From a candidate division Zixibacteria bacterium SM23_81 (GTDB taxonomy: Bacteria > SM23-81): a DNA stretch of 62,718 bases. The notes beneath the pieces are model-generated. The model was not told the DNA's origin, did no database searches, and saw only the letters and a program-made list of their open reading frames with translations. The position numbers and the translations under genes are program-made. This document shows positions 1 to 62,718 of the stretch, in pieces. The stretch is from positions 1 through 62,718 of the forward strand of contig LJUY01000012.1 of NCBI GenBank assembly GCA_001304015.1, written 5' to 3'. Numbering within the stretch: the stretch's first letter is position 1; each line of letters begins with the position of its first letter.

Positions 1-115
1 AGCGGATGCCGAAGATTCCTCTTCCAGAGGTGAGGAGATTACTTTCTCAGCAACCAGACAAAATACAGCCTGATCGAGCGTTCAGCATCCGCTCAACTTA
101 ACATCTCTGTAAATC
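1..115. other. Non-coding edge downstream of the giant beta-helix gene
   Basis: No gene is visible here. AGCGGATGC at 1-9 and GCATCCGCT at 85-93 form a perfect 9-bp inverted repeat with a 75-base spacer, just beyond the stop codon of the minus-strand giant gene. It lacks a following T-run, so a terminator role is not shown. The window edge cuts whatever lies further out. Confidence 0.4.
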
Positions 116-3100
116 TCACTTGCTCAGCTTCGCCCCCCAAGCCTTGTCGAACTCGCCTACTTGATTGGAGTTAGCCGACTTGTTCCCGGCAGCATCCACG
201 GCTTTGACGATGTAGAAGTAGTTGATGCCGGCATTGCCCGCCGCTCCCATATCCAGGTAATCAATATCGCTGCTTACCGCCAATGAGTCTCCTAATTCGC
301 CTGGAACGGTGCTACGGTAGATCACGTAATGCGACACGCCGATATTATCCAACGGTTCCGACCAGGACAGGTAGATGTGGCCCCAGAAAGATTTGGCAAC
401 ACCGATCAACTGCACCATTAGGTCGTCGATAGCCTCCGGCGGCGTCTTGTCCACCACCACCCCGATGTCTAGCTGAGTAACGAATGCATCTCCCCATGTG
501 CCTCCGTTATATGTGACGTCGAATGCGCCCACGGTAGCTGGAAAATCTGACGATAGTGTATAGCCGACCACATGAACGTATCCTGAGCCGTCGAGGGCAA
601 TATCGCGAGCTTCCTCCACAGCAGCTCCACCCAGGAATGTAGAGTAATCCAGACCACCGCCGGCGGGATCGATTCTGGCCGTGAAAGCGTCGTAATTGCC
701 GCCGTTATAAGTGGTGCTGAATGCTCCTACGGTGGTTGGAAAATCGGCCGACCCAGTGAAACCGGTCACATAGCTGTGCGCCGTGTTGTCGATGGCTACC
801 CCGCATCCCCAATCATCGCCCGTCTCTCCCAGATAAGTGGCGAAATCCAATACTCCTCCTGCGGAATCGATCTTGAAGAGAAAGATGTCTCCAGCACCAT
901 TATAGGTTTCATCGTAGGCACCCGCGGTGACCGGGAAATCGCTGGATTGGGTGCTGCCGATGACATAGGCATTTTCCTGGTCGTCCAGATCAATTCCCCT
1001 TCCCTGCTCATCTCCCGAACCGCCGACGAAGGAGGAGTAATCCAGAGCCGTGCCGGCCTGGTTCAGCTTGATAACAATGGCGTCATCCCCTCCGTTGTGT
1101 ATTCTGTCATACGCACCGGCAGTGGTCGGAAAGCCGGCCGATGCGCTGTATCCCACGATGTATGCATACCCGCTTGGATCGACCTCCACCCCCCAGCCCT
1201 CATCATCATCGACGTCTCCCAAGAAGGTGCTGTAATCCAACGAGGTTCCCGCGGCGTTCAGCTTCACTGCAAATCCATCCTTATTGCCATTATGGGTGAT
1301 GTCGAAAGCCGCAGGCGTGGTTGGAAATCCCCCGGATACTGTATATCCGACGAGATAGGCTTTTCCGGATGCCTCCACGGCCACAGAGTACCCCTGCTCG
1401 TCGCTAGCCCCTCCTAGATATGTGGCGTAATCGATCCCGTCTCCGCCGGCATTCATCTTAAGGGCGAAGACGTCATAGCTGCCGTTATAGCTTTCATCGT
1501 ATGCCCCGGATGTTACCGGAAAATCGCTCGACTGAGTCCATCCTGTCAAATAGGCGTTTCCGGAACCATCAACGGCGATGCCATATGCCCTCTCCGAAGC
1601 GCTGCCGCCCAGGAATGTGGAGTACACCAGAGTGCTTCCGGAGGGATCCACCTTCGACAAGAAGATGTCGCTGCCGCCGTTGTGACTTTCGTTATAGGCT
1701 CCCAGCGTGGTCGGAAAGTTAAGCGAGTTGGTGTAACCCGTCACATACACATTCCCCCAGACATCAACAGCTATGCTGTAACCCTGGTCACAGGCGCCTC
1801 CTCCCAGGAAAGTGCTCCAAACCAGATCCGTCTCGCTCTCCGACCCCAGCCACGGGTCGAACAGGACCCTGTCGCTGACCTCATTGCCCTGGCCGCCAGC
1901 ATTTATCGTCGGATGATAAGGTCCTGAGGCATAACCCCACCAGCAGTAACGCGCGTCAACGGTGAGGGCGGCATCGTTGTAAACCCCATAGCTGGCGTTG
2001 TCGTAGATGTGGTTCCAATTGAGGATCACGGAGGACACCAATCCGGATGTCTCCTCATCCACCTGGACGCCGATATCGAAGTCGGTGATAGTGTTGTGAC
2101 TGCCGGTCACCACCAGATCATCGCTCCCATCGCACCAGATATCCAATCCCACACTTCCGGCGCCATCATCTCCATCGATGGTGTTTTCCTCTAGGGTATA
2201 GGTGAAGGTTCCCTTGCTGCGATCTCCTATATCGAACTCATCAAAGGGCCGTGATTGCCGCTGGCTGCCGGGATCACAGATTACAGCCCAGTAATCCGCC
2301 ACTCCGGTGCCTGCCTGGGTGGCGGAAACATCGTTGCCCTCTATGATGGCGGATGCATCAACACAGTAGATACCTTCAGAATTTTCGGAGACGACGTTGT
2401 TCTTAATCTCCACGGTGCCACTGGTGCCATAGACCAAGATCCCGCTGGCAGCCCAGTCGTGCGGCGTATAAGAATGACCGGTGATCGTGTTGGTGGTGGC
2501 CTCCCCGATGGATCCAGTGGCGCCGTATCCCAGCTGGATGCCGTTCTGGGCGATGAAGCTGGCCGGTCCGTAGCCGGTCACCTGGCAGCCGTCCACGTTG
2601 GCGGTGAGATAGGCGCCGTTCAGGGCCATGCCGTTCTTCTGATAACCTGAGATGGTGCAGTCGATGACGTCCAGCGTTCGGGCCACGACCGTGTCGGTGT
2701 AAGCATAGATAGCCACACCGTGCTGGTTCCCGCTGTAGGGCTCCTCGCGGATGTCCTCCACGTTGCAGTCCTGGACCGTGCCGCCGGCATTGTAATAGGC
2801 GATCCCCTCGAAACGGTAGTTGCCGTTGCCCCGTCCCAATCCGTCCACGGTCAACTCTTTGATGTCCACATCGTCGGCATGGTGCACGTAGATGATGGGA
2901 TAGTTATCGGCGCTGGTGGTGAAATGCTCGCTCAACATCACCGGCGAGTGAATGAAGGTCGAGTCGACGCCGAATCCCAACAGAGTCAGGGTCTTGTCGA
3001 TCTCCACCTGTTCTTCGTAGATGCCCGTCACCACGTTGACCAAGCTGCCGGTGACCAGATCGACGCCTTCCTGAACCCGTCCCTGGGCGCCGCTCTGCGG

Positions 3101-6100
3101 GCTGTCGTCATCCACCCACAGGGTGGAGAAGTCGCCGTGAAAACCGGGATCATCCGTGTCGGTGCCGGTGTCCAGCCAGGGCGTGTAATCCACGTCGACG
3201 CCGCCTCCGGTGACCGTCTTGACCGTATCGGGATCGTTGCTGCTCCACCAGTTTGCTGAAGCGTCAACGATGCCGCCAGCCTCGTTGACCACCGCCAGTG
3301 CGCTGGACTGGGACCCGCCGTCAACGAAGCTGTTATCGAACAGGTCGATGGTGGTGGCGTCGATGCCGGACAAGATTCTGAGGCCATGGGCGATCTCGTC
3401 AGGCGCGGCCACCTCGTTAAAGTAGAAGAAATTGTTCTCGAGATCCACGTTCTCGCTGGGCGTCAACCCATACTGGTCGCCCCACAGCATGACGGCGTAG
3501 GATGGCGTGGTGACCCAGGGCAACGGATTGGCATTGTGGAATGTGTTGGCGGTGATGGACGAATTGCGCAGCCCGGCCTGAAGGTTGGTGTAGCCGTTGT
3601 TGATGAAGGTGTTGTTCTCGATGGCGGCCTCCTCGAACTGCGAGGACAGCTTCACCACGGCGCCGTCGAACAGGTTGCCGCTGATGACCAAACCGGAGGA
3701 GTTATAGGTCTTATTCCCGGCGAAGATTTCTCCGGTGTAGAAATCATTATCCTGAATGACCAGGCCGTTGAAGGCGCTGAATTCGTCGAACTCCGCCAGA
3801 TTATGGGTGGCGCTCATGGAGGCGGCGTCCAGATGGTTCTGGAACAGGAGCACATCCGAAGCGGTGGTGCCAAACAACAGGATGCTCTGGGCCGTTCCTC
3901 CCATGATATTGTTCATCAGCTGCAGCCCGCTTCCGGCGATGACCGCCCGAATCAGCTGTCCCGCTGAGATGGATCCTGTGACCTGGAAGCCATCGAAGAC
4001 TACATCGCTGGCCTGAATGTCCACCAGATGGCCTGAGGAGGCGGTGATCAGCGCCTCGTCGGCCATCCGCCCGCGGGCGTCGACGCCGTCCTGTGCGCCG
4101 CGCAGCACCAGGGTCTTGTTGACCACCACGTTCTCCGGATAGGTGTCTGCCATGGCGTTGACCGTATCGGCCACGCTGGCGCTGTCTATGCCCTCCTGCA
4201 GGCCTGAGCCGTTGGAGGTGTTCACCCCCCAACTCCAGGGATCGGTATGCGGGTCTCCCACGTAGCTGGCCGTCCACCAGGGAGAATAGTCGACGTTGTC
4301 GCTGACCTCATCTCCGCCAGCAGTCGGGTTGGTGGTGGCCTGCAGCGGACCATAGAAATCGCCCCACCAGTTGCTCATGGCGTTCTGCATGGCCGCGGCG
4401 TTGCTGTAGTATCCCATATCGTTACTGGAGATGCCGTTGTGATTGGCCAGCAGCTCGACCGTGCTGACGTCCTCGTAGGCCACCACGCCGATCTCCCAGT
4501 CGCGGATTTCCGAGTCGGTCAGGGTCACGTCGACGTCATCGCCCAGAGACCAGGCGGCCACGCCATAGGTGCTGACGCCGTGGTTTCCGGTCAGGTGCAG
4601 GTCGCTGAGGACCACGGTCGTCGGCGCCGCTTTCTGGCCCTCCTGTTCCGCCCGTGCCTCATCAAATGGCGATGCCAAAAGCGGCGATATCTCTCCGCCG
4701 GCGCCCTTGACATAGCCGTAGTCCCTGATGCTGACGCCCTCCTCGCTGTCCACGCCGATGGTGGTGACCACCACGCCGGTGGCCGAGCCGTCTGTCTCCT
4801 GGAAGATGATGCTGGCCTGGCAGTCGGTCAGAGTGCAGGTGCCCGCGACGTCCACCGTGGTGCCGTTGTAGAACAGCATGCCGCTGGCCGTCCAGCCTTC
4901 GCCGGTGTAGGCGATGCCCTCCACCGAGCAGTCAGTGACCGTGCCGCCGGCCCCGAATCCGATCTGGATGCCGTTCTGGGCGGTCACCGATGTCGAGCCG
5001 GCCCCGGCGATCTCGCAGTCGTCGACCGTGACCGTCAAGCCGTTGCCCGACAGCGCCAAGGCCGTCTTCTGGAAATCGTCCACATCCGTCTCGGTCACGC
5101 CGATGGAATACGGCCCGGAGGTGTTGTTATAGGCATAGACGGCCACGCCGTGCTGTGCTCCGCTGAAGGGCTCGTCGCGCACGCCGGTGAGGCAGCACCG
5201 CGCCAGGTCGCCGTCTCCGTTCCAGAAGCCTACGCCCACGAAACGTGTGTTGGCGTTGCCCCGCCCGGCGCCGTCGATGCTGAAGTCCTCGATCTTTACA
5301 CCGGTGGCGCCGTCGATGCCGACGATGGGATAGTTATCGGCGCTGGTGGTGAAGTAATAGGTCAGGTTCACGGGCGATTTGATGATCGAGGCGCTGTCCG
5401 GGTCGGAGCCGCAGCCGGCCCCCAGCAGGGCCAGGTCGTCCTTGGTGATGACCACCTGCTCCTCGTAGAGGTCCGGCGTGGCGTTGACCGTGTCGCCCTC
5501 GGCGGCGACATCGACCCCCTCCTGGATGCCCGAGTTATTGGAGGTGTCCACCCACCACTGCCACGGCGTGGTGTGCGGGTCGCCCAGGTAGTTGCCGCCC
5601 CACCACGGTGAGTAGTCCACCAGTGAGGAGACGGCGTCGCCGGTGCCCTTGAAGGCCAGATCCAGGCCGCCGCGAACCGAACGTGTCCTCCCGCGCAGGT
5701 CTGTCCGGCCGGCATGTCGCGCCCGGCCCTCCATAAGGGCAGGCCCCAGTGGCCGGACGAGCTCAAAGAACCTCTCGTCCTTGGCCGTGGCCGGACCGGA
5801 GGCATCGCCCCACCAGTTCTGTTCGGCGTCGACCATGTTGACGGTACTGTTGCTCACCCCGAAGGCGTTGCCGCTGATGTCGCCGCTATGGAAGACCACC
5901 CCGGTGGGCTCATCCGCGCCGTAGGGCTGCACCAGAATGCCGCAGGTGGTGCTGTTGTTGATCTGGTTCGCGTCTCCAAAGATGTTATCCGCCAGGCCGT
6001 CGATGATGACGGCGTAGTCGTTGCCGTCAAAGATATTCTCGGAGGCGCTCAGGTTCGTGGCGTCGGCGATGTACAGGGCCTGATCGTTGCCGGTGAACTC

Positions 6101-9100
6101 ATCGCCGGAGACCGAGACGCTGTCGCCGCCCCAGACGAACGTGAACTCGTTATCGGTCCACTGATTGGCGCTCATGGCCAGGCCGTCGCAGAAATAGGCG
6201 TTCAGGCCCCCCTGGCAGTCAGAGACCTGATTGCCGCTCAGGACCATGCCGGCGGCCGGATAGTAGAGCAGGACGCCCGAGGCCGACCAGCCGGTGCCGG
6301 TGTAGTCGATCCCGGAGATGTCGCAGTCGGTGACCACACCGGTGGCGTCGTATCCTATCTGCACGCCGTTCTGGGCGGTAACCGCTGTGGGCCCCACCCC
6401 CGCCACCGTGCAGCTGTCCACCGTGATGGTGAGACCCGCGCCGGAGAGGGCCATGGCCGTCTTCTGGAACTCATCTACGGTGGTATTGCTCACCTCGATG
6501 TCGTAGGTGCCCTTGGAACCATCGTTGTAAGCATAGATGCCCACCCCATGCTGGGCGCCGCTGAAGGGCGTGTCCTTGACATTGGTGATGGCGCAATGGT
6601 CCACATCGCCGTCGCCGTTCCAGAAGCCGATGCCCACGAAACGGGTGTTGGTGTTGCCCCGCCCGGCGCCGTCCACCCGCAGCCGACGAATGCCCACCCC
6701 GGTGGCGCCGTCGATGCCGATGATGGGATAGTTGTCTGCGCTGGTGGTGAAGTACCAGCTCATGCCGTTGGGCGCCAGCACCACCGTGTTGCTGCCGGGA
6801 TCAGAGCCGCTGCCGGAGCCCAACAGCTCCAGATCGCTCTGGGTGATGACGATCTGCTCCTCGTAGGTGCCGGGGGAGACGTTGACGGTGTCGCCGTCGG
6901 TGGCCTCGGCGATGGCCTCGCCGATGGTGGAGCCATAGACGTCGTTGACATACCAGACCCACGGGGTGGCGTGCGGATCGCCGACGTAATTGGCGCCCCA
7001 CCAGGGGGAGTAGTCCACGTAATCGCTGACGCCGTCGCCGCTGCCGGAGGGGTTTGAGGTGGCATGATACGGTCCGGAGGCATGTCCCCACCAGTTGTGC
7101 CCGGCATCCACCACGGCGGTATCCACCTGGCACTCCATGCCGTCGAAGAAGTTATCGTAGATGGCATTGTGATGGAAGACATTGCCTGTTCCGGCATCGT
7201 CATCCAGGAACACGCCGTCGCCCTGGGTCTCCTGGTAGGTCTCCCCGCCCCATAGGGTTAGCGAGTCGGTGCCGGTGATGGTGTTCTCGGTAAAGGTGTT
7301 GTCGCGAGCATACGGCCCGTAAATGAAAATGCCGGCGAATTGGGCATCCGTGATGGTGTTGCCGGTGAACGTATTGCCGTAGGCATTGTCATCGTCGTCA
7401 TAACCGGTGACCGTGATGCCGGTCCCGTCGCAGCTGATGTCATTATCCTGGACCGTGATGTTGTTGGCGTTATCAATCTTGATGGCGCCCTGGCCGTGAG
7501 CGAACGCGCCGGCGTCGGTGGTGATGGTGTTGCTGTCGATGAGGCAGTCCTGGGCGTAGTAGGCGACAATGCCCCTGATGTTGCCGGTGACGATGTTCTT
7601 TCTGATGATGTGGTTCTTGCAGCGCTCGGGAGCATCCCACGAGTAGAAGAAGATGCCGGCGCCCTCATCGTCCAGATTGTGGCCGGTGACCGTGTTGCCC
7701 ACCAGCGTGATGCCGTCGGCATCCCGGTTCAGGACGATGCCCTCGAAGCCGTTGTCGCTGCAGACGTTGTTGGCGATGAGGCCAGAGATCTCGCTGCCGA
7801 TGCCCTTGCCCTTGACCTCGATCCCTTTCCCCGTGTATTCCCGCGGCGGATCGGGATGGGGTCTCTTGTTGTTGGTGCAGGTGTTGTTGGTGATGGCGAT
7901 CGGCCCGATGTAGTTGGACACGTTGATGCCGGTATCATCGTTATCCAGGCACACACAGCTGTCGATGGTCACATCCTCGCTCTGTTTCAGCGAGGTGCAG
8001 CGGGCTAATCCGACATTGATGCCGGAATAGCCGCTGTTCTGCACCTTGCATTGCTTGATGAGGATGTTCTCTCCATTGGCGACCCCGATGCCGCGGACAT
8101 TATCCTGCCCGTCGCCGTCGTCGTCGATGAACTCCGGATAGGAGCCGCCGCCGGGGGGATTGAGGCCGGCGTTGATCACCGTGAAACCCTTGAAGGTGAC
8201 GTTCTCGACGATCTCGTCGGGGCTGCCGTAACCGCTCATGTACACGCCGGCCCGGCTGGCGTAGGAGCTGCTGCAGCCCTGGTAATGCCAGTAGGGCATC
8301 AGGCCGTCCAGGTCGATGATGCTCTGGTCCATACCGGCGCCCTGGACGGTCAGGCTGTCCTTGGCGATGATGAGATATTCGGCATACGTCCCCGCGGCCA
8401 CATCGACGATGTCGCCGGGGCCGGCCGCGTCGATGGCCTCCTGGATGGTTGAGCCGCTGGAGGTATTGACGTGCCACACCCAGGGATGGGGCTGTCCAAC
8501 GTAGTTGTCGCCCCACCAGGGCGAGTAATCGACGTTGTCGCTGACCTCGTCGCCGCTGCCGCTCGGATTGGTGGTGGCCTGATAGGGTCCGCTGGCATGG
8601 CCCCACCAGTTGGCCTCGGCGTTCAGAGGGCCACCTGTGGCTGTGGAGTCGAGCATAATCCCATATTGGTTATTGCCGCTGATGTTATTATAGGAGATAG
8701 CCCCCGCTGGCACTGCGAAGGCACCGCTGTTGCCCCAGATAAAGATACCCTGATAGCAATTGATAAAGTGGTTGTCGTGCACATCGAGAACGCCGACATC
8801 CCACATCTGGAGGGCCTCTCCCTCACCCCACTCTCCTTCGGCGACGTGATCGATGGTGTTGTCATCGATCTGTACGCTCTGGGCTCGGTTGATCTCCAGG
8901 GCGGCCCAATGCTGACCCAGCGTGGGCAGCTGATTGTCCCCGATGTTCTCCCAGATGTTGCCGCTGACCAGGATCGACGCCGTGGGGGTGGACGCATGGC
9001 CGCGAAGCGCCACCGTGCCATCGCACTCGTGCACCCAGCTGTTCACGAAGGTCACCGTATCGAAGGGCGTCACCACGGTGCCATCGAATAATTCCATCAC

Positions 9101-12100
9101 GCCGTAGTGCAGGATGTCCTTGAACTCCACATGATCGATGGTCAGGTTGCCGCCAAATCCCTCGCGGCCGCCACCACTGTCGACCATGATGCCGTCGCGC
9201 CCCGGTTCATCTTCTCCGTCGACCACGCAGTTGCGCAGCGTAAATCCCTTCACCGCTTTGTGCTGATAGGCGTTCCCGATGACCCGATAGCCGGTCTGTT
9301 GACCCTGGATATAGAGGTTCTCCAGCGTCACGCCGGAGATCTCTCCGCTGGTGTTGGAGAAGATCACACCCCCGGTGACCACCGAAAGGGTGGTGTCATC
9401 GCTGGACAGACTGAAGGCATCGGCGTTGCCGATGACGGTCAGGTTCAAGAGCGTATCGGCAAACTCGATGATCTCATCGTAGACCCCCGGCTCCACCTCC
9501 ACGGCGCTGCCGGCGACCATCTCGACACCCTCGGTGATCCGACCGCCGGCGCCGGCCTGGGCGCTGTTGTCGTCCACGTGCAGGTGGGAGAAGTCGCCCT
9601 GAAAGCCAGGATCGCCGGAGGTGTCGGTGCTGTCATGCAGCCAGGGGGTATAGTCGGCCATTCCCGACATGAGGGCGCCGACCGTCGCAGGCTCATTGGA
9701 TCCCCACCAGTTGCCGGAGGCGTCCAGCGGCTGGGTGCATTCAGAGGCGTCCACGGCCATCGTGTTATTGGTGAAGCTGTTCTCGAAGATCACGTTTCCG
9801 GTCGGCTCGACGTAGCTTCCGAAGTCCACCAGCAGGCCGATGTTGTTATCGTGAATAAAGTTATTGGTCACCATGTTGCCATCGGCCGAGTAGTAGGGCC
9901 AATAGGCGGTGGTGATGCGGATGGCCCGTGTGTCGGGATCGGAGACGTCCGAGATCTCGTTGTTCTGGATCAGCACGCTGTCGGCCACCACCAGGATGCC
10001 GTTGCTCCCGAAGGGTCCCTGGATGGTGCAGCCGGTGACCTCGGCGCCGGTGACCGGCTTGCCGCTGTCCTCGAAGACGGCCACGCCGCTCCCCCCGGAC
10101 CCGCTGATGGCGCAATTGCGCACCCGGACATTGGTGGAGCGGTCGATGGAGACTCCAAAATAGCCATTGTCGTGGAAGTCGCTGTCGGTGATCAGAACAT
10201 CATCGGCGAAGGGCGGCCCGGCGTTATAGACGTTGACGCCGTATCCGGTCCAGCCGAAGGACTGGATATTCTCGATGGTGACGCCGTCGGCCTGGCGCAC
10301 CTGGATGCCCATGCTGCCCGACTTGGTGCTGCCGGTGCCGTCGAAGATGCAGTCCCTGACGGTGACGTTGCTGACCCATGCGGACAGGCCGATGTACAGG
10401 TCCTTCTGGACCACGGCGGGGTTGTTCTGCTTGACAGTAAAGCCCGACATGGTCACGCCGCTGGCGTCGATGGCCATGCCGGAGGATGACGTGGTCATAA
10501 TAAATGTGGTAGTCTTGTCCTCACCCAGTAGGGCCAGTTCCTCTTTGTTCACGTTAGGATTCTCGTCATAGACGCCGCCCTTGACATTGACGGTATCGCC
10601 GGAGGAGGCCGCGTCGATGCCCTCCTGTATGGTGGAGCTGTTGGACGTGTTCAGATACCAGACCCATGGATCGGTGTGCGGGTCGCCCAGGTAGTCCCCG
10701 CCCCACCATGGAGAATAGTCGGCCCCGTCGGTGACCGCGTCTCCGGTTCCGCCCGTGTTGCTGGCGGCGTGATAAGGGCCGCTGTCATCGCCCCACCAGT
10801 TGCCGGTGGCGGTGACCATGTCGGTCACCAGGGCCGTGTTCACCTGCAGGCCGTAGTTGGCGTTTCCGGTGATCGTGTTGCCGGTCACCCTGACTCGTTC
10901 GGTGGTCAGAGTGTGCTTGTCGATGTTCACCCCGGCATCGGCGCTGCCGGTGATCGTGTTTCCTGTGATATCGATGTCCTGCCCCTTGATGCTGATCCCA
11001 TAGCGCAGAGAGTTTGTCAGAAGGTTATCGCTGATGGTTATGAAGGTGGTGTTGCCCCAGAAAGAGATGGCGTCCTTGTCACCGTCGAAGGTGTTTCCGG
11101 ATACGGTGATATGATCCAGGTTGCTTCCGGCGATGCCCTTGGCGTTGATGAACCCATTGGCCGTGTTGCCGGTCACCGAACAGCTGCTGCAGGAGGTCAG
11201 GTACATGCCCGACTCATCCCCGGCCGGGGTGCTGCCCAGATGGAACTCGTTATCGGCGAGAATCACACCGGTGGCCACGTTGGGCTGAACGATGACGCCG
11301 TTTTTGTTGGCCGTGACGCGGTTGCGCCGGACGACCAGGTTGTCGTTGCCCTTGTAGAGAACGGCCAGGTAGCCGTCCATGATGTTATCCTCGATGGTCA
11401 GGTCATCATCCCAGCAGCGGATGACGGACTCGTCGGCATAGTGGAAGGAGGGGCTACCGATGAGGGTGAATCCACCCAGGGTCACATCCGTCACCCCGCC
11501 GGGGATCTCCACGGCCACGTTGGGGTTCACCGCGGAGAGCCCGGATATGTCCAGGACAGACTCCACCGCAGGATTGGTCCGCGCGCCGGTTTGTACGGGA
11601 TCTACCCCGTACTGCGCCCCCCTCAGGTCGAGGGATTTGTTTATATTGATCCGCTCGGCGTACGTGCCCGCCTGGACATTGACGATGTCGCCGGGCGAGG
11701 AGGCGTCGATGCCGGCCTGGATGGTGGAGGTGGTGTTCAGATGCCAGGTCCACGGCGAGGTGTGCGGGTCGCCAACATAGTTAGCTCCCCACCAGGGCGA
11801 GTAGTCGACGTCATCGCTGACATCGTCGCCCGATCCTCCCGTATTGGTGGTGGCATGATAGGGTCCGCTGGCATCCCCCCACCAGTTGCCGGTGGCGTCG
11901 ATAGTCTGGGTTGCGTCCGCATTCTCCAGCCCGAAGGCGAGGTTGTCAGTGATGCTGTTCCCATTGATGATGGCGTTGAGGAAGCCGCTGTTGGGATTGC
12001 CATAGTTGATGGGGACATAGACGCCCTGCGCCCCGGCCGCGGTGTGGTTGGAGATGACGTTCCCGGTAATGGTGTTGTCGGTTGTCGCATACCAAGTATA

Positions 12101-13774
12101 CGAGGGATCACCCTTGCCCCATAGATAGAGACCGCCCAACGCATTGCCGGTGATAGTATTATTCTGGATAACGTTGTGGTCCCCGTCCTGGAACAGGAAG
12201 CCGTATTTATAGTAATCGCTGGTTCCACTGAACCCGTTATTATAGATGTTGTTGCCAGTAAACGTGTTGTAACGGTTATAGCTGGTCAATTTCACGCCAT
12301 TCCGCCCGCTGTCGTATATCTCATTGCTGTCCACGGTGGTGTATTCACACGGGATCTCGGTATAGGTCATGCTGGCGGCCAGCTGCAGACCATATTTCGA
12401 GCTTCCGGAGATGTCGTTGGACCTGATCACATTGTCTTTGCCCGCGCTGACATAGATCCCATAGTCGGAGTTCCCCTCGATGCTGTCCGCCTCGACGAGG
12501 ATGTTCTTGGGCCGGCGCCATTCGTCGTAGCTTCCCCACGGTCCTGAGTAGAGAGGATACGTGAGAGATATGCCAGCGCCTCCAGTGTTGTTCAGAATAT
12601 CGCAATTCCTTATGACCACGTTGTCGGCTCCACCTCCATCGCCTGCTGCGGAGACGTAGACACCGACGCCACTATTGCTCTCAATGATGTTGTCTTCGAT
12701 TGTAATTCCTGTCAGAGCTGAAATGCCCCCATTACCGTTGATCACCACACCGCCGTATGGTGTGAACACGCTGCCGCCATTGGAATAGCCGCCGATCACG
12801 TTGAACCCGGAGAGTTTGACATCTGAAGCGGTAATGGTGACCGTGTTCCCAACGTTGTTCCCATCGAGAATGGTCGTGGCCGCACCAGCGCCTATCAGAT
12901 CCAGCGCCTTATTGACGACGACATTTTGCGTATAGGTCCCTGCCGCCACATTCACCGTACTGCCGGAGACATTGTCGACTCCAGCCTGGATGTTATCGAA
13001 GGCGTCAATACCGATGGTCCTATATTCCGTCTGGCCCGGGAATTGGACCGGGGTGCCATCTGGCAGTCCCGCCCAGGCATCGTCGACATAGACGTCGCTG
13101 GCCGGACCCGCCACATACAGATTGCCAAAGCTCAAGCTACCATCCGCCCCGCTGTCAAAGCCGATCGCGATCTTTCCGGCATCGAAATCGATGCCGCCCA
13201 CCGTGGCCGTGAAGGGACCATCGAAGAACTGGGTCCATACGCCGCCGCTGAGGCGGAAATACGGTGTGACCGTCCAGCCATCGCCGGTGACCGCCTTGGT
13301 GAAGTCAAAGCGAAGGTCGAAATCGGCAGGCGTGAGCTCGCCGATGTTCAGGCCGTGACTGGAAAGCCCCTCGGATGTGAACTGCTGAAAGCATTGCAGA
13401 AGCGTTCCTCCAGCCGCCCCGCTGGCATCCAGACGGCTAGAGATACCCAGGTTCTTGAAGTGGGATCCATCGTCGGCATCCTGCAGGTTGAAGTAAACGA
13501 CGCAATCTGCCGGACCGGTCACGCCGGTGACGTCGATGTCCAATATGACCATCGACCATGTTGGTCCGGCGCCAATCCCCGTCAAATCGCCTTTCCAGCC
13601 TGAGCCAGATTGAAGAAAGAACTCGTGAGCCCCAGCGCTACCACCGAATCCTGCCAAAGTCTTCGGCCCTAGAGAGGCAGGTGGTACCGTCGTTCCCGCT
13701 GGCCAAGCCGAGACCGCTCCGCAAAGCGTCATTGCCAGAGCTACTAGGATCGTCCAATAACTGCGCTTTTCCAT
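116..13774 (-). CDS. Giant secreted beta-helix / SBBP propeller repeat protein
   Basis: A 4552-residue exported protein. The chosen ATG (13772-13774) follows a GGGGGAG ribosome site and opens a clear signal peptide (MEKRSYWTILVALAMTLCGA); an in-frame ATG 66 bases upstream is less likely. Residues about 30-230 look like a beta-sandwich domain. Residues about 230-3980 hold nine parallel beta-helix (pectate-lyase/NosD-like) modules. Each starts with an IQAGID...GDTVNVAAGTY-type rung and ends with NWWG.ASGPYHATTN...VDYSPWWG. Residues about 3980-4440 carry seven SBBP repeats (STFLGG...AVD..GNAY.TG.T...FP), consistent with one seven-bladed propeller. The last 110 residues resemble Fn3. No catalytic residues can be assigned, and no C-terminal NYPNPFN sorting domain is present, unlike the other large secreted proteins here. 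A surface adhesin or carbohydrate-interacting role is an inference. A short arginine-rich insert lies near residue 2680. Confidence 0.9.
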   Translation of the reverse strand: MEKRSYWTILVALAMTLCGAVSAWPAGTTVPPASLGPKTLAGFGGSAGAHEFFLQSGSGWKGDLTGIGAGPTWSMVILDIDVTGVTGPADCVVYFNLQDADDGSHFKNLGISSRLDASGAAGGTLLQCFQQFTSEGLSSHGLNIGELTPADFDLRFDFTKAVTGDGWTVTPYFRLSGGVWTQFFDGPFTATVGGIDFDAGKIAIGFDSGADGSLSFGNLYVAGPASDVYVDDAWAGLPDGTPVQFPGQTEYRTIGIDAFDNIQAGVDNVSGSTVNVAAGTYTQNVVVNKALDLIGAGAATTILDGNNVGNTVTITASDVKLSGFNVIGGYSNGGSVFTPYGGVVINGNGGISALTGITIEDNIIESNSGVGVYVSAAGDGGGADNVVIRNCDILNNTGGAGISLTYPLYSGPWGSYDEWRRPKNILVEADSIEGNSDYGIYVSAGKDNVIRSNDISGSSKYGLQLAASMTYTEIPCEYTTVDSNEIYDSGRNGVKLTSYNRYNTFTGNNIYNNGFSGTSDYYKYGFLFQDGDHNVIQNNTITGNALGGLYLWGKGDPSYTWYATTDNTITGNVISNHTAAGAQGVYVPINYGNPNSGFLNAIINGNSITDNLAFGLENADATQTIDATGNWWGDASGPYHATTNTGGSGDDVSDDVDYSPWWGANYVGDPHTSPWTWHLNTTSTIQAGIDASSPGDIVNVQAGTYAERININKSLDLRGAQYGVDPVQTGARTNPAVESVLDISGLSAVNPNVAVEIPGGVTDVTLGGFTLIGSPSFHYADESVIRCWDDDLTIEDNIMDGYLAVLYKGNDNLVVRRNRVTANKNGVIVQPNVATGVILADNEFHLGSTPAGDESGMYLTSCSSCSVTGNTANGFINAKGIAGSNLDHITVSGNTFDGDKDAISFWGNTTFITISDNLLTNSLRYGISIKGQDIDITGNTITGSADAGVNIDKHTLTTERVRVTGNTITGNANYGLQVNTALVTDMVTATGNWWGDDSGPYHAASNTGGTGDAVTDGADYSPWWGGDYLGDPHTDPWVWYLNTSNSSTIQEGIDAASSGDTVNVKGGVYDENPNVNKEELALLGEDKTTTFIMTTSSSGMAIDASGVTMSGFTVKQNNPAVVQKDLYIGLSAWVSNVTVRDCIFDGTGSTKSGSMGIQVRQADGVTIENIQSFGWTGYGVNVYNAGPPFADDVLITDSDFHDNGYFGVSIDRSTNVRVRNCAISGSGGSGVAVFEDSGKPVTGAEVTGCTIQGPFGSNGILVVADSVLIQNNEISDVSDPDTRAIRITTAYWPYYSADGNMVTNNFIHDNNIGLLVDFGSYVEPTGNVIFENSFTNNTMAVDASECTQPLDASGNWWGSNEPATVGALMSGMADYTPWLHDSTDTSGDPGFQGDFSHLHVDDNSAQAGAGGRITEGVEMVAGSAVEVEPGVYDEIIEFADTLLNLTVIGNADAFSLSSDDTTLSVVTGGVIFSNTSGEISGVTLENLYIQGQQTGYRVIGNAYQHKAVKGFTLRNCVVDGEDEPGRDGIMVDSGGGREGFGGNLTIDHVEFKDILHYGVMELFDGTVVTPFDTVTFVNSWVHECDGTVALRGHASTPTASILVSGNIWENIGDNQLPTLGQHWAALEINRAQSVQIDDNTIDHVAEGEWGEGEALQMWDVGVLDVHDNHFINCYQGIFIWGNSGAFAVPAGAISYNNISGNNQYGIMLDSTATGGPLNAEANWWGHASGPYQATTNPSGSGDEVSDNVDYSPWWGDNYVGQPHPWVWHVNTSSGSTIQEAIDAAGPGDIVDVAAGTYAEYLIIAKDSLTVQGAGMDQSIIDLDGLMPYWHYQGCSSSYASRAGVYMSGYGSPDEIVENVTFKGFTVINAGLNPPGGGSYPEFIDDDGDGQDNVRGIGVANGENILIKQCKVQNSGYSGINVGLARCTSLKQSEDVTIDSCVCLDNDDTGINVSNYIGPIAITNNTCTNNKRPHPDPPREYTGKGIEVKGKGIGSEISGLIANNVCSDNGFEGIVLNRDADGITLVGNTVTGHNLDDEGAGIFFYSWDAPERCKNHIIRKNIVTGNIRGIVAYYAQDCLIDSNTITTDAGAFAHGQGAIKIDNANNITVQDNDISCDGTGITVTGYDDDDNAYGNTFTGNTITDAQFAGIFIYGPYARDNTFTENTITGTDSLTLWGGETYQETQGDGVFLDDDAGTGNVFHHNAIYDNFFDGMECQVDTAVVDAGHNWWGHASGPYHATSNPSGSGDGVSDYVDYSPWWGANYVGDPHATPWVWYVNDVYGSTIGEAIAEATDGDTVNVSPGTYEEQIVITQSDLELLGSGSGSDPGSNTVVLAPNGMSWYFTTSADNYPIIGIDGATGVGIRRLRVDGAGRGNTNTRFVGIGFWNGDGDVDHCAITNVKDTPFSGAQHGVGIYAYNDGSKGTYDIEVSNTTVDEFQKTAMALSGAGLTITVDSCTVAGVGPTAVTAQNGVQIGYDATGVVTDCDISGIDYTGTGWSASGVLLYYPAAGMVLSGNQVSDCQGGLNAYFCDGLAMSANQWTDNEFTFVWGGDSVSVSGDEFTGNDQALYIADATNLSASENIFDGNDYAVIIDGLADNIFGDANQINNSTTCGILVQPYGADEPTGVVFHSGDISGNAFGVSNSTVNMVDAEQNWWGDASGPATAKDERFFELVRPLGPALMEGRARHAGRTDLRGRTRSVRGGLDLAFKGTGDAVSSLVDYSPWWGGNYLGDPHTTPWQWWVDTSNNSGIQEGVDVAAEGDTVNATPDLYEEQVVITKDDLALLGAGCGSDPDSASIIKSPVNLTYYFTTSADNYPIVGIDGATGVKIEDFSIDGAGRGNANTRFVGVGFWNGDGDLARCCLTGVRDEPFSGAQHGVAVYAYNNTSGPYSIGVTETDVDDFQKTALALSGNGLTVTVDDCEIAGAGSTSVTAQNGIQIGFGAGGTVTDCSVEGIAYTGEGWTASGMLFYNGTTVDVAGTCTLTDCQASIIFQETDGSATGVVVTTIGVDSEEGVSIRDYGYVKGAGGEISPLLASPFDEARAEQEGQKAAPTTVVLSDLHLTGNHGVSTYGVAAWSLGDDVDVTLTDSEIRDWEIGVVAYEDVSTVELLANHNGISSNDMGYYSNAAAMQNAMSNWWGDFYGPLQATTNPTAGGDEVSDNVDYSPWWTASYVGDPHTDPWSWGVNTSNGSGLQEGIDSASVADTVNAMADTYPENVVVNKTLVLRGAQDGVDARGRMADEALITASSGHLVDIQASDVVFDGFQVTGSISAGQLIRAVIAGSGLQLMNNIMGGTAQSILLFGTTASDVLLFQNHLDAASMSATHNLAEFDEFSAFNGLVIQDNDFYTGEIFAGNKTYNSSGLVISGNLFDGAVVKLSSQFEEAAIENNTFINNGYTNLQAGLRNSSITANTFHNANPLPWVTTPSYAVMLWGDQYGLTPSENVDLENNFFYFNEVAAPDEIAHGLRILSGIDATTIDLFDNSFVDGGSQSSALAVVNEAGGIVDASANWWSSNDPDTVKTVTGGGVDVDYTPWLDTGTDTDDPGFHGDFSTLWVDDDSPQSGAQGRVQEGVDLVTGSLVNVVTGIYEEQVEIDKTLTLLGFGVDSTFIHSPVMLSEHFTTSADNYPIIYVHHADDVDIKELTVDGLGRGNGNYRFEGIAYYNAGGTVQDCNVEDIREEPYSGNQHGVAIYAYTDTVVARTLDVIDCTISGYQKNGMALNGAYLTANVDGCQVTGYGPASFIAQNGIQLGYGATGSIGEATTNTITGHSYTPHDWAASGILVYGTSGTVEIKNNVVSENSEGIYCVDASAIIEGNDVSATQAGTGVADYWAVICDPGSQRQSRPFDEFDIGDRSKGTFTYTLEENTIDGDDGAGSVGLDIWCDGSDDLVVTGSHNTITDFDIGVQVDEETSGLVSSVILNWNHIYDNASYGVYNDAALTVDARYCWWGYASGPYHPTINAGGQGNEVSDRVLFDPWLGSESETDLVWSTFLGGGACDQGYSIAVDVWGNVYVTGYTNSLNFPTTLGAYNESHNGGSDIFLSKVDPSGSTLVYSTFLGGSASERAYGIAVDGSGNAYLTGWTQSSDFPVTSGAYDESYNGSYDVFALKMNAGGDGIDYATYLGGASDEQGYSVAVEASGKAYLVGYTVSGGFPTTPAAFDITHNGNKDGFAVKLNAAGTSLDYSTFLGDVDDDEGWGVEVDPSGYAYIVGYSASAGFPTTAGAYDRIHNGGDDAIVIKLNQAGTALDYSSFVGGSGDEQGRGIDLDDQENAYVIGSTQSSDFPVTAGAYDETYNGAGDIFLFKIDSAGGVLDFATYLGETGDDWGCGVAIDNTAHSYVTGFTGSADFPTTVGAFSTTYNGGNYDAFTARIDPAGGGLDYSTFLGGAAVEEARDIALDGSGYVHVVGYTLSSDFPATVGAFDVTYNGGTWGDAFVTQLDIGVVVDKTPPEAIDDLMVQLIGVAKSFWGHIYLSWSEPLDNIGVSHYVIYRSTVPGELGDSLAVSSDIDYLDMGAAGNAGINYFYIVKAVDAAGNKSANSNQVGEFDKAWGAKLSK

Positions 13775-14278
13775 TTCGCTCCCCCCCGAAAAGACCACAG
13801 TTTCAACGCAATCTCTCTCCAAAAACTTCAATTTGAACAATTATCTCATGATTCAATCTCCTCTTTACGTATTTGTGATTGATGTCGATTCTTCAGCACG
13901 ATTGGCAATTTAACTGCTCATTTAAGTCCTTTGTACTTTCATAAAAGGAAGATTTATGCACCTTGGCCTAAATTTTTATTTTACTTTATCTTGTTTGGCA
14001 TATCTCACCGGCAAAACCATTTTACCAGATTTAAGTTTTTTTGTCAAGACTTTTTTCAACAATTTTGAACTTTTTTTATTTATTTCCCACTTTTTTCCTG
14101 GGATATAATCCTCTTTTGTGTGCCCTCAATTAGGTTGAGGAAAAGTATTTGGGCTGGGGCTGATGCGAGAGGGGCCAAAAAGAGTTTGCTCTCTGTTAAT
14201 TTTTCCTTGAAATAATCACTCTCATACCATAACTTACCTCTTGAATCGTCGGCCAGTAGCCTCTTCAAGGCGCTTCCC
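13775..14278. other. Intergenic region between divergent genes
   Basis: This AT-rich 504-bp spacer separates the minus-strand giant gene from the plus-strand nitroreductase. It holds the giant gene's promoter and its long leader. I see no convincing gene, tRNA or terminator. A 78-codon minus-strand reading frame at 14080-14316 runs into the nitroreductase gene and looks spurious. Confidence 0.6.
14019..14047 (-). promoter_or_regulatory. Sigma70-type promoter of the giant gene
   Basis: On the minus strand TTGACA (14042-14047) is followed after 17 bases by TAAAAT (14019-14024). A start site near 14012 would leave an unusually long leader of about 240 bases before the giant gene's ATG. The layout, including GG before the -10 box, matches the promoter at 24640-24668. 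Confidence 0.75.
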
Positions 14279-14875
14279 ATGAGTTTTTTAGCGCTCATAA
14301 ACAATAGACGCAGCATCCGGCGCTATCAGCAAAAGCCTGTGGCCCTTGACAATCTTCTCAAACTGACCAACGCTGGACGACTTGCTGCCACCGGTGGAAA
14401 CCGCCAACCCTGGGAGTTCATCATCGTACACCAAAAGAAACTGGTGGACGCCCTGTTTCCCTGCCTTGCCTGGCTGCCCGGCGATGGTGAGCCCCCGCCG
14501 GGGATGGAACCGACGGCCTACATCGTCATTCTGGGTGATCCTCAGCGTTCCAGCCATTATCAGCTCGATTGCTCAGCGGCGGCTCAGAACATCCTGGTGG
14601 CAGCTTATTCTTTCGGACTTGGCAGCTGCTGGCTGGGCTCGGTGGAATGGCACAAAGTCCGAGGACTCTTCGTTATCCCCGACCACCTGGAGGGCTTTGG
14701 GGTCATCTCCCTGGGTTACCCAGCTCAGGAGGTCAAAATCGAAGAGGGCGGGGAGGCCCGCCTGCCAGAACGAGATAAACAGGGCGTGCTGAAACTGCCC
14801 AAGCGAAGATTTATAGAAGTGGTGAGCCTGGACCGGTATGGTCAAAGTCCAAAACCTGAGGATTCGAATTCATGA
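14279..14875 (+). CDS. Nitroreductase family protein
   Basis: A 198-residue FMN-dependent nitroreductase-like oxidoreductase. The N-terminal RRSIRRYQQKPV motif is the typical FMN phosphate-binding start of the family. GGNRQPWEFIIV follows near residue 40, and the C-terminal half has FGLGSCWLG and GVISLGYP, both characteristic. Such enzymes reduce nitro groups, quinones or flavins with NAD(P)H; the substrate cannot be read from sequence. The length is normal for the short subfamily. The stop overlaps the next gene's start as ATGA (14872-14875), so the two are probably translationally coupled. Confidence 0.88.
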   Translation: MSFLALINNRRSIRRYQQKPVALDNLLKLTNAGRLAATGGNRQPWEFIIVHQKKLVDALFPCLAWLPGDGEPPPGMEPTAYIVILGDPQRSSHYQLDCSAAAQNILVAAYSFGLGSCWLGSVEWHKVRGLFVIPDHLEGFGVISLGYPAQEVKIEEGGEARLPERDKQGVLKLPKRRFIEVVSLDRYGQSPKPEDSNS

Positions 14876-15549
14876 GGAAAATAGCAATCGTAGTTTCTGT
14901 CCTCGGCGTGCAGATGCTGGCCTTGCACTGTTTTGGCGGAGGGAGATACCAGCTAAACCTAGACGACACCTACTTCACCCCGCACCGATCCCCCACCATG
15001 TCCGGCTGGGGCGAAAACCTCTCACGCCAGGCCGAGGAAGGAGCCGAGCTACAGTTTCAAGGGATCTATGCTCAGGAGCCTCACGGCCGGATCGGTCTGC
15101 TGCGCCAGTTTGACCGTCGGAAAGGATTTTCCCACGTGATCCTCACCGGCGCATTGCCTATAGAGGAGGGCACCCTAATTCAGGTTTGGGGCACAGTGAT
15201 AAGCCAGAACCGCGCGGACAAAGATATCGGAACGAACGGCAAGGTGAAGAGGCTTCGTGCAGAGGATTATCAGATTCTCTACGACACCAAACCATTTCGG
15301 GATATGGCTCAGAGGGAATATCGCAAAATTCGCGGAAAACTTCAGAAACAGATTGCACTTCCCGGATCCAGGCTCCAGCTCAGCTCAGAACCCAGCTGGC
15401 GCGTGGACTGGTGCTCGGGTGAGATGACCTTTGTGGTGGCCGCCCACTTCTATGACCTGATGTACGCCGCCGAGGTGCAGTTTATCTTCATCCAGGAGAA
15501 CGAGAAGCTAAAAAGCGTGTATTTCCACGAGTGGTTCAAGGGCGAATGA
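14872..15549 (+). CDS. Hypothetical exported protein
   Basis: A 225-residue protein I do not recognise. It has an N-terminal hydrophobic segment (IAIVVSVLGVQMLALHC) that could be a signal peptide. Cys near residue 21 stands at a lipobox-like place, but His at -1 makes lipidation doubtful. The central part (HVILTGALPIEEGTLIQVWG) could be a small beta-barrel/OB-like fold, and the C-terminal third is beta-rich and hydrophobic. It overlaps the nitroreductase by four bases and runs up to the RDD gene, so it belongs to this three-gene operon. Probably an envelope protein of unknown function. Confidence 0.7.
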   Translation: MRKIAIVVSVLGVQMLALHCFGGGRYQLNLDDTYFTPHRSPTMSGWGENLSRQAEEGAELQFQGIYAQEPHGRIGLLRQFDRRKGFSHVILTGALPIEEGTLIQVWGTVISQNRADKDIGTNGKVKRLRAEDYQILYDTKPFRDMAQREYRKIRGKLQKQIALPGSRLQLSSEPSWRVDWCSGEMTFVVAAHFYDLMYAAEVQFIFIQENEKLKSVYFHEWFKGE

Positions 15550-15584
15550 CACACTCCATTCACCAGATTAAAAGGGAGGTCTCC

Positions 15585-16064
15585 ATGGCTGAGAAGAAAC
15601 AAAAGGCTGTCCAGAAGGAAACTGCGGCGGCCAAAACCTCGCCACCAGCTCGGGCCGATGTGGGCAAAAGGATAGCCGCCGCCCTGATGGACGGAGTGCC
15701 AGCGTACGTGATCTCCTTTTTGCCGTTCATCGGAGGCCTGATCAGCGCTGCCTATCTGGCGCTGCGCGACGGCCTGCCGCTGAGTCCCGATGGGGGTCAA
15801 AGTATCGGCAAAAAACTGTTTCAACTCCGTGCCGTCCGCATGCCCGACAACGAGCCATGCGATTACGGCACATCGCTGCTTCGCAATTTGCCCTTCGTAG
15901 TGCCTGCTCTTCTCATGATCAAGCCAGGAGTCGGTTGGATTTTGGGCTCCGTCGTCTGGCTGGCAGTCTTCGCCTTGGAGGTGCTCTTGGTCATCACCGA
16001 CGAGAAGGGGCAGAGAATCGGGGACCGCCTGGCCAAGACCCAGGTCATCGAAACGCAAGGTTGA
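15585..16064 (+). CDS. RDD family membrane protein
   Basis: A 159-residue small membrane protein. The ATG at 15585 is chosen because GGGAGG lies just upstream; an in-frame earlier start would overlap the previous gene. A charged, Ala/Lys-rich cytoplasmic N-terminus of about 35 residues is followed by VGKRIAAALMDGVPAYVI, the RDD-type first helix in which the family's central Arg/Asp pair is only partly kept (R and D). Later come a GQSIGKKLFQLRAV loop, typical of RDD proteins, and two further hydrophobic helices. RDD proteins are of unclear function, sometimes linked to ion homeostasis. It ends the operon, 23 bases before a terminator hairpin. Confidence 0.78.
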   Translation: MAEKKQKAVQKETAAAKTSPPARADVGKRIAAALMDGVPAYVISFLPFIGGLISAAYLALRDGLPLSPDGGQSIGKKLFQLRAVRMPDNEPCDYGTSLLRNLPFVVPALLMIKPGVGWILGSVVWLAVFALEVLLVITDEKGQRIGDRLAKTQVIETQG

Positions 16065-16087
16065 TGGCTTTGTATCACCCTGCACTC

Positions 16088-16118
16088 AAGGGCTCTCATC
16101 AAGGGAGCCCTTTGTTTT
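16088..16118 (+). terminator. Rho-independent terminator after the RDD gene
   Basis: AAGGGCTC (16088-16095) pairs with GAGCCCTT (16105-16112) across a nine-base loop, followed by TTGTTTT. It closes the nitroreductase-RDD operon. Confidence 0.8.
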
Positions 16119-16424
16119 GATAAGGTCGTTCTTGTCATTTCCCTTTAGGTAAATAGTTAAAGCACCAGCTTGGAACCTGCGTTAATTCGGGAATAAACTC
16201 GAAGCTCGCCTATGCGTGAGGAAGCTGGTAACGAAACTGGAAGCTGGAAGCCCGAGCCTGGATGAGAATGTGCACTATAAGATGGCTGCCTTCCAGCTTT
16301 GAGCATCAAGCCCCGGCATCCATATCAGCTTCCATAACCACAAACGAGCTTCTGGATTCTTCATTAGAAGGATCGCGGTCAGGAGACCTCTCCCACAAAG
16401 AGTCAAATACCAAAGGACCCTGCA
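16119..16424. other. Intergenic region with GCTGGAAG repeats
   Basis: Just over 300 bp with no convincing gene. It holds several copies of a GAAGCTGG / GAAACTGGAAGC word. AAGCTGGAAG at 16241-16250 is the exact inverse of CTTCCAGCTT at 16290-16299. This may be a degenerate small repeat element. A promoter for the following gene is not obvious. Confidence 0.4.
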
Positions 16425-17150
16425 TTGAGCACGGCTTTCATCGGCACCTCCGGCTATTCCTACCAGCACTGGCTGGGCCCCTTTTATCCCAAGGGTCTGC
16501 CGACGAGCAAATGGCTGATTCATTACGCGGAGCGCTTCCCAACGGTGGAGGTCAACTATTCCTTCTATCATATCCCCTCTCTTAAAACCCTGCAAAACTG
16601 GTTTGAAAGGACTCCAACCCCGTTTCGCTTTGCCCTGAAGGCCAACCGCGGTATCACCCACCGGGGACACCCCGACCGCTCCGGCGGATTATTGAGGATC
16701 TTCGCCTACAGAGCTCAAGCTCTGGGCAGCAAGCTGGGTCCCATCCTCTATCAGTTTCCTTCCCGCCTAACCTACGATACGTCCATGCTGGAGCGGTTTT
16801 TGGCCCAGCTCCCCGGAGATCTGCCCGGAGCCCTTGAGTTCCGATCCAACTCCTGGGCCACCGAGGAAACCTTCCGGCTGTTACGGCGATACGGAGTCGG
16901 TTACTGCATTGTCAGCGCGCCCGGCCTGAGCTGCTGCCTAGAGGTCACGGCGCCATTTGTCTATATCAGGATGCACGGTATATCCAGCTGGTATACTTAC
17001 AATTACACGGAGCTAGATTTACGCTGGTGGCGGGATCGGGTGCAGAAATTTCTGGATCGGCAATTGGACGTCTACATATATTTCAACAACGATTACCGCG
17101 GATATGCACCCACGAATGCCATCAGACTTCAGGAGCTTTTGGAGAAATGA
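16425..17150 (+). CDS. DUF72 family protein (YecE-like)
   Basis: A 241-residue DUF72 protein with a TIM-barrel-like fold. It starts IGTSGYSYQHWLGPFYPKG, the family hallmark (G-T-S-G-W/Y-x-Y-x-x-W), followed by YAERFPTVEVNYSFY and FRFALKANRGITH. GALEFRSNSW and FVYIRMHG appear in the expected order, and it ends YIYFNNDYRGYAPTNA, where the family has YFNND..G.A..NA. The proposed start is TTG at 16425, preceded by AAAGGA. The biochemical function of the family is not established. It stands alone between the RDD operon and an MFS gene. Confidence 0.9.
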   Translation: MSTAFIGTSGYSYQHWLGPFYPKGLPTSKWLIHYAERFPTVEVNYSFYHIPSLKTLQNWFERTPTPFRFALKANRGITHRGHPDRSGGLLRIFAYRAQALGSKLGPILYQFPSRLTYDTSMLERFLAQLPGDLPGALEFRSNSWATEETFRLLRRYGVGYCIVSAPGLSCCLEVTAPFVYIRMHGISSWYTYNYTELDLRWWRDRVQKFLDRQLDVYIYFNNDYRGYAPTNAIRLQELLEK

Positions 17151-17152
17151 AA

Positions 17153-17256
17153 GGATTCAAGGATTCTGTCAGTTAAGGATTAGAGTGAAAATCTCCTTCA
17201 GCATCTTTCACTATTCAACGAGGTGGCGAAAGGAGGTCACTTGAATCCTTGAATCC
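17153..17256. repeat. Short inverted-repeat element (GGATTCAAGGATTC)
   Basis: GGATTCAAGGATTC at 17153-17166 and its exact reverse complement GAATCCTTGAATCC at 17243-17256 bound a roughly 104-bp intergenic segment, starting three bases after the DUF72 stop. Each arm is itself a tandem of GGATTC. A further related word (GATCCTAGAATCC) follows at about 17260. It resembles a small non-coding palindromic or MITE-like element. Confidence 0.55.
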
Positions 17257-17297
17257 CCTGATCCTAGAATCCTTTCTCGTCGAAAGCAAGAAGCCAA

Positions 17298-18509
17298 ATG
17301 AACTTTCCAACCACGGCCAAACGCCTCTACCCCTACTACCTCATCCAGTTTCTCTCCAACCTCTCTCTGGGGATTATCATCCCCGTCTTCGTGCTCTACT
17401 TCCGGCACCGTCATCTCAATCTCTTCGAAATTGCCGCTCTGGCAGCCATCTTCGAGGGGAGCATCGTCCTCTTCGAACTACCCACCGGTTTCGTGGCCGA
17501 TCTTTATGGCCGGAAACTCTCCGTGGTCCTGTCTTTTTTCGCCATCGGCGCAGCCGGAGTTATCTTCCGCCTTTCAACTATCTTCTGGGCTCTTGCTCTG
17601 GCAGAGATCGTCCAGGGTCTCGGCGAAACTCTGAAGTCGGGAGCCTTCGAGGCCTGGGTGGTGGACAGCCTCAAGGAGGAGGGGCGGGATCAGGACATCC
17701 GTGGAGTCTTCGCTAGGGGCGTTCGTTTTGAGCGGGCCGGATATCTGCTGGGATTAGTGGCCGGGGGCTACCTGGGAGCATACCATATCACGGCCATCTG
17801 GTATCCTTTCATCTTGGGGCACCTGCTTTGCGCGACCATCGCGCTGAGCCTGATGCGCGAAAGCAAGGTACCCACTGGTGCAGTTCCACACGGGGAGAGG
17901 AGATCGCTTCTGGGCGACCCCATCCGTGAGGGCTTGAAAGCCCTTCGAGGGCAGCGATTTCTACTAATCCTGTTCGTCTTCAGCTTCTTGGGAAATTTCG
18001 GATACGAGACCGTGGATCAGTACTGGCAGGTCCATTTCTCCGAGGATCTGGGCGTGAATCCCCGCTATTTCGGGTGGATGGTGGGCATCTCTTCCAGTAT
18101 CGTCATTCTTTTCGTGGCCGCCATAAACCGCCTTGTGGGTCGCTTGCGTGATGTGCACTATGGGCTGATTGTCCTGGATGGGACCGCGGCTATCTGCGTG
18201 GCCGTCCTGGCTCTGACCATCAGCCCCGCGGTGGCCATCGGTTTGTTCTTGGCCCTTGAGGCGTTTCGGGGGTTTAAAAAGCCCCTCTTTCTGGATTTGC
18301 TCAACCGCCACATCCCATCGGAGCTGCGGGCCACCTTGCTATCCCTGGAGAGTTTATTTGGTTCTTTGGGAGAAGTTATGGCCGGCCTTATTATCGGTGG
18401 GCTTGCTTTCTATCTGGGGATCCGGTTTTGCTTTGGGTTGGGTGCCATGGTACTTGGCCTGGCAATTATGGTGCTTCTATTGTCTGCCAGGAGGACCTTG
18501 GGTGATTGA
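17298..18509 (+). CDS. MFS transporter
   Basis: A 403-residue major facilitator superfamily permease with about twelve hydrophobic segments in two halves split by a cytoplasmic loop near residues 190-215. The loop after helix 2 reads PTGFVADLYGRKLSV, the family's G-x-x-A-D-x-x-G-R-K motif. Helix 1 begins YLIQFLSNLSLGIIIPVFVLY. The substrate cannot be read from sequence; the closest overall impression is of drug-efflux-like or 'DHA'-type carriers. It is monocistronic in appearance, with the inverted repeat upstream and a long gene-free stretch after it. Confidence 0.88.
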   Translation: MNFPTTAKRLYPYYLIQFLSNLSLGIIIPVFVLYFRHRHLNLFEIAALAAIFEGSIVLFELPTGFVADLYGRKLSVVLSFFAIGAAGVIFRLSTIFWALALAEIVQGLGETLKSGAFEAWVVDSLKEEGRDQDIRGVFARGVRFERAGYLLGLVAGGYLGAYHITAIWYPFILGHLLCATIALSLMRESKVPTGAVPHGERRSLLGDPIREGLKALRGQRFLLILFVFSFLGNFGYETVDQYWQVHFSEDLGVNPRYFGWMVGISSSIVILFVAAINRLVGRLRDVHYGLIVLDGTAAICVAVLALTISPAVAIGLFLALEAFRGFKKPLFLDLLNRHIPSELRATLLSLESLFGSLGEVMAGLIIGGLAFYLGIRFCFGLGAMVLGLAIMVLLLSARRTLGD

Positions 18510-19165
18510 TAATTCCGATGATCGTTTGGCGGTGTCGAAGCTGAATCCTGCAGTTGAGTAACCGTGTCCTGAGAAGATCGTCTCTTTCTAACTCCACGGC
18601 ATACTACCATATACTATCATTTTGAAGTATGGCATGCATGCTGCCGCCTTGTTCTCGTTACTAAAGCATGACTTGCACACTCCATCAATCGTCTGCTGGA
18701 ATTCGTTCATCGGTTTTGACATCCGTAACGTGGATCCTCTATAGTGTTTCGTGAATCGTATCCGTATGTCTCCTTTGAAGTGAGTGCTAACGACAGACGA
18801 GATCCGATTCCCGACAAACGTAATGCCCTTCGAGACCGATAAACGAGATAAACAGACTTATGGGTATCGTAATTTGCCAATGAACAGGTCCAGGGGAACT
18901 TTTCTCGATCCCCGGTTCTCGGATCCCTTTCTAAATTGAAATAGCAACCTTGAATAATGGCACTATACCCTTTATAACCTCAAAACGCTCTTTCAGAATG
19001 ACAAAAAGGGGGAACACTCTCTATCGCTAGAATTCCCATCATCCACATTTTCCACTACTCGTACGAAACTATTAGCTCTAAAAAGGTATGGCTTTAACCT
19101 TCTCTATGCACTATATTTCGTGTGCGTATACGCCTTGAGACAGTGCCGGTGAACCAGGAGGAGCG
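18510..19165. other. 656-bp gene-free region before rarA
   Basis: I find no convincing gene, tRNA or repeat here; both strands are stop-rich. A weak interrupted inverted repeat (CCATA...ACT / AGTATGG) lies near 18608-18636. A possible rarA promoter is TTGAAT (18950-18955), 17 bases, TATAAC (18973-18978), about 190 bp before the gene. Confidence 0.5.
18950..18978 (+). promoter_or_regulatory. Possible rarA promoter
   Basis: TTGAAT and TATAAC are spaced by exactly 17 bases in the spacer upstream of rarA. Each box matches the sigma70 consensus at five of six positions. No other candidate closer to the gene looks better. Confidence 0.4.
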
Positions 19166-20560
19166 ATGTCTTCCGACAAACAGGAGATGGATTTCTTTCA
19201 AAAAAAGGGTTTGACTCAGCCCCCCGCACCCCTGGCGGATCGCATGCGCCCGCAATCTCTGGACGAGTTCGTGGGCCAAGAGCGCATTCTGGGGCCCGGT
19301 ACGGTCCTGCGCCGGGCCATCGAGGCTGGGGAGGTGGGCTCAGCCATCTTCTGGGGTCCTCCGGGAACGGGTAAGACGACCCTCGCTCACATCATCGCCC
19401 AGGCCACCGGCTCTTACTTCGTGGCCTTCAGCGCAGTTCTATCTGGTGTAAAAGATATTCGTGAAGTGGTCCAAAAGGCCCAGGTACAGCGAGAGGTGCA
19501 CGGCCGATCTACGATGCTGTTCGTGGACGAGATCCATCGCTTCAATAAAGCCCAGCAAGATGCCTTCCTGCCTCATGTGGAGAGTGGCCTCATCCATCTC
19601 ATCGGCGCCACCACGGAGAACCCTTCCTTCGAGGTGATATCGCCCCTGCTATCCCGCTGCCGTGTTTATACTCTGGATTCTCTGAGCAAAGAACACATCT
19701 TGACCATTCTGCGCCGGGCTTTGAAGGATCGCCGGCGAGGCTTGGGTGACTTTGGGCCTCGAGTTGCCCAGAAGGCCCTGAACTTCATCGCTCAGATGTC
19801 AAATGGAGACGCTCGGGTGGCCCTTTCGGCCCTGGAGTTCGCCGTGACCAGCACACAGCCAGGAAAGGCGGGCATTCGCTCTGTGAGCTTGAAAATCGCC
19901 GAGGAGGCCATGCAGAGGAAAGCCTTGGTTTACGACAAGGCCGGCGAAGAGCACTTCAACATCATATCGGCCCTGCACAAGAGCCTGCGCGGTTCCGATC
20001 CCGATGCAGCCATCTATTGGCTGGCACGTATGTTAGAGGCTGGCGAGGACCCCCTGTACGTCGCCCGGAGGATGGTCCGTTTCGCCTCTGAGGACATCGG
20101 CAACGCCGACCCTCAAGCTCTCCAGGTGGCTTTGGCTGCCAAGGATGCCTACCACTTTCTGGGCACCCCTGAGGGAGAGCTGGCTCTGGCCCAGGCAGCC
20201 GTCTATCTGGCTACGGCTCCCAAAAGCAATTCTATTTACTCCGCCATGGGCCGTGTTCAGCGAGAAATCCACCAGACCCAGGCTCTGCCTGTGCCCCTAC
20301 ACATCCGCAACGCTCCCACCCGGCTGATGAAGAACCTGGGCTACGGCAAGGGCTACAAATACGACCATGACTATGAGGATCACTATGCAGCACAGGAGAA
20401 TCTGCCTGACAAATTGATCGGTAGGAGATACTATTTTCCGTCGAACTTCGGTTTTGAAAAAGAGATACAAAAACGCATAGAGTGGTGGCACAAAAAGAAA
20501 CAGCAGGCCCAGAGAGATGCTCCAGGGAAAGAGGAACAGGAGAAAAAAGGTGGACCGTGA
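19166..20560 (+). CDS. rarA: Replication-associated recombination protein A (AAA+ ATPase)
   Basis: A 464-residue RarA/MgsA (WRNIP1-like) clamp-loader-related ATPase that acts at stalled replication forks. The N-terminus has PLADRMRPQSLDEFVGQERIL, typical of the family. It is followed by Walker A GPPGTGKTT (about residue 60), Walker B FVDEIHRFNKAQQD, GATTENPSFEV (sensor 1 region) and LLSRCRVYTL with the arginine finger. The C-terminal half has LHKSLRGSDPDAAIYWLARML and the conserved RRMVRFASEDIGNADPQAL tetramerization region. GGAGG precedes the ATG. The length is normal. Its end overlaps the Nif3-like gene by 11 bases, so the two are coupled. Confidence 0.95.
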   Translation: MSSDKQEMDFFQKKGLTQPPAPLADRMRPQSLDEFVGQERILGPGTVLRRAIEAGEVGSAIFWGPPGTGKTTLAHIIAQATGSYFVAFSAVLSGVKDIREVVQKAQVQREVHGRSTMLFVDEIHRFNKAQQDAFLPHVESGLIHLIGATTENPSFEVISPLLSRCRVYTLDSLSKEHILTILRRALKDRRRGLGDFGPRVAQKALNFIAQMSNGDARVALSALEFAVTSTQPGKAGIRSVSLKIAEEAMQRKALVYDKAGEEHFNIISALHKSLRGSDPDAAIYWLARMLEAGEDPLYVARRMVRFASEDIGNADPQALQVALAAKDAYHFLGTPEGELALAQAAVYLATAPKSNSIYSAMGRVQREIHQTQALPVPLHIRNAPTRLMKNLGYGKGYKYDHDYEDHYAAQENLPDKLIGRRYYFPSNFGFEKEIQKRIEWWHKKKQQAQRDAPGKEEQEKKGGP

Positions 20561-21302
20561 CCAACTGGTGAGCTATCTCAACAGCTACCTGCGTGTCCCT
20601 GAGATCAAAGACAAAGCGGACAACGGCCTTCAAGTGGAGGGCGCAGGACGTGTGGATAAGCTCGCCTTCGCCGTGGATGCGTGCATGGAGGCCTTCAGAA
20701 AAACCCAGGAGGCCGGAGCGCAGATACTGGTGGTACATCACGGCCTCTTCTGGGGTGAAAGGCTGATGTTGCGAGATGTTCACCGACAGCGAGTTTCTTT
20801 CCTCCTGCAGCATGACATCTCCCTGTATGCCGTTCACCTTCCCCTGGACATTCATCCAGAGGTGGGTCACAATGTCCAGCTGGCTCGTATCCTGGACCTG
20901 GAAGTGACAGGCAACTTCGGCTATTACGAGGGAGTGCTCATCGGTATCCTGGCCGAAACAAAAAGTGAGAGACCCTTGAGTCGGCTCGTTGGGGACCTAG
21001 AAAAGAAACTTGGCGTCAAGATGACCGTCTTGAACTACGGCCCCCAAACCATCAGGCGAGTGGGCATCATCTCCGGCGGGGCAGCTTCCATGGTGCAGCA
21101 GGCCTCTGAAAAGGACCTAGACCTGTTTCTCACCGGCGAGCCAAGCCACAGTGCTTTTCATCAAATCGCCGAACGAGGGCTTAATGTCGTATATGGAGGA
21201 CACTACGCTACGGAGACTCTTGGTTTGAAGGCCCTAGCCCAGCACTTGAAAAGTAAGTTTCACCTGCAGACTGAGTTTCTGGATATTCCTACCGGCTTTT
21301 GA
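20550..21302 (+). CDS. Nif3-like dinuclear metal centre protein
   Basis: A 250-residue Nif3/YbgI (GTP cyclohydrolase I type 2-like) protein. GTG at 20550 is chosen because AGGAG lies seven bases upstream and the family starts with a short helix like DRDQLVSYLNSYL. Metal ligands are visible: VVHHGLFWG (two His) in the middle of the first half, AVHLPLDIHPEVGHN with D and H after it, and GGHYATETLGLKAL with His and Glu near the C-terminus. SGGAASM is the family's glycine motif. The precise activity of the family is unsettled. Translationally coupled both to rarA and, through TGATG at 21300-21304, to the radical SAM gene. Confidence 0.92.
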   Translation: MDRDQLVSYLNSYLRVPEIKDKADNGLQVEGAGRVDKLAFAVDACMEAFRKTQEAGAQILVVHHGLFWGERLMLRDVHRQRVSFLLQHDISLYAVHLPLDIHPEVGHNVQLARILDLEVTGNFGYYEGVLIGILAETKSERPLSRLVGDLEKKLGVKMTVLNYGPQTIRRVGIISGGAASMVQQASEKDLDLFLTGEPSHSAFHQIAERGLNVVYGGHYATETLGLKALAQHLKSKFHLQTEFLDIPTGF

Positions 21303-22702
21303 TGAATCCCAAAAACAAGATCAAAGAGTCTGGACCAGAAATTCTTCTGGTCAATCCCTGGATCTACGACTTTGCGGCCTACGATTTTTGGGCCAAGCCG
21401 ATAGGGCTTCTGTATATAGCCGCCGTGCTTCACTGTTGTGGCTATACGGTTCGCCTGCTGGACTGCTTGGATACCCACGAGGCCCCCGCGACCAACCAGC
21501 AAGGCAGCACGGTATCCGAAAAAAGGACTTTCGGCTGCGGCAAGTTCCCCAAGGAGATCGTGCCCAAGCCCTCGGTTTATCGAAATGTTCCCCGGCGGTA
21601 CGGAAGATACGGCATCACCGAGGAGACATTCGAAAGATCCTTGGCAAGTACGACAGCCCCGACAACAATTCTGGTCACCTCTGGCATGACTTATTGGTAT
21701 CCGGGAGTCTGTCGGGCCATCGAGTTGCTGCGCGCTCGGTTCCCGAAGACCCCCGTCCTCATGGGTGGCATCTATGCCACCCTTTGTCCCAAACACGCCC
21801 GGTCGTTTTCAGGTGCGGACCTGGTCATCACCGGCCCTGGGGAGGTGGCTGCCGTTGAAGCCGTGGACGACATCTGTGGGTGCCGCTCAAATGCCGAGAC
21901 ATATGGTCGCCTGCAGGCGCTACCTCTACCCGCCTTCGATCTCTATGATCGGCTGGATTACGCCTGCTTGCTCACTTCTCGAGGATGCCCATTTCAGTGC
22001 CCTTACTGTGCTTCTGGGCTTTTATCCGGCGGATATCGCCGCCGACTGGTAGAGGATGTCTTGATGGAGCTTGAGTGGCTCCGTCGAGGGCTGGGAGTCA
22101 AAAACATCGCCTTTTACGACGACGCGCTGCTGGTGGACGCCGACGATCACATCAAACCCATCTTGGAGGGCGTCCTCCAGCGAAATCTGGACTGCTGGTT
22201 TCACACGCCCAACGGCCTTCACGCTCGCATGGTGGACAGAGAATTGGCCGATCTGATGTTCCGCTCCGGTTTCAAGACACTGCGGTTGAGCTTCGATCCG
22301 GTTGACGCGCCCGGACAGGAACGCATCGACAACAAGGCAACTGCTCGGGATCTATTTCGAGCTGTGGAAAACCTGAGACAAGCCGGATACCGCCGCGAGG
22401 AGATCGGCGTGTACCTGTTGGTGGGCCTTCCAAGTCAACATTACGAGCAGGTTATTGAGAACGTGGACGTTGCAGCCAACCTCGGTGTTCAGATCAAACT
22501 GGCCTGTTACTCTCCAATCCCGGGCACCGATTTGTGGCGCTCCGCCGTCCAGGATGGTCTCCAAGATCCACAGACCGATCCTCTGTTGCATAATAACACC
22601 ATTTTCCCGACCAGTTCTCCCCAGCTCCCAGCAGAAAAGCTTGAGGCCATTAAAAAATATGTCGTGTCGAGAAACGCGGCTCTCCTATCAACCAGGAGGT
22701 AA
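21302..22702 (+). CDS. B12-binding-like radical SAM protein
   Basis: A 466-residue radical SAM enzyme. The N-terminal third (residues 12-180, [17 protein letters not shown] ... [13 protein letters not shown]) resembles the cobalamin-binding Rossmann domain. The radical SAM core begins [16 protein letters not shown], with the CxxxCxxC cluster motif, followed by a TIM-barrel with YDDALLVD and LLVGLPSQ. The usual DxHxxG cobalamin ligand motif is not evident, so B12 binding is uncertain. Related enzymes perform methylations or ring rearrangements, but the substrate is unknown. ATG at 21302 overlaps the preceding stop (TGATG). Its last codons (AGG AGG TAA) serve as the ribosome site of the next gene. 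Confidence 0.87.
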
Positions 22703-22706
22703 GGGG

Positions 22707-22898
22707 ATGGAATGCCAAAAAGAGCAGAACCTGACCGTGTGCAACTGCACCTATGAGCCGTGCGATAAGAAGGGCGTTTGCTGTCGATGCATCGCCTATC
22801 ATATAAGAGCGGGAGAGCTTCCCGCGTGCTTGTTCCCGCCAGAGGTGGAGAAAACCTATGATCGCTCCATCTCCCGGTTTTTATCTCTGCATCGCTAA
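22707..22898 (+). CDS. DUF6485 family small cysteine-rich protein
   Basis: A 63-residue protein starting [19 protein letters not shown] and continuing with [26 protein letters not shown]. Eight cysteines in pairs (CNC, C, CCRC, C) suggest a small zinc or iron-sulfur fold. The pattern fits DUF6485 proteins, found mostly in anaerobes and of unknown function. AGGAGG at the end of the radical SAM gene gives a strong ribosome site seven bases upstream. It sits between the radical SAM gene and era and probably belongs to that operon. Confidence 0.83.
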
Positions 22899-22924
22899 TC
22901 CATATATAACTTGAGAAACTGCTG

Positions 22925-23824
22925 ATGTCTGACCTCCATAAATCGGGATACGTGGCCATAATCGGCCCGCCTAACGTAGGCAAGTCCACTTTGCTCAATA
23001 GGCTTCTTGGACAGAAAATCGCCATAGTGACTCCCAAACCGCAGACCACCCGCAACCGAATTCTAGGCATATTAACCAAAAAGCAATTTCAGATTCTATT
23101 CCTGGATACACCGGGTATCTTCCAGCCCGCGTATCGACTTCAGAAAATCATGGTAGAAACGGCCACCCGCGCCCTGCGGGAGGCTGATGTGGTTTTGGTG
23201 ATGGCCGAGGGCAATCGGGAGCCTGGTGCGGAAGAGGAGAGAATCATCCGCCTGGTGGCCAAGACCAAGATAGCTGCGGTTCTGGCTATTAATAAGGTTG
23301 ATGTGGTTCGGGATAAGAAGGTCTTATTACCCTTGATGAAGTGTTACAGCCAAAGATACGCCTTTCGCGAGATCGTGCCCATCTCGGCCTTGAAGGGAGA
23401 TGGCATGGAAGAGCTCTTGGGAGCCCTGGCCAAATATCTACCCCCAGGACCGCGATATTATCCCGAAGATATGATCACAGAATCTCCGGAACGGTTCATC
23501 GCCGCGGAGATCATCCGCGAGAAGGTCTTTCTGCGAACAGGTGAGGAGATTCCCTACGCCGTGGCAGTCAAATTGGAGGAATATAAGGAACGGGATCATG
23601 TGCTGTACATCAAAGCCACCGTGTTCGTGGAGAAGGATTCTCAAAAAGGCATCATCATCGGAGAAAAGGGCCGCAAATTGAAGGAGATCGGCAAATTGGC
23701 CCGGGAGGAGCTGGAGGCCACAGCAGGGAAGAGGGTTTTTCTGGAACTGTGGGTTAAGGTGCGCCCGAAGTGGCGTCAAAATAAGAGAGATCTTAGGTTT
23801 TTGGGATATCAGAGTCTGGGATGA
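22925..23824 (+). CDS. era: GTPase Era
   Basis: A 299-residue Era GTPase, which binds 16S rRNA and assists 30S maturation. The G domain has G1 GPPNVGKST, switch I TTRNRI, G3 DTPG, G4 NKVD and G5 SALKGDG. The C-terminal KH domain follows FIAAEIIREKVFLRTGEEIPYAV (conserved ERF..AEIIREK) and contains GIIIGEKGRKLKEIGKLAREELE, the GxxG RNA-binding loop. The length matches Era (about 300). The ATG directly follows the DUF6485 gene by 26 bases and precedes the methyltransferase by three, so this is one operon. Confidence 0.96.
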   Translation: MSDLHKSGYVAIIGPPNVGKSTLLNRLLGQKIAIVTPKPQTTRNRILGILTKKQFQILFLDTPGIFQPAYRLQKIMVETATRALREADVVLVMAEGNREPGAEEERIIRLVAKTKIAAVLAINKVDVVRDKKVLLPLMKCYSQRYAFREIVPISALKGDGMEELLGALAKYLPPGPRYYPEDMITESPERFIAAEIIREKVFLRTGEEIPYAVAVKLEEYKERDHVLYIKATVFVEKDSQKGIIIGEKGRKLKEIGKLAREELEATAGKRVFLELWVKVRPKWRQNKRDLRFLGYQSLG

Positions 23825-23827
23825 CGG

Positions 23828-24592
23828 ATGGACATTTACGAGCGGCTTGCCGAGGTCTATGATCGCGGCGGCTGGATAGAATATAGCCGTCGACTGCTCC
23901 CCTATTTGCAAGAGATCCTGCGACGATTTCGATTCACCCCCCAAAAAGTTCTAGAGCTTGCTTGCGGGACGGGAACAGTGGCCATCGCCTTAGCGCAAGA
24001 AGGGTACCAGGTCGTAGGGGTGGATCGATCCTCCGCCATGCTTCGAGAGGCGGAAAAGAAAGCTCGGCAGGCAGGAGTAAAAATTCCCTTTCTGAGGCAG
24101 GATATGCGCGACCTGGTTCTAAAGCATCCCGTAGATCTGGTAACCTGCTTTTTCGACAGCATCAACTACCTGCTGAGCTACCAGGACCTGGTATCCACTT
24201 TCGAGAAAGTATCGCGAGTTCTTCGTCCCCGAGGCCTCTTTGCCTTCGATATGAACACCGCCCTGGGCCTGGCTTCTCACTGGGACTATCGAAAAGGCGA
24301 AGGAGATCTGGGAGATGTGGCCATCATCGGAACCAACTCCTACGATCCGCAAGAGAAACTCGGCACCATCCGCATCACCGTCTTTAAAAAGGTCAACGGC
24401 CTTTTCGAGCAGTTCACGGAGGTTCACACCGAGCGGGCTTACGCTCGAAATGAGGTCAAAACGGCCCTAAAAGAAGGCGGGCTGAAGCTTCTATCCTGTT
24501 ACGATTGCCTGACCTTCCAGCGACCGGGAAAGAACGCAGGGCGCATCCTGTATGTGGCGACAACCGCGAGAAAATCATCCCACCAAGCATGA
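23828..24592 (+). CDS. Class I SAM-dependent methyltransferase
   Basis: A 254-residue methyltransferase of the Rossmann type. MDIYERLAEVYDRGGW resembles the start of small-molecule methyltransferases, and motif I is VLELACGTGTVAIALA (residues 43-58). The acidic end of beta 2 follows (VVGVDRSSAML), then FLRQDMRDL and DLVTCFFDSINYL in the motif IV position. The rest matches the methyltransferase domain 25/11 group with a beta-rich insertion (GTIRITVFKKV). The substrate is unknown. Only three bases separate it from era. It ends 163 bp before the next gene, which has its own promoter. Confidence 0.87.
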   Translation: MDIYERLAEVYDRGGWIEYSRRLLPYLQEILRRFRFTPQKVLELACGTGTVAIALAQEGYQVVGVDRSSAMLREAEKKARQAGVKIPFLRQDMRDLVLKHPVDLVTCFFDSINYLLSYQDLVSTFEKVSRVLRPRGLFAFDMNTALGLASHWDYRKGEGDLGDVAIIGTNSYDPQEKLGTIRITVFKKVNGLFEQFTEVHTERAYARNEVKTALKEGGLKLLSCYDCLTFQRPGKNAGRILYVATTARKSSHQA

Positions 24593-24639
24593 TCTCCCAC
24601 TCTCTGTACGTCCAAAAAAAATTACCTATAAGAAAAAAC

Positions 24640-24668
24640 TTGACAAAAAGTCCCCTTTATGGTAAAAT
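24640..24668 (+). promoter_or_regulatory. Sigma70-type promoter of the 707-residue exported protein
   Basis: TTGACA (24640-24645), 17 bases, TAAAAT (24663-24668), about 80 bp before the start codon. The core has the same boxes, spacing and GG before the -10 as the giant gene's promoter. Confidence 0.85.
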
Positions 24669-24755
24669 TGAGTTAGATTCACTACTGTACCAGTGGGGCA
24701 TTGTGTTGTCCGCGCCACTTCATGTAACTCTGAAATCAAGAGGGGGGATTATCTC

Positions 24756-26879
24756 ATGAACAGAGTTAAAGGTTCGCTGCTGATTTATCTGCTCATCCTT
24801 TGCTTCTCTGTGCTGCTGGGGTCGATGACCTTGCATCCCAAGAGGCTTTCGGCAGCCTCCGGCTATGGTGCTTCACGCAAATACAAGCCAATCCGCTTAA
24901 CAAACTTGAGGAACACAGTGACCAACTTCGGGGCTTTCGGATGGCCCCTCAGGTTTGTGCCGTATTTCGAGGGTTCCAAGGTGGTCTCGCCACGTTCAAT
25001 ACCGTTTATGTTGCCGTTTCCCTCTTGTGAATGGCCCGCTGAGACCAACAACTTCTATCTGCGGAACGGAGAGCTCTGGGTAGGAGGGCTGACCTCCGGC
25101 GAGAGGCCCGTTACGACAGGCAGATTCGCATGGGGAGAATGGTCTCCTGTTGAAGAGATTGAGGTGATATCAGAGCTTTCGGCCTTTTCCGATGAAGACA
25201 GCTACACCCGCTACCACGACATAGACACGGGCCCCGGGATACCCCTTGATCATCAGCCATTGGGAATCCACGTCTCACAAAGGACCTTTGCCTGGGAAGA
25301 CAGCAATTTCATCGTGCATGATCTGGTTATCGAAAATATAGGCCTCGACGATTTGGACAGTGTATACGTGGGATTTTGCTGGGATTTCAACGTGGCCTCT
25401 CATGCCAGTGACGGCGGCGCGCCAGGAGATCTGGTTGGCCTCGACGAAGAGAGGTCCATTTCTTACATGTATGATGCCGATGGTGACGGCGGGGCTTCCC
25501 CTGGATATATCGGTGGAAAGTTCCTCTTCACCTCATTGGCTGGCCATGCGTGGTGGGACAAAAACCACGAACCCGATAACGATGCCGACCGCTACCACCT
25601 TCTTAGCGGCGGTCTCAATGAAGACCCGCTCCAACCTGGCGATTACCGCTTGCTGCAATCTGTAGGTCCCTTTCATCTCTTGGCGGGGGAAACAGTTCCC
25701 ATAGTGTACATCCTGGCTATCGGGACTGGTCTGGCCGGACTCCAGGAAACCGTCGCTGAGGCCGACGCGCTCCTTGGCCTGGTCGCGGCGGAAGGAGAGG
25801 GCACCCTCAACGAGGGAGATATAGACAGCGTTGAGGTGACATTGGGCGAGATAAAAAGGGCTCTCCCTCGTGTTCAAATGGCGGTTGATTGGGAGTTCTG
25901 TGACGTGGGGCTCATCCTTGTGGATCCTAAGGGACAAACTATCACACCAGAGATAGCTCAGACCAACCCCTTGATAAACTACTTGGCCGGCCCGCATCAT
26001 AAATCGTACGACATCGTTGACCCCTTGTTGGGAAATTGGACGATGGTCATCAGCTTCATCAATAGTGATAGTTTGATAAACTATAATTATTCAGTGGTTA
26101 TATCCGACCTGCCCAATGATTTTGGCCTTCCCATGGAGTACTTCAAGGTGGCCTACTCTCAAATCGTTTTCGGAACTAAGGAAGAACCACAAGCATGCTA
26201 TCTTGATAGCTTCGAAGTCAGAGGCGATATGGAGCTGAGGCCTGGATCATCTTTTGATCATAACGAGGATCCGGTGATTGTAAAAATAGGTCCCTACCAG
26301 GAGATCATCCCTCCCGGCTCCTTCGAGGTTGTTGGTCCACCGGAAGACGAGATTTATCACTATTCGGGATCAGCTCCGGGGATACGAGACATGACCCTTG
26401 ATTTCGATAGTGGGTGGTTTGACGTTTGGGCCGGACAGGTGGACCTGGCCGGAATCGAGAATCCCGTCCTGGTCCGACTGGCCATCGGCCGGGACACGGG
26501 CTTTGAAGAGATACTCATGGATGAGTACCCCAACGAGTGGATTTATGATGCGGATGGAAAACTTCAGCCTAAATCGCTCTATCTTGAAGGCGCTATACCA
26601 CAGGCCATTTACCTAAGCCATAACTATCCCAATCCTTTCAACGCCTCGACCCAGATCTCCTACAGCATCTCCCGAGAGGCGAGGGTCCTGTTGGCCATCT
26701 ACAATGTGCGTGGACAGCAAGTAGCCATTTTACTGGACAAAGAGCAGTCCCCAGGTACCTACCAAGCCACCTGGGACGGAAGAGATGCTTTCGGAAATCA
26801 GACGGCCAGTGGCATTTACTTCTGCCACCTGAGAGCCAACGAGCTTTCTCAAACTCGCAAGATGCTGTTATTGCGTTAG
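24756..26879 (+). CDS. Exported protein with FlgD-like C-terminal sorting domain
   Basis: A 707-residue secreted protein. The ATG at 24756 follows AGGGGGG and opens a signal peptide (SLLIYLLILCFSVLLGSMTL). The middle is beta-rich. It has TLAWED-like stretches (FAWEDSNFIVHDLVIENIG) seen in uncharacterised FCB-type secreted proteins, then a beta-sandwich resembling a P-domain or pre-peptidase domain near residues 380-455. The C-terminal 80 residues (LSHNYPNPFNASTQISYSI ... IYNVRGQQV ... DGRDAFGNQTASGIYFCHL) form the FlgD-Ig/type IX-secretion-like domain, ending KMLLLR. No enzymatic motif was seen. Likely exported to the surface; the role is unknown. A GC-rich terminator follows. Confidence 0.85.
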   Translation: MNRVKGSLLIYLLILCFSVLLGSMTLHPKRLSAASGYGASRKYKPIRLTNLRNTVTNFGAFGWPLRFVPYFEGSKVVSPRSIPFMLPFPSCEWPAETNNFYLRNGELWVGGLTSGERPVTTGRFAWGEWSPVEEIEVISELSAFSDEDSYTRYHDIDTGPGIPLDHQPLGIHVSQRTFAWEDSNFIVHDLVIENIGLDDLDSVYVGFCWDFNVASHASDGGAPGDLVGLDEERSISYMYDADGDGGASPGYIGGKFLFTSLAGHAWWDKNHEPDNDADRYHLLSGGLNEDPLQPGDYRLLQSVGPFHLLAGETVPIVYILAIGTGLAGLQETVAEADALLGLVAAEGEGTLNEGDIDSVEVTLGEIKRALPRVQMAVDWEFCDVGLILVDPKGQTITPEIAQTNPLINYLAGPHHKSYDIVDPLLGNWTMVISFINSDSLINYNYSVVISDLPNDFGLPMEYFKVAYSQIVFGTKEEPQACYLDSFEVRGDMELRPGSSFDHNEDPVIVKIGPYQEIIPPGSFEVVGPPEDEIYHYSGSAPGIRDMTLDFDSGWFDVWAGQVDLAGIENPVLVRLAIGRDTGFEEILMDEYPNEWIYDADGKLQPKSLYLEGAIPQAIYLSHNYPNPFNASTQISYSISREARVLLAIYNVRGQQVAILLDKEQSPGTYQATWDGRDAFGNQTASGIYFCHLRANELSQTRKMLLLR

Positions 26880-26913
26880 TGCCCCGTTAATCATAAAGCC
26901 CCCAGATCAGCGA

Positions 26914-26952
26914 AGGGGCGGTGCGTTCATAGTCGCGCCGCCCCCTTTTCCT
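26914..26952 (+). terminator. Rho-independent terminator
   Basis: GGGGCGG-T-GCG (26915-26925) pairs with CGC-G-CCGCCCC (26934-26944) around TTCATAGT and is followed by CTTTTCC. It lies after the 707-residue gene and before the small exported protein. Confidence 0.75.
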
Positions 26953-27058
26953 TTGCTTTTCTCATCTGTCGTCAGAAAAAGGTTGACAAAACCTCTTGGG
27001 GACCCTTTGTTCTTGGGACAAGACAAAAAATGCCAAGCGCATTCCCGGGAGGCCAAGT

Positions 27059-27433
27059 ATGAAAAGCGTCTTTCTTCTTCTCTCCGCTTTGATTCTGCTC
27101 TCCTCGATGCCAGTCCTTGCCAGCCAACCGTTCCAAGTCTCCGGCCTGGTCAGAACCATCTCTCTGTACGAGAACTATCTCCAGGAGCAGGGCAAATTCG
27201 ACACCCAGACTCTGTCTCTTTATGCCCTGTATAGCTGGCGCTGTGGGCCTGAGTTTCTCACCGAGCTGACCATGGACATCAATGCAGATGCGCCCGATGA
27301 CCTCTACACCGATTACTACATGGAGCTGCAGCTGATTAAACCGATCGGGAAGGGTTTTTCCGTGAGGATTAAGGACGTGGAAGGCACCTATATGGATAGG
27401 ATTGTGAGATTTGGTGTCGGGTATGATTTTTAA
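27059..27433 (+). CDS. Small exported beta-rich protein
   Basis: A 124-residue protein with a classic signal peptide (MKSVFLLLSALILLSSMPVLAS) after GGGAGG. The mature part of about 100 residues has alternating amphipathic strands (FQVSGLVRTISLYENYLQ, FLTELTMDINADA, YTDYYMELQLIK) and ends YMDRIVRFGVGYDF with a terminal Phe, the pattern of outer-membrane beta-barrel proteins. It is too short for a full classical barrel, so a small barrel, an oligomer or a truncated copy are all possible. A TTGACA box lies at 26983-26988 with no good -10. Convergent with the methyltransferase downstream. Confidence 0.65.
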   Translation: MKSVFLLLSALILLSSMPVLASQPFQVSGLVRTISLYENYLQEQGKFDTQTLSLYALYSWRCGPEFLTELTMDINADAPDDLYTDYYMELQLIKPIGKGFSVRIKDVEGTYMDRIVRFGVGYDF

Positions 27434-27571
27434 AAACCGGTAATCGTGGACCGTTAATCGGTTATGGTGAAAACACCAAAACCCTAGATTCGGAAATCGA
27501 AGCTGATAACGTGATGAGTGATTGGTGAAGCGTTGATGGTAAAAAAGAGCCTGCAGGCTGCGATCGGCACC

Positions 27572-28213
27572 TTACGTTTTGATCGCCTCAACCATTATTA
27601 AGCCAGATCGCTTCCCACCCGGCCCTACAATATTCTCCTTGCGATGGATTTGAAAGCCCTCTTTCCTCAAACTCTCTTGGATCTGGTTCCATCTGTCGCT
27701 AAGATGACAGAAGGCAAAGACTCCCTCCGGAGCCAGCAAATATCGGGCGGCCATGACCACATCCTCCAGAGAGCAGGCCCACTCGTGCTTGGCAATCCTT
27801 TTCTCCATGGTTGGACTCAGACGCCCCCGCCCCAGTTCCCGATAGGGTGGGTTACACACCACCAGGTCGAAGTTTCCCTGAGCGAACAGCTCCGAAACCC
27901 GGCGTATGTCCCCCATCTTCACCTCCACCTGTTCCTGTAGTCCATTCAGGGCTACATTTCTCTTGGCCAGGGCCGCCAGGCTTTTTTGAAGCTCCAGTCC
28001 GACCATCTCCTTCACCTTCCCCTCCTTGGTCAACACGATGGCGATGATCCCGCAACCCGTGCCCAGATCGATACCCCTGGCCTCCGGCATGGCCTGCACA
28101 AATTGACACAGATGCACGGCATCCTCTGCGAAGCGATATCCTCTCCGCCCCTGGATGATCTTGACGCGACCGTCCAATACCAGATTCACGCTTTCGTCTG
28201 CACTGGACTGCAA
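27572..28213 (-). CDS. TrmN6-like tRNA/N6-adenine methyltransferase
   Basis: A 213-residue Rossmann methyltransferase of the TrmN6 (YfiC) group, which in Escherichia coli methylates A37 of tRNA1(Val). The start contains LVLDGRVKIIQGRRGYRFAEDAVHL, close to the family pattern. Motif I is GIDLGTGCGIIAIVL, and the catalytic N6-adenine motif is VVCNPPYRELG with the surrounding hydrophobic strand. The C-terminus (GPGGKRSGLIMVEAIK) is also typical. Exact substrate unverified; PrmC/HemK-type enzymes share the NPPY motif. It lies downstream of the V-ATPase terminator, whose hairpin is within 20-50 bp of its start. Confidence 0.87.
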   Translation of the reverse strand: MQSSADESVNLVLDGRVKIIQGRRGYRFAEDAVHLCQFVQAMPEARGIDLGTGCGIIAIVLTKEGKVKEMVGLELQKSLAALAKRNVALNGLQEQVEVKMGDIRRVSELFAQGNFDLVVCNPPYRELGRGRLSPTMEKRIAKHEWACSLEDVVMAARYLLAPEGVFAFCHLSDRWNQIQESLRKEGFQIHRKENIVGPGGKRSGLIMVEAIKT

Positions 28214-28230
28214 TAGTTCTCTCTCTGGCG

Positions 28231-28260
28231 AAAAAAACCGCCCGGCTCTTCACCCGGCGG
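28231..28260 (-). terminator. Terminator of the V-ATPase operon
   Basis: On the minus strand a GC-rich hairpin with CCGCC pairing to GGCGG (28238-28260) is followed by seven T. It lies after subunit D and upstream of the methyltransferase. Confidence 0.7.
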
Positions 28261-28284
28261 CCTGTGCGCTGCTTGCATTTGGCT

Positions 28285-28908
28285 CTATCCCTCGGCCCGA
28301 ATGATGTCCTTAATCCTCATCAGTCGAGAGAGATTGGAGCGTTCCATCTCCGAGAGCTTCATGGTGATGTAACGGATGGTTTCCACTAAGTTAGGAATTA
28401 AGGTGTACTCCAAGGCATTCACCCGCCTTCGAGTCTTCTCGATCTCATCGGCTAAAAGCTGCATGGTTTTCTCCGCCTCGGCCAGCTTCAAACTCTGCTC
28501 CAAAACGCCCTCCAGAAATTTCAGGGAGATGTCCAAATCCCCCGAGGTGTTGGCATACCCGTAACAACGAATACTGCCCTCTACGACCGTCTCCATCACG
28601 GGAATCCTCACGTTCATGAGCTGCCGCTGGCTCACCTTCAGGCGGAGCTTCATGCCTGGAAATGAGATGGCCTCCTCCACCAGCTGGTCCGACATGGTTG
28701 AGCGAGCCAATAGGAAACTCTGAAAGGCCGCGTGCAGCTGCCCCTCCACCTGCGCTCGCATGCCCCGTACCGATTTGACCAGCTCCATGAACTGACGCAT
28801 CAGCTCATCTTGCTTGTCCTTCAACAATTTATGTCCCCGGCGCGCAATGGCCAGCCGCTTTCGCAGCCGAAGCAACTCCATCCGGGTGGCGTTGACAGAG
28901 AGCCTCAT
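28285..28908 (-). CDS. atpD: V/A-type ATPase subunit D
   Basis: A 207-residue subunit D, the central rotor shaft of the V1 head. The start RLSVNATRMELLRLRKRLAIARRGHKLLKDKQDEL is the family signature. The rest is a long two-helix coiled coil, with the C-terminal strand EKTRRRVNALEYTLIPNLVETIRYI, also typical. It is the last gene of the operon, ten bases after subunit B, and is followed by a terminator. The length is normal. The name atpD here means the V-type D subunit, not the F1 beta subunit. Confidence 0.95.
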   Translation of the reverse strand: MRLSVNATRMELLRLRKRLAIARRGHKLLKDKQDELMRQFMELVKSVRGMRAQVEGQLHAAFQSFLLARSTMSDQLVEEAISFPGMKLRLKVSQRQLMNVRIPVMETVVEGSIRCYGYANTSGDLDISLKFLEGVLEQSLKLAEAEKTMQLLADEIEKTRRRVNALEYTLIPNLVETIRYITMKLSEMERSNLSRLMRIKDIIRAEG

Positions 28909-28918
28909 GAGCCCTTTC

Positions 28919-30355
28919 TTAATCCTCTTCAGTGACGGGTTCTAACTTCTGATCCGATTTCTCTTCCTGCCGATCCTCTTTTTTGAATTTAGGCATGTAT
29001 TTATCCAGCCATTCCTGGCGAATCCTCTTCAGCTCACCGCTAGGAAAAACCGACAGGAGTTCCCAGCCTAAATCCAAGGTCTCTTCTATGCTTCGATTCT
29101 CATCTTCTCCCTGGCTGACGTAGCGTTCCTCAAAAGTGTCGGAGAAATCGTAATACATTCTGTCCATATCTGTGAGAGCTGCCTCCCCCAGAATCACGGC
29201 CAATTCCTGGGCTTCCTTGCCCCGGGCGTAAGCAGCAAACAGCTGGTTGAACACGTCCGAGTGATCTTCCCTGGTCTTGCCCGAGCCAATTCCTTTGTCT
29301 TTTAAACGAGACAGAGAGGGCAGAACATCGATGGGAGGCATAACTCCCTTTTTGTGAAGCACCCGTGACAAGATCACCTGACCCTCGGTGATATATCCGG
29401 TTAAGTCTGGAATGGGATGAGTCTTGTCGTCTTCGGGCATGGTCAGAATGGGAATTTGTGTGATGGATCCCTGTTTTCCTTTAATTCGACCCGCTCGTTC
29501 ATATACCGTAGAAAGGTCCGTATACAGATATCCCGGATAACCCCGGCGACCGGGAATCTCTTTTCTTGCGGCGGAGATCTCCCGCAGCGCCTCACAGTAG
29601 TTGGTCATGTCGGTAAGAATAACCAGGACGTGCATGTCTCTCTCGTAAGCCAGATACTCAGCCGCGGTTAGGGCCATGCGCGGGGTGGCGATGCGCTCAA
29701 TGGCCGGGTCGTCAGACAGGTTCATGAACAGCACCGCTCTCTCGATGGCTCCGCTTTCCCGGAAGTCGGAGATGAAATAATTCGCCTCCTCAAAAGTAAT
29801 TCCCATGGCGGCGAAAACCACGGCAAAAGCCTCACCCTCTCCTCGCACCTTGGCCTGGCGAGCTATCTGCGCCGCCACTTGATTATGGGGCAGGCCGGAG
29901 CCGGAAAAAATAGGCAGCTTCTGCCCCCGCACCAACGTGTTCAAGCCGTCTATGGCCGAAATGCCCGTTTGGATGAACTCCGAGGGGTACAGCCGCGCGT
30001 AGGGATTGATGGGATTGCCGTTGATGTCTACTCTCTTGTCCGGTAAAACTTTGGGACCATCGTCTATGGGGCGACCCAGCCCGTCGAAAACCCGTCCCAA
30101 GATGTCCATAGACAATCCCAGCTCGATGCCCTTTCCCAGAAACCGTACTCGGCTCTTATAGACATCGATGCCCGTAGATCCTTCGAAAAGCTGCACCAAT
30201 GCTTTGTCTTCATTGACCTCAAGAACCTTACCCCTTCTCTGTTCACCATTGGGCAGCTCTAGCTCTACCAGCTCCTCGTATTTAACGCCCTCCACTTCCT
30301 CCACCAGCACAAGCGGGCCGGAGATCTCTCGAATGGTTAGATATTCTTTACGCAT
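28919..30355 (-). CDS. atpB: V/A-type ATPase subunit B (non-catalytic)
   Basis: A 478-residue subunit B of the V1/A1 hexamer. The N-terminal barrel [15 protein letters not shown] leads to [16 protein letters not shown] and [20 protein letters not shown]. The site of the P-loop reads SGSGLPHN rather than GxxxxGKT, as expected of the non-catalytic B subunit. Later come [33 protein letters not shown] (conserved) and [19 protein letters not shown]. Its first codons overlap the end of subunit A by eight bases, so the A:B ratio is probably kept by coupling. Slightly longer than many B subunits because of a charged C-terminal tail. Confidence 0.97.
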
Positions 30356-32120
30356 GCTCTTTCGTTACCTCCTCGATGAGCCCTTGCATTTGTGTTTCCA
30401 TGTGTTTCTCCACGGCATCCATGCTATCCAGCTCTTTCTCCGAAATATACTTGGAGCGAGCGATTTCCTCATTGGCCGAAAGGCCGGCCATTTTCTCCAC
30501 CGTGACGCCCTTCTTAAGAGCTTCTAGAGACAATTGATGTGTTTGCAAGATCATTTTGAGCAGACGAAATTGCTTCACCATGGAGGAGTACGTGTCCACC
30601 TCGTGAAAGGCATTTTGGTGGAGGAAATCCTCCCTGATGGATTTGGCGGTCTTCAAGATAAGACGGTCCGGCTGTGACAGAGATTCCACGCCCACCAACT
30701 TGACCATCTCCTCCAGCTCTGCTTCTTGTTGGAGCAACTTCATGGCCTCATCCCGCATGGTCTCGAAGTTCTCGTCTACATCTTCCTTGAGGTGCTGACT
30801 AATATTGTCGTAGTAAAGGGAATAACTATTCAACCAGCTGATAGCCGGAAAATGTCGTTTAAAGGCCAACAGATCCTCCAGGCTCCAAAAGACCTTAACA
30901 ACCCGTAGAGTGGCCTGAACTACTGGATCTGAAAGATCCCCGCCTGGGGGAGAAACGGCACCTATAACCGTAAGGGAACCCTGCCGATTATCGCTGCATT
31001 CGCAGACTACTTTGCCAGCCCGCTCGTAAAACTCGGCCACTCGGGTCCCAAGATACGCAGGGTAGCCTTCCTCGCCAGGCATCTCCTCCAGTCGACCCGA
31101 GATCTCACGCATAGCCTCGGCCCAGCGAGATGTGGAATCAGCCATGACGGCCACAGAGTAGCCCATGTCGCGGAAGTACTCTGCACAGGTTATGCCCGTG
31201 TATACCGAGGCTTCCCTGGCTGCGACGGGCATGTTGGAGGTGTTGGCGATGAGCACCGTCCGCTTCATCAGAGGCTCACCGGTTCGTGGGTCCTTCAGCT
31301 CGGGGAACTCCGTGAGCACATCGCACATCTCGTTACCACGCTCTCCACAGCCGATATAGACCACAATATCAGCATCGGCCCACTTGGCTAGCTGATGTTG
31401 AATGACGGTCTTGCCACTTCCGAAGGGACCGGGGACGCAAGCTGTTCCACCTTTGCCAACTGGGAAAAAGGTGTCCAGAACTCGCTGCCCGCTGTACAGG
31501 GGCTCCGTAGGGATAAGCTTTTTTCGATAGGGCCTCGGCCTTCGAACCGGCCACCGCTGCATCATGGTCACATCCACCGAGTCTCCCTCGGCCTTCAGCT
31601 TCGCGATGGGCTGTTCCACGGTGAACTTTCCGGTCTCGATCTTCTCAACTTTTCCCGAAAGCCCTGGAGGAACGAGAACTTTGTGCGTCACCACGGGGGT
31701 TTCCTCCACTGTCCCTAAAATATCTCCTCCCGTCACCTTATCTCCCACCTTAACCGTCGGCTTAAAGGCCCACTTCTTCTTCCTATCCAGACCCGGAATG
31801 TCAACTCCTCGCGCGACGTAGTCGCCCACTTGGTCTCGGATCACACTCAAGGGCCGTTGAATACCATCGTAAATAGCGCTCACCATGCCTGGTCCGAGTT
31901 CCACGCTCAGGGGCATTCCCGTAGATTCCACCGGCTCACCGGGACCTAATCCAGCGGTATCCTCGTAAACCTGGATGGAGGCCAGGTCGCCGCGAAGCCC
32001 GATGATCTCGCCGATGAGCTTTTTCTCGCTCACCCTGACCACATCGTACATGCGGGCATTTTCAATCCCATTGGCAACCACCAGCGGGCCTGAAACCTTC
32101 ACGATGACTCCTTGCTTCAT
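30348..32120 (-). CDS. atpA: V/A-type ATPase subunit A (catalytic)
   Basis: A 590-residue catalytic subunit A. The N-terminal barrel has [11 protein letters not shown], followed by the 'non-homologous' insert region typical of A subunits (residues 110-200). The P-loop is [20 protein letters not shown]. Then come [21 protein letters not shown] (Walker B region), [32 protein letters not shown] and the conserved [15 protein letters not shown]. It hydrolyses or makes ATP, depending on the direction of ion flow. It starts directly after the stop of subunit F and overlaps subunit B. Confidence 0.97.
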
Positions 32121-32453
32121 CTATCCCTCCTCACCATCCGACAAGATATCTGCTCCCACCGCTTTCTTGACGACTCCCCGAATCCGCTCCGCCCCAGTTC
32201 CCAATGAGCCCTTGCTGTTGGGAATGAGCACCACGCTGGGAAGCGGCTGAAAGGCGACTTTTTGTATTTCCTCCTCTAGCCCGGCAGCTAGCGGCTCTGT
32301 GATGAATATCACCGCATAATCCCCTCGGATCAACTTCTCGAGGATCTCTCTGGCCTCATCCACCTCTGCCGTGGGAAAAACGCTCACCCCAACGGCTTTA
32401 AAACATAATACGGAGTCTTTGTCTCCGATGACGGCGATATTAGACGTATTCAC
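32121..32453 (-). CDS. atpF: V/A-type ATPase subunit F
   Basis: A 110-residue subunit F of the central stalk. IAVIGDKDSVLCFKAVGVSVFP is the family's N-terminal Rossmann-like strand-loop-helix, followed by YAVIFITEPLAAGLEEEI and VVLIPNSKG near the end of the domain, all characteristic. The length is normal. It overlaps the end of subunit C by 14 bases and ends immediately before subunit A. Confidence 0.93.
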   Translation of the reverse strand: MNTSNIAVIGDKDSVLCFKAVGVSVFPTAEVDEAREILEKLIRGDYAVIFITEPLAAGLEEEIQKVAFQPLPSVVLIPNSKGSLGTGAERIRGVVKKAVGADILSDGEEG

Positions 32454-33453
32454 TGGGTAGACGCTCCTTGATTTTCTCCTTGGGCAAATCGTTGAGCTTG
32501 CCCACTAACGTTGCCCTTACAGCCCTTATTTCGAATTCTTTAAGCAGAAGATAGACCACCAAGGGCTCCACACCAAAACTTGTTTCCCGGCTCTTTTTCA
32601 ATAATTGAATGACCAAATCGTCGCAGCTTCTCTCCAGAGCAGCGAAGCTCTTCTGGACCTTCAACTGAGAAATCCCCTCGGCGATGGCTTTGCCATAGGG
32701 CGTTCGCATAAAGGTTTGTGAAAGAGTATCCAGAGGCTCTTCCCTGATCTCCCGGAAAAAACCCGCATCCAGGCTGCCTCCTGGAAGCAGGTCCCGTTCC
32801 ATCAGCCTTGTGCTCTCCTCCAGCCAGCGAAGTCTCAAAAAAGACTTGATATTGAGGAGGTCTACCTCCCACGTCATCCAAGTCTGAAGAAAATGATTTT
32901 CCATTCGACGCAAAGCTTCCGTCATGGCACTATATTGTTCCCGGTCCACGGCTACGTCCAAGTCCTGAGGAGAGCGACTTTCGGCAAAAGCAGCTTCCGC
33001 TGCCAACATGGCCCGTGCCAGCCTTTCCGGCAGCGCACGCGTCTCCTCTCCCATCACGGCTTGAGCCAAATTCTCCAGGGAAATGAGACCCATGTCGATA
33101 TACGCTTGCTCCAGGTCTTGCTGTGAGTGCTTTCCCTTAAGCAGCGCTTTGAGGTTGTGATAGTCATAGCGCTGTCGAAAGAACGTCGATAGTTCCTCAT
33201 CTTCTGACAGCTTTTCTAAAAGTAACAGCGCTTCCCTCTGCTCGGCCATTAAGACTGATTCATAATCCGTCGTCTCCTCCGACACCGGGTAGCCCATCTC
33301 AGCCAACAAACGAAGGGCCTGGGGGAAATCGGGGGCATCCAGCAGGCGGGAAAAATCCGCCTTGGTCAAGAACTTCGTCTCCAAGGCTCTGACGCGACCC
33401 ACGGCGTAGGCATACCGAGTGTCGTCCTTGAAGGTGATGACTGAGAGGTCCAT
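32440..33453 (-). CDS. atpC: V/A-type ATPase subunit C (d-like socket)
   Basis: A 337-residue C subunit (d subunit in eukaryotes), the socket that joins the central stalk to the membrane ring. All-helical with the YAYAVGRVRALETKFL N-terminus typical of the family. Internal repeats follow (FRQRYDYHNLKALLKG and WEVDLLNIKSFLRLRWL, the paired motif of the three-fold repeats), and the C-terminus is FGVEPLVVYLLLKEFEIRAVRATLVGKLN. ATG at 33453 is preferred over an in-frame TTG at 33471 because GGCGGTGG precedes it. Its end overlaps subunit F. Confidence 0.93.
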   Translation of the reverse strand: MDLSVITFKDDTRYAYAVGRVRALETKFLTKADFSRLLDAPDFPQALRLLAEMGYPVSEETTDYESVLMAEQREALLLLEKLSEDEELSTFFRQRYDYHNLKALLKGKHSQQDLEQAYIDMGLISLENLAQAVMGEETRALPERLARAMLAAEAAFAESRSPQDLDVAVDREQYSAMTEALRRMENHFLQTWMTWEVDLLNIKSFLRLRWLEESTRLMERDLLPGGSLDAGFFREIREEPLDTLSQTFMRTPYGKAIAEGISQLKVQKSFAALERSCDDLVIQLLKKSRETSFGVEPLVVYLLLKEFEIRAVRATLVGKLNDLPKEKIKERLPSEYV

Positions 33454-33502
33454 GATAGAAGCCACCGCCAAATAGAGAATATTTCTCGCATAAAAAAGTT
33501 CT

Positions 33503-34099
33503 TCATGAAAACAATACTTCAGCTACCTGAGGTTCCAATTCCTCCCGAACGCTCTCGAATAGTGAATTTAGGGAACAGTTTACCTCCATCTTTCCCCGGC
33601 GCAGGATGAAACCTCCTTGAAAGTCTCGATTCTCTTTAACGATTCTGAGACCTCCTTTCTTGCCCGCCTTTACCAGCCGATTGTTGGCCTCCTCCAATAG
33701 CTTCTCGCCTATTTTACGGTCATCGGTGTCGGAGAAGATGACCTCCTCATCGCCCACCTCCACCACCTTCATCAGGAGTTCGAGAATAAATCTCTCGTAC
33801 TTCTCTCCCTTTAAATCTGTCAAACGCTTTAATGCCTTGTCAAAAACCTGCTGTATAAGCCTTTGTTTCTGGTCTAGAAGCGCTTTTCGCAGCTCCAACT
33901 CAGCTGTGGCGATATCTTTCTTCCGGCGATCTTGCGCTCTCCGCTTGGCCTCTTCCTCGGCCTCTTTCTCTATGGCCTTGGCCTGTTCCCGCTGCTCGGC
34001 CTCGACTTTCTTCGCCCTCTCGGCAACCTGGGCCTCTATCCGAAGCACCTCGGCCTGGGCGTCGGAAAGGATCTTCTCCGTAATCGTCTCCACAGACAT
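33503..34099 (-). CDS. atpE: V/A-type ATPase subunit E (peripheral stalk)
   Basis: A 198-residue subunit E. The N-terminal half is a long charged coiled coil rich in A, E, K and R (residues about 10-95), and the C-terminal half is a small alpha/beta domain. It forms the peripheral stalk with subunit H. Beginning AGGAG before the ATG at 34099 supports the start. Sequence is poorly conserved, so the assignment rests on the coiled coil, the length and its position between K and C. Confidence 0.9.
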   Translation of the reverse strand: MSVETITEKILSDAQAEVLRIEAQVAERAKKVEAEQREQAKAIEKEAEEEAKRRAQDRRKKDIATAELELRKALLDQKQRLIQQVFDKALKRLTDLKGEKYERFILELLMKVVEVGDEEVIFSDTDDRKIGEKLLEEANNRLVKAGKKGGLRIVKENRDFQGGFILRRGKMEVNCSLNSLFESVREELEPQVAEVLFS

Positions 34100-34147
34100 A
34101 AACGACTCCTCCTGCTCTCATCAAACCAATATAACGCTTTTCTCTTC

Positions 34148-34738
34148 TTACCCTCTTATGCTGATGAGGAGCAGAATGGTGATGAGAAGACCCAAAACGG
34201 CGTAGAACTCGACGAACACGCCTAAAACCAGCGCCTTCCCAACCTCTCCTGGTTGTTTTGTGGTCATGTTAACTCCCGAGGCACACACCTTTCCCTGCTG
34301 TATCGCTGAGAACAAGCCTGCGAAGGCCACGGGCAGACTGGCGTAAAAGAACTGCCATCCCTTCGAAACAGTCAAAGCGCCCGTCTCGCCCGCCATGATG
34401 CCGCTCCAGAGCATAACCAGAAATCCAGCCACAAAACCATAAATGCCCTGAGTTCCAGGAAGAGCCGTTAGCATCAAGTACTTTGCAAAATCCTTTGTGC
34501 CCTCGCTCATGGCCCCGAGACTGGCTCTCCCCGCATAACCTATTCCCACCGCTGACCCGATGCCTGAAAGAATTACCGCCAGCGCCGCACCGGCGATGCA
34601 CAACGTCACCGGGCCGAAGCGAAACCAGTCGCCAACGCCAGCGCCTTCCGTTTGGGCGAAGGCCGGAGCAGCAAGAAATAGGACCACCAAGGTGACGATG
34701 GAAACGCCCAAGATTCTCCTCAACCTCACCGAGTACAT
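34148..34738 (-). CDS. atpK: V-type ATPase proteolipid subunit K
   Basis: A 196-residue proteolipid of the duplicated (four-helix) type. ATG at 34738 follows AAAGGGGGG; an earlier in-frame start is unlikely. The first 29 residues (SVRLRRILGVSIVTLVVLFLAAPAFAQ) look like a cleavable signal segment, leaving two hairpins. The ring glycine helix is ILSGIGSAVGIGYAGRASLG. LPGTQGIYGF in helix 2 has Thr and Gln, SAIQQGKV has Gln in helix 3, and VEFYAVLG gives the single carboxylate in helix 4. This set (L, T, Q, Q, E) resembles the Na+ site of the Enterococcus hirae NtpK ring, so sodium coupling is plausible but not proven. Confidence 0.93.
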   Translation of the reverse strand: MYSVRLRRILGVSIVTLVVLFLAAPAFAQTEGAGVGDWFRFGPVTLCIAGAALAVILSGIGSAVGIGYAGRASLGAMSEGTKDFAKYLMLTALPGTQGIYGFVAGFLVMLWSGIMAGETGALTVSKGWQFFYASLPVAFAGLFSAIQQGKVCASGVNMTTKQPGEVGKALVLGVFVEFYAVLGLLITILLLISIRG

Positions 34739-34775
34739 TGACCCCCCTTTCCCTGAGTGGGTGTCCACTTGGTTT

Positions 34776-36779
34776 TTATGAAAGTTCATCCTGTTTTTTC
34801 CGCCACAACACATACTGACCTCTCTTTCGCAGAGGATTAAATGTCTCTCCACCTCCTTCGTAAAATTTCGAGAAAAATTCCACAAAATTCAGCCTGGCCG
34901 TGTGCACGAATGCACCCAGACAGCATATCACTATGTAGGCCAAATGAGCAACGAGGAACAAAACGATGGCCATGATGATGCCGATAAAGGGAATCTTCAT
35001 CAACATACCACCCAGCGTGTCGATCACCCCGGCAATGACGGCCGTGGCCAGCCCCAAAGCCACCAAACGTGAATATGACAAGATGTCGCTGAAAATGCCT
35101 ATCACACCGTATATTCCACCCAACCCTTTACCCACCCATGCGAAGGGATTCTTGGTCCCGATGCCACTGAACAGAAAAATTCCCCCCAAACCTGCCACCA
35201 GGGAGTACGTTCCCAGTTTGGCCAAGCTTTCCCCAACTGGGGATAAAAAGTTCAACATGGAGATGCCCACTCCCACATCTGCCAACAGCCAGGGGCCGTG
35301 CATAAGCACCGATTGCAGCGGCTGTTGCTCTCTGATCCCCGTGAACATCTTTAGCGTAAGGCCGACGAAGAGGTGAACGACCCCAAGTACTATGGCAATC
35401 TTGAAAAAGGTCATGGCATCTCCGATGGGATCGAAGAGCTTCACCGCATAGACGGCCTTAACCACCGGGGACTCTGGGTCGAGCTTGCTCCAATCGATGC
35501 CGAAATAGCCCCCGGTGATGGCGCCGGCCACAATAGTGACCAGGCCGCTCCAAAAAAGCAGCTGAAACAACTTCCGAGTTCCTGGTCCTAATCGGAACTT
35601 CCTCAAGAAAACAAACGATAGCACAGCGAGTGTGAGCCCATACCCGGCATCTGTAAGGCATAGCCCGAAGAATACTGCGAAGAAGGGCGCCAGAATCGGT
35701 GTGGGATCAAGTTCGGTATATTTCGGCCTTCCATACAGATCGATGACCATTTCAAAGGAACCGGGTACTGGTTTGTTTACCAGCTCCACCGGGGGGCTCT
35801 CTCCGGGCAATGGATCGACGGCGGTCACCGAAAGAGGACCAAATGCATTTTCCAGATGCTTTTGCAACCCCTTAAACTCCTTTTCTTTAACCCATCCCTC
35901 CAGAAGAGAAACCCGCTCTGTATTGGCCATCTCGAATTCCGCACGCTTTTTCTCCAGTTCATCGGCTACGTGCTCTGCCAAGACCATAAGCTTAGGACCT
36001 TCTTTTACGAACTTTCGACTTTTTTTGTGCAAGGCCTCAAGCGCCTTTTGAAGTTCTAACAACTCCTTTTCCAGGCGCTCAACCGCTTTTGGGGGAGTAC
36101 CCTTCAAGTTAGGAAACCTCTTCTCGGCGAATTCCATCTCCTCCAAGATGCGCATCACCGCTTCTGTCTCTAGCCGGTGGTAGAGAAGCAGACAGTTCTC
36201 CTCCATGCCATACGTTCCCACCAATTCCAGTTGATACGCCTGAACTTCTTCCTTTAGCCTTTGGGACAGGGAGGAGAATTGCCCCATGGGCACCGAGCCG
36301 ATGAGCATCTCGCTGCTCGCCGTGGCAGCCAATTCTTCCAGGGGGATATCAAGATCAGCCCACCCCCCCAATTGTTCTACAAGGCTCTTCTTTTCGCTGA
36401 GCTCCGAGGTCAACCTGATCCTCTCTCGCTCTAGCTGGCGACAGGCTTGAACTATTTGTTGGCCATCGAACTCATCAACTAGTTTTCGATATTCTTCCTC
36501 ACTTATCTCAACCCTTGGTGATGAGAGCTTTTTCAATCCACCCAACTTCTCCTCAAAGGGCTTTAGATACGCCAGCGCAAACTCCAATCCTGAAAGAAAC
36601 GCCTCCAATTCTTGAACGTCGGTTTCCTCTCCAAAAGAGATCCCCTCGGGTAGTTGTGATAAGCCTTCCTTAAAACTATTCACGTGCACCAACCCAATTT
36701 TCTGGATCTCTTCCAATAGATCCTTTTTCACAGAAGCATGGAAGAGAATCTGGACTTTCTGCATCCTGGCTACGGCCAA
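34776..36779 (-). CDS. atpI: V/A-type ATPase subunit I (a-like)
   Basis: A 667-residue subunit I, equivalent to subunit a of the membrane stator. The N-terminal half (residues 1-340) is a cytoplasmic coiled-coil arm that joins the peripheral stalks. The C-terminal half has about seven to eight membrane helices: FFAVFFGLCLTDAGYGLTLAV is the characteristic first, with GYGL, and DILSYSRLVALGLATAVIAGV carries the essential Arg of the ion half-channels. The last helices are AHLAYIVICCLGAFVHTARLNFVEFFSKFYEG, the family signature. It is 15 bases after subunit H and 37 bases before subunit K. Confidence 0.96.
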   Translation of the reverse strand: MAVARMQKVQILFHASVKKDLLEEIQKIGLVHVNSFKEGLSQLPEGISFGEETDVQELEAFLSGLEFALAYLKPFEEKLGGLKKLSSPRVEISEEEYRKLVDEFDGQQIVQACRQLERERIRLTSELSEKKSLVEQLGGWADLDIPLEELAATASSEMLIGSVPMGQFSSLSQRLKEEVQAYQLELVGTYGMEENCLLLYHRLETEAVMRILEEMEFAEKRFPNLKGTPPKAVERLEKELLELQKALEALHKKSRKFVKEGPKLMVLAEHVADELEKKRAEFEMANTERVSLLEGWVKEKEFKGLQKHLENAFGPLSVTAVDPLPGESPPVELVNKPVPGSFEMVIDLYGRPKYTELDPTPILAPFFAVFFGLCLTDAGYGLTLAVLSFVFLRKFRLGPGTRKLFQLLFWSGLVTIVAGAITGGYFGIDWSKLDPESPVVKAVYAVKLFDPIGDAMTFFKIAIVLGVVHLFVGLTLKMFTGIREQQPLQSVLMHGPWLLADVGVGISMLNFLSPVGESLAKLGTYSLVAGLGGIFLFSGIGTKNPFAWVGKGLGGIYGVIGIFSDILSYSRLVALGLATAVIAGVIDTLGGMLMKIPFIGIIMAIVLFLVAHLAYIVICCLGAFVHTARLNFVEFFSKFYEGGGETFNPLRKRGQYVLWRKKQDELS

Positions 36780-36794
36780 TGAATTCCCCCGTAT

Positions 36795-37106
36795 CTATTG
36801 GTAAAATCTGTTCAGCACAATCTCCAGCGCTTTTTCCATTCTCGCCTCGGCCCGCTCTCTCAGTGCCTTCTCTTCCTTCTTGCCCTTTTCCTTGAGTTTT
36901 AACACCGCTTGCTGAGCTTGCTGAGAAGCCTGAGTAATTTTCTTTTCGATAAGTTTCTTTGCCTGAAGCCTGGCCTTCTCGATGGCTTTATTCCGGTCTT
37001 TCTCAGCTGTCAATAGGCTTTTATCCCCTTCCGCCTGAGCTTTGCGAAGAAGATCTTGGGCCTGTTCTTCAGCACGCCGGATCTCTTTTAGAGCCTCTAA
37101 TGCCAC
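36795..37106 (-). CDS. atpH: V/A-type ATPase subunit H/G (peripheral stalk)
   Basis: A 103-residue coiled-coil protein rich in K, E and A (ALEALKEIRRAEEQAQDLLRKA to EKALEIVLNRFYQ). GTG at 37106 is preferred to a GTG at 37124 because AAAAGGAG lies seven bases upstream and the family starts with MALEALKEI-like sequence. It pairs with subunit E to make the peripheral stalks. Being first in the operon matches the order of the Thermus and archaeal clusters. DnaA boxes lie just upstream. Confidence 0.86.
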   Translation of the reverse strand: MALEALKEIRRAEEQAQDLLRKAQAEGDKSLLTAEKDRNKAIEKARLQAKKLIEKKITQASQQAQQAVLKLKEKGKKEEKALRERAEARMEKALEIVLNRFYQ

Positions 37107-37192
37107 ATCAGCGCTCCTTTTCACATGTTCTTTGCTGAGAGCCTTACCTCAACCTTAAGCCGAGAGGGCAACACCAAACTATGCCTTTCCTT

Positions 37193-37298
37193 TGTGGATA
37201 ACCATCTATGAGTTTGTGAGATTATTTCCTCAACTTCCTTTGCAAAGAAGCCTTACCGAGTTATCCACGGCCGGTGCCGAGTTATCCACATATCCACA
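37193..37298. promoter_or_regulatory. Cluster of DnaA boxes in front of the V-ATPase operon
   Basis: TGTGGATAA at 37193-37201 (reverse complement of TTATCCACA), TTATCCACG at 37261-37269, TTATCCACA at 37282-37290 and ATATCCACA at 37290-37298. CCGAGTTATCCAC is repeated at 37256-37268 and 37277-37289, exactly 21 bp apart (two helical turns). The cluster lies between subunit H and bactofilin, about 10-12 kb from dnaA. It could titrate DnaA or regulate the ATPase operon; neither is demonstrated. Confidence 0.75.
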
Positions 37299-37317
37299 TT
37301 ACGGACTTGTTGGGCGT

Positions 37318-37794
37318 CTAAAGCCTTTTCTCGCCAGGTGCTGGCCCAAGAGGTTTTGCATTTCGCGGCTTGCTCACAGAAATCTCAGGTTTCTCCTCCA
37401 CCCTTGGAGGCACCTCCTTTTCCTTCCTCTCCTCTTTCTCCCCCTCCTGCATGGAACATCTTCCATGAAATACCCCACCCTCTTTGATGACAAAAATGCG
37501 CGTTGTTACGTCTCCAAGGATGGTGGCCTTGCTTTCCAGCTCAACTCTTTGAGATGCCACCAGGTTCCCCTTGATTTTCCCGCCGACAACAGCCTCTTTG
37601 ACCTGAACCTCTCCGTCGACAACCCCTGTTTTCCCTATCGTCAGTACTTCAGAGGTGGTTACCTTCCCTTTGATATGACCATCGACACGGACGTTCCCTT
37701 CCATGTTGATATTTCCGACGATCTTGGTGCCCTTCGCTATAACGGTGCTTAGTTTTGTGTCCTCCGACCGCATTTCACTCTCCTTGCCAAACAT
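37318..37794 (-). CDS. Bactofilin
   Basis: A 158-residue bactofilin (DUF583) polymer-forming cytoskeletal protein. Residues about 15-115 form the right-handed beta-helix of short hydrophobic rungs (STVIAKGTKIVGNINMEGNVRVDGHIKGKVTTSEVLTIGKTG...). The C-terminal tail is charged and rich in E, K and P. AAGGAGG precedes the ATG. Bactofilins scaffold cell-wall enzymes; the M23 peptidase gene immediately upstream (25-base gap) is a frequent neighbour in other bacteria, and this pair probably acts in cell shape. Confidence 0.94.
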   Translation of the reverse strand: MFGKESEMRSEDTKLSTVIAKGTKIVGNINMEGNVRVDGHIKGKVTTSEVLTIGKTGVVDGEVQVKEAVVGGKIKGNLVASQRVELESKATILGDVTTRIFVIKEGGVFHGRCSMQEGEKEERKEKEVPPRVEEKPEISVSKPRNAKPLGPAPGEKRL

Positions 37795-37819
37795 GTGAGC
37801 CTCCTTGCGAACAGTTTCG

Positions 37820-38656
37820 TCAAGGTCCTAAATAGGTCCGAGGGTCTAAAGAAAGATCATCCTTTCTGATTTCGAAATGGAGATGAGGCGCAGAACTCTT
37901 TCCTGTGCTACCTAAATGCGCGATAATTTGACCCTGGGTAACAAAATCTCCCACCTTCACCAGGATCTCAGAACAATGGCCGTAAAGAGTGCTGAGGCCA
38001 TTTTGATGATCGATGATGACCACCAAACCAAGATTTTTATCCCACTCAGCCAAGGTCACATTCCCCGATGCGGCGCTGAGGATCGGCGTTCTCTGGGGTC
38101 CGGCGATATCTATCCCGGTGTGCTTCTTCTCTCTTCCAGGAAGAATTTCATTAAATTCGGCCGTTACCCACCCCCTGACAGGCCAGAACGAGGGGATCCT
38201 GGATGTAGCCACATGTGCCGTATCCTCCAACAGCGGATCTATGAACCCGGCTCGCAAAACCTCAGACGTGGGCTGGTTCATCTCTTCATCAGTTAGAAGA
38301 ATCGATTGATCTGACACAGATATGCTACCCCCACTCGGACCTTCATCGCCTTCCAGACCTGCCAGGGCATAGAGCTGTTGCCGCACTTTTTGCAAACCAG
38401 TGAGCTCGCTCTCTAGCTCGGCCACCCTCTGCGTTTGAGCCCTCAAGATAGCGTTCTCGGCCTCTAGCCTGTCTGCCTTTCTGGCCTTCGAGAACGCCTT
38501 CTGATGAACGATCGCTATGTAGGCATAGGAACCCAAAAAAAACAAACATATTGCCGCAAACACATAGAGCAAACCACGGCGTACGCGCAATGTATAGGTT
38601 TTGGAGATGTCTTCTGGAACAATGATAACGGTGAATGCCTTCTTCTCTTCAGTCAT
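37820..38656 (-). CDS. M23 family metallopeptidase with membrane anchor
   Basis: A 278-residue peptidoglycan hydrolase-like protein. ATG at 38656 opens MTEEKKAFTVIIVPED, the usual start of such bactofilin-linked M23 proteins. One membrane helix follows (LLYVFAAICLFFLGSYAYIAIV, residues about 27-48), then a coiled-coil stalk (LEAENAILRAQTQRVAELESELTGLQKV). The C-terminal LytM domain has HTGIDIAGPQRTPILSAASGNV with the first zinc His and Asp, and HLGSTGKSSAPHLHFEIRK with the HxH motif. It should therefore be catalytically intact. Its first codons overlap the small upstream gene by eight bases. Confidence 0.93.
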   Translation of the reverse strand: MTEEKKAFTVIIVPEDISKTYTLRVRRGLLYVFAAICLFFLGSYAYIAIVHQKAFSKARKADRLEAENAILRAQTQRVAELESELTGLQKVRQQLYALAGLEGDEGPSGGSISVSDQSILLTDEEMNQPTSEVLRAGFIDPLLEDTAHVATSRIPSFWPVRGWVTAEFNEILPGREKKHTGIDIAGPQRTPILSAASGNVTLAEWDKNLGLVVIIDHQNGLSTLYGHCSEILVKVGDFVTQGQIIAHLGSTGKSSAPHLHFEIRKDDLSLDPRTYLGP

Positions 38657-38873
38657 TTGCTTTTCCCGTTTCTCTAAAATATTGGCCTTTAGAAGAATGG
38701 ACCAATAACATCTCTTCGCGCAGAAAAGCCACTTCTTTGATGTAAGACCTTCGCGCGAGCTCTTTACCGGATTGGATCTTCTCAATGCTTCGCGCCGCTT
38801 TATGTCTTACTGTAATGAAACGCTTTCTTAATAAAAAGTAACACTCTCCAGTCGCCCTGTCCTTAATAGACAT
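38649..38873 (-). CDS. Possible 74-residue leader protein
   Basis: A possible gene of 74 residues, unrecognised. It begins MSIKDRATGECYFLLRKRF and is basic and mostly helical, with no membrane segment. Its ATG lies about 15 bases after the -10 box of a strong promoter, so the message would be almost leaderless. Its stop overlaps the M23 start (ATGACTGA), as in coupled genes. Those two points are the only support; it may instead be an untranslated leader. Confidence 0.35.
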   Translation of the reverse strand: MSIKDRATGECYFLLRKRFITVRHKAARSIEKIQSGKELARRSYIKEVAFLREEMLLVHSSKGQYFRETGKAND

Positions 38874-38887
38874 AGAAATAATTTTTT

Positions 38888-38916
38888 ATCATATCACTTT
38901 GACCTGCCTTTGTCAA
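38888..38916 (-). promoter_or_regulatory. Promoter of the M23-bactofilin unit
   Basis: On the minus strand TTGACA (38911-38916) and TATGAT (38888-38893) are spaced 17 bases apart. It lies in the gap after parB, so M23 and bactofilin need not be read from the upstream rpmH promoter. Confidence 0.8.
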
Positions 38917-38977
38917 GTGTTTAATGTGAAAAAAGACGGACGTCAATCTCACTCAATTAAGCCAAGATCTCCCTTCT

Positions 38978-39010
38978 GTCATGTGGCTGTATCCCACATC
39001 GCCACATGAC
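38978..39010. repeat. Perfect 10-bp inverted repeat after parB
   Basis: GTCATGTGGC (38978-38987) and GCCACATGAC (39001-39010) are separated by 13 bases. It starts 24 bp after the parB stop. No T-run follows on either strand, so a protein-binding site or attenuating structure is as likely as a terminator. Confidence 0.55.
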
Positions 39011-39034
39011 GTTTCAAATTCCGAGCCCTTTTTG

Positions 39035-39892
39035 CTACCTTACCCCAATAACTCCCAATATCCTTTCGAGATCCTCATCAGAGTAAAATTCGATCTCCAA
39101 GCGGCCCTTTTTGCCCGCCCGCTTTATACGCACCGCCGTCCCTAAAAACCTCTGTAGCCTCTCTTCCAGCTCTCTCAACTCAGGTGATTTCTGAGCCCGA
39201 GCTACTCTAATTCGAGGAGCTTGCCTCTTCTTCCTTTGAACAGCGCGCTCCACCTCGCGGACAGAGAGGCCTCCTCCAATGATTCTCTCAGCTAAGGCCA
39301 CTTGATCTTCTTGGTTTTGCAAAGCTAATAGGGCTCTGGCATGGCCTGCGGAGATGGTTTTTTGAACTACTCGCGACTGCACCTCAGCCGGCAATTTCAA
39401 TAATCGTAATGCGTTGGCAACAGAGGTGCGATCTTTTCCCACTTTCTGGGAGACCTCTTTCTGCGTGAGACCGCAATCCTTAATCAGCTTCTCATATGCC
39501 CTGGCCTCGTCAATGGGGTTCAGATCCTCCCGCTGTAGGTTCTCCACAAGGGCTAATTCGAGCATTTCACTATGATGTGAAACGTCCCAGACAATTGCTG
39601 GAATCTTTTTCATTCCAGCCAATTTAGCTGCCCGGACCCTTCTCTCTCCGACTATGAGTTGAAAATCATCGCCCACAGATCTGACAACCACCGGTTGCAA
39701 GATGCCCTTCTCGCTGATAGATCTGGACAACTCTTCCAATCCATGCGCATCAAAGTCACGTCGGGGCTGGTCTGGATTAGTGGAAATCTTCTCAAGGGGT
39801 ATGTCGACTAACAGGTTCTTTTTCTTGTCGAATACCAAAGATACGTCAGGTATGATGGCGCTTATGCCCTTGCCCAACGCCTTTCTAGCCAT
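39035..39892 (-). CDS. parB: Chromosome partitioning protein ParB
   Basis: A 285-residue ParB/Spo0J CTP-dependent DNA clamp. The N-terminal CTPase domain has [18 protein letters not shown] and [12 protein letters not shown] (CTP phosphate loop). It is followed by the parS-recognition helix-turn-helix ([25 protein letters not shown]), and the ParA-contact and dimerisation part at the end. It should load at the two GTTTCACGTGAAAC parS sites 4 kb upstream (43277-43330). Its first codons overlap parA by eight bases. Confidence 0.97.
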
Positions 39893-40646
39893 TTGACATC
39901 ACTTCCCTTGCGAGGTCCATATAGTTTTCGGCACCCGTCGATAGGATGTCATAGAGGATAATGGGCTTGCCAAAGCTCGGCGCCTCACCAAGCCTGACAT
40001 TCCGATTAATGACAGTCCTAAAAACCTTCTTGTTGAAATACTCCCTGGCCTCTTGAGCTACCTGTTTAGAGAGGTTAAGTCGGTTATCGTACATCGTCAA
40101 GAGGACACCTTCTATTTTCAGGTTAGGGTTCAGGTGCTTTTGCACCAGGCGAATGGTGTTCAATAATTGACCCAATCCCTCCAAAGCATAGTATTCACAC
40201 TGAATAGGTATCAACACCGAGTCGGCAGCCGTGAGCGTGTTCACGGTTAGCAATCCTAACGACGGGGGACAATCTACGAGAACATAAACGTATTCCTGAC
40301 GAACCTCTTCCAGTGCGTTCATCAATTTTCGTTCCCTGGCCATTATGTTCACCAATTCGACCTCTGCACCCACCAAGCGCACATGAGATGGAACCAGATC
40401 AAGATAAGGTACTCGAGTAGCGCATATGACCTCTCTCATTGGCTTTTCCTGAATTAAAACTTCGTATACGCTCCCATTTATCTCTTGCGGTGTAAAACCC
40501 AGTCCGCTGGTACTATTGGCTTGAGGATCTATGTCCACCAACAGCGTTCTTCTCTCCACCACGGCGAGACAAGCGGCCAAATTCACAGCGGTGGTCGTTT
40601 TCCCAACGCCGCCTTTTTGATTCGCCACAGCGATAACCCGACCCAT
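39885..40646 (-). CDS. parA: Chromosome partitioning ATPase ParA (Soj)
   Basis: A 253-residue ParA-type P-loop ATPase. The start [25 protein letters not shown] contains the deviant Walker A with its signature Lys. [14 protein letters not shown], the switch II region [18 protein letters not shown], and [17 protein letters not shown] follow in the standard order. It binds DNA non-specifically and drives origin segregation with ParB. No N-terminal helix-turn-helix is present, so it is of the chromosomal (Soj) kind. It lies 27 bases after rsmG in the same direction. Confidence 0.97.
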
Positions 40647-40673
40647 TTTAGGGGATCACCAAAGACCTTTCTA

Positions 40674-41360
40674 TCAATTGGATTTTTGTATCAGAACAAG
40701 AGAGCGCAGTCCCTTGCTACCGGGAACCTCCACTGGTACAACGCTCAGAAGTTCCCCGCTAGCGCCTTTAATCTGTCTCGATGCTCGGGTCAACTCCTCC
40801 TCTGCCCGCCTGCTTTTATATGCTACGAAAATCCCCCCCGTCCGCACAAAGGGTAAGCATATCTGGACCAGCTTCTCCATGCGGGCAACAGCTCTGGCCA
40901 GGACAATGTCAAAACCTTCGTGCATATCAGGCTCTCGATGTGCTTCCTCCGCTCTGCGGCAGAAAAGGGTGACCTCTTTCAGTCCAAGCGTCTTAATCAA
41001 CGTCTTTAAGAAAAAAAACCGCTTTTCCTTTTGCTCCAAAAGAGTCAGAGAGACCTCTGGACGGCATATCTTGAGCGGCAAGCCCGGAAAGCCCCCGCCA
41101 CTCCCCACATCCAATATACGGGCGCCTTTTAGAACGTCAAAAACTTTCAGAACGCTGAGAGAGTCGAGGAAATGTCTACTAACCACCCGGTGTTCATCTC
41201 TTGGCGATACCAGGCCGGTGCTGGGATTCCAAATCCTTAACAGATCCCCATAAACCCGAAAAGAACGAATCTGACTATGAGACAGCCGCAGGCCCAGACG
41301 AAGACAACCCCGCACTAACTCTTGCTCCCACCTCTCGCCCTCTTCTTGCCCCTTGATCAT
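40674..41360 (-). CDS. rsmG: 16S rRNA (guanine-N7)-methyltransferase RsmG (GidB)
   Basis: A 228-residue RsmG, which methylates G527 of 16S rRNA using [13 protein letters not shown] precedes motif [18 protein letters not shown], followed by [20 protein letters not shown], and the [18 protein letters not shown] region (family D-x-V-x-A-R-A-V). ATG at 41360 is preferred because AGAGGTGG lies just upstream; a GTG nine bases earlier is in the same frame. It overlaps the 3' end of mnmG by about 86 bases in another frame, which is larger than usual for this pair. Confidence 0.94.
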
Positions 41361-43236
41361 CACCACCACCTCTGTGAAGGTGAATGAGCAAAACGGAAAT
41401 GTCTGCCGGAGTAACCCCAGAAATTCTCATGGCCTGTCCCACAGAACGTGGTCGTATTTGCTGCAACTTCTCACGTGCCTCGGTCGAAAAGCCCTTAAGA
41501 CCTGAGTAATCAATAGCTTCGGGTATGGCCTGCGCCTCAAGCCGTTTAAACTTCTCTACCTGAGCCAACTGTCTGTGAATATAGCCGCTGTACTTGACCT
41601 CAACCTCAACTCGCTCTATGAGTTCTGGCGTCAGCGTGAGCTCTAACTGGCTCATGCCCCTGATGTCTCCAAAGCTAATTTCTGGCCGTCTTAAAAGCTG
41701 CTCCAATCGAACGGGCTGTTTCAGCGGCGCCAATCCCTTTCTTTCCAAAAGGGAATTTGCTTGAGAAGGCATGATCCTCGTCTTTTGAAGCGCTTTTAAG
41801 ATCTTTTCTATTTGCGCCTCATTCGCGACGCTGGCCTGAAATAGTTCTTCGGGTATGAGACCGAATCTCAAGCCATACTTTAGCAATCTTGCCGCCGCGT
41901 TGTCCTGTCTTAACAAAAGCCTGTATTCGGCCTGTGAGGTAAACATTCGATATGGCTCTTTCGTCCCCTTTGTAACCAGATCGTCTATGAGAACCCCAAT
42001 ATATGCCTCAGAGCGGTCCAAGATAAAAGCTTCTTTTCCCCTCAGACTCTGCACAGCATTTATACCAGCCATAATTCCTTGAGCTGCTGCCTCTTCATAG
42101 CCAGATGTCCCGTTGATTTGGCCGGCAAAGAACAGCCCGTTGATGAGTTTCGTCTCCAGGTTAGGCTTTATCTGCGTGGGGGGAAAGTAATCGTATTCTA
42201 TGGCGTATCCCAAACGGGTAACGGCAGCTTTTTCCAACCCCGGAATGGTTCTCAGGGCGTCAAGCTGGACATCCTCCGGAAGGCTTGTGGCAAAGCCGTT
42301 GACATAAAACTCCGATGTCTCTCGACCCTCGGGTTCCAGGAAAATCTGGTGCTGTCTCTGACAAGGAAATTTTACCACCTTATCCTCGATAGAAGGACAG
42401 TACCTAGGGCCAACGCCGACTATCTTTCCACTATACAGAGGGGACCTGTTCAGCCCGCCCGTGATGATCTCATGGGTTTTTTCGTTAGTATAGGTCAGGT
42501 AGCAAGGAAGCTGCTTTCGCCGCAGCTTTTTCGTCCACAGAGAAAATGGCCGCGGTGGACGATCACCATTCTGTGCTTCTGTCATGGCCAGATTCACACT
42601 TCTGCTGTCAACACGCGGTGGCGTACCCGTTTTCAATCTGCCCACCTCAAAACCAAGGCCAGCAAGTTGTTCCGACAGACCCTTAGCTGCAAACTCACCC
42701 ATCCGTCCTGCCGTGAAGCTAGTCAGGCCTACGTGAATGAGTCCATTTAAGAAAGTTCCAGCCGCCAGGATGACGCACCTAGAGTAGAACTTCTGGCTCA
42801 GTTGGGTCTTTATTCCTCTCACCCTGCCATGAGAGATCAGAATCTCAACGACGGTTCCCTGCTTTATCTCAAGGTCGTCTTGCCTTTCCAGCCGTCTTTT
42901 CATCTCCATACGATATTGCGCTCTATCTGCTTGCGCCCTGAGAGCTCTTACCGCTGGTCCCTTACCCGTATTGAGCATCCGGAACTGTATTCCTGTGATG
43001 TCAATGACCTTACCCATCTCGCCGCCCAAAGCATCGATTTCCTTAACGAGTTGCCCCTTGGCAAGACCGCCGATGGCAGGATTACAGGACATTTGAGCAA
43101 TGGCATCCAGATTCATGGTGAGCATGAGCGTTTTATGACCTCGTCGCGCAGTCGCCAAGGCGGCTTCGCATCCAGCGTGCCCAGCGCCAACGACTATAAC
43201 GTCGTATTGGTTATTTTTATCTTTTGCTCTGGCCAT
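41275..43236 (-). CDS. mnmG: tRNA uridine-5-carboxymethylaminomethyl synthase MnmG (GidA)
   Basis: A 653-residue MnmG, the FAD enzyme that with MnmE modifies U34 of certain tRNAs. The dinucleotide fold starts [22 protein letters not shown], then [24 protein letters not shown] (family signature), [11 protein letters not shown] and [30 protein letters not shown]-type sequence close to the end is the usual C-terminus. Here the reading frame continues about 35 residues further (Gly/Arg-rich, then SGPAAVS) into rsmG. That tail is not family-like and may be a genuine read-through or the result of a small frameshift. It ends 100 bp after mnmE, with two parS sites between. Confidence 0.96.
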
Positions 43237-43276
43237 TGATAAAAGGGATCCAAAGTGACAATTTTTGGATTCTTAC

Positions 43277-43292
43277 AGTTTCACGTGAAACA
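43277..43292. promoter_or_regulatory. parS site 1
   Basis: AGTTTCACGTGAAACA contains the 14-bp palindrome GTTTCACGTGAAAC; only the first base departs from the TGTTTCACGTGAAACA consensus. It lies between mnmE and mnmG. Confidence 0.93.
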
Positions 43293-43314
43293 TCTCTTCC
43301 TTTCTCCCTCCCAT

Positions 43315-43330
43315 AGTTTCACGTGAAACA
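43315..43330. promoter_or_regulatory. parS site 2
   Basis: A second copy of AGTTTCACGTGAAACA, 38 bp after the first, with six further bases identical (TCTCTT). The pair is the only parS match noticed in the window. Confidence 0.93.
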
Positions 43331-43335
43331 TCTCT

Positions 43336-44715
43336 TTATTTTCCAACGCAAAATTGTGAAAAAATGTGCTCGAGTATCTCTTCGTTACAGGTCTCTCCTG
43401 TAATCTGCCCGAGGGTAGAAAGGGCCTCTTGCAGGTCCACGGCCAGAAGCTCCTCTTCACCACCCCTCTTTACCTTCCGTCGAGCCCTGCGAATATCCCT
43501 TAACGTTGTTTTCAGGGCTTGTTGATGGCGCACCCTGGTAACTATTGGCTCGGACACATCGGGGCCCTGTCCGTTCAGCATAGTTTCCCTAATGATCTTG
43601 GCCAAATCCCCGATTCCATCGCCCCTTTTCGCCGAGGTGCGAATTTTCTTTTGGGGCACAGGGAGACCTCTCAGCCGCCCTATATCGAGCAGGTTTGGTA
43701 GGTCGATCTTGTTGATCACCAGAAGTCTGCTGTGCTTCTCCGTCTCCCGAAGAAGACAGCGATCCTCTTTTCTAAGAGCATCTGAACCGTCCAGCATCAG
43801 TAGCAAGAGGTCTGCTGACTCTATCTGCTGGCGAGTTCGTTTGATTCCCTCTTTTTCAACGATGCCCGAGCTTGCATGAAATCCTGCTGTGTCCACAAGC
43901 CGTACCGGAATCCCTGCCAGCTCTATTTGTTCGGAGATGCTGTCTCGCGTGGTGCCCGGTATATCCGTCACGATAGCCCTGTTGGTCTGCAGCAAAGCGT
44001 TAAATAGGCTTGATTTGCCGACATTGGTGCGGCCCACGATAACCACCACAAAACCCTCTCGGAGCTGCTGACCGATTCTCGACCCGCACAACAGCCGGGT
44101 GATGATTTTCTCTGCTTTCTTTAAAGGCTGCAGAACTTCATCGCAAGCATCGATATCCGACACTTGATCCGAGAAGTCGAGCCCTGCCTCAACGACAGAT
44201 AACGCTTGTATGATATTTCGGCGAATCTCTGCGAAGTTCCCAGACAAGTCCCCTTTCAGTTGATCCAGAGCTACTTTTAGGCTCAAATCTGCCTTCGAGC
44301 GAATGACGTCAATGACGGCTTCCGCTTCGGCCAGATCTATGCGGCCATTCAAAAATGCTCTTCTGGTGAACTCACCAGGTGTCGCCAGTCGAGCACCGAT
44401 GTCGAGAACGAGCTCAAGGATGTTTCGCGTTATCAGAATGCTTCCGTGACAGTTAATCTCCACCATATCTTCAGCGGTATATGTGTTCGGAGCTTTCATC
44501 ACGGATACCAGCACCTCATCGATAAGCGCGCCTGTTTTTGGATTGACTATTTTGCCATGGTGCAGAGAATGAGAAGGAACCGCAGAAAGACTCACTTTGC
44601 CCAAGAACAGCTTGTCGGCGAGTGCAATTGCCCTTGGTCCGCTTATTCTCACGATGGCTATGGCCCCTTCACCAATAGGGGTCGATATGGCCACTATGGT
44701 TTCTTCTAATATCAT
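43336..44715 (-). CDS. mnmE: tRNA modification GTPase MnmE (TrmE)
   Basis: A 459-residue MnmE. The N-terminal formyl-tetrahydrofolate-binding domain starts IVAISTPIGEGAIAIVRISG and has YTAEDMVEINCHGS. The G domain begins VGRTNVGKSSLFNALLQ (G1), followed by PGTTRDSISEQI (G2), DTAG (G3) and NKID (G4). The C-terminal end CVGK holds the catalytic Cys used with MnmG. The length is normal. It lies just after yidC in the rpmH-parB cluster, as in many bacteria. Confidence 0.97.
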   Translation of the reverse strand: MILEETIVAISTPIGEGAIAIVRISGPRAIALADKLFLGKVSLSAVPSHSLHHGKIVNPKTGALIDEVLVSVMKAPNTYTAEDMVEINCHGSILITRNILELVLDIGARLATPGEFTRRAFLNGRIDLAEAEAVIDVIRSKADLSLKVALDQLKGDLSGNFAEIRRNIIQALSVVEAGLDFSDQVSDIDACDEVLQPLKKAEKIITRLLCGSRIGQQLREGFVVVIVGRTNVGKSSLFNALLQTNRAIVTDIPGTTRDSISEQIELAGIPVRLVDTAGFHASSGIVEKEGIKRTRQQIESADLLLLMLDGSDALRKEDRCLLRETEKHSRLLVINKIDLPNLLDIGRLRGLPVPQKKIRTSAKRGDGIGDLAKIIRETMLNGQGPDVSEPIVTRVRHQQALKTTLRDIRRARRKVKRGGEEELLAVDLQEALSTLGQITGETCNEEILEHIFSQFCVGK

Positions 44716-44720
44716 AATTA

Positions 44721-46451
44721 TCAGCTTTTATCTTTATCCTTAGCTGGTGATGTTGTCTCGCTTGGTTGCCGTCGACGGCGTCTGTTTTCCTGAAGAATGG
44801 TCAGCAGGTTGAATAAAGTCCAATAGAGAACTAATCCAGAGGAGAAATTGTTAAACAGAAAGAACAGAAAAATGGGCATCATGTAGACCATGTATGCTTG
44901 CTTTGGATCCCTCATGGAGATCTTCTGCTGAATAAACATGGTCACAGCCATTATGATGGGCAAGATATTGAAAGCATCTCCATAGATGGGAAGCTTCATG
45001 GGCAGATGGAAGACCGTATCCGGAGCTGATAGATCTTTGATCCACAGAAAGCTTTCCCCCCTGAGCTCAATGGTATTCCTAAATACGGCGTAAAGTGCTA
45101 TGAATACCGGCATCTGCAGGAGCATGGGGAAACAACCCGAAGCGGGGTTGATCTTATATTTTCGATAAAGAGCCAGGGTCTCCTTGTTCAGTCTCGCCGG
45201 GTCGCTCTTGTATTTCTCCCGCAACTTTGAAATTTCCGGCTGAATGTCCTGCATCTTCCTCATAGACTCAAAGCTCTTGCGCGTTAGGGGGTAGAAGATA
45301 ATTTTAACAACGATGGAAAAGATAATGATAACAACCCCATAGTTAGGGATGATCCGATAGATGTTGACGAAGAGGTGAAGAATAATCAGCCCTATCCATC
45401 TAATGTATTTAAATCCTAAGTTAACCATTCTTTCCAGGCCAATACCATAATCCTTGAGAACGAAGTAATCCATGGGTCCCAAATATATCTCCCAGCTGTG
45501 ATCGCACATGCCTTCCTGTAGGGGCATGTACAGACCCGTGCTGATAATTCTCTGCTCCAGCGTCTCTTGCTCCTCATTCCCCTTCTCATAATACGCTCGA
45601 AACTTCACACCACGCCCCACCACATCCTCGGGCGTCATCATGGCCATCAAGAAGTATTTTGTCTGCATGGCTATCCACTTGGTGTTTCCGGTAAAACTGC
45701 TGTCTTTGATGGCTCCATCGCCCCCTATTCTGGTTTTTATTAACTCGTCTCCAAGCATTGCGTAAGCGGCGAAGGCGCGTAGATCATCATTGCGCTTCTT
45801 CTCGGTAGTATTCAGGCCTGGTTTCCACCATAGAATATACTGCCTGCCTTCACTAAGGGCACTTGCCCCCTCTATGATCACTCTCAAGCCTATGGTATGC
45901 CTTCGGTGATGGAAAGAAAATACCTTTACAACCTTCAGGCCCTCTTCCGTCTCCGCTTTGAAGCTCAAAGAATCCTGAGGATTTGAAGAGTCCAGAAACA
46001 ACGATTCGTCCTGTGTTTCGAAATTCAGTTCATCGAGATCTATCTCATAACCGCTTGCAGGTATCGTTATACCCAAAGCACCTTTCTCCATGACAGTTGG
46101 TAATAATGAAACCCAATTTTGTTGGTCAACATTCCTTAACCTTGGTTTCATCTCCCAACTGGTCAGCACGGCTCCTTTGCTGTTAATCGTTCCTCTAAAA
46201 AGATCGCTTTCAATAGTCACAGTTTCCGGCTCTGCTTCTGTAACGCTAATAAAAAGCTGCCGAGGTTCTTCCGGTGGAGAAGTGATTTTCTCATCTATCT
46301 TCTCTATCTTCGGCTCCACCTTTGGTTGGCGAACCACTTCCTCTTGTTCAGTGGGCTCTTTCGGCGCTACTCCAATGAGTTTCAGATACAATGGATAGAG
46401 GATGATGATAAGCCCAATCAGCACTATGGCGACGACTGTCCTCTTGTCCAC
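44721..46451 (-). CDS. yidC: Membrane protein insertase YidC
   Basis: A 576-residue YidC of the Gram-negative type. The GTG start is preceded by GGAGGAGC. One N-terminal helix (TVVAIVLIGLIIILYPLYL) is followed by a large periplasmic beta-sandwich domain (residues about 60-340). Five membrane segments with KIIFYPLTRKSFESMRKMQDIQPEI form the conserved core, where the insertase Arg is expected. MPVFIALYAVFRNTIELRGESFLWIKDLSAPD is the second characteristic stretch. The presence of the periplasmic domain indicates an outer membrane. It inserts and folds inner-membrane proteins, including ATPase subunits. Confidence 0.97.
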   Translation of the reverse strand: MDKRTVVAIVLIGLIIILYPLYLKLIGVAPKEPTEQEEVVRQPKVEPKIEKIDEKITSPPEEPRQLFISVTEAEPETVTIESDLFRGTINSKGAVLTSWEMKPRLRNVDQQNWVSLLPTVMEKGALGITIPASGYEIDLDELNFETQDESLFLDSSNPQDSLSFKAETEEGLKVVKVFSFHHRRHTIGLRVIIEGASALSEGRQYILWWKPGLNTTEKKRNDDLRAFAAYAMLGDELIKTRIGGDGAIKDSSFTGNTKWIAMQTKYFLMAMMTPEDVVGRGVKFRAYYEKGNEEQETLEQRIISTGLYMPLQEGMCDHSWEIYLGPMDYFVLKDYGIGLERMVNLGFKYIRWIGLIILHLFVNIYRIIPNYGVVIIIFSIVVKIIFYPLTRKSFESMRKMQDIQPEISKLREKYKSDPARLNKETLALYRKYKINPASGCFPMLLQMPVFIALYAVFRNTIELRGESFLWIKDLSAPDTVFHLPMKLPIYGDAFNILPIIMAVTMFIQQKISMRDPKQAYMVYMMPIFLFFLFNNFSSGLVLYWTLFNLLTILQENRRRRRQPSETTSPAKDKDKS

Positions 46452-46474
46452 AGCTCCTCCATTTTTATGATGAA

Positions 46475-46690
46475 CTATTTAACGGGATCGTAGCCGCCAT
46501 GATGAAAAGGATGGCATCTCAAAATCCTTTTTGTCGATACCAGGAGTCCTTTGAAAAAACTATACTTCGACATTGCATCTATGGCATATTGAGAACAGGA
46601 GGGAAAAAAACGACAGCTCGTGGGGAGAAATGGTGAGAAAGCCAATTGATAAAGCCTAATTAGAAAAATAGCGCTTTTTGAAAGCATCAT
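46475..46690 (-). CDS. yidD: Membrane protein insertion efficiency factor YidD
   Basis: A 71-residue Yid[36 protein letters not shown] carries the paired CRF.P.CS.Y signature with two Cys, and [13 protein letters not shown] is the typical end. It sits between rnpA and yidC as usual. Two adjacent ATG codons lie at 46685-46690; GGAAAT upstream is a weak ribosome site. Confidence 0.93.
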
Positions 46691-46708
46691 GTGTTATTTC
46701 CAAAAGCA

Positions 46709-47035
46709 TTAGGTATTTTCAGATGTCCTCTGGATGAGCTCTATAACTTCTTTTTGTAAGCTATCAAATCTGGCATTTACGATGTCTTTTTTTGCGATGA
46801 AAAGATAACATCCAGGCTTTAGATCAACGGAGAGCTTTGTTTTAATAATCTCTTTAAGCCTCCTCTTAATTTTATTCCTAATTGTTGCATTCCCTACCTT
46901 AGCAGAAACGATAACGGCAAATTGTACAGAATCGCTTCCTTCTTTTAGATATCGAAAAACTATATACTCTCCGCTCTTAACAGGCGCATCTTTCTGAAGC
47001 TTGGCGATCCATTTTGTTTTCCTTGAATGTGCTAT
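46709..47035 (-). CDS. rnpA: Ribonuclease P protein component (non-standard start)
   Basis: RnpA, the protein part of RNase P. RNKIKRRLKEII is the family's RNA-binding motif and is preceded by SGEYIVFRYLKEG and FAVIVSAKVGNATI, which align with other RnpA proteins. No ATG, GTG or TTG occurs in this frame between the rpmH stop and the conserved core. The best start is ATA at 47033-47035, eight bases after GGAGGG, giving 108 residues. The rpmH frame and this frame are the same. A sequencing error upstream or a real non-AUG start are the alternatives. It lies in the standard place between rpmH and yidD. Confidence 0.85.
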   Translation of the reverse strand: MAHSRKTKWIAKLQKDAPVKSGEYIVFRYLKEGSDSVQFAVIVSAKVGNATIRNKIKRRLKEIIKTKLSVDLKPGCYLFIAKKDIVNARFDSLQKEVIELIQRTSENT

Positions 47036-47071
47036 CTGCGAACCCTCCTGCCTTTTGAATCGCCATAATGG

Positions 47072-47206
47072 TCAGTGTGTCAATCGTTTTCTTCCTTTCT
47101 CTCGTCTTCTTTTTATTATTGCTCTGCCTGATTTCGTACTCATCCGCTTTCGAAAGCCATGATCTGCTTTCTTTTTCTTATTGCTCGGCTGAAATGTTCT
47201 CTTCAC
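47072..47206 (-). CDS. rpmH: 50S ribosomal protein L34
   Basis: A 44-residue L34. It starts [22 protein letters not shown] and ends GRKRLTH, with the family's KRTFQPSN..R and FR.RM elements, and it is very basic. The GTG start follows AAGGAGG by four bases. It is the first gene of the minus-strand cluster, behind a near-consensus promoter. Confidence 0.96.
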
Positions 47207-47246
47207 GTTACCTCCTTAAAATCATTTCGTATTGTACAACTTCAAA

Positions 47247-47275
47247 AATATAGCCGTGCAGCAAAATATTGTCAA
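47247..47275 (-). promoter_or_regulatory. rpmH promoter
   Basis: On the minus strand TTGACA (47270-47275), 17 bases, TATATT (47247-47252). It would drive the rpmH-parB cluster and gives a leader of about 30-40 bases. Confidence 0.85.
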
Positions 47276-47356
47276 GCTATTTTTCTAGTACATTCTCTTT
47301 TATTTGTTGAAAATAAAGACCTTTGAAAAAATTTCTCGAGCTCAAAAATTTTTTTC

Positions 47357-47385
47357 TTGACATCTCCTTTCTAGGATATTACATT
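47357..47385 (+). promoter_or_regulatory. dnaA promoter
   Basis: TTGACA (47357-47362), 17 bases, TACATT (47380-47385). It points to dnaA and lies just upstream of the DnaA boxes at 47409 and 47606-47626, which suggests autoregulation. Confidence 0.65.
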
Positions 47386-47408
47386 GCAACCGCGGAAATG
47401 CTGATCGT

Positions 47409-47626
47409 TGTGGATAACTTGTGCACAACTCTTCTGGGTTTCGTGGTCCTCTCCACAACTTCCTTTTTTCCACATTCCACGTATTTTCATCTTCGAAAGC
47501 CATTCATTCACAGCTTATTCCGCGTCCTCTATTGATAACTCCGCTCTTTTTCTGGTCCTAAGTGCTACTTCTCTGCCCCTTAATTTTGGACCTTCCCAGA
47601 AAAATTGTGGATAACTTTTATCCACT
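47409..47626. promoter_or_regulatory. DnaA boxes in the dnaA leader
   Basis: TGTGGATAA at 47409-47417 and 47606-47614 are perfect boxes on the minus strand. TTATCCACT at 47618-47626 matches at eight of nine positions. TGTGCACAA near 47421-47429 is weaker. The whole 47207-47654 stretch has no gene; it holds the divergent rpmH and dnaA promoters and these boxes. Confidence 0.75.
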
Positions 47627-47654
47627 AGACAAGAGTTGCGCGCGAGATTTCCAA

Positions 47655-48995
47655 GTGAATCAATCAAATCTTTGGTCTCAATGTCTGCAGACCATTCAGG
47701 AAAAAATACCTCGGCAGAGCTTCGAAACATGGCTACGACCGACTGAAATCTTGTCCTTCACGGAAGATACTATAGTTATAAAAGTCCCAAATGCTTTCTT
47801 CTCAGAATGGATTGAACAGCATTATGGTCATTTCATTGTCAACGCCGTTCGAGAGTTAACCGGTCACTCTCCCACCATCACCTTTTCAGTCTCCTCAGAG
47901 AGGGGTACTTTCCTCACCAACATCTCCCCGCAGAGAGAAGCGACTTCCTCGAACCAGATTCGCCGCACAAGTCCCGCCCGGTTGAATTCTCGATATACTT
48001 TTGACAATTTTGTTATAGGTGATTGTAATCAGTTTGCTCATGCTGCATCGCTTGCTGTTGCCGAAGCTCCCGGAAGAACAGCCTTTAATCCTCTTGTCAT
48101 TTATGGTGGCGTCGGTTTGGGCAAGACGCATCTCATCCAAGCTATTGGCCATTTTGTTGAGGAACATGCCACAGCCCAGAGTTTAGTATATGTCTCCTCC
48201 GAGAAGTTCACCATCGATTTCATCGAATCCATACAGAACAACAAAACCGCTCAGTTTAGTAATAGATATCGTAATAAAGACGTCCTTTTAGTTGACGACA
48301 TCCAATTTTTCTCTGATAAGGAGCGAACGCAAGAAGAATTCTTTCATACTTTCAACACTCTACACCAAAAGGGAAAGCAGATCGTTCTTTCATCAGACCG
48401 TCCCCCAAAGGAAATAAGGGGTCTCGAGGAACGTCTCCTCTCTCGCTTCCAGTGGGGACTCATCGCAGACATCCAACGTCCCGATTTGGAGACCAGGATC
48501 GCTATTCTTCAAAAAAAAGCTCAAAATGATAATCTCTCCATCCCCACCGAAGTAACCACCTTTATCGCCAACAATATCACCACGAATATACGCGATCTTG
48601 AGGGCGCTGTTATTCGCTTACTTGCTTATTCCTCGCTAACTGGCAAAGATATCTCCCTAAGCCTAGCCCGCGAGGTTATCAAGGATCTGGTGGTCAAAAA
48701 TAAAAGCGAGAAGTCTGTGGCCTACATTCAGAAAGTTGTAGCGGAGCACATGAATATTCCTATTCATCTGATGAATGCGAAAAAGAAGACCAAAGAGGTT
48801 GCCTTGGCCCGACAGATCGCCATGTACTTGACCCGAGAATTGACCAATTATTCTCTGACTACCATAGGATCAAAATTCGGAGGACGCGATCACTCCACGG
48901 TGATCCATGCCTGTCGAACGGTAGAGCAACTGATAGAAAATGATCATTTGGTCAACACAACAGTAAAGGAACTCAGCAGAGTCCTCAGTGTATAG
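47655..48995 (+). CDS. dnaA: Chromosomal replication initiator DnaA
   Basis: A 446-residue DnaA. The GTG at 47655 is chosen because NQSNLWSQCLQTIQEKIPRQSFETWLRP is the usual domain I start; the upstream in-frame extension overlaps DnaA boxes and is not family-like. Domain III begins RYTFDNFVIGDCNQFAHAA, then Walker A GGVGLGKTHLIQAIGH, Walker B LLVDDIQFFSDKERTQEEFFHTFN, and the sensor/arginine finger GLEERLLSRFQWGL. Domain IV ends with the DNA-binding signature GRDHSTVIHACRTVEQL. It initiates replication at the DnaA boxes near 49 kb. The length is normal. Confidence 0.98.
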   Translation: MNQSNLWSQCLQTIQEKIPRQSFETWLRPTEILSFTEDTIVIKVPNAFFSEWIEQHYGHFIVNAVRELTGHSPTITFSVSSERGTFLTNISPQREATSSNQIRRTSPARLNSRYTFDNFVIGDCNQFAHAASLAVAEAPGRTAFNPLVIYGGVGLGKTHLIQAIGHFVEEHATAQSLVYVSSEKFTIDFIESIQNNKTAQFSNRYRNKDVLLVDDIQFFSDKERTQEEFFHTFNTLHQKGKQIVLSSDRPPKEIRGLEERLLSRFQWGLIADIQRPDLETRIAILQKKAQNDNLSIPTEVTTFIANNITTNIRDLEGAVIRLLAYSSLTGKDISLSLAREVIKDLVVKNKSEKSVAYIQKVVAEHMNIPIHLMNAKKKTKEVALARQIAMYLTRELTNYSLTTIGSKFGGRDHSTVIHACRTVEQLIENDHLVNTTVKELSRVLSV

Positions 48996-49046
48996 ATCTG
49001 TGTACAATTTGTAGATTTCATTTCTCGGGGCTTTATTATCGTACAC

Positions 49047-49260
49047 TGTGGATAATACGTTTACAATTGAACCCTTTATTCACAGGTTTATTCTCACATT
49101 CATCCTCTCACCGAACCTCTTCCATCCCAGAATTAGCTTCAAATTTTCCCTTGTGAACACTTGTTTATCCACAAGTCCACAGCTCCTACTATAACTACTA
49201 TTTTTTAAACTTAACAAGTTGTAAAATACATCTTGTGAACATCGAACTCTGTTTCCCTAT
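49047..49260. other. Probable chromosomal origin oriC
   Basis: The dnaA-dnaN spacer (48996-49421) has no gene. It contains perfect DnaA boxes at 49047-49055 (minus), 49076-49084 and 49165-49173. The last is followed by GTCCACAGCTC and then CTACTATAACTACTA at about 49188-49202. That is a run of DnaA-trio elements (TAG on the other strand), leading into an AT-rich TTTTTTAAACTTAACAAG tract suited to unwinding. This order matches the known basal unwinding systems of bacterial origins. Exact limits are not defined. Confidence 0.85.
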
Positions 49261-49320
49261 TTCTCATATTGATAATGACGCAAAGCCCTCTTCAAACCTA
49301 GAATATTCGACTTTTTTCCC

Positions 49321-49349
49321 TTGATTTTGGGCCCAAATTTTGGTATAAT
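49321..49349 (+). promoter_or_regulatory. dnaN promoter
   Basis: TTGATT (49321-49326), 17 bases, TATAAT (49344-49349), with TGG before the -10. The ATG of dnaN is about 70 bp downstream, so dnaN and recF can be expressed apart from dnaA. Confidence 0.8.
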
Positions 49350-49421
49350 GGTGGTGGCATTTTCGGGTCTTCAAGAGGTTCTTTTTTTAGTGCCCATCAC
49401 AATATGTTTAAGGGAGGGAAA

Positions 49422-50558
49422 ATGAATTTTACTGTGGAACGTGCTGAATTTCTCCCTGCGCTTCAGACGGTTTTGAACGTCGTCTCCCCAAAGGCGACCT
49501 TGCCTATCCTCTCTAACATTCTCTTCCAACTCAAAGGTAAGAAGCTTGCCCTTTACGCCACCGATTTGGACACATCTGTTAGAACCCAATTATCTGTATC
49601 TCAAGGAACGGATGGTGCCATTGCTTTACCGGCTAAAAAATTAGCGGAAATCATCAGAGAGTTGCCAGAGGCGACTATAACCGTGCAAGTGAAAGATAAG
49701 CAGGCTATCATCAATTGCGAGAAGGGAAAATACCAATTGATGGGTATGGATTGGGAGGATTTTCCTCAGTTTCCAGAAGCTATAGAGGGTCAATCATTTA
49801 AAATCAAACAATCTACTCTGGCCAGGATGATCAACAAAACGTTGTATTCAACTTCTAAGGATGAGACCAGACCAGCGCTCAATGGAGTTTTATGGCACAT
49901 AGAAGAAAAAGAGATGAAGATGGTAGCTACCGATGGACATCGACTGGCGAAACTAAGGGTACAAAGAGGAGGTCCTAAAAGCTTTGAAAAAGATGTCATC
50001 GTGCCTGCAAAGACGCTGAATCAACTTCTCCGGCTTTTCGGGGAACAAGATGCGGATATGGAGATTACCATAGGGGAGAATCACTTGGTTTTTTCTCTCG
50101 ATAGCACAACCCTATATTCTCGCGTTTTGGAAGGTCCTTATCCCAACTATCAGCAAGTTATTCCCACCGAGAACGATAAGGAACTCATGGTGGACCGTGA
50201 AACTCTTCACTCCGCTGTGAGAAGAGTTTCCACTCTCTCCAACTCTCTTACTCATCAGGTGAGATTCGATCTCTCCTCAGGGCTAATGGTGCTTTCCGCT
50301 TCAGACCGGGATATAGGTGGTGAGGCGAGCGATAATATTGAGGCCAAATACACAGGGGAGAATTTGCAAATCGGATATAATGCCCATTACATCTTAGAGA
50401 TCCTCAAGCACATAGATAGCCCGGAAGTCACCTTCGAATTATCGACACCCGTGCGTGCCGGCCTAATGAAACCATCTTCTCAGCAGGAGGGTGAGGATTA
50501 TCTCTGTTTAATTATGCCCTTACGGCTTACTGACGAATCGGTGCAAAACAAATCTTAG
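49422..50558 (+). CDS. dnaN: DNA polymerase III sliding clamp (beta subunit)
   Basis: A 378-residue beta clamp made of three similar beta-alpha-beta domains. It starts MNFTVERAEFLPALQTVLNVV, then KATLPILSNILFQ, ALYATDLDTSVRTQL and LALPAKKLAEIIRELP-type sequence in the first domain. ATG at 49422 is chosen because AGGGAGG lies six bases upstream; an in-frame ATG 18 bases earlier is less likely. It holds DNA polymerases and other proteins on DNA. It is followed closely by recF. Confidence 0.97.
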   Translation: MNFTVERAEFLPALQTVLNVVSPKATLPILSNILFQLKGKKLALYATDLDTSVRTQLSVSQGTDGAIALPAKKLAEIIRELPEATITVQVKDKQAIINCEKGKYQLMGMDWEDFPQFPEAIEGQSFKIKQSTLARMINKTLYSTSKDETRPALNGVLWHIEEKEMKMVATDGHRLAKLRVQRGGPKSFEKDVIVPAKTLNQLLRLFGEQDADMEITIGENHLVFSLDSTTLYSRVLEGPYPNYQQVIPTENDKELMVDRETLHSAVRRVSTLSNSLTHQVRFDLSSGLMVLSASDRDIGGEASDNIEAKYTGENLQIGYNAHYILEILKHIDSPEVTFELSTPVRAGLMKPSSQQEGEDYLCLIMPLRLTDESVQNKS

Positions 50559-50575
50559 GCCTATCGGAGGCCGTT

Positions 50576-51691
50576 TTGTTTGTGGATTTCTTGTCGCTGA
50601 GAAATTTCCGCAATTATAAGGCTCTAGAACTAAATTTTAGCACTTCGGGGCACATTTTTTTAGGAGGGAACGCTCAGGGAAAAACAAACTTACTAGAAGC
50701 CATTCACTATCTCTGTATGGCTAGGTCTCAGCGAAAAGCAAGTGAGGAGGAGCTAATCAGGGAAGGGGCAGAGCAGCTATATTTGAACGGAATGGGCTTA
50801 GCAGCAGGAAATCGGCGAGTGTCCGTGGAAATTCTCTTCGCGCGTGAGAATGGACGCCGGCTAAAAATCAATGATGCTGTTCATCGAAGTACTTCAGATC
50901 TATTAGGTCTTTTTTATGTCGTCAATCTTTCTCCTGAGGATGTTGCCGTAGTGATGGGAGCGCCACGGCAGCGTCGTCGGTTTCTGAATTCTTTTATCTC
51001 CCAAATTAGCATTTCCTATTGGGCATCCTTATTAGAGTATCAGAAGATAATTCAGCACCGCAATATAGCCTTGAGGTCTCGTTCTGGCGGGAGATGGCGT
51101 GCCGCGGACGACGATGAGCTAGAAGCGTGGGCCCAGCAACTGGTGGCAGTGGGAGCGCGCATTATCCGCAAAAGAGGGCAGGTGCTGAAGAAACTGAATC
51201 CAGAGGTTCAGCGGCTCCATCAGAAGATCAGCGATGGGAGCGAGCGAATAACTCTGACGTATAAAGCAGCTGGGGACCTCGATGTGAACGACGACATCGA
51301 GGAGCAATTCAAGCTTGCTTTGGAGCGCACCAGAGAAAAAGAGCTTAAATTTGGTATGACCTTAGTAGGCCCTCATAGGGATGATGTGGTCGTGACTGTG
51401 AACGGCATGGACCTCAGGATATTCGGGTCACAGGGTCAACACCGAACAGCGGCCATCGCGTTAAAATTGGCTGCCGCCCGATTTCTGCAACAGGCAAGGG
51501 GTGAACAGCCAATTTTACTATTGGACGATGTTTTCGCCGAGTTAGATCAGAACAGGACACGACTGGTTTTTGATGTGCTCGCCGAGTTCGGTCAGATGTT
51601 TATCGCAACGGCTAAGGAAAGCGATCTGGCTGGTTGTGGTGAAAGTCTAGGCCGGATGATCATCGCCGATGGCACGGTGACTCTTTCGTGA
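50576..51691 (+). CDS. recF: DNA replication/repair protein RecF
   Basis: A 371-residue RecF, an SMC-like ATPase that helps RecA load at gaps. LSLRNFRNYKALELNFS and IFLGGNAQGKTNLLEAIHYLC (Walker A) open the protein, and LVGPHRDDV marks the family's second conserved element. The signature GSQGQHRTAAIALKLAAARF and Walker B PILLLDDVFAELDQNRT lie in the C-terminal third. Probably starts at TTG 50576, five bases after GGAGG; a GTG six bases later is an alternative. 17 bases after dnaN. Confidence 0.95.
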   Translation: MFVDFLSLRNFRNYKALELNFSTSGHIFLGGNAQGKTNLLEAIHYLCMARSQRKASEEELIREGAEQLYLNGMGLAAGNRRVSVEILFARENGRRLKINDAVHRSTSDLLGLFYVVNLSPEDVAVVMGAPRQRRRFLNSFISQISISYWASLLEYQKIIQHRNIALRSRSGGRWRAADDDELEAWAQQLVAVGARIIRKRGQVLKKLNPEVQRLHQKISDGSERITLTYKAAGDLDVNDDIEEQFKLALERTREKELKFGMTLVGPHRDDVVVTVNGMDLRIFGSQGQHRTAAIALKLAAARFLQQARGEQPILLLDDVFAELDQNRTRLVFDVLAEFGQMFIATAKESDLAGCGESLGRMIIADGTVTLS

Positions 51692-51706
51692 ATCGAGGTG
51701 TTCATT

Positions 51707-52042
51707 TTGGTAGCAGCGATAGAGAGAAGAGAAAGGATGATGTCTCTGGGTCAGGTCCTGCACAGTCTTCTTCGCAACTGGGGAGTTGACGAGAAGGTTC
51801 GAGAAAGACAAGCCGTAGCTCTCTGGAGCAAAACCGTTGGTTCTCAAATAGCTGAGAATACGGAGGCTGTTGGGGTTGAAGATGGCAGGATTTTTGTTCG
51901 AGCGAGGTCTTCTACGTGGAAAACGGAATTGGTTTTTGTGAAACCTGAAATTATAGATCGTTTGAACCATGCAGTAGGTAAGAAAGTGATCAGAGACATC
52001 ATCTTTGTGAGCGACAGCTGGGGATCAGGTATTTCACCGTAA
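51707..52042 (+). CDS. DUF721 (DciA-like) protein
   Basis: A 111-residue protein of the DUF721/DciA family. The core reads LGQVLHSLLRNWGVDEKVRERQAVALWSKTVG, followed by IFVRARSSTWKTELVFVKPEIIDRLN, the usual second half with the conserved S-x-W-x-x-E-L. DciA is the ancestral loader of the replicative helicase DnaB in bacteria that lack DnaC. TTG at 51707 follows GAGGTG at a good distance; a GTG nine bases earlier is also possible. It lies between recF and gyrB, as often found. Confidence 0.88.
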   Translation: MVAAIERRERMMSLGQVLHSLLRNWGVDEKVRERQAVALWSKTVGSQIAENTEAVGVEDGRIFVRARSSTWKTELVFVKPEIIDRLNHAVGKKVIRDIIFVSDSWGSGISP

Positions 52043-52060
52043 TAAGTGGATTGGAGATAG

Positions 52061-53983
<1,923 letters not shown>

Positions 53984-54056
53984 GAGAATATGGCTCTTTG
54001 CTGAGATATGTTTCCCATTTAGAATCGATTATAGATAGACTGAAAGACAAAATACC

Positions 54057-56489
54057 ATGACGACTCCTAGACAAAATATCATCCCGGTCTACATAGAAGA
54101 CGAGATGAAGAGCTCGTATATCGATTACTCAATGAGCGTGATCGTTTCACGAGCTTTGCCGGACGTACGCGACGGGATGAAACCAGTGCACAGGCGTATT
54201 CTTTACGCCATGGACGATTTAGGTCTGGCCTCCAATCGTTCGCATAAGAAAAGCGCTCGCGTGGTGGGAGAGGTGTTGGGCAAGTACCACCCTCATGGTG
54301 ACACCGCCGTCTATGATGCCATGGTCCGGATGGTGCAGGAATTCTCCCTGCGCTACCCCATGATAGATGGCCAGGGTAATTTCGGATCTGTCGACGGAGA
54401 CAGCGCGGCGGCCATGAGATATACCGAGGTTCGCCTCTCTCCTATGGGCGAGGAGATGCTCAGCGATTTGGCCAAGGAAACTGTGGATTTTGCGCCCAAC
54501 TTCGATAATAGCCTTCAGGAACCTCTGGTTCTACCGTCGCCATTGCCAAACCTTTTGGTGAACGGCGCTTCCGGAATCGCTGTGGGTATGGCCACCAATA
54601 TACCTCCTCATAACATCGGAGAGGTCGTCGATGGGATCGTGGCCCTGATTGAGGATCCGGAAATCGAAATAGACGAGCTAATGGAGTTCATCAAAGGCCC
54701 AGATTTTCCCACCGGAGGGGTAATCACCGGGGCAAGCGGTATCAGGGAGGCATACCGTACAGGTAGAGGTCGCGTTATCCAACGAGCCTTCGCTAAAGTG
54801 GAAACTCAGAAGAGCGGACGGGAGAGCATCGTCGTTAGCGAAATCCCCTTTCAGGTGAACAAATCGAACCTTCTTGCCAAGATTGCCGAGCTTGTTCGAG
54901 AGAAGAGGGTTGAGGGTATCAGCGACTTACGCGACGAGTCCGACCGTGAGGGTATGCGGGTGGTCATAGATCTGCGGAAAGGGGTCAATCCGGAGGTGGT
55001 GCTCAATCAGCTTTACAAACACACTCAGATGCAGGAGACCTTCGGCGTCATCATGTTGACCCTGGTGGGGGGACGACCACAGGTACTGAATTTAAAGGAG
55101 GTGCTACAGAGATTTGTGGAGCACCGCCATGAGGTGGTGGTTCGCAGAACTAAATTCGATCTGAAAAAAGCCGAGCAGCGGGCCCACATTCTGGAGGGCC
55201 TCAAGATAGCTCTGGATCATATTGATGAGATCGTAGCCCTTATTAAAAAGTCAAAAGATCCCGACACGGCGCGCCAGGGCCTAATGAAACGATTTGACTT
55301 GTCCAAAGTTCAAGCCCAAGCCATCTTGGACATGCGGCTACAGCGCCTCACAGGGCTGGAACGCCGCAAGATAGAGGAGGAATATCTCCAGTTGATAAAA
55401 GAGATCGCGCGACTAAAGGGAATTTTGGAAAGTCAAGTTCATAGGATGGCCCTCATCAAGGAGGAGCTCCTTAGCTTGAAGGAGAAGTTCAGCGATGAGC
55501 GGCGCACCACGATCATCGATGAGGAACAAGGAGAATTCACCTTGGAGGATCTCATCGCTGAGGAGGACATGGTCATCACCATCTCCCATACGGGTTACAT
55601 CAAACGGTTGCCTACCAGCACCTATAGACGTCAACGGCGTGGCGGCAGGGGCGTGACAGGTATGGGTACCAAGGAAGAGGATTTCGTGGAGCACTTATTC
55701 ATCGCATCGACTCACGATTATATCCTCTTCTTCACCGATCGGGGGCGCTGCTATTGGCTTAAGGTGCACTGGATTCCACAAGGTGGCCGGATGGCTAAGG
55801 GTCGGGCAGTGGCCAATTTGCTAAAAATCCAGCCGGGAGAGTCCATCGCCGCCTTCGTGCCGGTGAAGTTTTTCGACGATGAGCACTATGTCATCACCGC
55901 CACCCGGAAGGGAATCATCAAGAAAACGCTCTTGGCCAAGTATAGTCATCCGCGCAAGGGTGGTATCTGCGGGGCATTGGTAGATGAGGATGATGAGCTC
56001 ATCGAGGCCAAGCTCACCGATGGGAACCAGGATATTATCTTGGGCACCAGGAAGGGGAAGGCTATCCGATTCCCTGAATCTGATGTCCGGTGTATGGGAA
56101 GATCAAGCCGGGGCGTGAAAGGGATCACTTTGGGAAAGGGCGATTGGCTTGTGGGAATGGTCGTGGTGAAACGGGGTGCAACCCTCCTGGTGGTATCTGA
56201 GAATGGTTACGGTAAAAGAAGCAACATCAGCGATTATCCCCTGCAACACAGAGGTGGTAAAGGGGTTATAACCATCAAGAACACAGCTCGCAACGGAGAT
56301 GTGGTCACCATCAAGGAAACGGTGGAGACGGATGAGCTGATGATTATCACCCAGGGAGGAGTCGTGATACGCCTCCCCATTAGGGGCGTCAGTGTCATCG
56401 GTCGCAACACCCAGGGAGTGAAGCTCATCAATCTTGATGAGGGGGATAAGGTGGTGGACGTAGCCCGGGTGGTTTCCGAGGAGGAGTAA
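54057..56489 (+). CDS. gyrA: DNA gyrase subunit A
   Basis: A 810-residue GyrA. The start [42 protein letters not shown] is the family's N-terminus. The catalytic Tyr lies in [39 protein letters not shown] follows, then the coiled coil with the gate and a C-terminal six-bladed beta-pinwheel that contains the GyrA-box-like QRRGGRGV stretch, the marker of true gyrase. It lies 73 bases after gyrB. A terminator hairpin follows about 150 bp later. Confidence 0.97.
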
Positions 56490-56559
56490 GATATTCTTAC
56501 GGATATTATTGAGAAATTTAGAAGTATGTGCTATTAGGTATGCAGAGAGCAGAAGGGCA

Positions 56560-56587
56560 TATCTTCCTCAATAAATAGAGGAAGATA
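56560..56587. repeat. Perfect 10-bp hairpin downstream of gyrA
   Basis: TATCTTCCTC (56560-56569) and GAGGAAGATA (56578-56587) surround an eight-base AT-rich loop. No T-run follows. It may slow or protect the gyrA message end or belong to a small RNA. Confidence 0.5.
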
Positions 56588-56643
56588 CAGAGATGAGGGG
56601 CGAAATTTATAATAGGTCTGTGCTATATGCATGGCAAAGGTGC

Positions 56644-56680
56644 CCCACAGTCGGAGAAAAAGGGACTGTGGGCTTTTTGT
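56644..56680 (+). terminator. Rho-independent terminator after gyrA
   Basis: CCCACAGTC (56644-56652) pairs with GACTGTGGG (56664-56672), followed by CTTTTTGTT. It closes the gyrB-gyrA unit. Confidence 0.85.
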
Positions 56681-56753
56681 TCCTTCTTATAGGCCATGTA
56701 TATAGAAAAAGGGAGTAATCACTCACGGTGTGACCTTACAAATGGAGGTTATC

Positions 56754-58874
56754 ATGTTAAAAAAAAGCTGTCTCATTTTTGGATTAATGCTTATGATGAC
56801 CTCAAGCTATGCCCAGGAAGGGTGGTACTGGCAGAATCCTTTGCCCCAGGGGCACGATCTCCACGCCGTCTGGTTTGCAGACGCCGATACTGGATGGGCA
56901 GTGGGGTATGGAGGCACAGTTCTTTTTACCGCTGATGGTGGCGAAAACTGGGATGTGCGCAACGTCGGAACGGATCGTTATCTATTTGACATATGTTTTC
57001 GAGGAGACAGAACTTCCTGGGCGGTGGGCGGAACCAGGCAAGGAGGAGTTGTCCTCAAAACGACAGATGGTGGACAGAGTTGGAGTGAGCAAAATCCTGG
57101 AACAGTTTCGAGCCTTTACAGCGTTTTTTTCATCGACCAGTATAATGGCTGGGCCGTGGGATACAATGGCACCATCGTGCATACCGCAGATGGTGGCGAA
57201 AACTGGAATCCGCAGACTTCCGCGACTGCCTATGAGCTTGAGAGCGTCTACTTTGTCGATGACACCACCGGGTGGGCGGTGGGTAACTATGGCTACATCA
57301 TAAAGACCATCGATGGTGGGGAGATCTGGAATACCCAGGCTTCTGGAACGACTGACTGGTATTACAGCGTTTATTTCACAGATGTAAATGATGGGTGGGT
57401 CGTGGGAGGTGGGGGCATCATCTTGCATACTAGCGATGGTGGCACCAACTGGCATGTGCAAACCTCCACAGCTTACACACTGCTTGAAGACGTCCATTTC
57501 ATAGATGAAAACACGGGGTGGATCGCCGGTCACTATGGCGCCATCCTGGAAACCTCAGACGGTGGAGACAACTGGGAGACTCGCTACGTTGAACCGAACC
57601 AGGATCTTTACAGCATCTATTTTTTAGATAGCAATAACGGCTGTGCAGTGGGGGAAGGCGGCACCATCGTACACACAACAGACGGTGGGAGCACCTGGGA
57701 TGAACAGTCTTCTGGATCCGTGCAGTTCCTCGATGATGTTTATTTTACAAATGACACCACGGGCTGGACAGTGGGATGGTCCGGGACCATCTTGCATACC
57801 AAAGATGCTGGAGCCACCTGGGATGCTCAAACTTCCGGGACTTTCTATGAGCTTTTCAGTGTCTTCTTTACAGATGACAGCACTGGCTGGGCAGTAGGGA
57901 AAAAAGGGACCATCGTGCACACCGACGATGGCGGAGGCAATTGGAACGCTCAGCCCTCCGGAACATCCAAGATACTGTGGAGCGTCCATTTTGAGAACGA
58001 CACATTAGGTTGGGCCGTGGGAGAGGTCGGCACCATCATTCACACCCGCGATGGAGGAGAGAACTGGAGCGAGCAAACCTCGGGGACCGATCAGTGGCTT
58101 TTTGGCGTCTTCTTCACAGATGACACGACTGGCTGGGCAGTGGGAGATTTTGCCATCTTGCACACCACAGATGGTGGAGAAATCTGGGTCGAACAGCCTT
58201 CTGCAGGCGCCGAATATCTTTATGATGTCTATTTTGTCGATGACAATACGGGCTGGATCGCGGGAGAAAACCAGTGGGGTGGGATCATTTTGCACACTCC
58301 CGATGGAGGCCAGAGTTGGGCTAGTCAAATATCTGGTAATATCGAGGGCCTTTCTAAGATTTATTTTACGGATGATAATGATGCTAATGTGGGATGGGTC
58401 GTGGGTCAACTGGGCACGATCTTATACACCGAAGATGGCGGAGTCAACTGGTACGCTCAGGAGTCCGGAACCGCCAATCATCTGGACGGCGTCTTTTTCA
58501 CAGATGCCAGCACAGGTTGGGCAGTGGGGATAAATGGGACCATACTGCACATCACCACAGGAGGCATCACGCCGGTAGAGGAAGATATCAGTCAGTCCAT
58601 CAGCACCCCGACAGATTTTCACCTAGCCCAAAACTATCCGAATCCGTTTAATCCCTCCACGACCATCGAATTTTCTCTGCCACATGCCTGCCACGTCACA
58701 TTAACGGTCTATAACATCAGGGGACAGAAAGTCGCCACCCTTGTGTCAGAGAGGCTTTTGGCCGGAAGGCACAGGGCGATTTGGCAAGCAAGCGTTTGCG
58801 CCAGCGGCGTTTACTTGTGTCGCCTCCAGGCGGACGATTTTGTGGAGACGAAGAAAATGCTGTTTTTGAAATAG
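56754..58874 (+). CDS. Secreted YCF48-like double-propeller protein with sorting domain
   Basis: A 706-residue exported protein. ATG at 56754 follows TGGAGG and opens a signal peptide (LKKSCLIFGLMLMMTSSYAQ). Fourteen repeats of about 42-45 residues follow, each of the type LxxVxFxDxxTGWAVGxxGTIxHTxDGGxxWxxQxSGT (BNR/YCF48-like). Fourteen units suit two seven-bladed beta-propellers in tandem. The C-terminus (AQNYPNPFNPSTTIEFSL ... YNIRGQKV ... CASGVYLCRLQADD) is a FlgD-like/type IX-sorting domain, ending KKMLFLK. Related propellers bind other proteins or act as assembly factors; no enzyme motif is present. A surface location is likely. Confidence 0.9.
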   Translation: MLKKSCLIFGLMLMMTSSYAQEGWYWQNPLPQGHDLHAVWFADADTGWAVGYGGTVLFTADGGENWDVRNVGTDRYLFDICFRGDRTSWAVGGTRQGGVVLKTTDGGQSWSEQNPGTVSSLYSVFFIDQYNGWAVGYNGTIVHTADGGENWNPQTSATAYELESVYFVDDTTGWAVGNYGYIIKTIDGGEIWNTQASGTTDWYYSVYFTDVNDGWVVGGGGIILHTSDGGTNWHVQTSTAYTLLEDVHFIDENTGWIAGHYGAILETSDGGDNWETRYVEPNQDLYSIYFLDSNNGCAVGEGGTIVHTTDGGSTWDEQSSGSVQFLDDVYFTNDTTGWTVGWSGTILHTKDAGATWDAQTSGTFYELFSVFFTDDSTGWAVGKKGTIVHTDDGGGNWNAQPSGTSKILWSVHFENDTLGWAVGEVGTIIHTRDGGENWSEQTSGTDQWLFGVFFTDDTTGWAVGDFAILHTTDGGEIWVEQPSAGAEYLYDVYFVDDNTGWIAGENQWGGIILHTPDGGQSWASQISGNIEGLSKIYFTDDNDANVGWVVGQLGTILYTEDGGVNWYAQESGTANHLDGVFFTDASTGWAVGINGTILHITTGGITPVEEDISQSISTPTDFHLAQNYPNPFNPSTTIEFSLPHACHVTLTVYNIRGQKVATLVSERLLAGRHRAIWQASVCASGVYLCRLQADDFVETKKMLFLK

Positions 58875-58917
58875 AATGTCCATAGTACGAACGTAGCGGT
58901 TGCAGTTTACTGCAGCG

Positions 58918-58962
58918 AACAAGAAAGCTCACCTTGATATAGTGTGGGTTTCTTGTTGTTTC
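58918..58962 (+). terminator. Hairpin terminator of the propeller gene
   Basis: AACAAGAAA (58918-58926) is the reverse complement of TTTCTTGTT (58949-58957), which is followed by GTTTC. The loop is long and the T-run short, so it may be weak. Confidence 0.5.
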
Positions 58963-59122
58963 ATCGGAAACGAAAGGCTTCGATACGCCCAATCTCCTCT
59001 CTGAAGATCCGCGCAAATCCCCTTTCATATGTGGTCTCAACTAAACTCCAGACTGTCCAGGCAAAAGGGATGTGGACGGAATCTACGCCAGAGTCCTAAA
59101 CTCTGCATCATCTGTTTTCTCA

Positions 59123-59151
59123 TTGACTTCTCTATTTGCGCTAATTATAGT
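59123..59151 (+). promoter_or_regulatory. Promoter of the glycosyltransferase operon
   Basis: TTGACT (59123-59128), 17 bases, TATAGT (59146-59151). Each box is one base from consensus. The likely start codon is about 140 bp downstream. Confidence 0.65.
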
Positions 59152-59289
59152 AAAAGTGGAATTCTATGATTCATTCTCTCAGCCACGCACAGGAAGTTGT
59201 TATTCAAGAAATAAGAGCACTTGGTTTAAGGAACAACATGGCTCGAGGTTTATTTTGGTAACGCTTTGTGCCCTTCAAAGTGGGACGTG

Positions 59290-61470
59290 ATGAAGATTTC
59301 CTTCCGAAAAGAGCACCTATTCCTTCTCATTCTGTTCCTCTTCGCCTTGGGGCTGCGTCTCGTATATCTGGGTCAGCTCCGAGACAGCCCATTATTTGAT
59401 GCTCCCATCATGGATGCTGAGTACCATGACCAGTGGGCTTTGGCTATCCGCGATGGGCAACCGTTCCATGAAGGTCCCTACTTTCGAGCTCCCTTATATG
59501 CCTATTTTCTCGCCGGCATCTATACTCTTTTCGGCCATAGTTATCTGGCCGCCCGTGTCGTTCAGTTTTTCATCGGCTCCCTGAGTGTTCTGCTCGTCTA
59601 CTTTCTGGGAAAGAGAACTTTTGGTCCCGCGGTGGGTAAGATTGCTGCGGCTTTGGCCTGTGTAAACGGCGCCTTTATCTATTTTGAAGGAGAGTTGCTC
59701 ATTCCGGTGTTGATTGTCTTTTTAGATCTGGTTTTGGTACTGGCAGTGCTGTCGGCCCAGGAGAGACCTGCTTGGTGGCGGTGGTTGGGGTGTGGGGCCA
59801 TCTTGGGGTTGTCGGCCATAGCTCGGCCAAACGTGCTGCTGTTTGGAGCAGTTCTCGTGCCCTGGGTGATGATGCGACTGAGAAGGCGTGGTCTGAGCAT
59901 GAAGAAATCCCTGGTACACATCAGCGGACTTTTGCTGGGAACGGTGCTGACGATACTGCCGGTAACAGTGCGGAACTGCGCGGTGAGCGGAGATTTTGTG
60001 CCCATAGCTTCTCAGGGTGGAGTGAACTTCTTCATAGGCAACAATCAACAGGCAGATGGCGTTACGGCAATCGTTCCGGGGACCCGAGACTCTTGGTGGG
60101 GTGGATATCACGACGCCATCGCGCTGGCCGAGGAGGCCGAGGGCCGCAGCCTGAAGGCGTCGGAGGTTTCCAACTATTGGTTCAAGAGAGGATTAAAGTT
60201 CGTACAGGATGATCCCGGGGCATACCTTCGCCTGTTGTTGAAGAAGCTGGCTCTTTTCTGGGGTGGCGCAGAGATTTCCAACAACAAGAACATATACTTC
60301 TATTCTAGCATGACCCCGCTTTTGGCCATTTTGATCAGGCCGGGGCCTATCTTCTGTCCCTTCGGAATCTTGGCTCCCCTGGCCTTAGTGGGCATGCTGT
60401 TGGCTTGGCGCAGGAAAGAGAGAAAGGGACAGCTCTTGACCGTGTTCGTTTTCTCGTACATGGCCAGCGTTGTGCTGTTTTTTGTCAACGCCCGATACCG
60501 ACTGCCGGTGATTCCTTTTCTGTTGCCCTTCGCAGCATACGGTCTGGTCTATTTGTTTCGAAACAGACGCCAGGCCCGTGTGGTGCCCTCTATGGGCTTG
60601 ATCTTGGCTCTTGGGCTGGGGATAAATCTCAATCTGGCTGGCTACCCAGTCTCTCGCTTGGAAGACTCATATGCCAGGTTGGGCTACGCCTATCTGGTTA
60701 AGAAAATGTATCAGCAGGCCGAAGTCGAATTTCATCGAGCCCTGTCTATAAATCCCCAGTATAGGCGAGTAACCCCAGCGCGGTTATACTCTATCACAGG
60801 GCTGGCCCAAGTGTACCAGGAGACAGGCGAACTGGACAAGGCCATCGACCGGTGGAAGGAGGCGGTCTCGCTGAGACCGTATATGACAGAGTCCCTCTTT
60901 CTGACGGGGCCTGAGATGAAGAACCTTCGCTACCAGCTGGCTTGCGCCTACTATGCCAGAGGGAGGCTGGAAGACGCCATCGCTCAGTGGGAAGAGATAT
61001 TGCGACTTTGGCCACGGGCAATGGAGTCATACATAAAATTAGGCAATGCCAAAGAGGACCGGGGACAATACCATGAGGCCATTGCTGTTTTGGAGCGGGC
61101 CATTCAGGTCAACCCCCGGTACTATCTGGCCTACTACAATCTGGGGAATTTGTACACAAAGCTCGCCAGGTTTGAAGAGGCAGCGGATCGTTATAAAAGG
61201 GCTATAGAGATAAATCCGAACTTCGCGGATGCGTATATCAATTTGGCCTGGCTGTACTCGCAAATAAACGTTCACCTAGATGAGGGCATAGAGCTAGTCA
61301 TGAAGGCTCTGCAGATGGATGCAGGCGTGGGAGCCTATTGGGAAACACTGGCTGAGCTTTATATCAAGAAGGGGGAGTTGGAGAGGGCCAGGGGGATTTT
61401 TCGTCAGATGATCAAGAGGGAGCCAGAGGAGACTTACTGGAGAAGGCGACTTGAGGAGCTGGGAGGCTAA
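59290..61470 (+). CDS. GT-C type glycosyltransferase with TPR tail
   Basis: A 726-residue membrane glycosyltransferase. ATG at 59290 is preferred to one 24 bases upstream. The first membrane helix (HLFLLILFLFALGLRLVYLG) leads into a periplasmic loop with SPLFDAPIMDAEYHDQWALAI, where an acidic motif of GT39/PMT-type (GT-C) enzymes is expected. About ten further helices follow to residue 450. The final 270 residues hold five to six TPR repeats (AEVEFHRALSINPQY, YYLAYYNLGNLYTKLARFEEAADRYKRAIEINPN). GT-C enzymes use polyprenyl-linked sugars; the acceptor may be an exported protein. Acceptor and sugar are unknown. Ends six bases before the next gene. Confidence 0.85.
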   Translation: MKISFRKEHLFLLILFLFALGLRLVYLGQLRDSPLFDAPIMDAEYHDQWALAIRDGQPFHEGPYFRAPLYAYFLAGIYTLFGHSYLAARVVQFFIGSLSVLLVYFLGKRTFGPAVGKIAAALACVNGAFIYFEGELLIPVLIVFLDLVLVLAVLSAQERPAWWRWLGCGAILGLSAIARPNVLLFGAVLVPWVMMRLRRRGLSMKKSLVHISGLLLGTVLTILPVTVRNCAVSGDFVPIASQGGVNFFIGNNQQADGVTAIVPGTRDSWWGGYHDAIALAEEAEGRSLKASEVSNYWFKRGLKFVQDDPGAYLRLLLKKLALFWGGAEISNNKNIYFYSSMTPLLAILIRPGPIFCPFGILAPLALVGMLLAWRRKERKGQLLTVFVFSYMASVVLFFVNARYRLPVIPFLLPFAAYGLVYLFRNRRQARVVPSMGLILALGLGINLNLAGYPVSRLEDSYARLGYAYLVKKMYQQAEVEFHRALSINPQYRRVTPARLYSITGLAQVYQETGELDKAIDRWKEAVSLRPYMTESLFLTGPEMKNLRYQLACAYYARGRLEDAIAQWEEILRLWPRAMESYIKLGNAKEDRGQYHEAIAVLERAIQVNPRYYLAYYNLGNLYTKLARFEEAADRYKRAIEINPNFADAYINLAWLYSQINVHLDEGIELVMKALQMDAGVGAYWETLAELYIKKGELERARGIFRQMIKREPEETYWRRRLEELGG

Positions 61471-61475
61471 TGTAG

Positions 61476-62411
61476 ATGAATCGAGGATTGCGGCAAGACA
61501 TGAAGAAAACAGAGCTCTGCTTAAAATGGTTCCCCTCGCTGGTCTGCGTCATAACCGTAATTCTGGTTTCAGTAGTGTGCGCTGGATCATCTCCTTTGGA
61601 AAGGCAAACGTCTCCACTAGACTCAAAGAAGAAAGAGACAAGGGCCACTAGAATCTCCTCGAAGATCGATATTGATGGTTTTTTAAACGAAGCCGCCTGG
61701 AAGGACGGTCAAAATATCACCTCCTTTTTGCAAAGAGCACCCAACTATGGAGATCCGCCATCTGAGCCGACAGAGGTGATAATTCTGTACGATTCTGAAA
61801 ATCTGTATATGGGCATCAGATGTTTTGACAGCCAGCCGGAATGTATAGAGGCAAACATGACTCAAAGGGATAGTGAACTCTGGAACGACGATGCCTTCGA
61901 GATATTTATTGACTCTTTCCACGACCTTCAGTCATGTAGCTATTTCGTCATCAATCCTCTCGGCACGCAGACAGATGGTCGATGCACGGGTAACGGTACT
62001 AGTGTAGAGTCCATATGGGACGGCGATTGGAGAGCGATGGCGAGGGTGACTTCTTGGGGTTGGTGTGGAGAACTGGCCATTCCCTTCTTTAACCTTCCAT
62101 TTGATGCTGGGAAAGACCAGATCTGGGGCATTAATCTCATGCGGGTGCATAAAAGGACTGGCCAGGATCACCTCTGGCAGCTTGAAAAGCAATTCTTTCG
62201 CGTTTCTGACTACGGAAACCTGGTCGGATTAAGGGATCTGAGGAGAGGAAGGGCCTTTGAGATGATGCCCTTTACTACCCTGCGGAGGAGTGAAAATCCA
62301 GATGAGCAGATTAAAAGTGATGTTGGGGGCGATCTAAAATACAACTTCACTTCCACCTTCTCAGCAAACCTAACCATCAACCCCAAATCGAAGCAGATCC
62401 GGATCAGATAA
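61476..62411 (+). pseudogene. CBM9-like / DUF5916 protein, N-terminal part, frameshifted
   Basis: The first 311 codons of what should be a longer DUF5916 protein. ATG at 61476 follows GGGAGG by about nine bases. A signal peptide (SLVCVITVILVSVVCAGSS) precedes a CBM9/DOMON-like beta-sandwich (residues 60-230), with KIDIDGFLNEAAWKDG, RDSELWNDDAFEIFIDSF and LAIPFFNLPF in family order. The strand FSANLTINP should continue as DFAQVEADP, but after NP the bases read straight into a shifted frame and a TAA at 62409-62411. About ten bases are missing relative to the family. Either a recent pseudogene or an error. It directly follows the glycosyltransferase. Confidence 0.8.
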
Positions 62412-62718
62412 ACCTCTCCACTGAAGAGATCTGGCTGCCAGAAAAGCGCCCTTTCTTTCTGGAGGGATGTGAACTCTTTGGGATGCCCACGAATCTCTTT
62501 TATTCCCGTCGAATAAGTGAGATAACGGCTGGGGGAAAACTGACCGGAAAAATAAACCGGCTCTCTATTGCCCTTGTCGATGTGCACACCCCGGGGGAAA
62601 GAGGCGTCCCAGCGAGATTCCAGGATGAAGAAGCCAATTTCCTGGCTGCAAGGCTGAAAGGGGATATATTTGGTTCTTCTTATCTTGGCCTCACAGGCGT
62701 GAATTGGGCTAATGAGGA
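62390..62718 (+). pseudogene. DUF5916 protein, C-terminal fragment in a shifted frame
   Basis: Starting with GAA at 62390, this frame reads EADPDQINLSTEEIWLPEKR, then PFFLEG and FYSRRI, the region that normally follows the CBM9-like part in DUF5916 proteins. It then runs open to the end of the window (109 codons), with strands that would begin the beta-barrel. No ribosome site precedes it. The rest of the gene lies beyond the window. Confidence 0.75.

Follow-up and report, generated by a model that had tools for sequence, protein, structure and literature searches.

The gap between a bactofilin gene and a V-type ATPase (V-ATPase) operon in a candidate division Zixibacteria bacterium holds a cluster of four DnaA-type boxes, and boxes recur at the same gene junction in a second phylum. 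We conclude that the cluster is probably a genuine site of control that connects DnaA with the V-ATPase genes or with replication timing. The reading that we favor, holding its chances to be about even, is that the cluster acts as a DnaA-controlled leader or promoter of the V-ATPase operon, similar to that of mioC in E. coli. DnaA-box clusters outside oriC have been studied mostly in a few model bacteria, and the junction is apparently an undescribed and widely conserved target for such a cluster. Its parts are ordinary DnaA boxes; what is unusual is the fixed target across phyla. In a partial literature search, no publication was seen to connect DnaA with a V-ATPase and bactofilin, a weak sign of novelty.

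The box cluster and its flanking genes

The window analyzed here is a stretch of 62,718 nucleotides from a 3.07-Mb metagenome-type assembly in 99 contigs (henceforth G000). The initial annotation had marked four DnaA-like boxes within 106 bp, and this was confirmed: the stretch contains four DnaA-type 9-mers, two exact and two with one mismatch. They lie in the following context:

37107–37317, no strand: junction (intergenic gap) of 211 bp, from the bactofilin stop to the V-ATPase subunit H start; holds the cluster
37193–37201, minus: DnaA box 4, exact TTATCCACA; nearest the V-ATPase start codon, with 86 bp between it and the first gene of the operon
37261–37269, plus: DnaA box 3, TTATCCACG, one mismatch; exact TTATCCACA in the relative G001 (L020)
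37282–37290, plus: DnaA box 2, exact TTATCCACA; 21 bp (two helical turns) from box 3
37290–37298, plus: DnaA box 1, ATATCCACA, one mismatch; in tandem with box 2
36795–37106, minus: V-ATPase subunit H-like, first gene (TIGR02926 below cut-off, E 2.8e-5)
34776–36779, minus: V-ATPase I
34148–34885, minus: V-ATPase K/c
33503–34099, minus: V-ATPase E
32440–33471, minus: V-ATPase C/AC39
32121–32453, minus: V-ATPase F
30348–32120, minus: V-ATPase A
28919–30355, minus: V-ATPase B
28285–28908, minus: V-ATPase D
37318–37794, minus: bactofilin (PF04519, 9e-27), upstream neighbor on the same strand
37820–38785, minus: M23 peptidase, part of the conserved block upstream of the junction
39035–39892, minus: ParB, part of the same block
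39885–40646, minus: ParA, part of the same block

Boxes 1 to 3 face the same way and box 4 is opposed, 59 bp from box 3. The four boxes lie 86–191 bp upstream of the V-ATPase start codon. Boxes 1 and 2 share one base, giving a direct repeat of the octamer TATCCACA. A repeat spaced 21 bp apart had also been described around two of the boxes. The spacing is indeed exact, with copies of CCGAGTTATCCAC at 37256–37268 and 37277–37289 that contain boxes 3 and 2, but the CCGAG prefix differs in the relative G001. The 13-bp repeat was thus ruled out as a functional unit; judged from the two sequences, the conserved unit is the 9-mer DnaA box and the longer repeat is incidental.

The density of boxes exceeds chance at several scales. 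Within the window, 26 sites lie within one mismatch of TTATCCACA, versus 10.4 expected, and first-order Markov simulation of the window, repeated 300 times, never produced three or more such sites within 100 bp. The genome-wide count and clustering check proposed in the initial annotation gave 98 TTATCCAC and 67 TTATNCACA in G000 (51 and 21 for the reversed patterns), and the expected number of equally tight three-site clusters is about 5e-4 (Poisson). Among the matches listed, three TTATCCAC within 100 bp occur nowhere else in G000, the dnaA locus being next densest, and the junction is the densest exact-box cluster of the 3.07-Mb genome. Several near-TTATNCACA 9-mers therefore stand outside oriC at above chance density, as in a non-origin DnaA-box cluster, and the box cluster is real and beyond chance.

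On the minus strand, the V-ATPase operon occupies 28285–37106, with its genes in the order H, I, K, E, C, F, A, B, D. For subunit H, the start at 37124 in the mechanical ORF list probably lies too far upstream, because the GTG at 37104–37106 is preceded by AAGGAG (AAGGAG-N7-GTG) and both elements are kept in L020. A consensus scan of the junction gaps in G000 and G001 yielded no sigma-70-like promoter, and a terminator scan of the same gaps gave no match. Short blocks other than the boxes are conserved between window 37107–37220 and L020 4585–4700, namely CTCA-N-AAACT-N-ATAGAT immediately ahead of box 4 and GTTTGG-N-GTTGCCCT beyond it, and are candidates for a promoter or for sites of other proteins. 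The par-bactofilin pairing within the block has a precedent, since in Myxococcus xanthus the bactofilin gene bacM lies directly 3' of parAB (PMC5703909). Two near-perfect parS sites (AGTTTCACGTGAAACA) lie 38 bp apart at 43277–43292 and 43315–43330, between mnmG and mnmE, and the relative carries two at the equivalent location (L104 13048 and 13086). Elsewhere in the window, a 4574-aa open frame (116–13840, minus) with right-handed beta-helix, NosD and SBBP beta-propeller repeats encodes a giant repetitive protein, probably surface or secreted.

Conservation of the junction in two phyla

The same-family comparison consists of one genome, G001 (contig DAOVRJ010000032.1, L020), whose subunit I shares 69% protein identity with that of G000. 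Its boxes, at L020 4510, 4518, 4539, and 4607, have the same spacing (8/21/68 bp) and orientations as those of G000. On alignment, 34 of 35 box positions are identical, compared with 93 of 175 (53%) in the remaining gap (Fisher p 8e-8). The 17-mer TGTGGATATGTGGATAA spanning the tandem boxes occurs once in each genome, both times at the junction only, and tight clusters of exact TTATCMACA in G001 are confined to the junction and the dnaA locus. This comparison indicates that the four boxes are held in number, orientation, and spacing by selection in G000 and G001.

Lack of conservation in sister genomes had been named as an outcome that would speak against the site. While G001 keeps it exactly, the two genomes from the other family of the phylum (G002 and G003) lack it. 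Their gene order is kept, and the V-ATPase lies about 8 kb from dnaA; bactofilin, however, directly adjoins the V-ATPase genes, and there is no box cluster because the gap itself is missing. Upstream of dnaA, these genomes carry five or six boxes (L102/L103/L105/L106), more than G000 and G001 have there.

In a second phylum, that of G006, 17 genomes were searched and 15 had a subunit I match. Bactofilin precedes the V-ATPase genes in all those with the upstream side present, mostly with M23 and parAB before it. The junction boxes are distributed as follows:

Four boxes: G006
Three boxes each: G062, G053, G051
Two boxes each: G061, G060, G052, G054
One box each: G055, G056
No boxes, open junction gap: G057, G058
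No boxes, closed junction gap: G047, G048, G050

A further genome, G046 (CP070758.1), the sole representative of its group, has a junction of about 240 bp with zero boxes; its block lies at 3.15 Mb and dnaA at 393 kb, a distance of about 2.3 Mb. In every carrier, the V-ATPase start codon lies roughly 10–190 bp downstream of the boxes, which invariably occupy the bactofilin–V-ATPase junction.

Pooling 20 genomes with this gene pair, we counted 31 boxes in 2755 bp of junction versus 31 in 95,814 bp of flank, a 35-fold higher density, and none of 200 permuted 9-mers reached 31 junction boxes, although these are not 20 independent events, as kinship within families inflates the counts. Box number and order differ between families, whose gaps cannot be aligned with one another, such that the boxes recur on diverged backgrounds. 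Chance, or shared ancestry without function, might be entertained given that kinship and given that the window's family comprises two genomes only; the simulations, the 53% background conservation, and the recurrence in families with unalignable gaps make chance very unlikely, and we regard this explanation as extremely improbable.

The boxes of the second phylum often read TTATCAACA, which we take as the DnaA box of that phylum because it is also found directly upstream of dnaA, often as an inverted pair 2–3 bp apart. In G054, the inverted pair TTATCAACA-N3-TGTTGATAA occurs at the V-ATPase junction as well as at dnaA, and in G006 the tight exact-box clusters are those of the dnaA locus and the junction, on different contigs. 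The G006 and G060 junctions each have two boxes separated by 2 bp, a "double box" of the kind favored in vivo by E. coli DnaA (PMC11317965). The spacing in G000 and G001, with a one-base overlap of boxes 1 and 2 and 21 bp from box 2 to box 3, is unlike this preferred gap of 2–3 bp.

The same boxes could instead belong to a structured RNA leader, in which boxes 2 and 3, being complementary to box 4, could form alternative hairpins with it, or be recognized as GTTATCCAC by a protein other than DnaA. TGTGGATAAC and GTTATCCACA are complementary over 10 nt, and the pairing is present in the predicted fold. However, the fold energy is no better than that of shuffled sequences (z 0.10), there is no Rfam match, and the junction boxes of G052 and G053 all face the same way, so that no such hairpin is possible there. 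The motif is moreover of the same class as at the dnaA loci, which tells against another regulator too, and we consider both variants very unlikely.

The replication origin and the junction

The origin of G000 lies about 10 kb from the junction:

47409–49173, no strand: dnaA locus/oriC, with boxes at 47409, 47606, 47618, 49047, 49076, and 49165 and the GC-skew minimum

Cumulative GC skew keeps falling past 37 kb, without a turn, to a minimum at 48–50 kb, where gene directions diverge as well. The oriC boxes that the initial annotation had located at 49 kb are present, but the set was incomplete, as boxes also occur at 47.41–47.63 kb upstream of dnaA. The dnaA ORF is called from a GTG at 47562 and relatives align only from about residue 28–35; on this alignment, the start is probably near 47640, which would place the boxes at 47606 and 47618 upstream of it. 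DnaA domain IV is intact in G000 (PF08299; FGGRDHSTVIHA).

The junction shares its box consensus with this oriC and none of its other features. In the dnaA–dnaN gap, a box is followed by the run CTACTATAACTACTA and there is an 80%-AT stretch, whereas the junction reaches at most 66% AT per 50 bp and, judged by eye, has no trio-like run after its boxes (a pattern of three consecutive [CT]TA triplets also misses the interrupted run of oriC). Since the skew turns at about 49 kb and the junction is without an AT-rich stretch, the junction cluster is not the origin, and the earlier suggestion of a second unwinding unit is not supported.

Could it be a second, relic, or alternative origin? The boxes cluster beside parAB, and G006 shows a local dip of cumulative GC skew at its junction. 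This dip is weak, though, and in G051 and G058 the skew turns about 5 kb upstream of the junction instead; together with the unturned skew at 37 kb and the missing AT-rich element and trio-like run in the window, this makes such an origin extremely unlikely. The junction was likewise rejected as the true oriC of the second phylum, because local skew has no consistent turn there. In G051 (near 4.8 kb of contig C38, L147), with dnaA not detected, and in G058 (near 33–35 kb of contig C199, L154), with dnaA on another contig, both gene direction and GC skew reverse at a point upstream of parA by a few kb. These turns may mark an origin that does not adjoin dnaA.

Proposed control of the V-ATPase leader, possible titration, and known systems

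DnaA is an ATP-binding switch whose activity depends on ATP. From the observed boxes, conservation, and gene linkage, we infer DnaA binding, a promoter, and the sign of regulation. On sequence evidence, binding of DnaA at the junction is very likely, and the chance that transcriptional control is the function for which the cluster was selected appears about even. DnaA, probably as DnaA-ATP, would load on the same-facing boxes 1 to 3 and on the opposed box 4 near the V-ATPase start. Bound DnaA would then modulate, and most likely repress, transcription of the V-ATPase operon, such that expression of the ion pump would be tied to the replication cycle through DnaA. Lying only about 10 kb from oriC, the site would be duplicated early and would also sequester some DnaA.

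A DnaA-controlled V-ATPase promoter is the best supported of the three readings offered by the initial annotation, because two phyla place the boxes directly upstream of the V-ATPase genes, and the cluster is present only where the operon has its own leader. On the other side, with no sigma-70-like match in the gap, all transcription of the operon might come from genes further upstream. The open gaps without boxes in G057 and G058 and the variation of box number and order between families also count against control, and the box-free junction of G046, far from dnaA, fits titration better.

Titration is the main rival, although we judge it somewhat unlikely. It holds that, as in B. subtilis and Streptomyces, origin-proximal boxes soak up DnaA after their duplication and restrain re-initiation, the V-ATPase gap being merely a convenient place beside parAB. 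The cluster is indeed near oriC, about 10 kb from dnaA in G000 with the skew minimum at 48–50 kb, parAB is a constant neighbor of the junction, and in G046, where the block is about 2.3 Mb from dnaA, the boxes are missing. Near-oriC box clusters curb untimely initiation in B. subtilis and S. coelicolor (PMC4585315), and a titration role was recently argued for E. coli (PMC12371093). Yet the boxes are confined to the bactofilin–V-ATPase junction while the other gaps of the block have none, the G006 cluster is on a contig other than that of dnaA and thus outside its immediate neighborhood, and G002 and G003 have the block near dnaA without a cluster. Control and titration are compatible, and both may hold.

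More tentatively than for control at the junction itself, we propose that a DnaA switch on the V-ATPase could be an old feature of the par-bactofilin-V-ATPase block, kept in at least two phyla. If so, the replication initiator would directly set how strongly a rotary ATPase is expressed, in time with the firing of the origin. In two phyla that are known mainly through metagenome assemblies, one and the same gene junction joins the initiator, the segregation genes (parAB and bactofilin), and a V-type ATPase, and offers a concrete test case for whether ATP-dependent DnaA controls an energy-coupling enzyme. The natural comparison of open gaps with boxes, open gaps without, and closed gaps could separate titration from gene control.

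Among known systems, datA of E. coli resembles the junction in that it packs several boxes into a short non-coding region close to oriC. It requires an IHF-binding site between essential DnaA boxes. The gaps of G000 and G001 contain no IHF-like site within one mismatch of WATCAANNNNTTR, which is the E. coli consensus, and the box spacing differs. DARS1 and DARS2 likewise have several boxes outside oriC with one opposed, but the DARS core is made of three boxes with I and II head-to-head (PMC10380432), and the sole opposed pair in G000 and G001 is 59 bp apart rather than an adjacent head-to-head pair plus a third box. A datA- or DARS-like catalytic site altering the nucleotide state of DnaA, as the initial annotation had considered, would be consistent with several boxes of predicted high affinity in a short non-coding stretch, with boxes 3 and 4 opposed; we hold it to be quite improbable, and what is left of that proposal is a titration cluster of the Bacillus/Streptomyces type. 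In B. subtilis and Streptomyces coelicolor, a strong-box cluster lies outside but near oriC as it does here (PMC4585315), while the junction cluster is fixed at one gene junction in two phyla, also where dnaA is on another contig. Finally, the DnaA-repressed mioC and dnaA promoters of E. coli differ from the junction, which has the V-ATPase operon as its target, another box spacing, and no consensus promoter match. As at the junction, however, several boxes lie within and about the leader of an origin-proximal transcription unit, and DnaA represses the promoter of mioC, near oriC, through five boxes (PMC4585315).
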